DNA of 46,032 nucleotides from Verrucomicrobiota bacterium (GTDB lineage: Bacteria; Verrucomicrobiota; Verrucomicrobiia; Limisphaerales; JADLHS01): contig JANXWY010000110.1 in the NCBI GenBank assembly GCA_025350905.1, positions 1 through 46,032 on the forward strand, in the 5' to 3' direction. Of the stretch, positions 1-46,032 are shown piece after piece. Every line of letters begins with the position of its first letter. Position 1 is the stretch's first letter. Both the position numbers and the translations under genes were made by a program. The notes under the pieces were generated by a model, which did no database searches, was not told the DNA's origin, and saw only the letters and a program-made list of their open reading frames with translations.

Positions 1-177
1 TACGGGGACCTTTACGTTTGGTTCGAGTGTCATTCCGAAGATAAAAGACAGAATTCCTCCCAAGGAGCCAGAATTATCGTTAACTATTATTGCGCGGTTC
101 GCCAAAATTATCCTGACGCCTATGCGCGTGCAGCGGCGCAATGCCTTTCACCGGCGATACCCGGCGGACCGCTTTTT

Positions 178-219
178 CCGCCCGCTCTACGCGGGCGGGG
201 TCGTCGCAGCGCGACGACC
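178..219. promoter_or_regulatory. Two abutting perfect hairpins in the leader of the dehydratase gene
   Basis: Two perfect inverted repeats touch each other. Positions 178-185 (CCGCCCGC) pair with 191-198 across a 5-nt loop. Positions 199-207 (GGTCGTCGC) pair with 211-219 across a 3-nt loop. They end 22 nt before the ATG at 242. A short T run precedes rather than follows the first stem, so a simple plus-strand intrinsic terminator is not supported. A structured 5' leader, a transcription pause or a REP-like element are all possible. No convincing promoter was identified in 1-177. Confidence 0.5.
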
Positions 220-241
220 ACTACCTGACTCGAAAGAAACC

Positions 242-616
242 ATGACCCTGCGTGAATCCATCCGACAGGCGCACACCAGCGGACCGCAACCGGACGCCAA
301 AGATGCCGCGACGCTGGAGTTCTGCTTTCCGGCCGACGATCCAACCTTTGCCGGCCACTTCCCCACGCGCCCGTTGTTGCCCGGCGTGTTTCAACTAGAG
401 ATGGCGCGCTTTGCGGCCGAAGCGGTGTTGCATTGTCCCCTGGCGGTGTGGGAGATCACCAAAGCGAAATTTCTGCGCCCCATTATCCCGGCTGAAACTG
501 TGCGTGTGGAATTGAAATTGTCCGCGAAAGCCGACACGATTCAGGTCCGCGCTTCCTTCACTGTCACCGGCCGACCGGCGGGGGAAGCGCTATTGCAACT
601 GGCACGCAAGTCATGA
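242..616 (+). CDS. FabZ/ApeI-like hotdog 3-hydroxyacyl-ACP dehydratase
   Basis: The 124-residue protein carries the hotdog dehydratase signature near residues 37-50: GHFP followed by RPLLPGV. His39 is the candidate catalytic His and Glu53 the candidate acid. The family dehydrates 3-hydroxyacyl-ACP to the enoyl form in fatty-acid and polyene synthesis. The ATG at 242 is chosen because residues encoded further upstream show no family similarity and would run through the leader hairpins. The stop overlaps the next gene's ATG by 4 bp (613-616), so the two are probably translationally coupled. In flexirubin and aryl-polyene loci, short dehydratases of this kind sit beside ketosynthases, which may lie left of the window. 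The dehydratase fold is well supported; the substrate is inferred. Confidence 0.8.
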   Translation: MTLRESIRQAHTSGPQPDAKDAATLEFCFPADDPTFAGHFPTRPLLPGVFQLEMARFAAEAVLHCPLAVWEITKAKFLRPIIPAETVRVELKLSAKADTIQVRASFTVTGRPAGEALLQLARKS

Positions 617-2271
617 AACGTTGGCTCACGAGAATTCTGATCGGGGCGGTGGTACTCGCCGTGGGCGGCTGGTTTTTGGGCCAGGGGCTCATGCGGAGTT
701 GGACCGCCAAGCCGCCACCGCTGCCGACGGACGTCTCCATCATGCAACTCAAACCCGAGTTGCGCGGCGGTAAAACCTGGCTGGGTCAGTCGTGGCTGGC
801 GCACCGCGAAGGCTTGCTCGTCCTCCGGCTCAAGGGCACGCCGTTCGCGATGGGTTACGCCTCCGGCGTGCTGTTGACGGATCAGATGCACACGCTGGAA
901 AATGAATTCCTCGACATGATCCACGGTTACGTGCCGCAGGATTGGAAAATCAAGCTCTTGCAGTCGTACGTCATCTTCCGCAACCGCAAGCTCAGCGCTT
1001 ACGTCCCGGAGGCGTATCGGGCGCAAATTTACGGCACGATTCTCGGCTGCCCGGACGGTCACCCGGAACTCGGCGATTACTACAACCGCCTGCTCAATTA
1101 CCACGCCGCGCATGACATCTCGTACATGATGATCGACAACCCGCTCATCTCGAAAGCGGGCTGCACCGCGTTTGGCGCCTGGGGGGACGCGACGGCCGGC
1201 GGCCATCTGATCACCGGCCGGAATTTTGATTGGGAAGCCGCCGACGTTTTCAGCCGGGACCGCGTGGTGATTCTGTGCGAACCGGACGACGGCATCCCGT
1301 TCATCTCGCTCGCCTGGGCCGGCATGGCCGGCGTGGTCTCGGGCATGAATCGCGCAGGCCTCTCGGTCACGATCAACGGCGCCCCGTCCAGTCTCCCCGG
1401 TGAAACCGCCACGCCGGTGGCGATGGTGGCGCGGGATGTTCTGCAGAAAGCGCACAACCTTGATGAAACTTTGAAGCTATTGCGCGAAGCGAAGGTTTTT
1501 GTCTCCACCCTTTGGCTGATTGGCAGCCGCGCCGATGGAAAATTTCTGGTCGTGGAAAAAACCCCCGACGTGACCAACGTGCGCCCACCCGACGGCGATT
1601 TCATCGTCTCGGCCAATCACTTTCAAACCGACCCACTCAAGGATGACCAACGCAACCTCCGCTATCTCGAGGAAGCCACGTCCCGGCCCCGCTTCGAGCG
1701 GCTGACGGAACTGCTGACCAACGCCAGTGGCAAAATCAGTCCGACGCTCGCCGCTGAATTTCTCCGCGACCGCAAATTGCCGGGCGGAAAATTTGCCGGT
1801 AACGGGCATCGCGCGACCTTGAACGCTCTCATCGCCACCCATGCGACCGTCATGGATTTGACCGACGGAATTTTCTGGGCCGCCGCGCCCCCGCATCAAC
1901 TCGGCCGCTTTGTTGCCTTCGATGTAAATGATTTTGATCATGAGCTGCCGGAGCGCGGCATCGCAGCGGATGCGATGCTGGCCTCGAGCGAATACGAACA
2001 GGCCGAACAGGCCCGGAGGTGCCTGCACGAAGGCTGGCAGGCACTCAAGAAAAAGGAAGGTCCGGTGGCACTCGCCTCGGCCGAGCGGGCGGAGACTTTG
2101 AATCCGGGCTTTTATCAGAACGCGGCGCTGCGGGGGCGCGCGCTGCGGGCCCTGGGGCGCAACGACGAGGCGGCCGCCGCTTTTCAAACGGCACTGAATG
2201 AGCATCCCTCGTTTCGATCGGAGCAGCAGGAATTCGAGGTTTTATTGAAACAGGCGCAAGGAGCAAAATAG
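613..2271 (+). CDS. C45-like Ntn-hydrolase (autoproteolytic acyltransferase/amidase) with TPR tail
   Basis: The 552-residue protein starts with a basic N-terminus and one hydrophobic segment at about residues 8-25, so it is probably membrane-anchored with an exported body. The central domain resembles the C45 acyl-CoA:6-aminopenicillanate acyltransferase/choloylglycine hydrolase type. GCTAFGAW places the candidate N-terminal nucleophile at Cys184, and GRNFDWE follows at about 202-208, as usual in the superfamily. If the family mechanism applies, the chain is cleaved before Cys184. The C-terminal ~90 residues form TPR-like helical repeats. C45-type proteins occur in flexirubin/aryl-polyene gene clusters, which suggests a role in forming or cutting an acyl amide or ester. 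The ORF starts inside the dehydratase stop and is followed after 4 bp by the acyltransferase gene. The reaction is unknown. Confidence 0.72.
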   Translation: MKRWLTRILIGAVVLAVGGWFLGQGLMRSWTAKPPPLPTDVSIMQLKPELRGGKTWLGQSWLAHREGLLVLRLKGTPFAMGYASGVLLTDQMHTLENEFLDMIHGYVPQDWKIKLLQSYVIFRNRKLSAYVPEAYRAQIYGTILGCPDGHPELGDYYNRLLNYHAAHDISYMMIDNPLISKAGCTAFGAWGDATAGGHLITGRNFDWEAADVFSRDRVVILCEPDDGIPFISLAWAGMAGVVSGMNRAGLSVTINGAPSSLPGETATPVAMVARDVLQKAHNLDETLKLLREAKVFVSTLWLIGSRADGKFLVVEKTPDVTNVRPPDGDFIVSANHFQTDPLKDDQRNLRYLEEATSRPRFERLTELLTNASGKISPTLAAEFLRDRKLPGGKFAGNGHRATLNALIATHATVMDLTDGIFWAAAPPHQLGRFVAFDVNDFDHELPERGIAADAMLASSEYEQAEQARRCLHEGWQALKKKEGPVALASAERAETLNPGFYQNAALRGRALRALGRNDEAAAAFQTALNEHPSFRSEQQEFEVLLKQAQGAK

Positions 2272-2275
2272 CGTC

Positions 2276-2959
2276 ATGGATAAAGCGCCCAACCGAAAGC
2301 CGGCCGAACCTGGCCTGCCTCGTCTCAGCCGCGGGTTGGTGATCATTCAATCCTTGCTGGGCCTGGGTTTGCACCTCTTCCTCGCCCTGCCCTTCCTCCG
2401 GCGCCAGCACGGTTTGGAACGTCTGCGCCCGCGCCAACGACATCTTTTTGTTGTCAACCATATCAGCCTCCTCGACACGCTTCTGCTCGCCGCGCTCTGC
2501 TGGCGTGCCGGCTTTTATCCGGTGCTCGTGCTCGGCGACCGGAATATCTGGCACGCCTCCTGGATCCGGAAATTTCTCAGCCGTCGCACCGCCTTTCTGC
2601 TCGAGCGCGGCAAACTCAACCCCAATCGGATCCACGAACTCGAGGCGTTCGGTCACGCGGGCGAGGAATTTCAACTCATCGTTTTCCCCGAAGGCACGCG
2701 CGGCGATGGCATCACCGTCGCGACCTGCCAGCCGGGAATTTATTTCATCGCGCAGGCGGCGCGGATTCCGATCGTGCCGGTTTTCATCGAGAACATGCAG
2801 TTGATCTCCACGAAGCACGGCCCGTTGCATCTGTTCCGCGGCCTGCGCAAGGTGGAGGTTCACTTTGGCGCACCGATGGCGCCGGAGTCATATCTGCCGA
2901 TGCCGCGCGAGGAGTTTCTTGAATTTGTGCGCCTCAAGATTGCAGCGGCAAAGAGCTGA
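2276..2959 (+). CDS. PlsC-type lysophospholipid/1-acylglycerol acyltransferase
   Basis: The 227-residue protein has the four-block LPLAT pattern. Block I is NHISLLD, giving His62-x4-Asp67, the catalytic pair. Block III is FPEGTR at 136-141, with Glu138 expected to contact the phosphate. A hydrophobic segment at about 21-40 suggests membrane association. The family moves an acyl group from ACP or CoA to a lysophospholipid or similar acceptor. The gene is third in a plus-strand run (dehydratase, C45 enzyme, acyltransferase) and starts 4 bp after the previous stop. A second LPLAT domain is fused to the exporter on the opposite strand, so this locus has two acyltransferases of the same fold. The specific acceptor cannot be read from the sequence. 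Confidence 0.85.
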   Translation: MDKAPNRKPAEPGLPRLSRGLVIIQSLLGLGLHLFLALPFLRRQHGLERLRPRQRHLFVVNHISLLDTLLLAALCWRAGFYPVLVLGDRNIWHASWIRKFLSRRTAFLLERGKLNPNRIHELEAFGHAGEEFQLIVFPEGTRGDGITVATCQPGIYFIAQAARIPIVPVFIENMQLISTKHGPLHLFRGLRKVEVHFGAPMAPESYLPMPREEFLEFVRLKIAAAKS

Positions 2960-3023
2960 TCAACGGAGCGTGGTGTTCTGAAAGCAATACAAACGAGTCG
3001 CGCGTAAACTCTCTGGACAAACG

Positions 3024-3112
3024 CTGGATGCGGATTGGGTTTGCACTGCCAGGCAAACCCAAAGGGATTGCAATCATCCAGCCCAGTGTTGGCGCGTAGC
3101 GACTACGCTGGG
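3024..3112. repeat. Composite palindromes upstream of the RAYT gene
   Basis: TTGGGTTTGC at 3035-3044 pairs perfectly with 3053-3062 across an 8-nt loop. This stem is enclosed by CTGGATG (3024-3030) and CATCCAG (3075-3081). A second hairpin follows directly: CCCA (3082-3085) pairs with TGGG (3109-3112), and GCGTAG (3094-3099) with CTACGC (3103-3108). Dense structured palindromes beside a Y1 transposase gene are typical of REP/BIME-like elements. Confidence 0.7.
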
Positions 3113-3134
3113 TCAAAGCCCCCAACAAATTCAT

Positions 3135-3151
3135 CAACCCTGAAAGGGTTG
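3135..3151. repeat. 17-bp palindrome, left copy
   Basis: CAACCCT (3135-3141), loop GAA, AGGGTTG (3145-3151). The exact reverse complement of the whole unit occurs just after the transposase gene at 3642-3658, so the gene is bracketed by inverted copies that are each self-complementary. Confidence 0.8.
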
Positions 3152-3183
3152 AATCAACCACAAGAATCGAACATCATCCCGCC

Positions 3184-3639
3184 ATGCCCCAATCCCTTGC
3201 CAAGATGCTTGTGCATACCGTTTTCTCGACCAAAGATCGTCGCCCGTTTCTACGCGACAAACCTCTGCGCGAAGAATTGCATCGTTATCTCGGTGGCATT
3301 CTGACGAATCATGATTGCCAGCCGATCATCGTCGGCGGTGTGGAAGATCATATCCACATCCTCTCGACGCTCGCTCGCACTTGCGCAGCGGCGGAAATGG
3401 TCAAGGAGATCAAGCGCGGCTCCTCGCTCTGGCTGAAAACTAAAAGTCCGGACTGGCACGATTTTGCGTGGCAAAACGGCTATGGCATTTTCTCCATCGG
3501 CAATTCACAGATCGAGACGGTGCGTAATTACATTGCCGGGCAGGAGGAACATCATCGGCAGGTTTCGTTTCAGGATGAATTTCGGGAATTCCTGAAACGC
3601 TACGACGTTGAATTTGACGAACGGTATGTGTGGGATTGA
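3184..3639 (+). CDS. REP-associated tyrosine transposase (IS200/IS605 TnpA-like, Y1)
   Basis: The 151-residue protein begins with the IS200-type motif LVHTVFSTKDRRPF. It has the HUH metal site at His56-Ile-His58 within EDHIHIL, and a candidate catalytic Tyr116 in VRNYIAGQEEHH. Family members cut and rejoin single-stranded DNA at hairpins through a 5'-phosphotyrosine link. Length and motifs look intact. The gene is bracketed by inverted 17-bp palindromes at 3135-3151 and 3642-3658, with more palindromes on both sides. This arrangement is typical of RAYT genes that mobilise or maintain REP-type repeats rather than of a classic IS, and no TnpB gene is present. It lies between the two converging halves of the biosynthetic cluster. 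Confidence 0.88.
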   Translation: MPQSLAKMLVHTVFSTKDRRPFLRDKPLREELHRYLGGILTNHDCQPIIVGGVEDHIHILSTLARTCAAAEMVKEIKRGSSLWLKTKSPDWHDFAWQNGYGIFSIGNSQIETVRNYIAGQEEHHRQVSFQDEFREFLKRYDVEFDERYVWD

Positions 3640-3641
3640 TA

Positions 3642-3658
3642 CAACCCTTTCAGGGTTG
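3642..3658. repeat. 17-bp palindrome, right copy (inverted relative to the left copy)
   Basis: CAACCCT (3642-3648), loop TTC, AGGGTTG (3652-3658). It is the exact reverse complement of the unit at 3135-3151 and begins 2 bp after the transposase stop. Confidence 0.8.
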
Positions 3659-3679
3659 AAGACTTTTTGGCTTTCGTCA

Positions 3680-3739
3680 CCTAGGGTAGCTCGTTCCTCG
3701 CAACCCTAGGCTGCATGATTTTCATCCCGTTGGGATGAA
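3680..3739. repeat. Two further hairpins downstream of the RAYT gene
   Basis: CCTAGGGT (3680-3687) pairs with ACCCTAGG (3703-3710) across a 15-nt loop. TTCATCCC (3721-3728) pairs with GGGATGAA (3732-3739) across a 3-nt loop. Together with the upstream palindromes they form a REP-like array on both sides of the transposase. Nothing else was seen between 3740 and 3884. Confidence 0.65.
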
Positions 3740-3884
3740 TGAGAACAACGCCCACTGCCCCGCGAAGAATTTGTTGAATTGGACCGCCAAAGCGTGGCTA
3801 CAGCACGAACCAGGGATCACGACTTGCTCAAATCAAATTGAAACCAGCCGCAAAACCGGGTAAGACAGTCCAAGCGTAATTCCT

Positions 3885-4823
3885 ATGAGCATTCCAACGT
3901 TCGACAAACTACTCCGTCCCATTCTGGATTTAGCCCAACGCGAACCAGTTACCCGCCGGTCGGCGACTGAAGCGATGGCCCAGCATTTTTCTCTGACGGC
4001 TGAACAGCGTGAAGAGCGAATTCCCAGCGGCGCTTCCACTGTTATCGGCAACCGAACTGGCTGGGCGATGACGTTTCTTACAAAAGCCGGGTTAATCGAG
4101 AAGACAGAACCAAAGACTTATCGCGCCACCAAAAAGGCAGGCCCATTTTTAGCAACGCGTCCGCAAGCTATTACTGTGGCCGATCTACGATTGGTGGAAG
4201 GGTTTGAAGATGCTTGGGAAGCGGGTCGCGCTAAACGAAGAGAAAATGCCCGACAAGAAATGTCCGACGAGGAGTTATCTACCAATTCTACCGCAACCCC
4301 GCAGGAGGTGATCACCCGTGAGGTTGCTGCATTGCGCTCCGACCTGCGCGGACGACTGCTCCAGACCATTGTTGACCAATCGCCCACGTTCTTCGAGCGG
4401 CTCGTACTCGATGTTCTCACCGCAATGGGCTATGGCGGGTCGCGCGAAGATGCGGCCGAACATTTAGGACGCAGCGGTGACGAAGGAATCGATGGACGAA
4501 TCAATCAGGACTCGCTTGGACTGGATCAAGTTCTCGTTCAAGCGAAGCGCTATCGGCCAGACATCAAAGTGGATCGCAAGGAAGTGCAGGCGTTCATAGG
4601 ATCGCTTGCCGGACAGGGCGTAACCAAAGGTGTATTCATCACCACGAGCAGTTTTGCTGCAACCGCGCAGGAGTTTGTGGCACGGGGTTCGACCACCAAG
4701 GTTGTCCTCGTGGATGGGCAAACGCTTATTGATTTGATGCTGCGGCATGGCATTGGCGTACGTGTGGTCGAGCAGTACGAAATTCATGAGCTCGACCAAA
4801 ATTACTTTGAGGAAGCCGACTAA
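3885..4823 (+). CDS. mrr: Mrr-type modification-dependent restriction endonuclease
   Basis: The 312-residue protein has an N-terminal winged-helix Mrr_N-like domain (about 1-95), a charged linker, and a C-terminal Mrr catalytic domain (about 165-300). The catalytic residues are recognisable: Glu171 in FFERLVLDVL, Asp204 in GDEGIDG, and Gln219-Ala-Lys221 in VQAKRY, matching the PD-(D/E)xK-like core. Mrr proteins cut DNA carrying foreign methylation (type IV restriction). No methyltransferase gene is adjacent, which fits type IV. The gene stands alone on the plus strand, convergent with the exporter gene whose stop lies 15 bp downstream. It shares the insertion-prone gap between the two biosynthetic half-clusters with the RAYT gene. 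All key residues are present. Confidence 0.88.
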   Translation: MSIPTFDKLLRPILDLAQREPVTRRSATEAMAQHFSLTAEQREERIPSGASTVIGNRTGWAMTFLTKAGLIEKTEPKTYRATKKAGPFLATRPQAITVADLRLVEGFEDAWEAGRAKRRENARQEMSDEELSTNSTATPQEVITREVAALRSDLRGRLLQTIVDQSPTFFERLVLDVLTAMGYGGSREDAAEHLGRSGDEGIDGRINQDSLGLDQVLVQAKRYRPDIKVDRKEVQAFIGSLAGQGVTKGVFITTSSFAATAQEFVARGSTTKVVLVDGQTLIDLMLRHGIGVRVVEQYEIHELDQNYFEEAD

Positions 4824-4838
4824 CTGATCACCTCGCTG

Positions 4839-7800
4839 CTACACCCACGCCACCAGCATCACGTTCGAGTCTTGGCCGGCGCCAGCTTCTAATTCCCAGC
4901 GGGCGAAACCGGCGCGGCGCAACATCGCCTCTAATTCCGCCACGGTCTGGAAATGCAGTCCTTCCTTCGTCCGGTTCATGCCCACGAGCGTGGCGAATTT
5001 CTCCCAGCGCTGCACGCGTTGATGCGCCGCGCTCTCGGCCCGTGCCCCGTCGCGCAATACCAACCGTCCGCCGGGACGCAACGCCTGACGCGCCCGGTTC
5101 AAAATCAACTGCTGCTTCGCCGCCGACCAGTAATGCAGCACATCCAGCAGGAGAATCGCGTCGCACGTCGGAAATTCGCGTTCCAGCAGGTCGCCGGACT
5201 CGAACCGGAGGCGCGGATGGTCCGGCGCGCTACGCTGCGCGACCCGGATTTTGTCCTCGTCGTAGTCCAGGCCGAGGAATGTTCGATCGTCGGTGAAACA
5301 CGCCAACCAGTGCGTCGCGAGGCCGTAGCCGCAGCCCAGATCGAGGATGAATCCCTGGCGCGGCACCACGCGGTCCAGCACCGCGAACATCGGATCCCCT
5401 TTGAGCTTCCAATACACGAATTGCTCGATGAACACGCCCTGATAGCGGTACAGCCGTCCCACCTTGCGCCGGACGACGCGCGGCGTGTTAATTTCGTCCA
5501 GCTGGGCCTGCAAACCTTGGCGCACGATGGCCGAGCAATGTTTCATCAGCGGCCCGACGCCCTGAGAGTAATCAAAGTTTTGCGGGGTGACCCGCGGCAG
5601 CGCGCGAACGGTGGTGTGAAACGGCTCGAACCAGTAGGCATCCCGCGGCATCGCCGCGTTGGAATCGCAAATAATCACCGGCAGGATTTCCTGATTCAAC
5701 TCGAACGCCAGCTCGAACGCGCCGCGGTGAAAGCGTTGCACGAAGCCATCGGGGGACCGGGTACCTTCGGGATAGAAATGCACACACGCGCCCCCCGCGA
5801 GGCGCTCGCGACAGCGTTGCAACGTCGTCTGCGGAGCATTGGGTTCGACCATCACGTGCCCGAGCAGTTTGCAGCCGACGCCGAGCATCGGCGCATCGAA
5901 CACGCGCTTCTTCGCGGTTTGCCGGACATCGCCCGGCAGACTCACCACCAACATCACGTCCACGGCGGATTGATGATTGCTGATCACGATGCACGCCGGG
6001 GAAAAGTTTTCGCGGGTGATCTTTTGAAACTCCAGCTTTCCGAACGGCATTCCCTTCACCACTCCCCGAGCCAGCCAGCGGGTCGCCCGGCGCAACTGGT
6101 CATCGGCCGTACGCGGGGAGAAGATTTTCAGGATCGGTCGCAAACAATAATAGAGGAACAACTGACTCCCCCCGAGATGCAGGATGACCCAAAGCGTGCC
6201 CAAGACGTGCCACCAACGCGGGGCGCCGCGCGGCGGGTCGCGGAATAGCAACAGGTCCATGCACATCGGCGTCAGCACCAGCGTGGCCACAAAGGCGAAG
6301 CCCATGCCGATCAACACCGTCGTGCCCATCGAAAACAGCACGGGATGATCCGCCAGCACCATCACGCCGAATCCGAAAATGGTGGTCAGGGCCGAGATGA
6401 ACACCGAGGCGCTGGCCACCGCCGTGTGCCGGGGACGGCCGCGCCATTCATCCAGGCGGGTCATCACCATGAACACGCTGTAATCCTCGCTAACGCCAAT
6501 GATGAAGATGACAAAAATGCTGTTCATCAAATCAATCGGCAACCCCAGCCAGCCCATCACGCCAAACGTCCAGACCAGGCCAAGCGCGATGGGCACCAGA
6601 GTGATGACGACCAGTTCCAGCGACGCCAGCGAAAGCAGCAACAGCCCGGCCACGGCCACCCCGGTCCAGAGCATGAAATTGCGCAATGAACTCTTGGCCA
6701 ACCCCGCGATATGACCGGCGAAATCCTGACCGTCGAGCACGATCAGGCCGGGCAGCGCCTCCCGCATCTTCCGGACCTGCGCGCGATGCTCCAGCTTGAC
6801 CAACGTGCTCACCGCATTGTCGTTCGGGCTAAGCGCCACGCGTTCCGTCAGCGCTTGTTCCAAGGGCGTCCCGCGAAACAGTTCGAGGGTCACCGGGGCG
6901 GGCGTACCCTCGACGTTTTCCCAGAACTTCGCGAAAGCATCGTCGCGATAACCCAACTCGGCGCCGACTTGCGCTAACGTCTGCCGCAGGTCCGCGCGCT
7001 TGGCCGGCGTCCAGAACGCACGCCAACGCTGGAGATTCGCGGCTTGGGTCGCGAGCGACGGACAGACGGCGGACAACGAATACACCGCAGCTACGGCTGG
7101 GTCGTGCGCGAGGATTTCCGCAGCCCGGTCGTTTTGTTCCAACGCGGCCTCGGGGGTGGCGCCGCGCGCCACCACCAGCGTCATGCCCAAGGCTTCGCCC
7201 CAGGTGTGGTTGATCAAGGCATCGTCCTGCCGGGTGGCGGTGGTGATGCCGTTCAATTTGGCAATCTCGCCTTCGAAGCGAAGCCGACGGACCCCATACC
7301 CGGTCCCCACCGTCATCAAGACTACCATCGCCAGCAGCCAGCCGCGCCGGGGCGATTCCCACTCGAAGTAGCGCTCCCACCACTGCGTCAACCAGAGCGG
7401 CGGCTGGCCACCTTTTTTGGCCACCGGCACGAGCAACGGCAAAATCACCAACGCGAACACGGACGAAAAGATCACCCCGATGGCGCCCAGGATTCCAAGC
7501 TGCTGATAACCGTGCATCGGCGAGCCCGTCATTACCAGAAACGCTGCGATGGTGGTCACCACGCCGATACTGACCGGAAATACCAGCGTGCTCAAATGCC
7601 GGCCAATGGTCGGATGATCCGAACTGGCTGCGTCATCCAGGTGATAGATGACGTGAATTGCATAATCCACCGTGACCCCGATGGCGATGGACGCGAAGCC
7701 CAGGGCAATGGCCGACAAGTGTTCCTGCCACAAGGCCAGAACCACGCCCGCCATGAGCGTACCGAAGAAAGACGGCACAAAGGTGACCAGCGCCAGCCAC

Positions 7801-8669
7801 CGGCGACGATACGCCATCAGACAAAGCGCCAGCATCGCCACCGTGCCAATGGTGATGCAGCGCTTCGCATCGGCCCGGATGATGGCCGCGTTGTCCACCG
7901 CCATGCGATGCCCGCCCGTGAGCGCGACGTGCACCCCGGGAAAATGTTGCTCCACGGCGCGCGCCACGCGCAACAGATCCTGGACCAGCGCGGTGCTGGC
8001 GCGGGAATCGGCTGAGCCAAATTTCGGTTCGGCCATCAGCAACACGTGCCGACCGTCGCCACTCGTAATGTGGCCCGCCACGATTTGGGCGCCCCCAAAA
8101 CCGGTTTGTAGCGGAAGCACCTTCGCCAGCACCAGGGCGCTGCTGTTGATCGGATCGGCAGCGACCACGTCCTTGAGCACCATGCCTTCCGGCCCGGCGA
8201 GTTTGCGGCGCATCGTCGTCAGATGCTCGCGTACGGCCGCGGGATCGAGTTTCGGTTCCAAGGCGCGCGCATCCGGTTCCGTGAACAGATTGGGCAACGC
8301 GCCCGTCAGAAAATCGATCACCCGACCCTGGCCGCCGACTTCGATTTCGTACAGGATCCGCACAAAATTCGTATTGGCGGAGAGGGCGGCAAAAACTTCA
8401 TCCCCGGCGCGCACGAGCGTTTCGGGATCGTCGGTGTTAATACCCACGTCAACATAGACGCGGTCAATTTGGCGGAACTTGCGCAGGGCATAGCGGTATT
8501 CATCCACTCGCTGGTCGTGACGTGGGAGCATGTCGAGGATGTCTTCCTCCAGATTTATCCGCAACGAGATCACCACCCCGACCACCGTCAGCAATAGCAC
8601 CGCGGCCAAGACCAGCCACCGGTGGCTCACCAGCCAGAGATAGAGGCGTGTGTAGAGATTGAGTTTCAT
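4839..8669 (-). CDS. Trifunctional MMPL/RND exporter - lysophospholipid acyltransferase - SAM methyltransferase fusion
   Basis: The 1276-residue protein has three modules. Residues 1 to about 790 form an MMPL-type RND exporter: an N-terminal transmembrane segment, a periplasmic loop, a multi-helix block, then a second loop and block. Residues of about 820-1070 are a PlsC-like acyltransferase with NHQSAVD (His899-x4-Asp904) and FYPEGTR (Glu968). Residues of about 1075-1276 are a class I methyltransferase with motif I DLGCGYG (Asp1110-Gly1116). The start at 8669 is an ATG overlapping the preceding gene's TGA (8666-8669); an open frame continues upstream but has no similarity. This triple architecture is known from flexirubin/aryl-polyene loci. 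It suggests that lipid acylation, head-group methylation and transport to the outer envelope are linked. It is the last gene of the minus-strand operon. Confidence 0.9.
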   Translation of the reverse strand: MKLNLYTRLYLWLVSHRWLVLAAVLLLTVVGVVISLRINLEEDILDMLPRHDQRVDEYRYALRKFRQIDRVYVDVGINTDDPETLVRAGDEVFAALSANTNFVRILYEIEVGGQGRVIDFLTGALPNLFTEPDARALEPKLDPAAVREHLTTMRRKLAGPEGMVLKDVVAADPINSSALVLAKVLPLQTGFGGAQIVAGHITSGDGRHVLLMAEPKFGSADSRASTALVQDLLRVARAVEQHFPGVHVALTGGHRMAVDNAAIIRADAKRCITIGTVAMLALCLMAYRRRWLALVTFVPSFFGTLMAGVVLALWQEHLSAIALGFASIAIGVTVDYAIHVIYHLDDAASSDHPTIGRHLSTLVFPVSIGVVTTIAAFLVMTGSPMHGYQQLGILGAIGVIFSSVFALVILPLLVPVAKKGGQPPLWLTQWWERYFEWESPRRGWLLAMVVLMTVGTGYGVRRLRFEGEIAKLNGITTATRQDDALINHTWGEALGMTLVVARGATPEAALEQNDRAAEILAHDPAVAAVYSLSAVCPSLATQAANLQRWRAFWTPAKRADLRQTLAQVGAELGYRDDAFAKFWENVEGTPAPVTLELFRGTPLEQALTERVALSPNDNAVSTLVKLEHRAQVRKMREALPGLIVLDGQDFAGHIAGLAKSSLRNFMLWTGVAVAGLLLLSLASLELVVITLVPIALGLVWTFGVMGWLGLPIDLMNSIFVIFIIGVSEDYSVFMVMTRLDEWRGRPRHTAVASASVFISALTTIFGFGVMVLADHPVLFSMGTTVLIGMGFAFVATLVLTPMCMDLLLFRDPPRGAPRWWHVLGTLWVILHLGGSQLFLYYCLRPILKIFSPRTADDQLRRATRWLARGVVKGMPFGKLEFQKITRENFSPACIVISNHQSAVDVMLVVSLPGDVRQTAKKRVFDAPMLGVGCKLLGHVMVEPNAPQTTLQRCRERLAGGACVHFYPEGTRSPDGFVQRFHRGAFELAFELNQEILPVIICDSNAAMPRDAYWFEPFHTTVRALPRVTPQNFDYSQGVGPLMKHCSAIVRQGLQAQLDEINTPRVVRRKVGRLYRYQGVFIEQFVYWKLKGDPMFAVLDRVVPRQGFILDLGCGYGLATHWLACFTDDRTFLGLDYDEDKIRVAQRSAPDHPRLRFESGDLLEREFPTCDAILLLDVLHYWSAAKQQLILNRARQALRPGGRLVLRDGARAESAAHQRVQRWEKFATLVGMNRTKEGLHFQTVAELEAMLRRAGFARWELEAGAGQDSNVMLVAWV

Positions 8670-9790
8670 TTGCGCTTCACCAGCCGCGCCGCCGTGTATG
8701 CGATGACCGTTCCCAACCCCGCCACCACGATGGCCAGCACCAGGCTGCCGACGAGCCATTGCCATACATAATCGCGGGCCCGGGCCATGGTCATCTCGCC
8801 GAGCGCAACCTTCAGCAGTTCGCCGGTGAACATCCAATGGCCGAGCGCCGTCCCCGCGTAGAGGAGAAACGGCACCATCGGCGGAAGGGAAATGTTGCAG
8901 GCCAGCAGAGTGATCGCCATGTTCAAGCGCAGCCGATGCGCGAGCGTCGCTGCGATCACCGTTTGCAGGCCCCAAACGGGCACGATGCCGAAAAACAATC
9001 CCAACCCGACCGCGAGAGCCAGGCGCAACGGATCCTGCGCATGTTCCGAGAAGAATTCCCGCAGTCCGGGTAAAAATCCCAGGTGCTCACCACAAGACCA
9101 GGCCGCGCGCAAAGATTGCGGCACGAACCACGATTGCAGTACCAATCCGATGTTCATCCCCGTGATATGGGCAAGATCGCGCACAGGCCGAAAGTGCGAG
9201 TGCCGGATTTGGTTGGGTTCGTAACTGCATTTGACCGGCACGGCGACCAGCGGAGTGCCCAGCCAGGCAGCACGCACCATGAACTCCAGCTCGTACGCGT
9301 ACCGGCTGGATCGAATCGACAACCGCTGAGTCAACGCCAGGGGATAACCGCGGAAACCGCATTGGGTATCCCCGAGTCGGACGCCGGTCTCAATCCGAAA
9401 CCAAAACGTGGAAACCGCGTTCGACCGGCGTCGATGCGTCGGACAACCCGCGGCGTAAAAATCGCGCACCCCCACCGCCAGCACGTCCGGTTGCGCCTGA
9501 GCCCGAGCCAGGAATTTTGGGAGATCTTCGGCGAAATGCTGACCGTCGGCATCCATGGTGATCGCGTGGGTGAAACCGAGCTCGCTGGCGCGTTGAAAGC
9601 CCGCGCGGAGCGCGGCCGCCTTTCCGCGGTTCCGCTCGAGTCCGAGCACAGTGCAGCCCGGCAACTCGGGCAGCGTCATGGTGGAACCGTCGTCCACCAC
9701 GATCACCGGGCAATGCGTCAGCGCCGCGCGCGCCACCGCCGCCACGGTCGCCGCGTGATTGAAACACGGAATGAGGACGCAGGGCTTCAC
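8666..9790 (-). CDS. Family 2 glycosyltransferase fused to DUF2062 membrane domain
   Basis: The 374-residue protein starts with a GT2 domain (about 1-215) showing VVDDGST (Asp33-Asp34) and the metal-binding MDADGQH (Asp80-x-Asp82). The C-terminal part (about 225-374) is a DUF2062-type domain with several transmembrane helices and a GLGLFFGIVPVWG-like segment. GTG at 9790 is taken as the start: it overlaps the upstream ligase's TGA by 4 bp, and the protein then begins directly with the GT2 first strand. The family transfers a sugar from a nucleotide donor, often to a lipid carrier at the inner membrane face. The overlap with the exporter gene and its place in the operon suggest glycosylation of the lipid product or of its carrier before export. 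The donor sugar is unknown. Confidence 0.87.
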   Translation of the reverse strand: MKPCVLIPCFNHAATVAAVARAALTHCPVIVVDDGSTMTLPELPGCTVLGLERNRGKAAALRAGFQRASELGFTHAITMDADGQHFAEDLPKFLARAQAQPDVLAVGVRDFYAAGCPTHRRRSNAVSTFWFRIETGVRLGDTQCGFRGYPLALTQRLSIRSSRYAYELEFMVRAAWLGTPLVAVPVKCSYEPNQIRHSHFRPVRDLAHITGMNIGLVLQSWFVPQSLRAAWSCGEHLGFLPGLREFFSEHAQDPLRLALAVGLGLFFGIVPVWGLQTVIAATLAHRLRLNMAITLLACNISLPPMVPFLLYAGTALGHWMFTGELLKVALGEMTMARARDYVWQWLVGSLVLAIVVAGLGTVIAYTAARLVKRK

Positions 9791-11004
9791 CGTAAATCCA
9801 CGAACGTGCTCCGCTTCCGCGCCGCCGACGGCATTTGCAACGCCTCGATTTCCGCCCGCGAGGCCGGGCGGATCTGGGGCGCGATCTTCGCCCGCGCCTG
9901 CAGTATTTCGTGCAGGGCCGACACCGAAACGGAACCGTGGACCAGAACTTCGATCGCATCGGACAGCTCGCTTTCCTTGCGCGCGATGACCACGAACGCT
10001 TCCACCCCGTCGGTTTCCTCCAACACGGCGGCCAGCGTCGAAGGGAAGAGCGAGGCGCCCTTGAACTTCAATTTTTGATGCTTGCGCCCGACAATCGGAC
10101 CGAGCCGCGGCGTCACGCGACCGCAGGCGCAAGGCGTACGAAAGAGCGCCGCACAATCCCCGGTGCGGTAGCGGATCAACGGCATGGCCTCGACGCCGAA
10201 GGTGGTCGCCACCACTTCACCAATTTCGCCGTCGGCCACCGGCTTGCCGTCGTCATCCAGAATTTCCAGATGCAGTTGTTCGTCATGGAGATGCCCGCCC
10301 ACGCCCGCGGCGCATTCGCACAGAGAGTTCGCCAGTTCGGTCACGCCATAAGTGGAATAAACCTTGGCCCCCCACGCGGCTTCAATGGTCCGGCCGGATG
10401 AATTCAACCTCCACTCACGATCGCGAATAGGTTCGCCGATGCAGACCGCTTTCTTGACCGGGCCCGACAGCAGATGAATTCCGGTCGCCCGCGCCTTCTC
10501 CGCCACCAGGCGGAGGAACGAGGGCACCGCCACAATCGCCGTTGGTTGCACGCGCTCGATCATGTCCAGGACGAGCATCGGTGACGCCGCGCCCGGGCGC
10601 ACGATCGCGCAGCCGAGTTCGCGCAAGCCCAGCCAGTACGCCAGGCCGGCCATGAAACAACGATCCATGGCCACCGCCACCAGCACGGTGTCGTGCGCCG
10701 TCAACCCGGCGCACGCGAAGGACTCGCGTTCGTTCTCGGCGAGCCGGCGCACATCCGCCTCGGTCAACATCCACAGCAACGGCTGGCCGGTGGTCCCGCT
10801 GGTCGTCACGATCTCGACTACGTGTTCGCGCGGCACGCACAAGAAATCCAGATTGCGCGCGGACAGAACCGATTTGTCCACCAACGGCACCTGGTCGAGC
10901 GCCGGGGTGGACCCGAGCCCCCGAAACTGTTCCCGGTAAAACGGTGAGTGCGCCGCGGCATGGCGGAAAGTCTCGGACCACAATTCATCAAACGACCGGC
11001 TCAT
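9787..11004 (-). CDS. PaaK-like adenylate-forming ligase (phenylacetate-CoA ligase family)
   Basis: The 405-residue protein is ANL-fold and of PaaK size. The phosphate-binding loop TTSGTTGQP is at residues 67-75. A YGVTEL adenine-site motif and YRTGD follow in the expected order. A Cys-containing segment between them (CECAAGV, and later PCACGR) resembles the metal-binding region of some PaaK relatives. The C-terminal domain contains a GRKHQKLKFKG hinge. It should activate a carboxylic acid as the adenylate and pass it to CoA or an ACP. The ATG at 11004 overlaps the upstream FAD gene's stop by 4 bp. This is one of two ligases in the operon, so a starter acid and a separate acyl chain may each have an activating enzyme. 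The substrate is not readable. Confidence 0.85.
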   Translation of the reverse strand: MSRSFDELWSETFRHAAAHSPFYREQFRGLGSTPALDQVPLVDKSVLSARNLDFLCVPREHVVEIVTTSGTTGQPLLWMLTEADVRRLAENERESFACAGLTAHDTVLVAVAMDRCFMAGLAYWLGLRELGCAIVRPGAASPMLVLDMIERVQPTAIVAVPSFLRLVAEKARATGIHLLSGPVKKAVCIGEPIRDREWRLNSSGRTIEAAWGAKVYSTYGVTELANSLCECAAGVGGHLHDEQLHLEILDDDGKPVADGEIGEVVATTFGVEAMPLIRYRTGDCAALFRTPCACGRVTPRLGPIVGRKHQKLKFKGASLFPSTLAAVLEETDGVEAFVVIARKESELSDAIEVLVHGSVSVSALHEILQARAKIAPQIRPASRAEIEALQMPSAARKRSTFVDLR

Positions 11005-12149
11005 CTGGTGCGCGCCGATCCTACGTAGGCCGCCGCCAGATTGCCAGCCGCCGCACCGGTGGCGAGACAACACCCCATCACCCGGGCACTGGCGATGGCG
11101 TCCACGTCGGCGCTGATGGTTTTGCCCGCCATAAAAAGATTTTCGATCTTGGCCACGCGCAGGGAGCGGGCCGGAATTTCGTAATGCGTGCCGGCGGGCA
11201 GATACTGGAACCGCGCCACCCCGTCCGCCCCCCATTGCTCGATGGGCCACGCGCAGCGGGCGACGGCATCGGGAAATTTTCGGCCCGTCAACACGTCTGC
11301 CCCGGTCAACACCTGCTGCCCCACGATCATTCGCCCGGCCCGGCGCGCCGGGACAAACTCGGTTATGGGCGTCGTACAGTGCTCAAAGCCGTGCACGCTC
11401 GACCGTAAGAATTCCAGCAATGGACCGACCTGTTCCGCCGAACCGGTAAACTTGGCGGTGAGGCGGCTTGGTTCAAGACCTGGTTGCAGATTCAGCGGCG
11501 GAAAACCCGCCCGCGCCAGAGGCAACAATACCTGGGCAACTTCAGCAGCGGTTTTTAATTCGCGCGTGACGTTGCAGAGCGGAAAGATAATCGCCGACGC
11601 CTGAGTGGTTTCATCCGTCGCGAGACATTCCGCGCCAATCGCGCGGGCCACCTCCGCGGTGCCGCTACAATCAATCACCGCGCCGACGTTAATGCCGCTC
11701 AACTGAACGATCCGGTTTCCCTCCAAAACTGCATCCACGACCGGAGTGCTCCATTGCGCCCGAAGCGTTGGCGTGGTTGCGATCAACTTCGCCGCGAGTT
11801 CACGGAATTTTTCCGGACGATACTGCAGCACCCACACGCGGCCCATGCGTAATGGGGCGCCGGTCTCCAACCCGGCGTGTTGGGGCTCTTGACTGGATTC
11901 GAGCCAGCCAGGAGACCGGCGCTCCGCCAACAGTTCGGCGAACTCCCGCGCGAAGCCGTCGTTGAGATAGTCGCCCGCGTCATCATACAGACCGCAGAGC
12001 GTCGTGAGTCCACTGAACCCACCCGTTCCGCCGACGGCAGCACGACGATCGAGCAACAATGTCTCGGCCCCCGCCCGCGCGGCGCTCACGGCCGCCGCGA
12101 GGCCCGCCGCCCCGGCGCCGACCACCGCAATGTCGACCGGTGGCTTCAC
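11001..12149 (-). CDS. FAD-dependent oxidoreductase
   Basis: The 382-residue protein opens with a Rossmann dinucleotide-binding motif, GAGAAG at residues 11-16 followed by an acidic/basic LLDRR end, typical of FAD_oxidored/GG-reductase-type flavoproteins. A second FAD contact resembling GAVIDCSGTAEVARAIGA lies mid-protein. The C-terminal part has a GRMIVGQQVL segment, then AGKTISADVDAIASARVMG, the usual C-terminal FAD-binding stretch. The start is a GTG at 12149 overlapping the previous stop by 4 bp. In polyene and flexirubin loci, flavoproteins oxidise or reduce the lipid or aromatic part; here the reaction is unknown. There is no obvious signal peptide, so it is probably cytoplasmic. Confidence 0.8.
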   Translation of the reverse strand: MKPPVDIAVVGAGAAGLAAAVSAARAGAETLLLDRRAAVGGTGGFSGLTTLCGLYDDAGDYLNDGFAREFAELLAERRSPGWLESSQEPQHAGLETGAPLRMGRVWVLQYRPEKFRELAAKLIATTPTLRAQWSTPVVDAVLEGNRIVQLSGINVGAVIDCSGTAEVARAIGAECLATDETTQASAIIFPLCNVTRELKTAAEVAQVLLPLARAGFPPLNLQPGLEPSRLTAKFTGSAEQVGPLLEFLRSSVHGFEHCTTPITEFVPARRAGRMIVGQQVLTGADVLTGRKFPDAVARCAWPIEQWGADGVARFQYLPAGTHYEIPARSLRVAKIENLFMAGKTISADVDAIASARVMGCCLATGAAAGNLAAAYVGSARTR

Positions 12150-13417
12150 GGGTTGAGCAATCGCGCCCGGAGATTCGCGGCAAATTCCGCCATCTCTTCC
12201 CGGGAGAAATGGGTTTCAAGATGGAAGAGGGTGAGCCGCAATTCACCACCGAAGTAATAGAAGATCGCCCCGATCCCCGGCGAAGGAGTCGTGGCGCCGA
12301 CGTGCGTGAAGTCCTTGATGGTCGCACCGCAAAACGTCGTCAGCAGCGGCGAGACGTGGGCGGTGTCGCCATAAAAAAAGGAGCAGATTTCGCCCCGTAG
12401 CCCGTGCTGTTTGAGGATGTAAAGGTACAGCGGGAACGGCAGGCCGCGCGACAATTCGGTGATGGCTACGCCTGCCTCAATGCGGCGATCACGCAAGGCC
12501 TGGGCTAGCTGAGTCTTGAGGGTAGTCACCGCGGTCGCGGCCGTGACCAGCTGCGCCGGGAGAAATTGCACCATGAGCATGGCGATCTGGTTGCTGAACA
12601 CCGGCTCGACGGTGCCTTTGGGCCGCAGGCTGACCGGCACGGGCAGCACGTAACTTGGTGAAGGACAGCCGAGCCGTTCATGCAACCGGTGTAATTCCAT
12701 CATCGCCACGGCAGCGTGGAATTGAGCGTCACCCAGCGCCCCGCACAGCTTTACGCCCTGTGCACGAACGTGGGCGGTTTCTTCCGCGGAAAACTTTTCC
12801 ACGCGATAACGTTGGACCGGCCGGGTCTCCGGTCGGCGCACCCCCACCGTGCGGGGCGCGGCTTGGCAGAAGTCGCTGAGTTGATTGACGTTTTTACGCG
12901 CCAGGAGCAATCGCTCCTTCAACGGCTTCTTTGGACGTTGGACCGGAGCGGCGATTGCCGGTAGTGCCATATCCTCCCGCCCCACCAGCGCGAGGAAATG
13001 CTCGGCGCTTGGTGCGTCCATCAATGCGTGCGTCCAACTAAACACCACCTCCATGCCACCACCGCCGCGTTCCACGAGGTCGAAGCGGAACAATTCCCCT
13101 TGTCGGATTGCGAGCGATTCGTCGCTGAGTTGCTCGCCCAACGGCGGAGTCGGCCGGTGAACTCGGACTTGCGGAAAACCACTTGAGTCGGCTAATGCCT
13201 GCCATTTCGGGGTAAACACGCCGGCGGGACGCGAACGGAGAATTGGATAGCGCTTAACCAATTCGGCCAGGCGCCGGCGCAAGGCCTCGGGCGAAATGGC
13301 CGCAGCGAGTTCCAGCACGATCTGACAGGAGTTGCCGGCGTACCCCCGGCGCCGGAGTTCGTAATCGAACCCGAGCATCAGGTAATCGCAACCGTTGAGA
13401 GGTAAATCAACGGGCAT
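12146..13417 (-). CDS. Condensation-fold (PapA/wax-synthase-like) acyltransferase
   Basis: The 423-residue protein resembles the chloramphenicol-acetyltransferase/condensation superfamily. An N-terminal segment, MPVDLPLNGCDYLMLGFD, leads into the fold. The active-site motif appears as HALMDAP, with His130-x3-Asp134, a variant of HHxxxDG. A second conserved zone near the middle resembles the DFGW-like bridge region, although a clear DFGW was not found. The family joins acyl thioesters to an alcohol or amine, as in PapA-type esterification and NRPS condensation. The ATG at 13417 overlaps the ACP gene end by 11 bp. Directly downstream of an ACP, the likely job is moving the ACP-bound acyl group onto an acceptor, possibly the class V aminotransferase product. 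That link is inference. Confidence 0.72.
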   Translation of the reverse strand: MPVDLPLNGCDYLMLGFDYELRRRGYAGNSCQIVLELAAAISPEALRRRLAELVKRYPILRSRPAGVFTPKWQALADSSGFPQVRVHRPTPPLGEQLSDESLAIRQGELFRFDLVERGGGGMEVVFSWTHALMDAPSAEHFLALVGREDMALPAIAAPVQRPKKPLKERLLLARKNVNQLSDFCQAAPRTVGVRRPETRPVQRYRVEKFSAEETAHVRAQGVKLCGALGDAQFHAAVAMMELHRLHERLGCPSPSYVLPVPVSLRPKGTVEPVFSNQIAMLMVQFLPAQLVTAATAVTTLKTQLAQALRDRRIEAGVAITELSRGLPFPLYLYILKQHGLRGEICSFFYGDTAHVSPLLTTFCGATIKDFTHVGATTPSPGIGAIFYYFGGELRLTLFHLETHFSREEMAEFAANLRARLLNP

Positions 13418-13661
13418 TGAGGAGGCGCGTGAACGTGGCGGCGAGCGTGCGGACGGTTTGCAAGGCGTCGCCCGTGATTTCACTTTCCGGAATCCAGAAA
13501 CCGTAGTCGGTTTCGATAAACACGAGGAGGCGCACGAGGGACATGGAATCGAAGCCCGCCGCGATCAGATCGGTCTCGGGGGTGACCGCGACATCCGCCG
13601 CGAACACTTCGCGTTTCAGGAAGTCGAGGAGTTTGGTTTCAATTTCGGACGCAGCAATCAT
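13407..13661 (-). CDS. Acyl carrier protein
   Basis: The 84-residue acidic helical protein carries the phosphopantetheine attachment motif GFDSMSLVRL, with Ser39 as the modified residue. Length and the predicted four-helix layout fit stand-alone ACPs of type II fatty-acid, polyketide or aryl-polyene systems. The ATG at 13661 follows the ligase TGA directly with no gap, and its own end overlaps the condensation-type gene by 11 bp, so tight co-expression is expected. It probably receives the acyl group activated by the neighbouring AMP ligase and presents it to the condensation-fold enzyme. A phosphopantetheinyl transferase is not encoded in the window. Confidence 0.93.
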   Translation of the reverse strand: MIAASEIETKLLDFLKREVFAADVAVTPETDLIAAGFDSMSLVRLLVFIETDYGFWIPESEITGDALQTVRTLAATFTRLLNAR

Positions 13662-15062
13662 TCATGCCACCGGAGCGGCGCGGCGTATCTTGCCGGTAAC
13701 CGGGGTGCGTGGCAAGGCGCTGACAAGGGTAAAACGCATCGGAATTTTGTAGGCGGCGAGCTGCTCGCGACAATATTGTCGAACGGGCTCCAGGCTGGCA
13801 TGCGGCGGCTCCAACACCAGCTCGGCCGCGACCACTTCGCCCAAGTGCGGATGCGGTTGGCCGTAAACCCTCGATTCACGCACCGTCGGATGCCGGTTGA
13901 GCACCGCTTCGATTTCTTCGGGAAATACTTTGCGGCCTGCGAGGTTGATGACGGCGGTTTTGCGGGAAAGCAGAAAGAGAAAACCGTCTGCATCGATGCG
14001 GCCAATATCACCGGTAAAAAACCAGCCCGCCCGCAACACCTGCTCGCGGGGAATCCACGGTGCCACGTAGGCGTCGAAGATGCCCGGACCGGCCACCGCA
14101 ACTTCACCGCAGCCGGTGGCATCCGGGTCCATGATCTGCACGCGAAAGTCGCCCGCCGGCCGGCCCACGGAATTCCAGCGCGCCTGCGGGTCGTCCGTGT
14201 TCAAGCTCACCAAGCCCAATTCAATTACGCCCATCCCCTGAACGAGCGGGATTTGGTAGCGCCCATAAAAATCTTCGGCGACCTCCGGGGGCAAGGCGCA
14301 GGTGGTGGAGACGGCCAAGCGCACCGACGGAAGGGCGGCGCCAGACCGGTCCCGCGCCAACATCGCAAAGTGAAACGGCGCGGCGTAGAGGACCGTGCCT
14401 CGCCAACGAATCGTGGCGTCAAGAAACGGCTGCGCCAAAACATGGCGAGCCAGGACCACCGTCGCGCCGACGCTCAGGTACACGACGAGCGTGACGAGAA
14501 AATGGTGGGCCATGGGCAGACACCAGATCACCGTGTCCTCGGAGCCAATGCGCAATGCTTGGTTCGCGGAGAGAACTCGATCGCGGATGGTCTCATGCGC
14601 CAGCGCGACACCTTTACGCGCGCTGGTCGTGCCGGACGTGAAGCGGATGAACGCCAGGTTCAGCCCGTGATTATCCGGCGGTGTCGGTGGCCGCAGCCGG
14701 CCAAAAAAGCAATCGGCGGTGACCGCCGTGCTTTCGGGGCGCGACTTTTGGCTCAGGATGCCTTCCAACTGCATCGCGGCGGCAAGATCGGCAATCTCCT
14801 CCTCGGTACATTCAGACGGAATGGGCACGACGACCGCCGCGACGCGCCAGAGCGCGAAGGTCAGGGCCACGTAGCTGACACCGTTTGGAAAGGCCAGGCC
14901 GATGCGTCCCCCCGTCGTGATGGGCAGCGCTTGAAGTTTGATCGCCAGCTCCTGGGTCCGCTGAACGAGTTCGGCGTAGGAAACCACCATGGCGTCCTCA
15001 ATGAGCGCGGGTTTTTGCGGCCAACGGGCGGCGGTGGTGTCCAACAACTCGGTCAGGTTCAT
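13662..15062 (-). CDS. Acyl-AMP ligase / long-chain acyl-CoA synthetase-like ANL enzyme
   Basis: The 466-residue protein belongs to the ANL adenylating family. The phosphate loop is TSGTTSARKG (about 142-151). FTGDIGRID and a GRKVFPEEIE hinge follow, and the C-terminal catalytic Lys is Lys458 in VTGKIRR. The ATG at 15062 is preferred because the protein then starts with the usual MNLTELLDTTAARWP-type helix; an ATG at 15110 would add 16 unrelated residues. Sitting directly before an ACP gene, it most likely loads a fatty or aryl acid onto that ACP via the adenylate. The 108-bp gap to the aminotransferase gene is the largest inside the operon and could hold an internal promoter. The acid substrate is unknown. 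Confidence 0.88.
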   Translation of the reverse strand: MNLTELLDTTAARWPQKPALIEDAMVVSYAELVQRTQELAIKLQALPITTGGRIGLAFPNGVSYVALTFALWRVAAVVVPIPSECTEEEIADLAAAMQLEGILSQKSRPESTAVTADCFFGRLRPPTPPDNHGLNLAFIRFTSGTTSARKGVALAHETIRDRVLSANQALRIGSEDTVIWCLPMAHHFLVTLVVYLSVGATVVLARHVLAQPFLDATIRWRGTVLYAAPFHFAMLARDRSGAALPSVRLAVSTTCALPPEVAEDFYGRYQIPLVQGMGVIELGLVSLNTDDPQARWNSVGRPAGDFRVQIMDPDATGCGEVAVAGPGIFDAYVAPWIPREQVLRAGWFFTGDIGRIDADGFLFLLSRKTAVINLAGRKVFPEEIEAVLNRHPTVRESRVYGQPHPHLGEVVAAELVLEPPHASLEPVRQYCREQLAAYKIPMRFTLVSALPRTPVTGKIRRAAPVA

Positions 15063-15170
15063 AGTTCCGGATCGCCTCGGCAGCATCTGGCCCGGCGGTT
15101 TATTATGCAAACCTTTTGTCCTCCGCCGGGCGGTCAGGGCCGGCCGGGAGCAGCGCGGGCGATCCGGAGC

Positions 15171-16322
15171 TCACATCAATTCCACCACCCGCTGCAATTC
15201 GGCATCGGTGTTGTAGAAATGGGGAGAGAGCCGGAGGTAACGTTGACCCGTCCGATCCCCGCGCAGCGACGTGACGATGTCGGCATCCAAAAGTTTTTGA
15301 TGGAGCGGTGCGAGGTCCGCGCCCGGTTTAAAGCAAGCGACGATGCCGCTGGCGTTCTCCCGCGCGGCCTCCGCGTTCAATACGGTGTACCCCTTCGCCT
15401 GCAACGCCGGCACCAGCCACGCGCGTTTCCGCAACAGTTCGCGCGCGATGTTTTCCACCCCCACTTCCAGCAGGAGTGTCAGCGCCGCGTTCAGCCCAAC
15501 GAGTCCCAGCAGGTTGTGCGTGCCCGCCTCAAATTTCTTGGCCCCGCTGCGATACGCGATCTGTTCCTGGGCCACAAAGTTCGGACACCGCACATTGTGC
15601 CAGCCATAAATCGGCGGATTGAGTCGCGCCTGAATTTCCCGGCGCACATACATGAGGCCGGCCCCACACGGGCCGAGCAACCACTTGTGCGCATCCGCCG
15701 CCAGCAAGTCCACGCGCTCCATTGTCGTCGGAAATGCGCCCAGCGTTTGAATCCCGTCGACACAGAAAAGAATTCCCCGTTCGCGCAAGGATTTTCCGAT
15801 AGCGGCATGGTCCAACCGGTAGCCGCTGACGAAATGGCACGACGCCAGCGCGACCAACCGCGTGCTTTCATCCACTTGCCCAATCACATCCCGGGGCCGG
15901 ATGACGCCCAGGCCACGGATATTCAGCAGCCGCACCTCGATCCCTTGTTCGGCCAACGCCATCCACGGATAGACATTCGACGGATAGTCGTCGTGGTAGA
16001 TGAGGATGTTATCGCCTTTGCGGAACTTGAGGCCGCTCGCAAAAAAACTCAACGCCAGCGAAGTGGGACCGACAAACGCGACTTCCTCGGCCTGACACTG
16101 TAACAATTGCGCGGCGCGCCTGCGCCCGTCCTCGAGCACCCGGGGAAAGACCACGGCTTCCTGGTCGCCGGCGGCCGCTTGCTGGGCGTAATCCGCGACG
16201 GCTTGGGCTACCCGACGCGGCAACGGGCAGTCGGCGGCGTGTGCCAGGAAGATTTTCTTCTGGGCGACCGGGAATTCGTGGCGCCGCAATTCCTCATTCG
16301 TCAAGACTTCCGCAATCGTCAT
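15171..16322 (-). CDS. Class V (NifS/SufS/isopenicillin-epimerase-like) PLP enzyme
   Basis: The 383-residue protein has fold-type I PLP features of the class V aminotransferase/cysteine desulfurase group. The internal aldimine Lys is Lys213 in ADAHKWLLGP, preceded by VDGIQTLGAFP, whose Asp would contact the pyridine nitrogen. The N-terminus has ATP-independent desulfurase-like layout (FLAHAADCPLPRRV). A mobile-loop Cys of desulfurases is not evident, so epimerase, lyase or aminotransferase chemistry is more likely than sulfur transfer. The ATG at 16322 is used; no strong Shine-Dalgarno is seen, but AATAAT lies just upstream and may be part of a promoter. It is the first gene of the operon and may supply an amino or amino-acid-derived head group. 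This role is inferred from position only. Confidence 0.82.
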   Translation of the reverse strand: MTIAEVLTNEELRRHEFPVAQKKIFLAHAADCPLPRRVAQAVADYAQQAAAGDQEAVVFPRVLEDGRRRAAQLLQCQAEEVAFVGPTSLALSFFASGLKFRKGDNILIYHDDYPSNVYPWMALAEQGIEVRLLNIRGLGVIRPRDVIGQVDESTRLVALASCHFVSGYRLDHAAIGKSLRERGILFCVDGIQTLGAFPTTMERVDLLAADAHKWLLGPCGAGLMYVRREIQARLNPPIYGWHNVRCPNFVAQEQIAYRSGAKKFEAGTHNLLGLVGLNAALTLLLEVGVENIARELLRKRAWLVPALQAKGYTVLNAEAARENASGIVACFKPGADLAPLHQKLLDADIVTSLRGDRTGQRYLRLSPHFYNTDAELQRVVELM

Positions 16323-16510
16323 GGGCCCATATTATTTGGCCGACCGGGGCTCGTAAAGCGGCGCGAAGTGGTCCTGACCCCGACCTATCCACGGTCGGGC
16401 TGCCGGCCTGACTCGCGGCAGCCAGGGCCGAAGGACGGGCGGCAAAACGGAAGCCTGGAGGGTCGAGCATCGCGAACCACCACGGGCGGCGGGCCATTGA
16501 GTGAAGCCCG

Positions 16511-16969
16511 TCAGTTTTGCGGTTCCAAACTGAAGTCGTGCTGCGCCGCTTGGTCTTTCGTGGTGAGTAAGAGGCGATAAGTAACCCCCGGCTCGAGGGG
16601 ATCGGCCTGCGCGCCCTTGACGGCGGGATGCATGCCGCGAATGCCACCACCATAAACCAGGGTGGAGGTCGGCAAGGAATTGGATTCTGTGACCAGACTC
16701 CAGATCGGATGCGCGTATTTGTTGGTCGCGAGGTCCGCCGCAAGCACCACGTTGACACTGGTCAAACGACAATACTCACTCAGCGTGAACACCACAGGCG
16801 AACCGAGCTGAGCAGCGCGCTTGCCCGGGCGTCGATTTTCCAGCCACGGGCTCACGCGGTGGGAAATTTGAATAGTCCGGGCCGCAAACCAGTCACTGTT
16901 CAGGTAGAGGCTCAACCCGCCCAAGCCGAGGAGGAGCAGGAGGATGGAAATAATTTTCGTCTTCGACAT
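16511..16969 (-). CDS. Small exported/membrane-anchored protein, function unknown
   Basis: The 152-residue protein starts MSKTKIISILLLLLGLGGLSLYL, one strongly hydrophobic segment with a basic N-terminus and no clear signal-peptidase site, so an uncleaved anchor or a cleaved signal is possible. The rest is soluble and includes a beta-rich stretch with YGGGIRGMHPAVKG and LEPGVTYRLLLTT, which reads like a small Ig-like or fibronectin-like secreted domain. No family is recognised. It points the same way as the biosynthetic operon but is separated from it by 188 bp without a visible gene. The short 67-bp space to the divergent pseudopilin gene (17037) must hold the promoters of both. Confidence 0.6.
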   Translation of the reverse strand: MSKTKIISILLLLLGLGGLSLYLNSDWFAARTIQISHRVSPWLENRRPGKRAAQLGSPVVFTLSEYCRLTSVNVVLAADLATNKYAHPIWSLVTESNSLPTSTLVYGGGIRGMHPAVKGAQADPLEPGVTYRLLLTTKDQAAQHDFSLEPQN

Positions 16970-17036
16970 CGCGAAAGGATTGACGTTAGTTTAGTGGAAG
17001 TATTCGAAAGCGGAGCGGACAAAGCAATTTTAGACC

Positions 17037-17822
17037 ATGAAGCACAATCGTTTTAACCATCCACCGGGAGTTCGGGCGGGCAACAGATCTCGCCCTCGGG
17101 CTTTCACCTTGATCGAATTGCTCGTGGTCATTGCCATCATTGCGATCCTTGCCAGCATGTTGTTGCCTTCCCTGGCGCGGGCAAAGGAAGCGGCCCTCCG
17201 GATCAAGTGCGCCAACAATCTCCGCCAACTGTCCCTCTCGATGACCTTGTATGCGGGGGACAACGGCGATTATTTGCCCCCGCGAACCAACGCCTACCGA
17301 TGGCCCACCGCCTTACAAGAGTATTACAAAAATCTCGAACTGCTGGTGTGCTCGACCGACGCCAAGCGGGGCACGCCCTTGACGGACACCAATTCACCAA
17401 CCCTCGCCGATCGCTCCCCCCGCAGTTACATGATCAACGGCTGGAACGACTATTTCTGGCATAGCACCGGCAGTCAAGATGCCAATGCCTACAACGGCAT
17501 GGTCCTCAAGGAAAATGCCATCCGCAAACCTTCGGACACGGTCGAGTTCGGCGAGAAAAAGAATCTGCAAAAGGAGGCGGGGCTGGCCGTCTCGCCGCAT
17601 TACTTCATGGACCTGCTCGAAGGCGTGGGCAACGACGCCGACCAGATCGAGCGCGGTTGCCACGGAACGCAACGGGCCGGCACAGTGAGCAAGTCCGGCG
17701 GTTCCAATTTTGCCTTCGTGGACGGGAGTGCGCGCTTGTTGAAATACGGTCGGGAAGTCTGGCCGGAGAATCTCTGGGCCATTGCTGACGATGATCGGAA
17801 GGCCTTCGCCTTTCAGCCGTAG
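17037..17822 (+). CDS. Type II secretion/type IV pilin-like pseudopilin (H-X9-DG family)
   Basis: The 261-residue protein has a 21-residue basic leader ending RA, then [20 protein letters not shown]. This is the classic prepilin cleavage and N-methylation sequence, with Phe as the first mature residue and Glu at +5. The C-terminus has the [11 protein letters not shown] block that names the H-X9-DG pseudopilin family, expanded in Verrucomicrobiota, Planctomycetota and Lentisphaerota. The middle region includes Tyr- and Asn-rich stretches. Such proteins are exported by a type II or pilus-like system and may act as minor pilins or surface proteins. No secretion ATPase or peptidase gene is close by, so it would depend on machinery elsewhere in the genome. 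Identification is firm; the role is unknown. Confidence 0.88.
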
Positions 17823-17959
17823 GGATTGGGCTGCGGGATGGGAAGTGAACTTCCTGGCTCGGCAGCAGGTACTGGACGGAGCGCTGGCAGCACGCACAAC
17901 GACATGCCCCCGGCCCAAGGGTTGCCTCGCCTTTAACCCTGAGTCGGCGCCCGACAGCC

Positions 17960-18433
17960 CTACCGGGCCTTCCGAATGGAAACGGCGCGGGCGGCCAGAA
18001 AGCCCGCCACGAACAGGGACGCCGCGCCCAGCGGCACGAGCAGTATGCCCAGGCCCGGATCGCCGGCATAGCAGACTACGCCCCCAAGAAAAAAGCCACC
18101 GGGGATAAGCAGCGTGGCGGCAAACAGACAGTTCGAGGCCAGACTCCGGGACCGGGCGGGCCAGGTCGGGACCAAGTAAGCGGTGAGGCTGAAGGCGAAG
18201 TTGAGCAGGCCAAGCAGCGTGCCATGGGCGTGCGCGAGCGTCCACATGAGCCGGCGCGTTTCGTTCGAAACATCGAGATACCAGCCTAGTTTGAAACCGT
18301 GAAACGCCTCCAGCGCGATGCCGAGCGTGAGGAAGACGAGCAACGCCCACCAACCAAGACGCAAATGGCGTTGGGGGTAATTGACGGTGGCGATGGTAGC
18401 TGGAGAGGATTCCGGAGCGTTTGCCTTTTTCAT
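17960..18433 (-). CDS. Four-helix integral membrane protein paired with multiheme cytochrome
   Basis: The 157-residue protein has a short soluble N-terminus and about four hydrophobic segments (about 28-45, 65-87, 95-120, 125-150). A His-rich part, TLAHAHGTLLGLLNF, lies near residues 66-80 and could bind a metal or heme, although this is only suggestive. No family is recognised with confidence. Its ATG overlaps the stop of the upstream eight-heme cytochrome gene by 4 bp (18430-18433), so the two proteins are probably made together and may form a membrane electron-transfer unit. It converges with the pseudopilin gene at 17822, leaving 137 bp with no clear terminator. Confidence 0.65.
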   Translation of the reverse strand: MKKANAPESSPATIATVNYPQRHLRLGWWALLVFLTLGIALEAFHGFKLGWYLDVSNETRRLMWTLAHAHGTLLGLLNFAFSLTAYLVPTWPARSRSLASNCLFAATLLIPGGFFLGGVVCYAGDPGLGILLVPLGAASLFVAGFLAARAVSIRKAR

Positions 18434-20376
18434 TCCTGCAGGTCCATGGAGTGGTTGTCGCGTTGTTGCCTTAAGGCGCGGATTTCGTCCTGTTGTAATT
18501 CGCCTCGGGTATCAATGAAAAGTTGCGGCTGGCTGCGAAGGGTACGATTACCCTCCGCCTTGGTCAAGAGACCCAGCGCCCGGGCCGGAGCGGTGGCCCG
18601 GTGTTCGGCGGAACCGGTGAAATCGTAAGCGAAATTCTGGTAGTCAGGAAGTCGCTTGAGCGAGCGTTGGGCTATATAGCGGACAGCGGAATATGGGTCA
18701 TCGAGCAGTTGCGCCAGATATGGTGCGAGCCATTGCGTGCCGGCCGCTTGCTTCGCGGGCGCCCAGCCCATGCTAAAAGCAATGAGCGCGCGCTGGCCGG
18801 CGTCACCCTTGAGTAACCCGACCACGGCGGCGGAAACGTTTTGTTCCACCGCGTCCAACTCCGGCATTGGTTGTCGATACCACGTGGCAAGATGTTGCGC
18901 CGTCCAGCCGAGGGTTTGGTCGAGATGACACAGATTGCAAGCGTTCGGGCGGCCGGTCTTCTGCGTCGCTGGCACGGACGGACTGTCGATCTGATGACTT
19001 CGAATGGCTTTAAGCAAACCGTAGGTCGTATGGGGCATGTGGCAGTTGTAACACTCGCTGCCCGGCGAACCGGCCAGGTGATGCGTGTGTGCGACGAGCT
19101 CGGTGCGAAATTGGCCGTGGCAGGAGAGACACGCCCCGTTGCCGTCCATCTGCGGGGCGAGCTGATCTTCCGGAGCACTTTGATGCAATGCGTGACAGGA
19201 GAGACACGAAAGTTCTCCCCGCTGGTGGCACGGCGATTCGAGGAGCCCGTTATATTCGCGGCCCGAGACGCGCACCATGCCATCGGACCAATAGTGGTCT
19301 TCCAGAAAGGTGGGATTTTGCATCGCTGCCGCTTTGACCCAAGGTTGTTCGTCGAGTTTGGTCGGGCGAACGATCGGGGTGGTCGTGGCGAGGTCCTGGC
19401 CCGGACGGAAGCGGAAACCTTCGCGCCGCCATTCCTCGCGGTTCGGGATCCATTTGATGCCGTGGCATTGCCCGCACACTTGCGAAGCAATCTTTGACGG
19501 CAGGCGAGCGGGATTGGTAATGCTGGGATCGCCTTGGTCCATGTAATGGCTCGCGTACCGGCGGCCAGGCGAGCCGTTGACGGCGACATGCTTTTCGCCG
19601 GGTCCGTGGCAAGCCTCGCAAGCGATGCCGAGTTCGCCGGATCGAGTGTCCCAATCCTTAACCTGCAGATCGGGCCGCGGCTGGCCGCCCGTGGCGTGGC
19701 ACTGAATGCAATTCAAATTCCACACGCTGGGCTGCAGCGGCAAGGCGGGGTCGCGGAGGAAGGTCTGGTGAAACGGCACCCAGCGCTTGTCTTCGATCAA
19801 CCAGGCAAAAGGCAAGACCGTCTGGAGATTGCCATGTTTGCCCGGCAACCAATAAACCTGCAGGTGATGCGATCCGGTCACCAGGCCAACGCGCTGCTTC
19901 ACGCGCGGCGCATGGCCAAGCCGCCTCGCGGGGTTGCGCGCTGCCGTGACCGAATCCGAGTCGTCCAACTCGACCCAGAACTCATCGCCGAGGCGTTCGA
20001 GTCGATACTTCTGACCGGCAAGTTCAAGGGTCACATTATCGAAATTGCCAACCACGCTCGTACTCCCGGCGAACTGGGTCATTGTGCGGTGAAAAGTGCG
20101 GTGCCACGAAGCGTATTGACCGGGGTGGCAGGCCTGGCAGTGATCCGAAGAAACGTAGCCATCCGGGCGGCCTTCGCGGGGAACCGAAGCAAAAAAAGCT
20201 GCGTCCGCTTGAACACTCTGCCGCCGCCGTACGTCGCGCCACCAAGCCCACAGCGCGGTGGCGACCAACAGGAACAGCGCGAGCAACCACCACGACGGGC
20301 TGAAATTCCGGCGCCGCCCGAAGCCAACGCCAACAGCGGCGAGCAGGGCGAGAATTGCCAGCCACTCAAATCTCAT
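18430..20376 (-). CDS. Membrane-anchored multiheme cytochrome c with eight CxxCH motifs and HEAT-like tail
   Basis: From the ATG at 20376 the protein is 648 residues; an upstream ATG at 20439 would add 21 residues. Two hydrophobic segments (about 1-19 and 28-46) anchor the N-terminus. Eight CxxCH heme sites follow: CQACH (first Cys80), CIQCH, CEACH, CGQCH, CLSCH twice, CYNCH and CNLCH. Spacing and the motifs around them recall the cytochrome c-554 / octaheme and 'doubled CXXCH' groups, with TPR/HEAT-type C-termini common in Planctomycetota and Verrucomicrobiota. After the last heme site, about 150 residues form HEAT-like helices (AYLAQLLDDPYSAVRYIA). It should act in the periplasm as an electron carrier or reductase. 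The partner is the overlapping membrane protein downstream. The substrate is unknown. Confidence 0.85.
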   Translation of the reverse strand: MRFEWLAILALLAAVGVGFGRRRNFSPSWWLLALFLLVATALWAWWRDVRRRQSVQADAAFFASVPREGRPDGYVSSDHCQACHPGQYASWHRTFHRTMTQFAGSTSVVGNFDNVTLELAGQKYRLERLGDEFWVELDDSDSVTAARNPARRLGHAPRVKQRVGLVTGSHHLQVYWLPGKHGNLQTVLPFAWLIEDKRWVPFHQTFLRDPALPLQPSVWNLNCIQCHATGGQPRPDLQVKDWDTRSGELGIACEACHGPGEKHVAVNGSPGRRYASHYMDQGDPSITNPARLPSKIASQVCGQCHGIKWIPNREEWRREGFRFRPGQDLATTTPIVRPTKLDEQPWVKAAAMQNPTFLEDHYWSDGMVRVSGREYNGLLESPCHQRGELSCLSCHALHQSAPEDQLAPQMDGNGACLSCHGQFRTELVAHTHHLAGSPGSECYNCHMPHTTYGLLKAIRSHQIDSPSVPATQKTGRPNACNLCHLDQTLGWTAQHLATWYRQPMPELDAVEQNVSAAVVGLLKGDAGQRALIAFSMGWAPAKQAAGTQWLAPYLAQLLDDPYSAVRYIAQRSLKRLPDYQNFAYDFTGSAEHRATAPARALGLLTKAEGNRTLRSQPQLFIDTRGELQQDEIRALRQQRDNHSMDLQE

Positions 20377-20658
20377 GTCCGCGGGGGGCGAAGCCGGCGT
20401 TGGCTGAAGCCGGAACCGGAACCACGTGCACCAGTGCAAATGAATTCAAAGGCCATGATCAAAGCGACCTTCGGGTCGAACGGATAGCCAAGCCATTAAT
20501 TCTTCGGGAGGTTCATTTGCGGTGACTTTATGCCGCCCCAGGCAGGCGACAAGCGTTTTTTCCTTCTCGTAGGCGGGCGTTGTTCGAAGTCCGGGGGCCA
20601 GCCCTCGGGCCGGTCGAGGCCCGGCGAAGGGTTGATTTGTAATCGGGGCGAGTCGCGG

Positions 20659-21327
20659 TCAAGGGATCTGGTTGGTCGAGCGGATCCGGAGGTAAACCAC
20701 GTGGCCATCCACATACAGCGCATTACGTCCGGTGTTGTGCACGGGCCGCGGGGTCGGCGAACCTTCGTAATTCCAGGCGTCCACATCTTCCAAGGCCCAC
20801 ACCGTGGAGATCGGCCCAAACCGGGTTTCAATCTCCGAAAACCTGAGCGGTTTCTTGAAGTTCGGCGGTACATAGCCAAATATGGGATAAAAGCCGTTCG
20901 AGATCGTCCCGAAATTTTGGACGTAGGAGCCGCGGTTGTTGAGGTTTTTGTAGTCCTGCGCCCATTTGTTGGCGGGACACATGAAGACTTTTTCAAAATT
21001 ATTGGAAGCCTGCTTGATCAAGTAGGGAGCGAGGTAAATGGCCAAGACGTACGGATTTTCCGCGCCCCGGACCCCAACCGTGCTTTGCAATCCCCAGACC
21101 GGGCCCGGCAACGTATCGGCATGGTCATCGGCGTACATGGTGACCGCGAATCCGATCTGGCGGAGATTGTTCAGGCATTGGATACTCAGCGCCTTCTGTT
21201 TTGCCCGGGCCAAGGTCGGGAGCAACAGCGCGGCCAGGATGGCAATGATCGCGATGACGACCAGCAGCTCAATCAAGGTAAAGGCCGACCGGTTCGTTGA
21301 TCTGAAGTTTGTTGGCGCCATTTTCAT
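20659..21327 (-). CDS. Second H-X9-DG/GspG-type pseudopilin
   Basis: The 222-residue protein has a short basic leader ending SA, then [20 protein letters not shown], followed by the [21 protein letters not shown] segment that is almost identical in the other pseudopilin at 17037. The C-terminus carries [12 protein letters not shown], the DG block of this family. It is shorter than the other copy and has a different middle, so this is not a recent duplicate. It faces the same way as the downstream cytochrome gene, with 282 bp between them that hold no other clear gene. It is expected to be processed by a prepilin peptidase encoded elsewhere and to act in the envelope. Confidence 0.87.
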
Positions 21328-21672
21328 AAGTTGGGCTTTCGCTTCTGCCTCGCTAGGTTTGAGACGCAGCCCGCCTTCGCTGGTGGTTTAGCAGACTGGG
21401 ATGATTCGTTGCTCGCCGCGGAGCGTCGTATGATTCGGGGGCCAGGTCAAGCCAGCCCGATGCCAAAACAATGCCCGCTAACCGCATCGCGATTCAGAAC
21501 TCTTGCTGGGAGCGGTGAAGTTATCCGCGTGAACTTGATCCTCAAGCTTCAATCGCAATTAGGCCGCAGCCGGAGACAATGGCAAGATTGCCCGGGTTGA
21601 AGTGCGCGCACCAGACTTGATTCCTGACGCGGTGCGGTCAAGGATGGGCGCACAGACGACGAAAGGCGAATT
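21328..21672. other. Divergent intergenic region, no gene seen
   Basis: The 345 bp separate the divergent pseudopilin (minus) and the secreted unknown (plus). Short open frames are present but none shows a start site, composition or similarity suggesting a gene. It presumably holds two promoters. No convincing -35/-10 pair, repeat or RNA motif was identified by eye. Confidence 0.4.
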
Positions 21673-22239
21673 ATGCGAACTCTGCTTGCGCTCATGCTGA
21701 CGGCGATGACGCTGCTGGGGGACGAAACCACCAATGCGCCGGCGCCGGGCTCGGTCACCACGAATTACGTGAAGGCACATTGGTCCTTCCGACGCGTCGA
21801 CGGCCAGCTTTACAACATCGAGAAAAGCGTACTGTGGCGAGAACTCAGAGGCATCTGCGCCAAAGTGCTGACCAATGGCGCCGTCCTCCGCATCGTCATA
21901 CCCAGGAGCGAGACCTACACCGTCCCGGCAGCGGAGTCGGGAACGAGTATCAGTAATTTGTTGGCGGGCGGTAAGCCGGCCGGGCCCAGCATCCAAACGC
22001 GCACTTGGCAGGAAGAAGGGCCGGCCATTTTCCTGGTGAACTACGATGGCCCGCAGCCGACGACAGGCAGCGCGATGCGGGCGAAGGCGATCAAGGTCGG
22101 CACTTTCGCCTACGAAGGGGAGGTGATCGAAAAGTGGGATTGTGGTTTGCCGAACATGGTGCCAGTCCTGATCACCAACCTGCCCGCTGTCCAACCCAAT
22201 CACAATCGCCAATCCTCCAAGCCGCCGGCAGCCAACTGA
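21673..22239 (+). CDS. Secreted protein of unknown function
   Basis: The 188-residue protein starts with MRTLLALMLTAMTLLGDE, a signal peptide with a probable cut near Gly16-Asp17. The mature part begins with a Thr/Asn/Ala-rich linker, then a compact domain with motifs such as KAHWSFRRVDGQLYNIEKS and IVIPRSETYTVP, which are Val/Thr-rich and beta-like. No family is recognised. The C-terminal 25 residues are polar and Pro/Asn-rich. The gene has its own promoter region and no operon partner in the same direction. Signal peptide and length make a real gene likely. Confidence 0.6.
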   Translation: MRTLLALMLTAMTLLGDETTNAPAPGSVTTNYVKAHWSFRRVDGQLYNIEKSVLWRELRGICAKVLTNGAVLRIVIPRSETYTVPAAESGTSISNLLAGGKPAGPSIQTRTWQEEGPAIFLVNYDGPQPTTGSAMRAKAIKVGTFAYEGEVIEKWDCGLPNMVPVLITNLPAVQPNHNRQSSKPPAAN

Positions 22240-22372
22240 AACGGCGCCGAGGGCTACCGCTGGTCGAAGGGCAACGCCGAGCCGCCGAGGACAAGGGGGC
22301 GCGCAGTGGCGCCAAACTCACACCACAAAGCACGCGGCCCACAAGCATTTCGGCCCTTCCTTTGCTTGCTGA

Positions 22373-22792
22373 TCAGCCCGCGGGAGTTGGTAAATCACTG
22401 GCGTCCTCCAGCAATTGACTGAGACAAATCACATAGCCATCAGGGTCGGTGATCTCAAACTCGGCCAGCCCGTAAAACATCCGCTCCAACCGGCGATTCA
22501 CGATGGCGCGCGCGTTGAATGCGGCAAACACCTCGCGGAACCGGCTGCCTTCAAGTCGCAAATACACGTCCCAATCATACGGCGGCGGTGGGGGGCGAAC
22601 CGGAGGTAAACCGCGCCGGACCATCAGCTCCACCGGCCCATGGCGCAGGATCGCGAAGGCGTACGGCGGCGCGGCGGGAAACGGATCGCCCACAAAGCCG
22701 AGGCAGCCACGGTACCACTCGAGGGAGCGAGCAACATCGGCGACGCGCAGTACCGGAACGGCTAGCTTGATGGCCATAGGGTTAACGGTCAT
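22373..22792 (-). CDS. VOC (glyoxalase/bleomycin-resistance-like) superfamily protein
   Basis: The 139-residue protein has the paired beta-alpha-beta-beta-beta pattern of the vicinal oxygen chelate superfamily. The first module opens KLAVPVLRVADVARSLEWYRGCLGF. The second ends with FEITDPDGYVICLSQ, where Glu is the usual metal ligand position (E before I-x-D-P-D-G). The N-terminal His of many VOC enzymes is replaced here (VPVLRV instead of HVxL-type), so metal use is uncertain. Starts at 22792 or 22777 (MAIKLAVP) are both possible. Family members include dioxygenases, glyoxalases and antibiotic-binding proteins. Function is not assignable. Confidence 0.75.
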   Translation of the reverse strand: MTVNPMAIKLAVPVLRVADVARSLEWYRGCLGFVGDPFPAAPPYAFAILRHGPVELMVRRGLPPVRPPPPPYDWDVYLRLEGSRFREVFAAFNARAIVNRRLERMFYGLAEFEITDPDGYVICLSQLLEDASDLPTPAG

Positions 22793-22866
22793 TTTATGTT
22801 ACCGACTCTTTAAAGCGGCCAATCGCAAAAGGGAGCCCGACCAAGCCTGTTCCCGCAGCCCAAGGC

Positions 22867-23394
22867 TCAGCTGCTGGCCCAGCCGAGCGCCCGTTTTTCA
22901 ACTTCCGCGATGAACGCATCTTTTCCATCCATGTAAGCCTCGAGATCGCCCTTACAGGATTTAACCAAACCGCGCTTCAGCTCACTATAGGCTTGGGCCG
23001 TGTCGGGATGAGCGAGCAGAAAATCCCGGAAGGCCAGATGCCGGACAATGTGTGGAGAGCGCTGGACAAAAGCGTGAAGGTGATGCGTCCGCCTTCCGCT
23101 ACGATTGGTCTTACGAAAATACCGGCGACCAGGTATTCCAAATGCTCCCATCGCTTCATAGCCCAACGCTTGCAACACGTGCACGTGTCCTTCCACGGCT
23201 GCAAGGCTTGTGACCTCGGCCAACATATCAATGATCGGCTTGGCATAGATGCGGGGAATGGCCGTACTGCCGATGTGATGGAGGGCATTCAGGGCGCAGC
23301 CGAGGGCGTTCCGGACGCGGGCAGCTTCGCTCGCGAAATCCTGACACCAAGAAATGCGATGGGGCTCAATGGTCAAGACGAATGGCATTTTCAT
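22867..23394 (-). CDS. GrpB / UPF0157 family nucleotidyltransferase-like protein
   Basis: The 175-residue protein carries the GrpB signature HHIGSTAIPRIYAKPIIDMLAEV, close to the family's VGSTAVPGLxAKPxIDI pattern, followed by RRYFRK and an HHLHAFVQ block. GrpB-family proteins have a nucleotidyltransferase fold and poorly known function. Two close starts exist, ATG at 23394 or 23388; further upstream codons have no support. The coding region ends where the VOC gene's 5' flank begins, both on the minus strand, with 74 bp between. The open frame continues far upstream over the glycosidase gene but only this part shows homology. Confidence 0.8.
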   Translation of the reverse strand: MKMPFVLTIEPHRISWCQDFASEAARVRNALGCALNALHHIGSTAIPRIYAKPIIDMLAEVTSLAAVEGHVHVLQALGYEAMGAFGIPGRRYFRKTNRSGRRTHHLHAFVQRSPHIVRHLAFRDFLLAHPDTAQAYSELKRGLVKSCKGDLEAYMDGKDAFIAEVEKRALGWASS

Positions 23395-23652
23395 ATCCGC
23401 TGAGTCCACGGCAAAGTTAGCCAGCCGCATCCGTTCGGACTCGCCCTGGGATTTGAAACCGAACGCGTCACGTGTTTTGTTACCATGTCTTGGCCCCGGA
23501 GCGCAAGGCGCTGAATCGCGAACGACTGCCGCCAGGCAAGAGACAATCTCAGGTTGCCGTTCCATGAGGTGCAAACGGCGGGTGAAAAGTGCGGCGGGTG
23601 GCTTCCGTAATGGTCTGGTGGCACAGCGTTCCTTTCGGGCATACTCGGGCAA

Positions 23653-26124
23653 ATGAAATTCTGGTGCACCTTCACTGCGCTCGTACTTGCCTGGACCGTT
23701 TTTGCCGCCACGCCCACGCCGGTCCCGCTGGTGCTCAAGTCGAAGGCCTCTCAGCATTACGCTGAGGGCTTCAATCGCGATGACGAGGAACTCTACGGTC
23801 AGCACATTCCCAACGCGGGTGCGTGGGACTGGATGCAACGCAACGTACCGTTGTTCGAGTGCCCGGACCCGGAAATCGAGCGGACCTATTTCTTCCGCTG
23901 GTGGACGTATCGGAAACATCTCCGCCAGACGCCGGAAGGTTTCGTGGTCACGGAGTTCCTTCCGGATGTGCCGTGGGCGGGGAAGTTCAATACGATTTCG
24001 TGCGCGGCGGGCCATCACTTTTACGAAGGCCGCTGGATGGCCGATCCGCAGTATCTCCAGGACTATGCCTTGTTCTGGTTTCGCAACGGCGGCGAACCTC
24101 GGCGTTACAGCTTTTGGGCGGCGGACGCCCTGTTCGCGAATTATCTTGTTCATCCGAATGCGTCGTTGCTCACCAACCTGCTGCCCGATCTGGTGGCGAA
24201 CTTTGAAGCGTGGGAGAAACAACAACGTGATGCGAACGGCCTCTTCTGGCAAAGCGACGACCGCGACGGGATGGAAGTATCGGTGGGTGGCAGTGGCTAC
24301 CGGGCAACGATCAACAGCTACATGTTTGGCGACGCGCTCGCCATTGCACGCATCGCCGACCTGGCGGGCCGGAAGGACCTGGCAGAACGATTTCGCGGCG
24401 AGGCGGCGCGCCTCAAAAAGCTCGTGCAGGACAAACTGTGGGACGGTCAGGCGGAGTTCTTCAAGGTGCTGCCCCGCGGCACCCACGCGTCGCTGGCAGC
24501 CGTGCGAGAGTTGCATGGATTCACGCCGTGGTATTTCAATTTGCCGGACACGCAATTCGCCGTCGCTTGGAAACAACTCATGGACCCGCAGGGTTTCTTC
24601 GCGCCGTACGGGCCCACAACCACCGAACAGCGGCATCCCGGTTTCAAGGTGGCCTACACGGGACACGAGTGTCAGTGGAACGGACCGAGTTGGCCGTATG
24701 CCACCGCCATCACCCTGACCGGTCTGGCCAATTTGCTCAATGGCCCAGACCAGAGCGTGGTAAGTCGGAGCGATTATTTCACGGTGCTGCGCCATTACGC
24801 GTTGAGCCATCGCCGGAAGCGCGCAGACGGTCAAGTGGTGCCGTGGATTGACGAGAACCTGAATCCATTCACCGGCGACTGGATTTCGCGCACGCTGCTG
24901 ATTCAGCGTGGGAAGAAAATCCCCGAACGGGGCAAGGACTACAACCACTCCACGTTCTGCGACCTGGTGATCAGCGGGTTGGTGGGATTGCGCGCGCGCA
25001 GCGATGACACGGTCGAGGTCAATCCGCTCGCTCCGGAGTCGTGGGATTATTTCTGCCTCGACCAAGTCCGCTACCACGAACGCTGGCTGACGATTCTTTG
25101 GGACAAGACCGGCACCCGCTACGGTCGGGGCAAGGGACTGCGGGTTTTCGCCGACGGAGAGGAAATCGCTGGAGCAGATTCATTGAAGCGATTGACGGCG
25201 GCTCTTCCGCCGAAACCGGACGACGGGCCCCGCGCTCAAACTACGGCGGGCTGGAAGAAGTTCGCCGGTAATCCGGTGATGGGCGGCCAATACGGCACGT
25301 GCTTCGACGTCGCGGCGCTCAAGGAGGACACCACGTATCGCATGTGGCTTTCTTGGCGGCCGAAGAAAAGTCTGGCCATCGTGGAGAGCAAAGACGGAAC
25401 CCATTGGACGGAGCCGCCGCAAATCGTTCTCGGACCGCGGAAGGAAACCGGCTGGGAGGATGACATTAATCGCCCCGTGGTCGTCAAGCGCACAGATGGC
25501 TATCATCTCTGGTACACCGGCCAGGCGCGCGGTCAATCGTGGATCGGCTACGCCACGAGCAGCGATGGGGTTACTTGGAAACGCATGAGCGACCAGCCGG
25601 TGCTTTCGGCCGAAAAGCCATGGGAGAAAGTCGCCGTGATGTGCCCGCACGTGCTCTGGGATGAGCCGGCAAAACTTTTCCGCATGTGGTATTCCTCCGG
25701 CGAACAGAACGAGCCGAACGCCATTGGTTATGCCACCAGCCCCGATGGCTTGAAGTGGACCAAGCACGAGGCGAATCCAGTCTTCACCCCCGATCGGCAG
25801 AGTCCGTGGGAACAGCACAAGGTCACCGCCTGCCAGGTCGTGAAGCAAGGCGGCTGGTATGTGATGTTCTACATCGGATTCCGCGACGAGGCGCACGCCC
25901 AGATCGGGCTTGCCCGCTCCCGCGATGGGATTTCGAACTGGCAGCGGCACCCGGCCAACCCGATTATTCGCCCCGGCGAAAACGCGTGGGACCACGACGC
26001 CTGCTACAAGCCCTACGCCATTTTTGACGGACAGAAATGGTTGCTCTGGTATAACGGCCGGCACGGCGGGCTGGAGCAGATCGGGGTGGTGTTTCACGAG
26101 GGATTGGACTTGGGCTTCGAATAA
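23653..26124 (+). CDS. Secreted glycosidase: GH63/MGH1-like (alpha/alpha)6 domain fused to beta-propeller domain
   Basis: The 823-residue protein has a Sec signal peptide (about 1-19, cut after VFA). Residues of about 30-510 look like a GH63/MGH1-type (alpha/alpha)6 barrel. FWQSDDRDGME at about 198-208 and ECQWNGPSWPY, with Glu339 as candidate catalytic base, are the conserved active-site areas. From about residue 530, repeated W-Y/F-G-x-A-T-S-x-D-G blades (WIGYATSSDGVTW, NAIGYATSPDGLKW) form a five-bladed propeller like those of GH43/GH32/GH130-type proteins. Each domain could be catalytic or sugar-binding. The product is extracellular or periplasmic and probably acts on alpha-linked glycans. 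No transporter or regulator lies beside it. Domain identities are solid; the substrate is unknown. Confidence 0.82.
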   Translation: MKFWCTFTALVLAWTVFAATPTPVPLVLKSKASQHYAEGFNRDDEELYGQHIPNAGAWDWMQRNVPLFECPDPEIERTYFFRWWTYRKHLRQTPEGFVVTEFLPDVPWAGKFNTISCAAGHHFYEGRWMADPQYLQDYALFWFRNGGEPRRYSFWAADALFANYLVHPNASLLTNLLPDLVANFEAWEKQQRDANGLFWQSDDRDGMEVSVGGSGYRATINSYMFGDALAIARIADLAGRKDLAERFRGEAARLKKLVQDKLWDGQAEFFKVLPRGTHASLAAVRELHGFTPWYFNLPDTQFAVAWKQLMDPQGFFAPYGPTTTEQRHPGFKVAYTGHECQWNGPSWPYATAITLTGLANLLNGPDQSVVSRSDYFTVLRHYALSHRRKRADGQVVPWIDENLNPFTGDWISRTLLIQRGKKIPERGKDYNHSTFCDLVISGLVGLRARSDDTVEVNPLAPESWDYFCLDQVRYHERWLTILWDKTGTRYGRGKGLRVFADGEEIAGADSLKRLTAALPPKPDDGPRAQTTAGWKKFAGNPVMGGQYGTCFDVAALKEDTTYRMWLSWRPKKSLAIVESKDGTHWTEPPQIVLGPRKETGWEDDINRPVVVKRTDGYHLWYTGQARGQSWIGYATSSDGVTWKRMSDQPVLSAEKPWEKVAVMCPHVLWDEPAKLFRMWYSSGEQNEPNAIGYATSPDGLKWTKHEANPVFTPDRQSPWEQHKVTACQVVKQGGWYVMFYIGFRDEAHAQIGLARSRDGISNWQRHPANPIIRPGENAWDHDACYKPYAIFDGQKWLLWYNGRHGGLEQIGVVFHEGLDLGFE

Positions 26125-26176
26125 GGGATCGAGCCGACGCGGCTGTCCGTGCGATTCGAGTCGAGTCGATGTGCCG

Positions 26177-26340
26177 CGGGTTGAACCAAAAGAACTGCGG
26201 AATTTCCGCCTTATCGTGTGTCAGGTTCTCAGCGAACGCCGCGCGCGCGGGCCCGCCGGGCTTCTTCAACTCGATAAGCACCAGCGGCAGGCCGTTGACG
26301 AACCCGACCAAATCCGTCCAGCAGGGGTTCGAAGTCTGAG
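26177..26340 (-). pseudogene. hsdR: Remnant of a type I restriction R subunit (hsdR) N-terminal region
   Basis: On the minus strand, the translation between these points reads DLVGFVNGLPLVLIELKKP, then ARAAFAENLTHDKAEIPQFFWFN. This closely matches the conserved N-terminal nuclease segment of HsdR, where the ELK is part of the PD-ExK site. Similarity stops on both sides: no helicase domain or start lies nearby, and no hsdM or hsdS is present. It is therefore a short relic of a lost type I system. It sits between the glycosidase and the tRNA fragment/integrase boundary. Confidence 0.8.
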
Positions 26341-26414
26341 TGAAAACTACGAGCGGTTCTGTTTTCAGGGAAAAGTCCGGATGGCGAAGCGCGAGGAGAG
26401 AACATACGTGAGTT

Positions 26415-26446
26415 TGGAGCGGGTGAAGGGAATCGAACCCTCGTTT
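26415..26446 (-). other. tRNA-Gly 3' fragment, probable att site of the integrase
   Basis: On the minus strand this is the 3' third of a tRNA: T-arm GAGGG-TTCGATT-CCCTT, acceptor strand CACCCGC, discriminator T and encoded CCA. It fits tRNA-Gly. The rest of a cloverleaf (D arm, anticodon stem) is absent to the right, so it is not a working tRNA gene. Such fragments are the duplicated core left by tRNA-targeting integrases, and the integrase starts about 100 bp away. Orientation implies that element DNA lies to the right. Confidence 0.75.
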
Positions 26447-26542
26447 CAATGCACCTTTTCTAAGTTACTGATTACGAACGCTGGGGCGTTTTAGAAAACG
26501 GTATTTCTTGAACTTTTTATTCTCACTTTTATTCTCACCTGC

Positions 26543-27706
26543 ATGGCCAGCATCGTTAAACGGAAAAAATCCCAATTCTGGACGGCCTGTTTCGCCAGCC
26601 GCGACGGTCGCCAACTCAAGCGTTCTACCAAATCGACCGATAAGAATCAAGCAATGGAAATCGCCATCGAGTTCGAGCGGGTGGAACGCAAGGCGATGGC
26701 GGGCGCGCTCACCTCTGCGCAAATCAAGAGGGTGCTGAACGACGTTTCCGAAAAAGTCACGGGCGACACGCTGATCGCACCCACCACCGAAGTTTATTTG
26801 ACCGAATGGCTGGCAGGGGTCGGGGCGCGCGCCACCGAGGCGACGGTGGAGCGCTACACTCATTCCGTCAAACTCTTCCTCGCGCATCTGGGCGACAAGG
26901 CGCAAAAACCGGTTACGGCCGTCACGCCGCGCGATGCCGAGGGCTTCCTGACCGGGCGATTAAAAGCCGGGGTCGCCCCCAAAACCGCGATCGTTGATTT
27001 GAAGACGATCAACATCGCGTTCCGACGGGCGGCAACCTATGACATCATCCTGAAGAATCCCATCGCCACCGTGCGGCCGCCCCGGGAAGATTCCTCGGAA
27101 CGGGCGGTCTTCACTCAGGAGGAGGTGCAAAAACTCGTGACCGCCGCGCCGACCGTCGAATGGCAGACGCTCATTCTGTTTGGCTATTTTCTGGGCGCAC
27201 GGCTCCGGGACTGCGTGCGGATGACCTGGGACAACGTCAAACCGGAAACCGGAGTGATCGAATATCAGCAGCAGAAAACCGGCAAGAAGGTTACCGTGCC
27301 CATGCACTATCATGTGATCGAACACATCCACTTCCTCGCCACCTTCGGCACCCACGGCTTTCTGTCTCCGAAATTGGCTGGCAAGCTGTCCGGCGGCCGG
27401 CGTGGCCTGTCCGAAGGTTTCAAGCGCATTGTGATCAAGGCGGGGCTGGATACGATGACCGTGCCAGGGAAGGGAATCCGGAAATTCTCCCGCCACTCGT
27501 TCCATTCGTTGCGCCACAGTTTTAATTCGGCGCTGGCCAACGGCGGAGTGCCCGAAGATGTGCGTATGAAGTTGACCGGCCATGCCTCCAAGGTGATGAA
27601 CAACCGCTACACGCACTTGAATGTGGAGACGCTCAAAAATGCTATGACGACGATGCCGTTATTCGGCCCAACCTCGGCCAAGGGAACGCCTGGAAACCAC
27701 GAATAG
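26543..27706 (+). CDS. Tyrosine recombinase / integrase
   Basis: The 387-residue protein has an N-terminal arm-binding-like domain, a SAM-like core-binding domain (about 80-165) and a C-terminal catalytic domain. All catalytic residues are present: Arg220 in GARLRD, a Lys in QKTGKK, His321-x2-Arg324 in HSLRH, His347 in LTGH and nucleophile Tyr356 in RYTH. The family integrates or excises elements at specific att sites, often in tRNA genes. The tRNA-Gly fragment at 26415-26446 is an obvious candidate site. No excisionase is recognised. The length is full, so this integrase may still work, although the rest of its element cannot be delimited in the window. Confidence 0.92.
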   Translation: MASIVKRKKSQFWTACFASRDGRQLKRSTKSTDKNQAMEIAIEFERVERKAMAGALTSAQIKRVLNDVSEKVTGDTLIAPTTEVYLTEWLAGVGARATEATVERYTHSVKLFLAHLGDKAQKPVTAVTPRDAEGFLTGRLKAGVAPKTAIVDLKTINIAFRRAATYDIILKNPIATVRPPREDSSERAVFTQEEVQKLVTAAPTVEWQTLILFGYFLGARLRDCVRMTWDNVKPETGVIEYQQQKTGKKVTVPMHYHVIEHIHFLATFGTHGFLSPKLAGKLSGGRRGLSEGFKRIVIKAGLDTMTVPGKGIRKFSRHSFHSLRHSFNSALANGGVPEDVRMKLTGHASKVMNNRYTHLNVETLKNAMTTMPLFGPTSAKGTPGNHE

Positions 27707-27830
27707 CTCGCTTGCCCACGAAACGAGTGGTCACCGCCCGTGTCAGCGTCAGACAACCCACCGCGTTGGGAACGGTCTGGGCCATCGGTCAGCGCATAAA
27801 CCCAAGGGACCAGCCAAGCGAGAAGCTATT
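27702..27830. repeat. Imperfect inverted repeat between converging integrase and kinase genes
   Basis: AATAGCTCGCTTG at 27702-27714 is the inverse of CAAGCGAGAAGCTATT at 27815-27830, apart from a 3-nt insertion. The arms overlap the integrase end and reach the kinase stop, enclosing about 100 bp. It could be a bidirectional terminator with a long loop or an old recombination scar. It is weak evidence for either. Confidence 0.4.
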
Positions 27831-30451
27831 CATTGCGGTTTGGTGCCGAAGGCGGATGGGATCGCGGTCGCGGGTTGGTCAAACCCTTCCAGTTGCTTCT
27901 GGTAGGCCGCGGCCTGGTCCGATCGTTCCGTAGCTTGGTAGAGGCGGACCACTCGCTGCAGTGCATCCTTGAGATAGGGCCGGCAGAGGTAGTTAATGCT
28001 GGCTTCGCGTTCCTTCATCCCTTCATAGCCGGCAACGAGTAGGGACTCGGCGGTCTCGAATTGTTTCTGCCCAAGCAAGGTGGCTCCGACCAGGCTCCGA
28101 CCACTAAAAGTGCGCCAATCGTCCGGGTTACTATTTTCCATCAGTGTCAGCGCTTCCCGGGCCAGGGGTTCTGCCTCGGCGAACTTTTCCTCCGCAATCA
28201 AAAGTCGGCTCAATTCGGTGAGGGTGCGGATACTTTCTTCATCCCCCGCCGGCAACCGTTTCGGCGCGCTCTGCAACCGCCCGCGATAAAGGTCTTCCAA
28301 CTCCGTCAACTTGCCCTGGCGCTGCAACAGGAAGGCTAGGCCATTAAAGGAGTAATTTACCTGAGGATGTTCGTTGCCGAGCAACTCGCGACTCCGCGCC
28401 AGCGCTGCGCGGCACAAAGTTTCCGCCTCCTCCAATCGGCCCTGCTCGCGCACCACCTCGGCCAGCTTCAGCAGCGAATCGCCATAAGCCGGACTCTTCT
28501 CCTTGTCCATTCCCAAGGCCAACGCTTCGCGGAAGACCGCTGTCGCATTGGTCAGATTGCCCCCCAATCGGTAGATGCGGCCGAGATTGTTGAGGGAAAC
28601 CAAAAAGTCTTGTGGCGCGGTGTCCCGTGATTTTCTTTGCATCGCCAGGGCCTCGAGTTGATAGGCTTCCGCTCCCTTCAGCCGACGCTGGTCGGTCAAG
28701 GTGTCCGCCAGACACGTGAGTGAATTGGCGACTTCGGGATGCTCGTTGCCGAACAAGGTTCTTCGCATGTCCAGTGCCTGGCGCTGCAAGGTTTCGGCCT
28801 CATATGTTCGGTCTTCCATGTTGAGGGCGTTGCCCAAATCGTTGAGCGACGCCGCGACCCACCGGTTGGTCTCGCCAAAACGTGCTTTGCGCACGCTTAG
28901 AGCCGCGCGGTACAACTCGGCGGCTTTCGAGAAATCTTCAAGTTGATAGTACGCGTTGCCGATGATGGTCTGCAGTTCTGCCTGAATTCCTGGCTGCGAG
29001 TTGAGGTCGGCAGCGACGCGCGCGGCGGTTTTATCCAGGGTCTCATGCAGATAGGGCGATTGCCGGCCTTGCGCTAACGCCGGGTTTAGACTCTCCAGCA
29101 TGGCCTTGAGAAAGCGGGCTACCGTCTGACTTGTATTTGCTTCTTCCTTGGCCGTTTGTTCCGCTTTCAAGGCGCGTTCATAGTTGGCTTTCTCCCGAAA
29201 GAAAAGCCACGTGGAGAGGCCCAATCCGATAACCAACGCAGCCATCACCGCAACCGCCGCTGTAACCGCAATCTTATTCCGGCGAACTAGTTTCTGCAGT
29301 CGGTAAAGTGTACTCGAGGGTCGGGCCATGACCGGTTCGTTGGCTAGGTGGCGTTGGATATCCATCGCCAATCCGTTGGCCGATTCGTAACGGCGCGTGC
29401 GAACTTTCTCCAGCGCCTTCATCACGATGGCGTCGAGATCGCCCTGCACCAATCCGGCCAGCTTCGCGGGGGAGGCTTTGAAGCGTTGGGTGACATCCGT
29501 GGTGTCCGCCATTCCCATAGTCCGCAGGCGTGCCGATGGTTTCGGGGGAGACTTTTCCCGGACCATCTGGCGCATCGCGTCCCTTCCGCCGGCCAGTAAT
29601 TCTTCCGTCACAAACGGCGTCTGGCCGGCCAGCAGTTCATAGAGCAAGACCCCAAGACTGTAGATGTCACTGCGCGTGTCAACGTCGGGACAGCCGAGAT
29701 CAGCTTGTTCCGGGCTCATGTACGCGGGCGTACCGAGGAATTGTTCCTCGGAGGTTACGGGGGCATTGTCGGTAAGCTGCTGGTCGTTGATGGCCTTGGC
29801 GATGCCGAAGTCGATGATCTTGGTCACCGGCACGCCGTCCTGAAGCGTAATCAGAATGTTCGAGGGTTTGATGTCGAGGTGGATAACGCCTTTTTGGTGG
29901 GCGTGCTGGATGGCGCGGCAAATCTGCATGAACAGTTCGAGGCGGGCGCGGGTGGAAAGATGGTTCTGGTCGCAATAGTCAGTGATCCGGATGCCTCGCA
30001 CCAAATCCATGACAAAATAGGGTCGACCGGTGTCCGTGGCGCCGGCGTCCAACACTTTGGCAATATTGGGATGGTCCATCAACGCCAAGGCCTGTCGCTC
30101 GGCTTCGAAGCGAGCGATGACCGATTTGGTGTCCCTGCCCAGCTTCATAATCTTGAGCGCCACTCGGCGGCGCACCGGGTCCTCCTGCTCTGCCAGATAA
30201 ACGAAGCCCATGCCGCCTTGGCCAATCAACTGCAGAAGTTTGTAGTGGCCAATATGGTCGCCCGGTTTCTCGACCAAGGTCAGGCGCTCGACGGTGACTC
30301 CCAAGCCCGGGTGGGCGCTCGCAGCAGGCTCGGCGCTGAGTTCGTCACCCAGGAGGATGGCCTCAAGCATCAGGCAATTAGCGCAGAGGGACTGCGTGCC
30401 GAAAGACGCCAGCGTCCCCCCGCATTTTTCGCATTGTCCTTCCGTTGGCAT
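27830..30451 (-). CDS. Ser/Thr protein kinase with zinc-ribbon-like N-terminus, one TM helix and TPR domain
   Basis: The 873-residue protein begins with CEKCGG and CANC, a small four-Cys zinc-ribbon-like motif. A Hanks-type kinase domain spans about 68-345: P-loop GQGGMG (77-82), Lys100, catalytic HLD with Asp193, Lys195 and Asn198, DFG with Asp214, and a SPEQ activation-end motif. A TM helix (VTAAVAVMAALVIGLGL, about 400-420) is followed by some ten TPR repeats outside the membrane. This layout is typical of kinases in Verrucomicrobiota and Planctomycetota that lie next to ECF sigma genes. It is downstream of the sigma gene on the same strand (172-bp gap), so kinase and sigma factor probably form one signalling unit. 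The signal sensed is unknown. Confidence 0.92.
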   Translation of the reverse strand: MPTEGQCEKCGGTLASFGTQSLCANCLMLEAILLGDELSAEPAASAHPGLGVTVERLTLVEKPGDHIGHYKLLQLIGQGGMGFVYLAEQEDPVRRRVALKIMKLGRDTKSVIARFEAERQALALMDHPNIAKVLDAGATDTGRPYFVMDLVRGIRITDYCDQNHLSTRARLELFMQICRAIQHAHQKGVIHLDIKPSNILITLQDGVPVTKIIDFGIAKAINDQQLTDNAPVTSEEQFLGTPAYMSPEQADLGCPDVDTRSDIYSLGVLLYELLAGQTPFVTEELLAGGRDAMRQMVREKSPPKPSARLRTMGMADTTDVTQRFKASPAKLAGLVQGDLDAIVMKALEKVRTRRYESANGLAMDIQRHLANEPVMARPSSTLYRLQKLVRRNKIAVTAAVAVMAALVIGLGLSTWLFFREKANYERALKAEQTAKEEANTSQTVARFLKAMLESLNPALAQGRQSPYLHETLDKTAARVAADLNSQPGIQAELQTIIGNAYYQLEDFSKAAELYRAALSVRKARFGETNRWVAASLNDLGNALNMEDRTYEAETLQRQALDMRRTLFGNEHPEVANSLTCLADTLTDQRRLKGAEAYQLEALAMQRKSRDTAPQDFLVSLNNLGRIYRLGGNLTNATAVFREALALGMDKEKSPAYGDSLLKLAEVVREQGRLEEAETLCRAALARSRELLGNEHPQVNYSFNGLAFLLQRQGKLTELEDLYRGRLQSAPKRLPAGDEESIRTLTELSRLLIAEEKFAEAEPLAREALTLMENSNPDDWRTFSGRSLVGATLLGQKQFETAESLLVAGYEGMKEREASINYLCRPYLKDALQRVVRLYQATERSDQAAAYQKQLEGFDQPATAIPSAFGTKPQ

Positions 30452-30623
30452 AAGTAAGTCCGTCCGGGGCCTGAAGCGGCTGTACGCCTAGTTGCGACGG
30501 ACCTTTCCATTCCGGCGTCGAATTATTTCCGGGGTTTCGTCGAGAACTCGCAACAGTGCGCGCACGACCACCCCGTATGCAGCCAAAACCTGACTGGCCA
30601 AACGCAGGCCGCCACGTGTCAGG

Positions 30624-31382
30624 TCATGAACTAATCACCGCCAGCAAATGGCGTAGTTCACCATCGATCTCGGCCGGATTAGTGACGGTCCGACCAACTT
30701 CTGCCCGCAAGATCTCGCCGTATTGGCGCCGCAGCCGGTGGACCGCCACCCGCAGCGAGTTGGGGCTCACGCCTAGTTTGAGGGCGATTTCGACTTGCGA
30801 CATCGTCGATGGGCCACCCCAGATAAATTCCTTAAGCGCTTCAAACTGTTCCAGGTTGTCGGAGGCCAGGGCTTGCTGCCGCAGAGCCCCAAGCGCATGA
30901 TCGAGCAAGGTCAACGCCCATTGCTTTTCGTAGGCGCGGTCGGGGGTCGCGGCGGAATCGGCGACTTGGGCGAGCCGGTGAGTCTCAGCGGTGGCCGATT
31001 GTTCCAACGATAGGAGCATGCGACCGCCGCCCCGTTTAGCCGCCTGGGCGTAATCCCATTCGTTGGCGAGAAAATTTTTGATCGAACTCAGCATGAAACA
31101 ACGTAAGCGCCCGCGTTTCGGGTCGGCCAGTCTGACGTAATCCTTTTCCAGGAAGCCGGCGAAGAATTCTTGAGTCAGATCCAGCGCGTCATCCTGGCTT
31201 TGGCTCTGCCGGCGGATGAAGGTGTAGACCGGTGGCCAATAAGTGCGGCAGAATTTCTCCAACGCCGAGGCGGCCAATGGCGCGGCCGAGTCGGAGGCCA
31301 CCAACACGACACTCCAGTGCGTGGTGGGGAACTCGGTGCCGGTCATTTGCCGTTTGAAGAATTCCTGATCGGACTGGGCCAT
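30624..31382 (-). CDS. ECF-family RNA polymerase sigma factor (Planctomycetes/Verrucomicrobia type)
   Basis: The 252-residue protein starts with the FPTTHWSVV motif seen in the sigma factors of this group. Region 2 has a DALDLTQEFFAGFLEKD block for core binding and -10 recognition, and KRGRLRCFMLSSIKNFLANEW matches the following helix. Region 4 near the C-terminus (MSQVEIALKLGVSPNSLRVAVHRLRRQYGEILR) is a typical helix-turn-helix. The ATG at 31382 (MAQSDQEFF) is preferred over 31424. No anti-sigma gene is adjacent; instead the kinase follows, and phosphorylation is the likely control. The 306 bp upstream contain no further gene except the IS5 remnant and presumably hold its promoter. Confidence 0.9.
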   Translation of the reverse strand: MAQSDQEFFKRQMTGTEFPTTHWSVVLVASDSAAPLAASALEKFCRTYWPPVYTFIRRQSQSQDDALDLTQEFFAGFLEKDYVRLADPKRGRLRCFMLSSIKNFLANEWDYAQAAKRGGGRMLLSLEQSATAETHRLAQVADSAATPDRAYEKQWALTLLDHALGALRQQALASDNLEQFEALKEFIWGGPSTMSQVEIALKLGVSPNSLRVAVHRLRRQYGEILRAEVGRTVTNPAEIDGELRHLLAVISS

Positions 31383-31688
31383 GTGGTTGCCTGCTGTGGA
31401 CCGGACGGATTTGGTATGCCGCATTGCTTAACACGGCAAGCAAATTCCACGGATTTATTTACGCGCAAGTGTATGGACCAGCACGAAGTGAAACTTCCGT
31501 CACCAATGGGAACTGGCGCAGCGCGTCGCACCCTTTGAAACTGCAATACCAATTGGCGCTTTGACGTGGGCTGCTTCGTGTTTGCGAGAGGTTAAAGACG
31601 AGCTCAAAAAAAGTTTCAAATATTCGGTAATGTTTGGCTGGTTTTGCTTTAGTACAATGGAGGAACCCAAAGTGTAGCGACCAATCTT

Positions 31689-32045
31689 ATGAAACTCGGT
31701 AGGCAAACAAAGTCTGGCATGACCGTGCCTTGGATACTTCGTATCAAGGAACGATCACGTCGGAAGGTATCGCCGGCGACTGGGCGGGCCGATGGCGGTT
31801 ATGCCGGGACGCTCGTCTCTTGGGCCAAACAGACATGGCGCTGCACAGTCGAGCTGGTCAAGCGCACCGAATGGCACACGTTCAAAGTGCTGCCGCGCCG
31901 CTGGGTGGTCGAACGCACCTTCGGCTGGCTGGGGCGCTATCGCCCGCTCAATTGCGATTACGAACGGCACACGCGCACCGCCGAAACCATGGTCCACCTC
32001 GCCATGATTCGCCTCATGCTGGCTCGTCTCGCTCGTCATGGTTGA
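31689..32045 (+). pseudogene. IS5-family transposase C-terminal remnant
   Basis: The translated region shows the C-terminal third of an IS5-type (DDE) transposase: ADGGYAG, then FKVLPRRWVVERTFGWLGRYRPLN, which contains the conserved catalytic Glu with the R/K-rich context. The N-terminal two thirds with the first Asp are missing; the start at 31689 is simply where the open frame begins. GAGTTTTCAAACACGCTC just after the stop may be part of the right terminal repeat. The remnant lies between the sigma gene and the signal-peptide gene at 32079. Confidence 0.82.
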
Positions 32046-32078
32046 GTTTTCAAACACGCTCTTAGCGATCAAATCATT

Positions 32079-35057
32079 ATGAAAACAACTTTCCAGCTGC
32101 TTGCGCTTGTTTCCTTACTGCCAGTAGTGGTGTCCGCCCAGATTAGGACTCCACCGCCACCACTGCCTCCGACCGACACCGCAGCTTCTGTTATATCGTC
32201 AACCCTTGAGATTCGCGACCGCGGCGACCACCACCGCGTCTGGCAGCGAGTGACGGTGGAGACCGACAATACAGGCAAGACCGTTTCCCGGACCAATGCC
32301 GCTTACACGGAATTGGAAACCGGGATGAATGTACGGCAGGCGGATGGCACGTGGGTCGAAGCCAGTGACGAAATCGAAATCGCCAAGGCTGGCGCGGTGG
32401 CCCGGAAAGGCAGACATCAGGTGATTTTCTCAGTCAACTGCAACTCTCCGGTGGCCATCGACATGTTGACTGCCGATGGAAAACGGCTTCAGTCACGAAT
32501 TCTAGGACTCGCATATTTTGATACGGCCACCGGACAAAGCGTGTTGATTGCGGAGATAAAGGACTCGGACGGCCATTTGTTAATGGATACCAAGAACGAG
32601 GTGATCTACTACGACGCGTTTACAGATTTCAAAGTTGATTTGAGATACCGAAATAGTAAAGCAGGGCTTGAGCAAGATCTCATTTTGCGGGAAGATCCGC
32701 CCTCCCCAGCATATTATAATTTAGACCCTGCGACGACGGTTTTGGAAGTTCTGACGGAGTTTTTTAACCCACCGGTGCCGGAGAAAAAGGCGCGATTGAT
32801 CAACGGAGTTACGGACGAGTTTTTGAATTTCGGCGATCTCAAGATGGGGACTGGTCGAGTATTTGTGATGGGCGCCGAGACGACCGACATTCCAGTAAGC
32901 AAGCAGTGGGGTACAGTGGAGGGGCGCACATTTCTGATTGAGGAAATACCGTATCAGGCTGTGGAACCACAACTTGACGCCTTACCCAAGCGAACGGCCT
33001 CCCTGAAGAGTTCCCAGGATGGCGTGCGGCATCAGGTTTCGATCAAGCGTCTCTTACCGCCGGTAAAGCAGGCGAAGAAGGAGATTGGACCGATGAAACT
33101 GGCCAGCGCCCCCTTGGACGGCAAAGGCGTGGTGCTGGACTACGTCACCGCGAGTAGCGCGACCAACTACACCTTCCAGTGTGACACCACTTATTACGTG
33201 AGTGGAACCGTCAACCTTTCAGGAACCAATACAAGTTTTGAAGGCGGCACAGTTATCAAGTATTCACCGACCAATGCCCCAAAACTGAATATCACCAGCC
33301 CGATTACGTGGCTGGGCAGTGCATTTAGGCCGGTGGTCATGACCGGCAGCAGCGATAACACCGTCGGTGACACCATCAGTGGCAGCACAGGCAATCCCAA
33401 CACCAATTACTTTGCCAATCCGGCGCTTTATATCGACGGCACGGCGGCGGGCACGAATGCCATCCTGCAAAACCTACGGATTTCCTATGCCCAAAGCGCC
33501 ATTGTCTTCAACGGGAAAACGGGGCACATCGTCAGCCATGCGCAACTGGTCAACTGTGCCAACGGGATTGCGGCTACCAATGCGGAATTCAGCCTGCGTA
33601 ATGCGCTGCTGTATAACGTAATCACCAACTTCAACGGCTCAACTTCCACGGGCCGTTGTGAACATCTAACCGTCGATACGGCGAACTGGCTGAACAACAA
33701 CAATGCCATCACATTAACGATGACCAACAGCCTGTTGTTGGGTGTGACCAACGTGGGGACCTTCACCAGCAACACAGTCAACATAGTAACCGCCTCTGCT
33801 TTTCAGACGGTTGGCGCGGCCAGCCATTATCTGGCGACTGGTAGCGTTTATCGAAATGTGGGCACGACCAATATCAATGCCACTTTGGCAAAAGACTTGA
33901 AGAAACTCACGACGTATCCACCGATTGAGCGCACTAACGATTTCACCGTGAATACAGTCCTTTCGCCCCAAGCCGGCCGGGACACAGACGCGTACGATTT
34001 AGGCTATCACTATGATCCACTGGATTACGTCGTCAGCGGGAGGAACCTTACCAATTCGATATTGACCCTTGCGAACGGCATAGTCCTTGGGACTTACGGT
34101 GCCCTCAGCGATTCAGGAATCACCCTGCGCAATGGCGCAATTTTGAATTCGGCGGGCTCCGCTTCCTACCTAAACTGGATTGTCCGTTACAACACGGTGC
34201 AGGAACAGAGTACGACCAACTGGTCAGCCAGCACGGTGGCGCCTGCCATCGCGTTTACGGTCGCCAGCACCCCGGAACCCCAAGCTCAATTCACATTTAC
34301 CGGCTGGTCGCTGCTGGGCAATAATGGGAAATTCTTTAATAGCAACAAAGAGCTCATCGTTCCTTTGGCCTTCAAGGATTGTCAATTCGCGGGCGGGGGG
34401 GTTAGCCCAGTGGACGTTTCCGTTGCGTTTACGAATTGTTTATGGGAACGGGTGGCCATCGACCTCTCGCTGAGCAAAAGCATTATTTCCGATCGGTATT
34501 TTTTTAACAATTTGTTTTGGCGTGGCTCGCTAAACCTTGCCAATACGGGGACTAAGACTTGGATCCTCAAAGACAACCTGTTTGATCAAACCGCTCTGAA
34601 CAGTCAGTCCGGCTCGATCACCCACAGCAACAACGCGTACGTCAATGGCGGCAACCGGTTGACCCCGACCAATGTCAACGACGTGGTCATGAGTAACACA
34701 CCAATTTACCTGACCAACTACCTTGGAAGATTTTACTACCCGACCAACGGCGGTTTGTTGAGCATGCTCATCAACGCGGGTAGTCGCAACGCGACTAATG
34801 CCGGACTCTATCACTACACCACCACCACCAATCAGGTAAAGGAGGCAAGTTCAACCGTTGATATTGGTTTTCATTATGTGGCCACTGATACAAGCGGTGT
34901 TCCAATTGACACCGACAGCGATGGAGTTGCCGATTATTTAGAAGATCGCAATGGGAACGGAGCGGTAGATACAGGCGAAACGGCTTGGACGAACGCTGCC
35001 GACTGGGGACTCAGCGTCATTATCACAAAGCCACGCCCTAGCGCGATCCTCCCTTAA
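32079..35057 (+). CDS. Large secreted protein with beta-helix-like repeats and Ca-binding C-terminus
   Basis: The 992-residue protein has a signal peptide (MKTTFQLLALVSLLPVVVSA). Its first 300 residues are a mixed domain of unknown type. From about residue 360, Asn/Thr/Ile-rich segments repeat at about 20-25-residue intervals (NAILQNLRISYAQSAIVF, GIAATNAEFSLRNALLYN), as in right-handed parallel beta-helix surface proteins. Near the C-terminus, DTDSDGVADYLEDRNGNGAVD is a calcium-binding thrombospondin-3/EF-hand-like motif. The protein is probably exported and surface-located. It is 59 bp upstream of the RHS gene on the same strand, so the two may be co-transcribed and act together. The function is unknown. 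Confidence 0.72.
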   Translation: MKTTFQLLALVSLLPVVVSAQIRTPPPPLPPTDTAASVISSTLEIRDRGDHHRVWQRVTVETDNTGKTVSRTNAAYTELETGMNVRQADGTWVEASDEIEIAKAGAVARKGRHQVIFSVNCNSPVAIDMLTADGKRLQSRILGLAYFDTATGQSVLIAEIKDSDGHLLMDTKNEVIYYDAFTDFKVDLRYRNSKAGLEQDLILREDPPSPAYYNLDPATTVLEVLTEFFNPPVPEKKARLINGVTDEFLNFGDLKMGTGRVFVMGAETTDIPVSKQWGTVEGRTFLIEEIPYQAVEPQLDALPKRTASLKSSQDGVRHQVSIKRLLPPVKQAKKEIGPMKLASAPLDGKGVVLDYVTASSATNYTFQCDTTYYVSGTVNLSGTNTSFEGGTVIKYSPTNAPKLNITSPITWLGSAFRPVVMTGSSDNTVGDTISGSTGNPNTNYFANPALYIDGTAAGTNAILQNLRISYAQSAIVFNGKTGHIVSHAQLVNCANGIAATNAEFSLRNALLYNVITNFNGSTSTGRCEHLTVDTANWLNNNNAITLTMTNSLLLGVTNVGTFTSNTVNIVTASAFQTVGAASHYLATGSVYRNVGTTNINATLAKDLKKLTTYPPIERTNDFTVNTVLSPQAGRDTDAYDLGYHYDPLDYVVSGRNLTNSILTLANGIVLGTYGALSDSGITLRNGAILNSAGSASYLNWIVRYNTVQEQSTTNWSASTVAPAIAFTVASTPEPQAQFTFTGWSLLGNNGKFFNSNKELIVPLAFKDCQFAGGGVSPVDVSVAFTNCLWERVAIDLSLSKSIISDRYFFNNLFWRGSLNLANTGTKTWILKDNLFDQTALNSQSGSITHSNNAYVNGGNRLTPTNVNDVVMSNTPIYLTNYLGRFYYPTNGGLLSMLINAGSRNATNAGLYHYTTTTNQVKEASSTVDIGFHYVATDTSGVPIDTDSDGVADYLEDRNGNGAVDTGETAWTNAADWGLSVIITKPRPSAILP

Positions 35058-35116
35058 ACAATTCGGCGAACGAATGATATTTGCTTGATAAAAACATCCC
35101 TCGGGACTGAAACCTT

Positions 35117-38100
35117 ATGAAACGGATCAACGAACACGACGGGAGCGAAGCGGCTGATGCCATCGAGCCAGCTGAAGCAGCGGGATCAAATGTGGTTTTG
35201 GTGACCCCAAATGGCGTTCCCACGGTGCGGCGACCACCGCGGCACATCCATGTGGGATTAATGCTGATCGTGCTGGTGGCTGGTTGGCGCATGGGTTTAG
35301 TGAATGTCATCCAGGTATTCGCGCAAGGGCAACAAAATTACTGCCGAAACCTGTTCGAGGATTGGGATGATGGCGAGGACGATGACGATGATGATAACTG
35401 TGATCCGCCGTCATCCAATGACGGCCCGGAAGGCGGAGGCAGCCCCTGTGGGATGCCGGTCTGGCGCGTTTCCGAGCCGTTTATCAATTTGTGGCTCCAC
35501 GACACGCCGCTACAGTACCGGCTCGCTGGTGGACGTTGGATGCCACTCAAACTAAGTTACAAGCAACGTTCAGATATACGCGATACGAATTACGCCGGTT
35601 TCGGGCCAAACTGGGAATGCAACTGGATTACGTTGTTGCGCGTGACCAACGGAGTGGCGAAATTCAGCCAGCGTCTTCCAGGCGGGGGCGCGGTACAACT
35701 CGACACATATACACCCGTTTACGGGAGCGCAAAGCGAGGGACCATGGAAGGAGGTGGAATTTATACTACACTTGACTCCCCGGCGGGAACGAAGAGCAAA
35801 TATGGGATCCTTGACCAATATCAGGGCCTTGCTGGCGTGACCAACCAGTTTTTGTCCGAACGGCAGGACCGATACGGGCGATCCACGCGTTTCAATTGGA
35901 TTAGCTACACCAACGGGGGCCAGACTTATAAGCTCCTTTCTCAAGTCGTTGATCGTGATGGCCGCTCCAGCTCGTTGGCGTACGATAATGGCTCGTTTCC
36001 GAGCCTGGTGACTTCGGTCACTGATCCCTACGGTCGGAGCGCCACTTTCACGTATAACGAAAGAGGCTGGCTGACAAACATCGTCGACATGGCCAACATG
36101 CCTTCGTCGTTTCAGTACGATACGAACGGTGTAATCACCAACTTGCACACGCCGTATGGCGACACGAGTTTCCGGTACTGGGGTTCCTCGGCGAGTATCG
36201 ACCGGGCCATCGAGATTACAGAAGCCGATAGCAGTCAGCAGCTTTACGCCTATCGCGACAATTGCCTAGGCGCTGAAGGGTCAGTGGCCGGCACGTATGC
36301 CACCACGGATACCGCGGCTTACAACCGGAATAGTTTTCACTGGAATCGTGCGCAGTTTGCGGCGCTGAGTGCACAAGCCCGGACCAACTACGTGGATATG
36401 CCGCGGGCTGATTATTTCAAAGGTTCGCTCAAGCATTGGTTGTTAAAGTTCGCCGGTGGCTTTCAACTTAACCCGGTTGTCTCGGATACACTGGGTGCGA
36501 TGGCTGGACCGGTTTTACAGCCGGCTCCGAGTGACGTTCGGAGCGGACAAGTCTATTGCGAATATCAAGGGCAGGGTGCGGATCCCCGCATGATTGGTAC
36601 CCTTAAACGGGTGACCAAGATCGTCTGGAACGGTACGGACTATACGCCGGGAACCAGTACCGCGATTGACATCGGGCGCAATGACTGGGGACGGCCGACC
36701 AACATTACCTATCACTACCAGGGAAACGATGTGGCGTACGCGAACAACTTTGATACCGATGGCCGCATTCTCCAGACGGTCATCGGCCCACGAGGCGAAG
36801 CCATCCGCGGGTACGGCTATCATGCCGTCATCACCAACCTGCTCACTTCCGTAACGAATGCTTTAAGTGAAGTGCTCCGTTACACCCATGACACCAACGG
36901 CATGAAGGTCACCAGTATCAGCTATCCGAGCGGGTTGCTGACCACCAATTTTTACTATACCACCGGGACGACCGGCTTTTTGTCCAAGACGATTGATGTT
37001 GGTTTTCGCACCAACTCGTACAGTTACACCAGCGGCAACGTTGCCATTCACACCAATGAGCTCGGTTTGATCACTACCAATTCGTGGGATAATTTGAACC
37101 GGCTCATCGCCACGAAGTACCCCGATGGCAGCTACACCTCGAACGTCTGGGACAAGCTCGACTTGGTGGGGGTGAAAGACCGGATGGGTTTCTGGACGCG
37201 CTACAAGTTCAATCTGGTGCGCCAACTCACGGCAGTCACCAACGCCAATGGCGCGGTGACGGAATACGCTTACTGCGGTTGCGGGTCACCCACTCAGGTC
37301 AAAGCATGGAATGGCGGTACGGCCCTGACCACCACTTTCGATTACAACCTCGCCGGGCAGTTGACCACCGCCACGTATCCCGACAACTACCAGATCAGTT
37401 ACACCTACGATGACCTCGAACGCATGCTCACCGCGCTGGACAGCAGCGGACGTCAGGTGGCGTTCGGGTACAACGATTACGACCAGATCACGGCCATTCA
37501 GGTGGGCAGCGGTGGGAACCAACTGTTCTGGGCAGTGCGCACGTTTGACGAATACCGGCGGCTGACCAACAATATTGATCGCAACGGGGTGACGACAACC
37601 AACCGTTACGACGTCTTGGACCGCATGGTGAACCGGCGCGTCATCGGCGCGCTGGGAAATCAGCTCTCAGGGTTGGAGTCGTTTGAATACAACGCCCGCG
37701 GGTTGACCAACGCCACCGATGCGCTGGGTAAAGTCACGCGGTTTGTGCGGGATCAACTGTCGCAGCCGTTGTACGAAACCAATGCCAACAGCGAGGTACT
37801 CGGGTTCACCTACAATCCATTCGGCCAGCTGTTGACGCTGACGGATGGCAAGAGCCAGACGACCCAATGGAAGTATGACAGTGAGGGCCGGGTGACGAAC
37901 AAGGTGGACGCGGCCAGTGCCGAGATGTTCCGCTACAAATATGATCCGAACGCCCGGCTGACCAATCGCTGGCAGGCGGGCGGCATCACCACCACGTTCC
38001 GTTACGACCCCGTGGGCAATCTGACGAACATCGTCTATCCGACCGCCAGCAGCATTGTGCTGCGGTACGACCTCCTGAACCGGCTGACCAACATGACGGA

Positions 38101-40048
38101 CGGCCTCGGCTCGACGGCCCTGGCGTGGACGGATGGAAATCAACTGGCCAGTGAAGACGGCCCGTGGGCCAGCGACACGGTGAGTTTTGTTTACAGCAGC
38201 CGGCAACGCAGCAGCCTGGCGGTGCAACAGCCCAATGCCACGGCGTGGGCGCAGAGCTATGGTTACGACACCTATCGCCGGCTGACCAACGTCACTTCAC
38301 CGGCCGGTGTGTTCGTCACCACTTACAAGGCGGTGTCGGCGGCGGGTGTGGACATGGCGGCGGACCTGGTGGCGCGACTGGAATTGCCGGGGGGATCCGC
38401 GATCACGAATCAGTTAGATGACTTGGGAAGATTGCTAGCAACGGTGCTTCAAAACTCCAGTCAATCAACTCTCAACTCCCATGGCTACGTGTACAACGAA
38501 GGTCATCAGCGCACCAACCAGACGTTCACGGCGGGGAATTACGTGGATTACACGTATGACAACATCGGGCAGTTGAAGACGGCCAAAGGCAAGGAAGCCG
38601 GGGGCACGACGCGGTTGCAGGAGCAGTTCGGCTACGGCTATGATGCCGCCTGGAACTTGAGCAAACGCACGAACAACGCGCTCATTCACACGTTCAACGC
38701 AAACAATCTGAACGAGCTGACGACCGTGACGCGGGCGAATAACTACACGGTGGCCGGGGCGGTGTCCGCCACGCCAACCAGCGTGACGGTCAAGGACAAC
38801 GCGAACTCCGCCGTGGCCGCGACGGTTTATGGGGACAACGCGTTTGCGCGGACGAACGTGACGTTGCTGGACGGAAACAACACATTCGTTGCTGTGGCGC
38901 AAGACAGCTTGAGCCGTAAGGACACCAACACGGTAACGGCCTATCTGCCCGCCACGGTCACGCACTACTACGATGCGCGCGGCAATCTCACCAACGACGG
39001 ACGCCGGGTGTTCTATTACGATGACGAAAACCAGCTGACGAGCGTGACGGTGTCGAACGCGTGGCGCAGTGAGTTTGCGTATGACGGGATGCTGCGCCGC
39101 CGCATCCGCAAGGAATATACCTGGCAATCCAGTGCATGGGTGAAGACCAACGAAATCCGTTATGTCTATGACGGGCGGCTCGTGGTGCAGGAACGCGATG
39201 CCAACAATCTGGCGCTCGTCAGCTACACGCGGGGCAATGACCTGAGTGAAACATTGCAAGATGCTGGCGGCATCGGTGGCCTCCTCGCGCGGACCGACAA
39301 TGGGCAGCTGATCGCAGGCAGTCCCCTCGCTCACGCCTATTATCATGCCGATGGCAACGGCAACATCACGGCCCTCGTGAACACGAACCAATTGCTCGCG
39401 GCGAAATACGCGTACGATCCGTACGGCAATCTCCTCAGCATGGCTGGCCCAATGGCCGAGGCCAACACCTACCGCTTCTCCTCGAAGGAATTTCATCCCA
39501 ATTCCGGCCTCGTCTACTACCTCTACCGCTATTACGAACCCAATTTGCAAAGATGGCTAAATCGCGATCCAATCGCTGAGAATGGTGGGTTGAATCTTTT
39601 TGCATTCATTGGCAACATGCCGACTGGGGCTATCGACCCGTACGGCCTCGACTGGAAGGATAAGTGTGCGAGCATATTCGCCGCGGCTGTCGCCTGGTGG
39701 AATACGATAACGGGAGATACTCCTGAGAAGATTGACCAACCGAAACCTCCCAACATAGAGCGACAAAAGCAGCAAGACAATGCTAACAAGGCGCCCAAGC
39801 CGCAACAACCAAAGTCTCCTGGTGGACCTGAGCCACCTAAACCGAAACTTCCTGAACCGCTAAAATTCCCAGAGACACCAAAAGGGCCGCCGCCTTTAGA
39901 AGGGCCAGTACCCAAGATTCCTTGGTACAGGCAGGGCCTACCGGATTGGCTGAAACAACCACCGCCGTTCCGCATGCCTTTCTTTTTTATGCCGCCCCAA
40001 TGGGATCCCGATTTTGGTAAGGATCCTGCGACGGGGTGCATGGCGTAG
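35117..40048 (+). CDS. RHS/YD-repeat protein with proline-rich C-terminal tip
   Basis: The 1643-residue protein has a predicted N-terminal TM/signal-like segment (about 37-65), then an unusual Asp/Glu-run linker (WDDGEDDDDDDN). The body contains dozens of YD-repeats (for example FGYNDYDQITAI and YDPLDY-like units). The conserved RHS core end is present: YDPYGNLLS, RFSSKEFHPNSGLVYYLYRYYEP, LNRDPI and finally DPYGLD at 1507-1512. The last 131 residues are strongly Pro-rich (KPPNIERQ, EPPKPKLPEPLK) and show no known toxin domain. RHS proteins form a shell that carries a variable C-terminal effector. The upstream partner is the secreted beta-helix protein; downstream is an orphan ORF in lower-GC DNA. 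Confidence 0.88.
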   Translation: MKRINEHDGSEAADAIEPAEAAGSNVVLVTPNGVPTVRRPPRHIHVGLMLIVLVAGWRMGLVNVIQVFAQGQQNYCRNLFEDWDDGEDDDDDDNCDPPSSNDGPEGGGSPCGMPVWRVSEPFINLWLHDTPLQYRLAGGRWMPLKLSYKQRSDIRDTNYAGFGPNWECNWITLLRVTNGVAKFSQRLPGGGAVQLDTYTPVYGSAKRGTMEGGGIYTTLDSPAGTKSKYGILDQYQGLAGVTNQFLSERQDRYGRSTRFNWISYTNGGQTYKLLSQVVDRDGRSSSLAYDNGSFPSLVTSVTDPYGRSATFTYNERGWLTNIVDMANMPSSFQYDTNGVITNLHTPYGDTSFRYWGSSASIDRAIEITEADSSQQLYAYRDNCLGAEGSVAGTYATTDTAAYNRNSFHWNRAQFAALSAQARTNYVDMPRADYFKGSLKHWLLKFAGGFQLNPVVSDTLGAMAGPVLQPAPSDVRSGQVYCEYQGQGADPRMIGTLKRVTKIVWNGTDYTPGTSTAIDIGRNDWGRPTNITYHYQGNDVAYANNFDTDGRILQTVIGPRGEAIRGYGYHAVITNLLTSVTNALSEVLRYTHDTNGMKVTSISYPSGLLTTNFYYTTGTTGFLSKTIDVGFRTNSYSYTSGNVAIHTNELGLITTNSWDNLNRLIATKYPDGSYTSNVWDKLDLVGVKDRMGFWTRYKFNLVRQLTAVTNANGAVTEYAYCGCGSPTQVKAWNGGTALTTTFDYNLAGQLTTATYPDNYQISYTYDDLERMLTALDSSGRQVAFGYNDYDQITAIQVGSGGNQLFWAVRTFDEYRRLTNNIDRNGVTTTNRYDVLDRMVNRRVIGALGNQLSGLESFEYNARGLTNATDALGKVTRFVRDQLSQPLYETNANSEVLGFTYNPFGQLLTLTDGKSQTTQWKYDSEGRVTNKVDAASAEMFRYKYDPNARLTNRWQAGGITTTFRYDPVGNLTNIVYPTASSIVLRYDLLNRLTNMTDGLGSTALAWTDGNQLASEDGPWASDTVSFVYSSRQRSSLAVQQPNATAWAQSYGYDTYRRLTNVTSPAGVFVTTYKAVSAAGVDMAADLVARLELPGGSAITNQLDDLGRLLATVLQNSSQSTLNSHGYVYNEGHQRTNQTFTAGNYVDYTYDNIGQLKTAKGKEAGGTTRLQEQFGYGYDAAWNLSKRTNNALIHTFNANNLNELTTVTRANNYTVAGAVSATPTSVTVKDNANSAVAATVYGDNAFARTNVTLLDGNNTFVAVAQDSLSRKDTNTVTAYLPATVTHYYDARGNLTNDGRRVFYYDDENQLTSVTVSNAWRSEFAYDGMLRRRIRKEYTWQSSAWVKTNEIRYVYDGRLVVQERDANNLALVSYTRGNDLSETLQDAGGIGGLLARTDNGQLIAGSPLAHAYYHADGNGNITALVNTNQLLAAKYAYDPYGNLLSMAGPMAEANTYRFSSKEFHPNSGLVYYLYRYYEPNLQRWLNRDPIAENGGLNLFAFIGNMPTGAIDPYGLDWKDKCASIFAAAVAWWNTITGDTPEKIDQPKPPNIERQKQQDNANKAPKPQQPKSPGGPEPPKPKLPEPLKFPETPKGPPPLEGPVPKIPWYRQGLPDWLKQPPPFRMPFFFMPPQWDPDFGKDPATGCMA

Positions 40049-40166
40049 ACAGTCGGGTTAAAGTGCAACGGATGTACTTGGTTGTGTCGGTTGAGCATAG
40101 ACTTGCAATGGCTGATGTTTTACATAAGATACCTAAATAGAGATTGCGCCTAACGCCCGGCTATTT

Positions 40167-40649
40167 ATGAATTTTCTGCGAAAAAGCATGGCGGATGTGA
40201 CTGCAGCATTACTGCACAGGCTACTACCAATCATTTCGCTCAGAGTGATGGGGCATGAACGCCGGTGGGTTGGCAAGTGCACCTTCTATGGACCAGTAGC
40301 TTTTTTGAACATCTGTGAGGAAGCGATGCATGTGTTGGACGAACGCGACCCTGCGCTCTCTAGGTCAATTAGGTTGCACAACTATGTATTCTGGTATGAT
40401 AGGAAGCGCCTAATACGTTTTGAAAAGCACTTTAGTATCAATGACGCATTCCAAGTTTGGGGAAGCTTGGGAATTGTTGCGATGTTAGTATACGCGCATT
40501 ACAAAACAGTGAGCTTTCAAGGGAAAGTTTTTCCGCTCTTCGAGCACACAGAAGTTCGCGGGCTCAATAAGGCGGTTCGCGCAAGAACCAAAACCTGGCT
40601 TATCATGAATGCCTCCCCGTTGGAATTGATTGAGTGCTTTGAAGATTGA
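40167..40649 (+). CDS. Unknown small protein after RHS gene, candidate cognate/immunity protein
   Basis: The 160-residue protein (MNFLRKSMADVTAALLHRLL) has no recognised family. A hydrophobic segment (WGSLGIVAMLVYAHY) lies at about residue 98-112, and the rest is mixed alpha-helical with many aromatic and charged residues. The gene lies 118 bp after the RHS stop on the same strand, in DNA visibly poorer in G+C than the surrounding genes, which suggests transfer with the RHS tip. By position it is a candidate immunity protein, but no similarity supports this. Confidence 0.5.
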   Translation: MNFLRKSMADVTAALLHRLLPIISLRVMGHERRWVGKCTFYGPVAFLNICEEAMHVLDERDPALSRSIRLHNYVFWYDRKRLIRFEKHFSINDAFQVWGSLGIVAMLVYAHYKTVSFQGKVFPLFEHTEVRGLNKAVRARTKTWLIMNASPLELIECFED

Positions 40650-40750
40650 ATGGGTGTCACAGAGCGGAACAAAACCGGCCAAGGGTGAGCGATTCAAAAC
40701 CGGCCACTCTGCGGTGAGATGGTTGGCTGCGTCACGAATCCGAGAGCCGG

Positions 40751-42256
40751 TCATTTTGCTTGAGGCTGCACTTGGAGTCTCTTGGCTACATATAGAGCAA
40801 GTTGGGCTTCTTCGGAGGCGAGCACGTAGTTATCATTTAGAAATATTTCCCACTCTGACCCAAACCGACGTTTACGGAGGAGGAGTTGTTCGGGCTGGTA
40901 ACGCTTGAGTAATTCGAGAATGCTGGCCATGGACATCTGCCCGGACCAAAAACGTTTCAGGGTGATGACTGCCAACGCAGGCGGGACCGGAATCCGCGCG
41001 TGGAAGGCGTAAATGACCTGTTCGGAATACATCCAGCGAGTTTGATCTCGCAACTGGGTAATCTGCGCCAGAAGTGGATTTTCGGCCGCGCGAGGACTGC
41101 GTAAAATCGTGCGCACACTGGCCTCCAACCGGGCTTCCGTCAATGCCAAACCAAGGGCCAGCAAGACAGCAAGCCCAACTGCCCCCCATGCCTTGGGTGA
41201 GGCGATTCGAAACCCGCGACTTTCAAGTAATGCCAAGCACGGCTTCAGGATTTCCGCCGTTCCGTAGCCCCCAAGCCAGGCCAAAGGAACCGCAAGGTGA
41301 AGGTAGTAGTAATTCCACCAGGGCCGGTGGAGGGAATGGATCAGTGCATCCGTCAAAAGCAAAACCAAAGGAAAAGCAATTGCCCGCACGCGTTTCCGCC
41401 AGGTCGCCAGGATGATCCCTAAGGCTGCCGCCACGACGCATTCAATATGAATCCATAGTTGTCGGGGATCAAATTTGTGATCGGCGGCTCGATCCAATCC
41501 GTGAACGATTTGCGCGCCGGTATGAGCCCGCCACGAGGATTCAAAAGATCCTTTGCCCCAAGTCAATCCGACCAAAATTAAAACCGTGGCCACGCTCGCG
41601 ATCCATACCAAGGTGTTTAGCGTCATTTCGCGCCGCCAAGACTTCGTTCGCTTCGCCCAAGCCTGCAGTATGAACTCGACGAACACGGCCGGTATAACCA
41701 GCACGGCTGTAAACTTAATTTCCACCCCCAGTGCCATGACCGCGCCAGAAAGTGCCAGCCACGCCCAATGGGGGTGTTTGCCCCATCTGAACAGCAACCA
41801 TACCGAAACCAGTCCCAAGGCCATAGCGGGCACTTCCTGCATAACGGAAACACTCAACGCCAAAACGCCGGGGGCGGCCAAAAGGAAAAAGGTGGCGAGC
41901 AAGGCACACCACAGTCCGGCGCGTTTCCGAACCAATTCGTGGAAGACGGAAAAGAAAATAATCCCCAACCCTGCTATCATCAAACGTGCAGCGAGAATGG
42001 TTGGACTAAACGCATTGAAGGCGGAGGCGAGCAAAACTGTTAGCAACGGCGGCTGATCGTCCCAGATCTGTTTGTACAAAACATGCCCCTGGTTAACCAA
42101 AAACGGCTTCATCAACTCATATCCTTCATCGCCACTGAATTCAAAGGCGGTGCGGAGCGGGGAAAATGAATAAAAAAACAGGAGAGCTGTGATTACGATG
42201 AGAAGTCCCCAGAGGTTTTTCACGCGGCTCACGCCATCATGTTTGGCGAACTGCAA
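40751..42256 (-). CDS. GT-C fold membrane glycosyltransferase (ArnT/PMT-like, GT39/GT83 type)
   Basis: The 501-residue protein has about ten hydrophobic helices. Its first extracytoplasmic loop starts with SGDEGYELMKPFLVNQGHVLYKQIWDDQPPL, the acidic (DE) motif loop characteristic of GT-C enzymes that use polyprenyl-phosphate sugars. The C-terminus is a soluble tail. The start is uncertain: TTG at 42256, or GTG at 42232 or 42223. It is divergent from the GT2 gene at 42322 with 65 bp between, so the two probably share a control region. A GT2 that makes a polyprenyl-phosphate sugar next to a GT-C that uses it is a common functional pair. The acceptor is unknown. Confidence 0.8.
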   Translation of the reverse strand: MQFAKHDGVSRVKNLWGLLIVITALLFFYSFSPLRTAFEFSGDEGYELMKPFLVNQGHVLYKQIWDDQPPLLTVLLASAFNAFSPTILAARLMIAGLGIIFFSVFHELVRKRAGLWCALLATFFLLAAPGVLALSVSVMQEVPAMALGLVSVWLLFRWGKHPHWAWLALSGAVMALGVEIKFTAVLVIPAVFVEFILQAWAKRTKSWRREMTLNTLVWIASVATVLILVGLTWGKGSFESSWRAHTGAQIVHGLDRAADHKFDPRQLWIHIECVVAAALGIILATWRKRVRAIAFPLVLLLTDALIHSLHRPWWNYYYLHLAVPLAWLGGYGTAEILKPCLALLESRGFRIASPKAWGAVGLAVLLALGLALTEARLEASVRTILRSPRAAENPLLAQITQLRDQTRWMYSEQVIYAFHARIPVPPALAVITLKRFWSGQMSMASILELLKRYQPEQLLLRKRRFGSEWEIFLNDNYVLASEEAQLALYVAKRLQVQPQAK

Positions 42257-42321
42257 TTGAGAGTCAAGGGGGCTGGACTCGTAGTCGCTATTCGCGCTAA
42301 CCTGTCCCGCGAACTAGCCCC

Positions 42322-43047
42322 ATGCGTGTGTGCATCACCATCCCAGTGTTCAATGAGGAAGTCAGACTGCGGGACTCCATAACTCGGTTGCACGGTTTCC
42401 TATCCCAGCATCTCAGCACGACTTGGGAGATTGTGATTGCCGATAATGGCTCGACGGACGGGACGCTCCATCTGGCCGATTCATTGCGACACGAATATGC
42501 AAACGTGCTGGTCACTCACTCCGATGAAAAAGGGCGCGGAGGCGCGCTGAAACGCGTTTGGTTGAGGAGCGGCGCCGATATTCTGAGCTATATGGACGCG
42601 GATCTTTCGACGGAGTTGGAAGCGATTCCGCCTCTGATCGAGGCGTTGGCAGTTGGTGGATATGACATTGCCACCGGTTCACGGCTATTGAAGCCAGCCC
42701 TGACCTCTCGCGGCTTCAAACGCGAGTTCGCCTCCCGCGGTTACAATCGGCTGGTGAAGGCGCTCCTGCGGACAAGTTTTTCCGACGCCCAGTGCGGCTT
42801 CAAAGCCATCACGCGTCAAGCGGCGCAGCAGCTTTTGCCATTGATCGAAGATACCGGTTGGTTCTTTGACACGGAATTATTGGCAACAGCTGAAAAAATG
42901 GACTATCGCATTTTTGACCTTCCGGTGCGCTGGATAGAAAACCGAGACAGCCATGTGAAGGTTCTCCAGACGGCGATTGATGACATAAGGGGGTTGCTGC
43001 GCTTGCGTCGTCGTTATCAGAACGGGTTGCCACACCGGCCGAAATAA
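42322..43047 (+). CDS. Family 2 glycosyltransferase (dolichyl-phosphate glucose/mannose synthase-like)
   Basis: The 241-residue protein begins RVCITIPVFNEEVRL and carries ADNGSTDGT and YMDADLSTEL, the donor- and metal-binding motifs of the DPG/DPM-type GT2 group. A conserved SDAQCGFKAI block and WFFDTELL follow at the usual places. Length and lack of TM helices at the C-terminus fit a soluble or peripheral polyprenyl-phosphate sugar synthase. It is expected to charge undecaprenyl phosphate with a sugar on the cytoplasmic side for the divergent GT-C enzyme. The 3' end is followed by a long non-coding stretch. Confidence 0.87.
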   Translation: MRVCITIPVFNEEVRLRDSITRLHGFLSQHLSTTWEIVIADNGSTDGTLHLADSLRHEYANVLVTHSDEKGRGGALKRVWLRSGADILSYMDADLSTELEAIPPLIEALAVGGYDIATGSRLLKPALTSRGFKREFASRGYNRLVKALLRTSFSDAQCGFKAITRQAAQQLLPLIEDTGWFFDTELLATAEKMDYRIFDLPVRWIENRDSHVKVLQTAIDDIRGLLRLRRRYQNGLPHRPK

Positions 43048-43406
43048 GGGGGCATTCGCATATCGGCATCATTTTCTCCAAGCTTCCCCAATTGACGTAG
43101 ACTAATCGCAAGAGCGCAACTCCTTGCCGGAAATAAATTTAGCCGGGCCCATGTTCGCGACCCGATCAAACGGCGAAACTTTTTCCACTTTTCCTGTAAT
43201 GATTCCCCGCCGTTTCTTTAGTAATAGGTGTACGTAACCGCATTTGCGAAAGAAAAATAATGCTGTTCAAAGTCGCGTATGACGCGGAAAACGGCGGTCG
43301 CAGATCAGCGCCGTATCCAACCAAAAGTTGAATCAAAAAATATGAGGAATTGTCAGATGTTACCGCGGTGGCTTTGCCGCAGCCTCCAAACAGGAACTGA
43401 AATTTC
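43048..43406. other. 359-bp intergenic stretch, no gene seen
   Basis: This stretch separates the GT2 gene from the small wHTH-like gene and appears somewhat AT-richer than the cluster regions. No ORF with a credible product, tRNA or clear repeat was found. A short palindrome, GCGGTGGCTTTGCCGC near 43364-43379, lies close to the start of the next gene and could be an operator-like element. This is a weak observation. Confidence 0.35.
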
Positions 43407-43709
43407 GTGAATCAGATTACTGATGTTGACCGTGGTTTGCTGGCTGATGATGTTTTGCAATACCTCAGCCATCATCAAAAGGCAAACGACACCGTGGAGG
43501 GAATTGTGGCGTGGTGGCGAACCCAGCAAAGATTCAGATATGCCGTCAGCGACGTCGAAACCGCTTTGGATGAATTGGTGGAGTTTGGGCTCGTGATAGC
43601 CCAGGAAGCGCCCGATGGGCGGGTTCATTACCAAATGAACCCCCAGATGAAAGACGTGATTTTCCGTCACCGCGACAACAGTTGTTATAGACAAACGCCA
43701 TTGGGTTGA
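43407..43709 (+). CDS. Small winged-helix-like protein
   Basis: The 100-residue protein (GTG start at 43407) has the pattern of a small winged helix: a first helix (DDVLQYLSHHQKA), then TVEGIVAWWRTQQ, a recognition-like helix (SDVETALDELVEFGL) and a beta wing (VIAQEAPDGRVHYQMN). No DNA-binding family is firmly recognised. Small proteins of this type are often found as stand-alone regulators or accessory factors in mobile regions. It is isolated between two non-coding gaps. The short palindrome near 43364-43379 might be its own operator. Confidence 0.55.
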   Translation: MNQITDVDRGLLADDVLQYLSHHQKANDTVEGIVAWWRTQQRFRYAVSDVETALDELVEFGLVIAQEAPDGRVHYQMNPQMKDVIFRHRDNSCYRQTPLG

Positions 43710-43911
43710 ACGGCGCGTTGTCGTCAGCCCCCGGCCAATTGAAAGCCGGATTTAAGTTCGCAGACTCTGGACCGGCAGACTGAACTATGTTGAGGGTTAT
43801 AGGTGGCCCCGACCGGTTGCAGAAGTTGCTCGGTCAAAAAGTTTCATCTTTTCAGTAAGCTTTGACTCGTTTTTATCACTCTCACTTCACAACACACAAA
43901 TACCAAAAAAC

Positions 43912-44148
43912 ATGACTACCATTCCATCCATCCAGTTTGACGAAATCCAAGGAAACAGCTTCGGCGGCTTTAATAAAGACCACGCCGTTTTCATCCTCCT
44001 GGAGGTAACCGATGCTGCCAAAGCGCGGAAAACCTTCAACGGTGTTGGGCTGCTCGAAGATACAATCGCCAGTTGCAGCACCGAAGTGCTGCGTTTCAAC
44101 AATCAATTTAAAATCATCAAACAAGCCGGTGGTAATCCCGGAGTGTAA
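43912..44148 (+). pseudogene. Truncated Dyp-type peroxidase N-terminus
   Basis: The translated 78 residues begin with an IQFDEIQGNSFGGFNKDHAVF segment, then FILLEVTDAAKARK and TEVLRFNNQFKIIK, matching the N-terminal part of Dyp-type peroxidases (IQGNILRGFNKDHxxFLFLxVTD). Similarity ends near residue 71. The stop at 44146 follows a few unrelated residues where the ISKra4-like fragment (minus strand) begins. The heme-binding His and GxxDG region of the family are missing, so it is not functional. Confidence 0.75.
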
Positions 44149-44821
44149 CTTCCCTCCAAGCCCAAGGCCGCATCCACCGGATGATGACCGCAATCGGTGA
44201 CCGGGTGATGGTAGTAATCTCGCCGAAGCTCGAAGGTGCCAAGGAGACATTGAACCAGGAGCGACTCGCGATCCTTGCGGTGTTCCCCGGCCTTGGGCCG
44301 ATACGCAGCATCGATCCGATCGGCGGCCCGCTGCAGCAAGCCGCCGATGATAACCGCCGCTGGCTTGAAGAGGGCCGTCCGGACGAGCCCTTCCAATTCT
44401 TGCACCGCCGAGCCGGTGGGCGGTTGGGCGGAGAACCGCGCCATCACCGCGGCGATCTCTGCTTCCTGAGCGAGGAGGCAGGCAGAATCTTTTTTTTTAG
44501 GGAATCGGGAAACTGGTTCTGGCGCGTGTGAGCGACGGTGAGTTCGACGAACGTCGCTGCCAAGGACTCGAACTGCCGACGATTGGCAATGGCCGTCGCC
44601 AGCGCCGGGGCATCTGCCGCTGAAATTCGCTGACTGACATTGGCCCCCTCCCGCCAGACCTGATGTTTAAAGTACGGGCCGGCTTTGGTGCCGGAGAGCT
44701 GATCGCGAAATTCGGATTTGAGGCTGCCGGTTTCCATCGTATCCAGAGCCGCCATTTTTTCGAGGAGAGCCGTGCGTTGAGCGTGAAAGGTAGTATTCAT
44801 TTCCACCATCATGTCTAGCAA
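44133..44821 (-). pseudogene. ISKra4-like transposase remnant with leading DUF6788-like ORF and possible -1 frameshift site
   Basis: The first frame (44821 to 44444; ATG at 44800 likely) encodes MNTTFHAQRTALLEKMAAL and a KHQVWREG block, resembling the DUF6788 domain often placed before transposases. A second frame (from about 44485 to 44133) reads AQEAEIAAVMARFSAQPPTG, then CLLGTFELRRDYYH and LGLEGSYTPGL, as in ISKra4-family transposases. The frames are joined by a -1 shift at a run of nine A on this strand (44490-44498), ending AAAAAAG, a classic slippery pattern. The transposase stops after about 110 residues at the junction with the Dyp fragment, so the element is broken. Confidence 0.7.
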
Positions 44822-44890
44822 CTAGACAATTACCAGCAAAAAAACTAAGCAAAAACACACCACATCAGAATTTTGTCTCACACCCTGCTA

Positions 44891-45223
44891 ATGACTGTCA
44901 CTGGGAACTCGCTGGACATCAAGCAACCCACCGCCGCCGCGCTGCGAACCGAGTTAACTAAGAGTTTGGCGGCGATTAACCGTGGCGTTGCCGGGTTTGA
45001 AGACTTCTCGCCCAACGGAACCGCCGCCATCCAATCGGGCGATCCGGCGCGCAGTCTGCTCTATCATGCTTTGGCCAGCCCCAATGTTTATCCATCGCCG
45101 ACCAGTGCCAGAACTGACGCTGACTTTCCTACGCTCGTGGAGTTGGACACCATCGAAAACTACATCTATAGCGTCGCCAAAATGAAACTGAAGGATATCT
45201 GTATGTATTCGTTGACAAGGTGA
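44891..45223 (+). pseudogene. Partial unknown gene, truncated
   Basis: The translated 110 residues (MTVTGNSLDIKQPTAAALRTEL, then SLLYHALASPNVYPSP and FPTLVELDTIENYIYS) look like a real, conserved soluble protein but the family is not recognised. The frame ends 58 bp before the IS4 fragment. In another frame, GYLYVFVDKVNAQEDP at about 45191-45240 continues in coding-like style, suggesting a frameshift or a second gene fragment. It is most likely the N-terminal piece of a disrupted gene. Confidence 0.45.
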
Positions 45224-45280
45224 ACGCCCAAGAGGATCCCACGGATCGAAAAAGGGTAATTGCCACCGTGAAGAACACCT

Positions 45281-45847
45281 TCAAGTTCCAGGTGTCTCGC
45301 CAAACCCGACTTCCAACAACACCCCCGTCACCACCTTGGCGAAGGCAGCTGTGCCCCGGCGCGTTTTGGCTTTTTTGAGCGCACTCTTGATCTGCGGCGT
45401 GTTGGTCAGACTGAATTGCGTACCATCCAGCGCCAGCAACCGCCAACCCCGCCAGAATGCCTTGGGCTGCCGGCGGGCTTGCGCCCGCGGCCGCAACGCG
45501 CGCGACATCAACTCGGCAAACACCTGCCAGGGCAGCCGCGCGCGGCGATCCGAGCACGCGCTGTCACCCAGCGCATCTTCAAAGAGCATGGCGAAATGTT
45601 CACCCAAAGTGCCAGCCGTGTGCAGGAGATGAAATACCAGCGCAGCCAACAGATTTCCCAGCGGCACGCGCGCGGGTCGGCCACACCGCTTGGGCAGGGA
45701 CGGCAGTCCGGTGTTATCAAAGAGTTGCAGGAAGGCGGGGACAAAGCCAAACACTTCCTGATGAGGCGCAGGGGATCGGATGACTTTGGATTTTCGAGAC
45801 GCCACCGAACCCCGCCGCAGCTTCAACGGCTGAGAATGTTTTCGCAT
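45281..45847 (-). pseudogene. IS4-family transposase N-terminal remnant
   Basis: The 188-residue open frame starts MRKHSQPLKLRRGSV and includes GRPARVPLGNLLAALVFHLLH, an IS4-type N-terminal domain, then LLALDGTQFSLTNTPQI, the first catalytic Asp region of the DDE domain. The frame ends soon after, near LLEVGFGE; the second Asp and the Y-(2)-R-(3)-E-(6)-K region are missing. It is cut off at 45281 against the unrelated plus-strand fragment. Confidence 0.85.
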
Positions 45848-45902
45848 CCCCAGTGTAAGTAGCTAATAATCAACAAGGGTCCAGAAAATAATCAGCCCCC
45901 CA

Positions 45903-46032
45903 ATTTCCGAAAGGCATTAGGTTTAAGTCAAAGGATTTCGGAAATGTCGCGCAGCTGCGTATTCCGGGGGCTGTCGGACACTGATTCCAATTTCTGTCGG
46001 ACAGCGTTCCGATTTGAGCCGGACACCGTTCC
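45903..46032. repeat. Inverted repeat and tandem IS21-like end repeats at window edge
   Basis: ATTTCCGAAA (45903-45912) pairs with TTTCGGAAAT (45936-45945), a perfect 10-bp inverted repeat. Three short repeats of a GTCGGACA/CCGGACA-type unit follow: TGTCGGACA at 45972 and 45995, then AGCCGGACA at 46017, about 22-23 bp apart, each followed by a TTCC-containing stretch. Tandem transposase-binding repeats near an IS end are typical of IS21-like elements, and the rest would lie right of the window. The assignment is moderate at best. Confidence 0.5.

What the first reader, a model, noticed from the sequence alone, without database searches (positions are those of the whole stretch)
32079..40649. 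Three-gene module: secreted beta-helix protein, giant RHS protein and low-GC orphan
The secreted 992-residue protein, the 1643-residue RHS protein and the small orphan lie in a row on one strand. The orphan and its flanks are lower in G+C, as expected for exchanged RHS tip/immunity DNA. This is the best candidate in the window for an uncharacterised contact or delivery system.
Basis: inference. Interest (0 to 1): 0.6.

Follow-up and report, generated by a model that had tools for sequence, protein, structure and literature searches.

The report
RHS toxin with tail-matched targeting partner
A bacterium carries a shell-like RHS toxin gene directly behind a secreted beta-helix protein, and in related bacteria the short tail of the protein in that position predicts which kind of RHS follows, which suggests a plug-in targeting scheme that nobody has yet tested at the bench here.

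Summary
The beta-helix and RHS genes form a pair that recurs in one verrucomicrobial order; the 160-aa orphan has no relative in the genomes and plasmids searched.

The new point lies at the pair's junction. Secreted proteins directly upstream of these RHS genes end, at the stop codon, in one of two short tails behind Ca2+-type (TSP3/EF-hand) loops. In this survey tail A (xVxITxPxxxSxIP*) precedes only P0002-type RHS and tail B (VFTPLK*) only a second type: 21 and 20 cases, none crossed. The bodies are interchangeable: on the beta-helix body tree the tail switches 11 times and RHS type switches with it (8 of 8 independent pairs). LamG proteins, unrelated by BLAST, carry the same tails under the same rule. 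Third codon positions vary freely, so the peptide is under selection.

Best reading: an exported Rhs polymorphic toxin whose shell is recruited by the tail of a swappable targeting protein, with tip and immunity DNA exchanged downstream. Not shown: physical contact, tip toxicity (this tip is proline-rich and matches no toxin family), and immunity by P0003.

The parts
32079..35057 (+). P0001: secreted partner protein, 992 aa; signal-peptide-like hydrophobic start (peak at residues 5-19)
   Evidence: relatives in 83 of 196 genomes sampled from the order at E<=1e-3, own included
32208..32978 (+). N-terminal beta-rich domain (residues 44-300)
   Evidence: AlphaFold2 model; no fold assigned
33129..34688 (+). 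two tandem parallel beta-helices (about residues 351-573 and 576-870)
   Evidence: 7dmk PL6 lyase Z 20.9, rmsd 24.8, 436 aligned; 1ee6 Z 15.7, rmsd 2.5, 170 aligned; Foldseek itself gave only 2 matches at E<=0.001, TM-scores 0.10-0.11 of the query
34908..34979 (+). two EF-hand/TSP3-like loops (residues 944-967)
   Evidence: pattern; no Pfam match for the window's own stretch
35007..35054 (+). class-A tail (residues 977-992) directly before the stop: proposed RHS docking tail
35117..40048 (+). P0002: RHS protein, 1643 aa
35252..35326 (+). hydrophobic export or anchor segment (about residues 46-70)
   Evidence: signal-peptide-like starts in relatives by eye
35327..35452 (+). Asp-rich, Cys-containing linker before the cocoon
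   Evidence: by eye
35453..39649 (+). RHS cocoon and Rhs core-associated self-cleavage region; DPYGL at 39635-39649
   Evidence: fold modelled only for residues 82-720
39650..40045 (+). variable tip, 132 aa, 31 of them Pro; no family match
40167..40649 (+). P0003: 160-aa orphan, low G+C; candidate immunity protein, unproven

Best explanation
The locus is a two-protein, Sec-exported Rhs polymorphic-toxin system. P0002 folds as an Rhs cocoon that cuts off and holds a variable tip. P0001 is its dedicated partner: an exported target- or surface-binding beta-helix protein that ends in Ca2+-type loops and a short docking tail that recruits only the matching RHS type. Tail plus RHS gene form one exchangeable unit that has been put behind many different bodies (double beta-helix or LamG), so targeting and payload can be recombined at two junctions: body/tail and core/tip. 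P0003 would be the immunity protein of the present tip. Shown: recurrent pairing, conserved tails, tail/RHS-type linkage, body swapping, tip variability, modelled folds. Inferred: export, physical docking, surface display, target binding, toxicity, immunity.
For: P0001-centred survey: where both could be assigned, tail A is followed by RA-type RHS in 14 of 14 and tail B by RB-type in 23 of 23 (one of the 14, L084, rests on a cut 471-aa ORF at 79 bits). RHS-centred survey: 21 of 25 RA genes lie directly behind an A tail (15 beta-helix, 6 LamG-type bodies) and 20 of 28 RB genes directly behind a B tail, none crossed; Fisher p 3.7e-12, which ignores relatedness. On the body tree tail class and RHS type each change 11 times; 8 of 8 independent pairs on starred branches agree, p 0.0078. 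Control: of 779 other ORFs of 200 aa or more, 2 match tail A and 3 tail B, all five P0001 relatives. Codon-position identity of the tails 0.57/0.59/0.33 (A) and 0.60/0.71/0.35 (B), 20 sequences each, all three stop codons in use: selection on the peptide. Ca2+-type loop in the last 130 residues of 46 of 46 tailed proteins. In L112 a P0001-like N-terminal part and an RHS are one 2715-aa protein. Tips: TNT, Tox-REase-9, Ntox28, Peptidase_M91 and others among 41 tips. Third-position G+C lower in tip than core in 23 of 26 tips; an ORF of 60 aa or more starts within 63 bases downstream in 21 of 26 (no chance control).
Against: No binding, export or toxicity data. Tail and RHS start are neighbours in DNA, so co-inheritance alone gives some linkage. 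The window's tip has no toxin match and is proline-rich; the orphan is 118 bases away and unique. 4 of 25 RA and 8 of 28 RB genes have no pattern-scored tail directly upstream: L133 and L194 none seen; L195 only 211 bases of upstream DNA; L129, L090, L135, L139, L140, L144 have another gene in between; L198, L199, L200 are B-like only by eye. Tail patterns were drawn up after seeing sequences and loosened. Loci came from ranked matches, not a random draw.
Confidence: 0.55

Rival explanations
1. The tail is only the 5' edge of a mobile RHS cassette that recombines inside the conserved Ca2+-loop coding DNA; it travels with the RHS but does not bind it.
For: In genome G087 the proteins L124 (tail A) and L076 (tail B) are 92-97% identical in two 40-column blocks shortly before the end and alike through the loops up to SGETDW, then have different tails. 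Tail and RHS are adjacent.
Against: The tail peptide is conserved while third positions vary, ends at the stop codon, and occurs on two body families without BLAST similarity to each other, so it probably has a function of its own.
Confidence: 0.2
2. The tail is a sorting signal read by an export or anchoring machine that handles one RHS type, so both proteins are co-sorted without touching.
For: C-terminal position; two discrete classes; RHS proteins have signal-peptide-like starts of their own (by eye).
Against: G079, G087 and G093 each hold both classes, which would need two parallel machines; no such machine was looked for.
Confidence: 0.12
3. The RHS proteins are T6SS effectors and the upstream gene is incidental.
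For: The genome has TssB-, TssC- and Hcp-like genes on another contig; the nearest solved folds are T6SS Rhs effectors.
Against: No PAAR or VgrG match in P0002; signal-peptide-like starts in relatives (by eye); tail-specific pairing with the upstream neighbour.
Confidence: 0.05
4. This copy is a surface adhesin or a decayed toxin: the proline-rich tip is structural and P0003 is unrelated.
For: Tip stretch has the second highest Pro fraction of 41 tips and no family match; P0003 has no relative.
Against: The cleavage region is kept; most of the 41 tips match no family either, so a missing match is weak evidence.
Confidence: 0.25

Closest known systems
Rhs / polymorphic toxin systems (Zhang et al. 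2012, PMC3482391)
   Same: RHS shell, DPxGL junction, variable toxin tips, displaced tip cassettes, small genes downstream. The paper mentions an RHS toxin of Pedosphaera parvula (passage seen).
   Different: Here an upstream partner ends in a tail that tracks the RHS type. No such partner was named in the passages seen (12 of 44 places); I did not read the whole paper.
T6SS Rhs effectors (RhsA 7q97, Tse5 8cp6, VgrG-Rhs 8qja)
   Same: Modelled cocoon fold of residues 82-720: 8qja_A Z 26.1, rmsd 3.0, 490 aligned; 7q97_A Z 22.9, rmsd 3.3, 492 aligned.
   Different: No PAAR/VgrG match in P0002; signal-peptide-like start; the neighbour is a beta-helix or LamG protein.
WapA-type and CDI (CdiA) surface toxins (recalled; papers seen only in search listings)
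   Same: Exported toxin presented at the surface with exchangeable tip and immunity.
   Different: Here the presumed binding part is a separate polypeptide linked by tail class.
Dockerin/cohesin (recalled)
   Same: Works like it in principle: EF-hand-type loops next to a C-terminal docking element for a specific partner.
   Different: No Dockerin match in Pfam; here the short tail itself tracks the partner.

Membership tests
Rhs polymorphic toxin | RHS/YD repeats and Rhs core-associated domain | tested here: met
Rhs polymorphic toxin | beta-cocoon shell fold | tested here: met
   by model, residues 82-720 only:
Rhs polymorphic toxin | self-cleavage region ending in DPxGL before the tip | tested here: met
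   sequence match to that region of solved Rhs and TcC proteins; cleavage itself not tested
Rhs polymorphic toxin | tips exchanged between otherwise related shells | tested here: met
   41 tips, 8% mean column identity; 13 Pfam families at E<=0.01, each in one tip
Rhs polymorphic toxin | toxin domain in this tip | tested here: inconclusive
   no Pfam or NCBIfam match for the window's tip
Rhs polymorphic toxin | cognate immunity gene downstream | tested here: inconclusive
   P0003 is in place but has no family or relative
T6SS Rhs effector | PAAR or VgrG domain | tested here: not met
   no such Pfam match in P0002 at E<=1
T6SS Rhs effector | T6SS in the genome | tested here: met
   VipB/TssC family match, 458 bits, on C235; TssB- and Hcp-like neighbours by eye
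Two-partner secretion (TpsA/TpsB) | haemagglutination-activity TpsA domain in the beta-helix protein | tested here: not met
   no Pfam family at E<=1 in P0001; an Omp85-type TpsB was not searched for
Dockerin | dockerin domain | tested here: not met
   Pfam: whole P0001, its C-terminal stretch and eight other bodies
Dockerin | binding to a specific partner | not testable with these tools
   needs a binding assay

The most novel reading that the evidence does not exclude
A plug-in Rhs weapon: payload shells are recruited by orthogonal C-terminal docking tails on interchangeable, separately exported targeting proteins (beta-helix, LamG and possibly others), so that one cell runs several targeting/payload pairs without cross-assembly.
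Probability: 0.45. Interest if true: 0.8.

Novelty: new variant of a known kind. Interest (0 to 1): 0.62.

Why it matters
How exported Rhs toxins of Gram-negative bacteria that lack a T6SS adaptor are displayed and aimed is, as far as I recall, open. Two short tails that predict the RHS partner across unrelated bodies make it testable with peptides and purified proteins. If they bind, they are ready-made orthogonal connectors, and they would guide the annotation of many neighbouring beta-helix and LamG genes without known function.

Tried and rejected
Three-gene conservation: rejected; P0003 was found only here (none in plasmids). Weak profile matches set aside: phrog_11038 E 0.049 to P0003, PDC-M23B E 0.0017 to P0001, and NCBIfam CglD E 7.9e-5 to P0001 residues 935-970 at 20.6 bits against a cut-off of 400 (this is the Ca2+-loop stretch).

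Programmed frameshift or one split gene: rejected as a general account. Stop codons vary, and the distance to the directly following RHS ORF runs from -169 to +288 bases with the first possible start codon. Signal-like starts were seen by eye in RHS proteins. One real fusion exists (L112).

An attC-like site at 40148: dropped. The exact match is single, and 20 of 100 shuffles had as many matches at up to 2 mismatches. Promoter and terminator scans were at chance.

Empty-site test with flanking genes failed: the PMT gene has no close relative in the family beyond one partial 38% match, and the upstream sigma-like gene belongs to a family with many copies.

A hypervariable face of the second beta-helix, seen in single pairs, is modest on average (0.53-0.55 in 721-800 against 0.60-0.73 in most blocks, with 281-360 as low, over 27 close pairs) and is not claimed.

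The N-terminal domain 44-300 has no assigned fold; it was not modelled alone.

Left out of counts: L093 (same contig as L016), ORFs cut at their 3' end for tail class, RHS ORFs without their own 5' end. In one search the A-tailed L099 was missed by the pattern (its RHS is RA-type). RHS neighbours of genes without an assigned tail: weak RA for L096 (49 bits), L105 (52) and L143 (89), and RB for L090's second ORF and L157. Tree labels were set by hand. The body tree was a quick search: 34 of 77 inner branches starred, 24 open; group A needs 11 changes (at least 9 on starred branches), shuffled mean 14.0, as low in 12 of 500. One search used 20 of the 21 A tails (L127 left out as a near copy of L126) and 20 B tails chosen by hand.
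Full report
What is there. Three ORFs lie in a row on the + strand at the stated coordinates. P0001 (992 aa) starts with a signal-peptide-like segment. It is modelled as a beta-rich N-terminal domain (44-300) and two tandem parallel beta-helices (about 351-870), with a low-confidence C-terminus (mean pLDDT 78.6, pTM 0.60, 29 sequences). Foldseek alone was weak (2 matches at E<=0.001). The second look matched a two-domain PL6 alginate lyase, 7dmk (Z 20.9, rmsd 24.8, 436 aligned), and single helices such as 1ee6 (Z 15.7, rmsd 2.5, 170 aligned). P0002 is an RHS protein whose residues 82-720 are modelled as the known Rhs cocoon (mean pLDDT 81.6; 8qja_A Z 26.1, rmsd 3.0, 490 aligned). Its cleavage region aligns with that of solved Rhs and TcC proteins and ends in DPYGL. 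The 132-aa tip is proline-rich and matches no family.

The pair recurs. P0001 relatives occur in 83 of 196 genomes sampled from the order at E<=1e-3, own included. In a phylum sample of 288 genomes only the own genome and two partial matches (25 and 32% identity) passed E<=1e-20. P0002 relatives occur in 36 of 97 genomes of the order at E<=1e-50, own included. One named relative is a Limisphaera genome bin of the Verrucomicrobiota (lineage shown); I call the order Limisphaerales from recall. In many of the loci fetched around these matches the two genes are neighbours on one strand.

Two tails. Stand-alone P0001 relatives end at the stop codon in one of two motifs, class A (...GLKVIITRPKNNSIIP*) or class B (...GLQVFTPLK* and close variants). 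Longer relatives run on into other sequence (of three scanned, one has Big_7 and LamG domains, one LamG, one no match). Of 31 long or partial rows, five have any RHS match in the ORF that follows, one of them the A-tailed L084. Where both could be assigned, tail A was followed by an RHS that best matches P0002 (type RA) in 14 of 14 and tail B by one that best matches three other RHS probes (type RB) in 23 of 23. Five more tailed genes had no RHS within 1.2 kb: L109, L173 and L166 lie at the edge of the DNA held, and in L090 and L135 another gene lies between.

The body is swapped. On a maximum-likelihood tree of the P0001 body (80 rows: 15 A, 26 B, 39 other; residues about 339-930, so without the tail), class A/B needs 11 changes. 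RHS type also changes 11 times, and in 8 of 8 independent pairs on starred branches the two go together (sign test p 0.0078; 36 rows bear both traits). In genome G087 the proteins L124 (A) and L076 (B) are 92-97% identical in two 40-column blocks shortly before the end, alike through the Ca2+-type loops, and then have different tails.

Another body family carries the same tails. Several P0002-type RHS genes have no beta-helix protein upstream. Six of these (L123, L125, L126, L127, L128, L193) follow a protein of another family that ends in tail A; the five scanned have Laminin_G_3 domains, and none matched P0001 at 38 bits or more by BLAST (best 60 rows shown). Members of this second group that precede RB-type RHS end in tail B: the 753-aa protein of L126 (A) and the one of L197 (B, cut at its start) share 56% identity over about 415 residues of the LamG body. 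Locus L126 carries an A pair and a B pair in tandem. Counted from the RHS side, 53 RHS genes with their own 5' end were examined: 21 of 25 RA genes directly follow an A tail and 20 of 28 RB genes a B tail, none crossed. Three more RB genes (L198-L200) have a B-like tail by eye, and L129 has an A-like tail one gene further up. Of 779 other ORFs of 200 aa or more, 2 matched tail A and 3 tail B, all five being P0001 relatives. The tails are conserved as peptides: third codon positions agree in only 0.33 (A) and 0.35 (B) of comparisons, against 0.57-0.71 at the first two, and all three stop codons are used. All 46 tailed proteins examined have an EF-hand/TSP3-like loop in the last 130 residues; Pfam finds TSP3_bac in five of eight other bodies scanned, in three of them above its cut-off, and not in the window's own stretch.

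Tips and immunity. Forty-one tips share almost nothing (8% mean column identity), and single tips match TNT, Tox-REase-9, Ntox28, Peptidase_M91, a Tle1-like catalytic domain and others at E<=0.01. Displaced RHS ends lie downstream of main genes in L016, L126, L127, L129 and L133. In the own genome two such ends on other contigs lie near IS200-like transposases; Pfam confirmed the one in L116, the one in L118 was recognised by eye. Among 26 tips whose junction could be placed, third-position G+C is lower in the tip than in the core in 23, and an ORF of 60 aa or more starts within 63 bases in 21, without a chance control. In the window P0003 starts 118 bases after the RHS stop. Some RA proteins carry a Peptidase_C39 domain before the cocoon (L077, L091, L130), and in L112 a P0001-like N-terminal part and an RHS are one protein.

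Reading. The simplest model is an exported Rhs toxin shell recruited by the tail of an exported binding protein. Shown are pairing, tail conservation, tail/type linkage and modularity; export, docking, display, targeting, toxicity and immunity are inferred. The main rival is that the tail merely travels with the RHS cassette; selection on the peptide argues that it does something, not that it binds. Limits: tails were defined after inspection, loci came from ranked matches rather than a random draw, and typing rests on four RHS probes.

Known or new. The parts (Rhs shells, variable tips, displaced cassettes) are known. Searches of the open-paper library for RHS with Verrucomicrobia, Pedosphaera, LamG, thrombospondin type 3 repeats and Limisphaera-type names (the last two found no paper) and two broader ones showed nothing of the partner or the tails in titles or abstract starts; of PMC3482391 I saw passages only. 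Subscription papers were not searched.

Noticed in passing
L190 (G000:C235) 5266-7887: TssB-, TssC- and Hcp-like genes in the window's own genome: at least part of a T6SS, on a 7.9 kb contig.
   Followed up: partly
L116 8877-11391; L118 7722-10927: Displaced RHS ends in the own genome, each near an IS200-like transposase (the L118 one by eye); may be how tips move.
   Followed up: partly
40671-40706: AAAACCGGCCA twice, 25 bases apart; 0 of 100 shuffles had two in the window. Possibly a mobile-element remnant just after the orphan.
   Followed up: no
40148-40161: GCCTAACGCCCGGC just before the orphan resembles the start of an integron attC site (recalled); no second half was searched for.
   Followed up: no
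L077, L091, L130: Peptidase_C39 domains in front of the RHS cocoon.
   Followed up: no
27830-31424: Ser/Thr kinase with TPRs beside a gene with a below-cut-off sigma-70 region 2 match; the latter's family has 10 matches in the own genome and 18 in one relative.
   Followed up: no
26543-27706: Phage-integrase-family gene about 4 kb upstream of the module.
   Followed up: no
L139, L140, L144: An ORF of about 290-340 aa sits between a B-tailed beta-helix gene and its RHS in these three loci.
   Followed up: no
L016 6788-11773: The RHS of this Limisphaera locus is broken into two ORFs (679 and 967 aa); left as it is.
   Followed up: no
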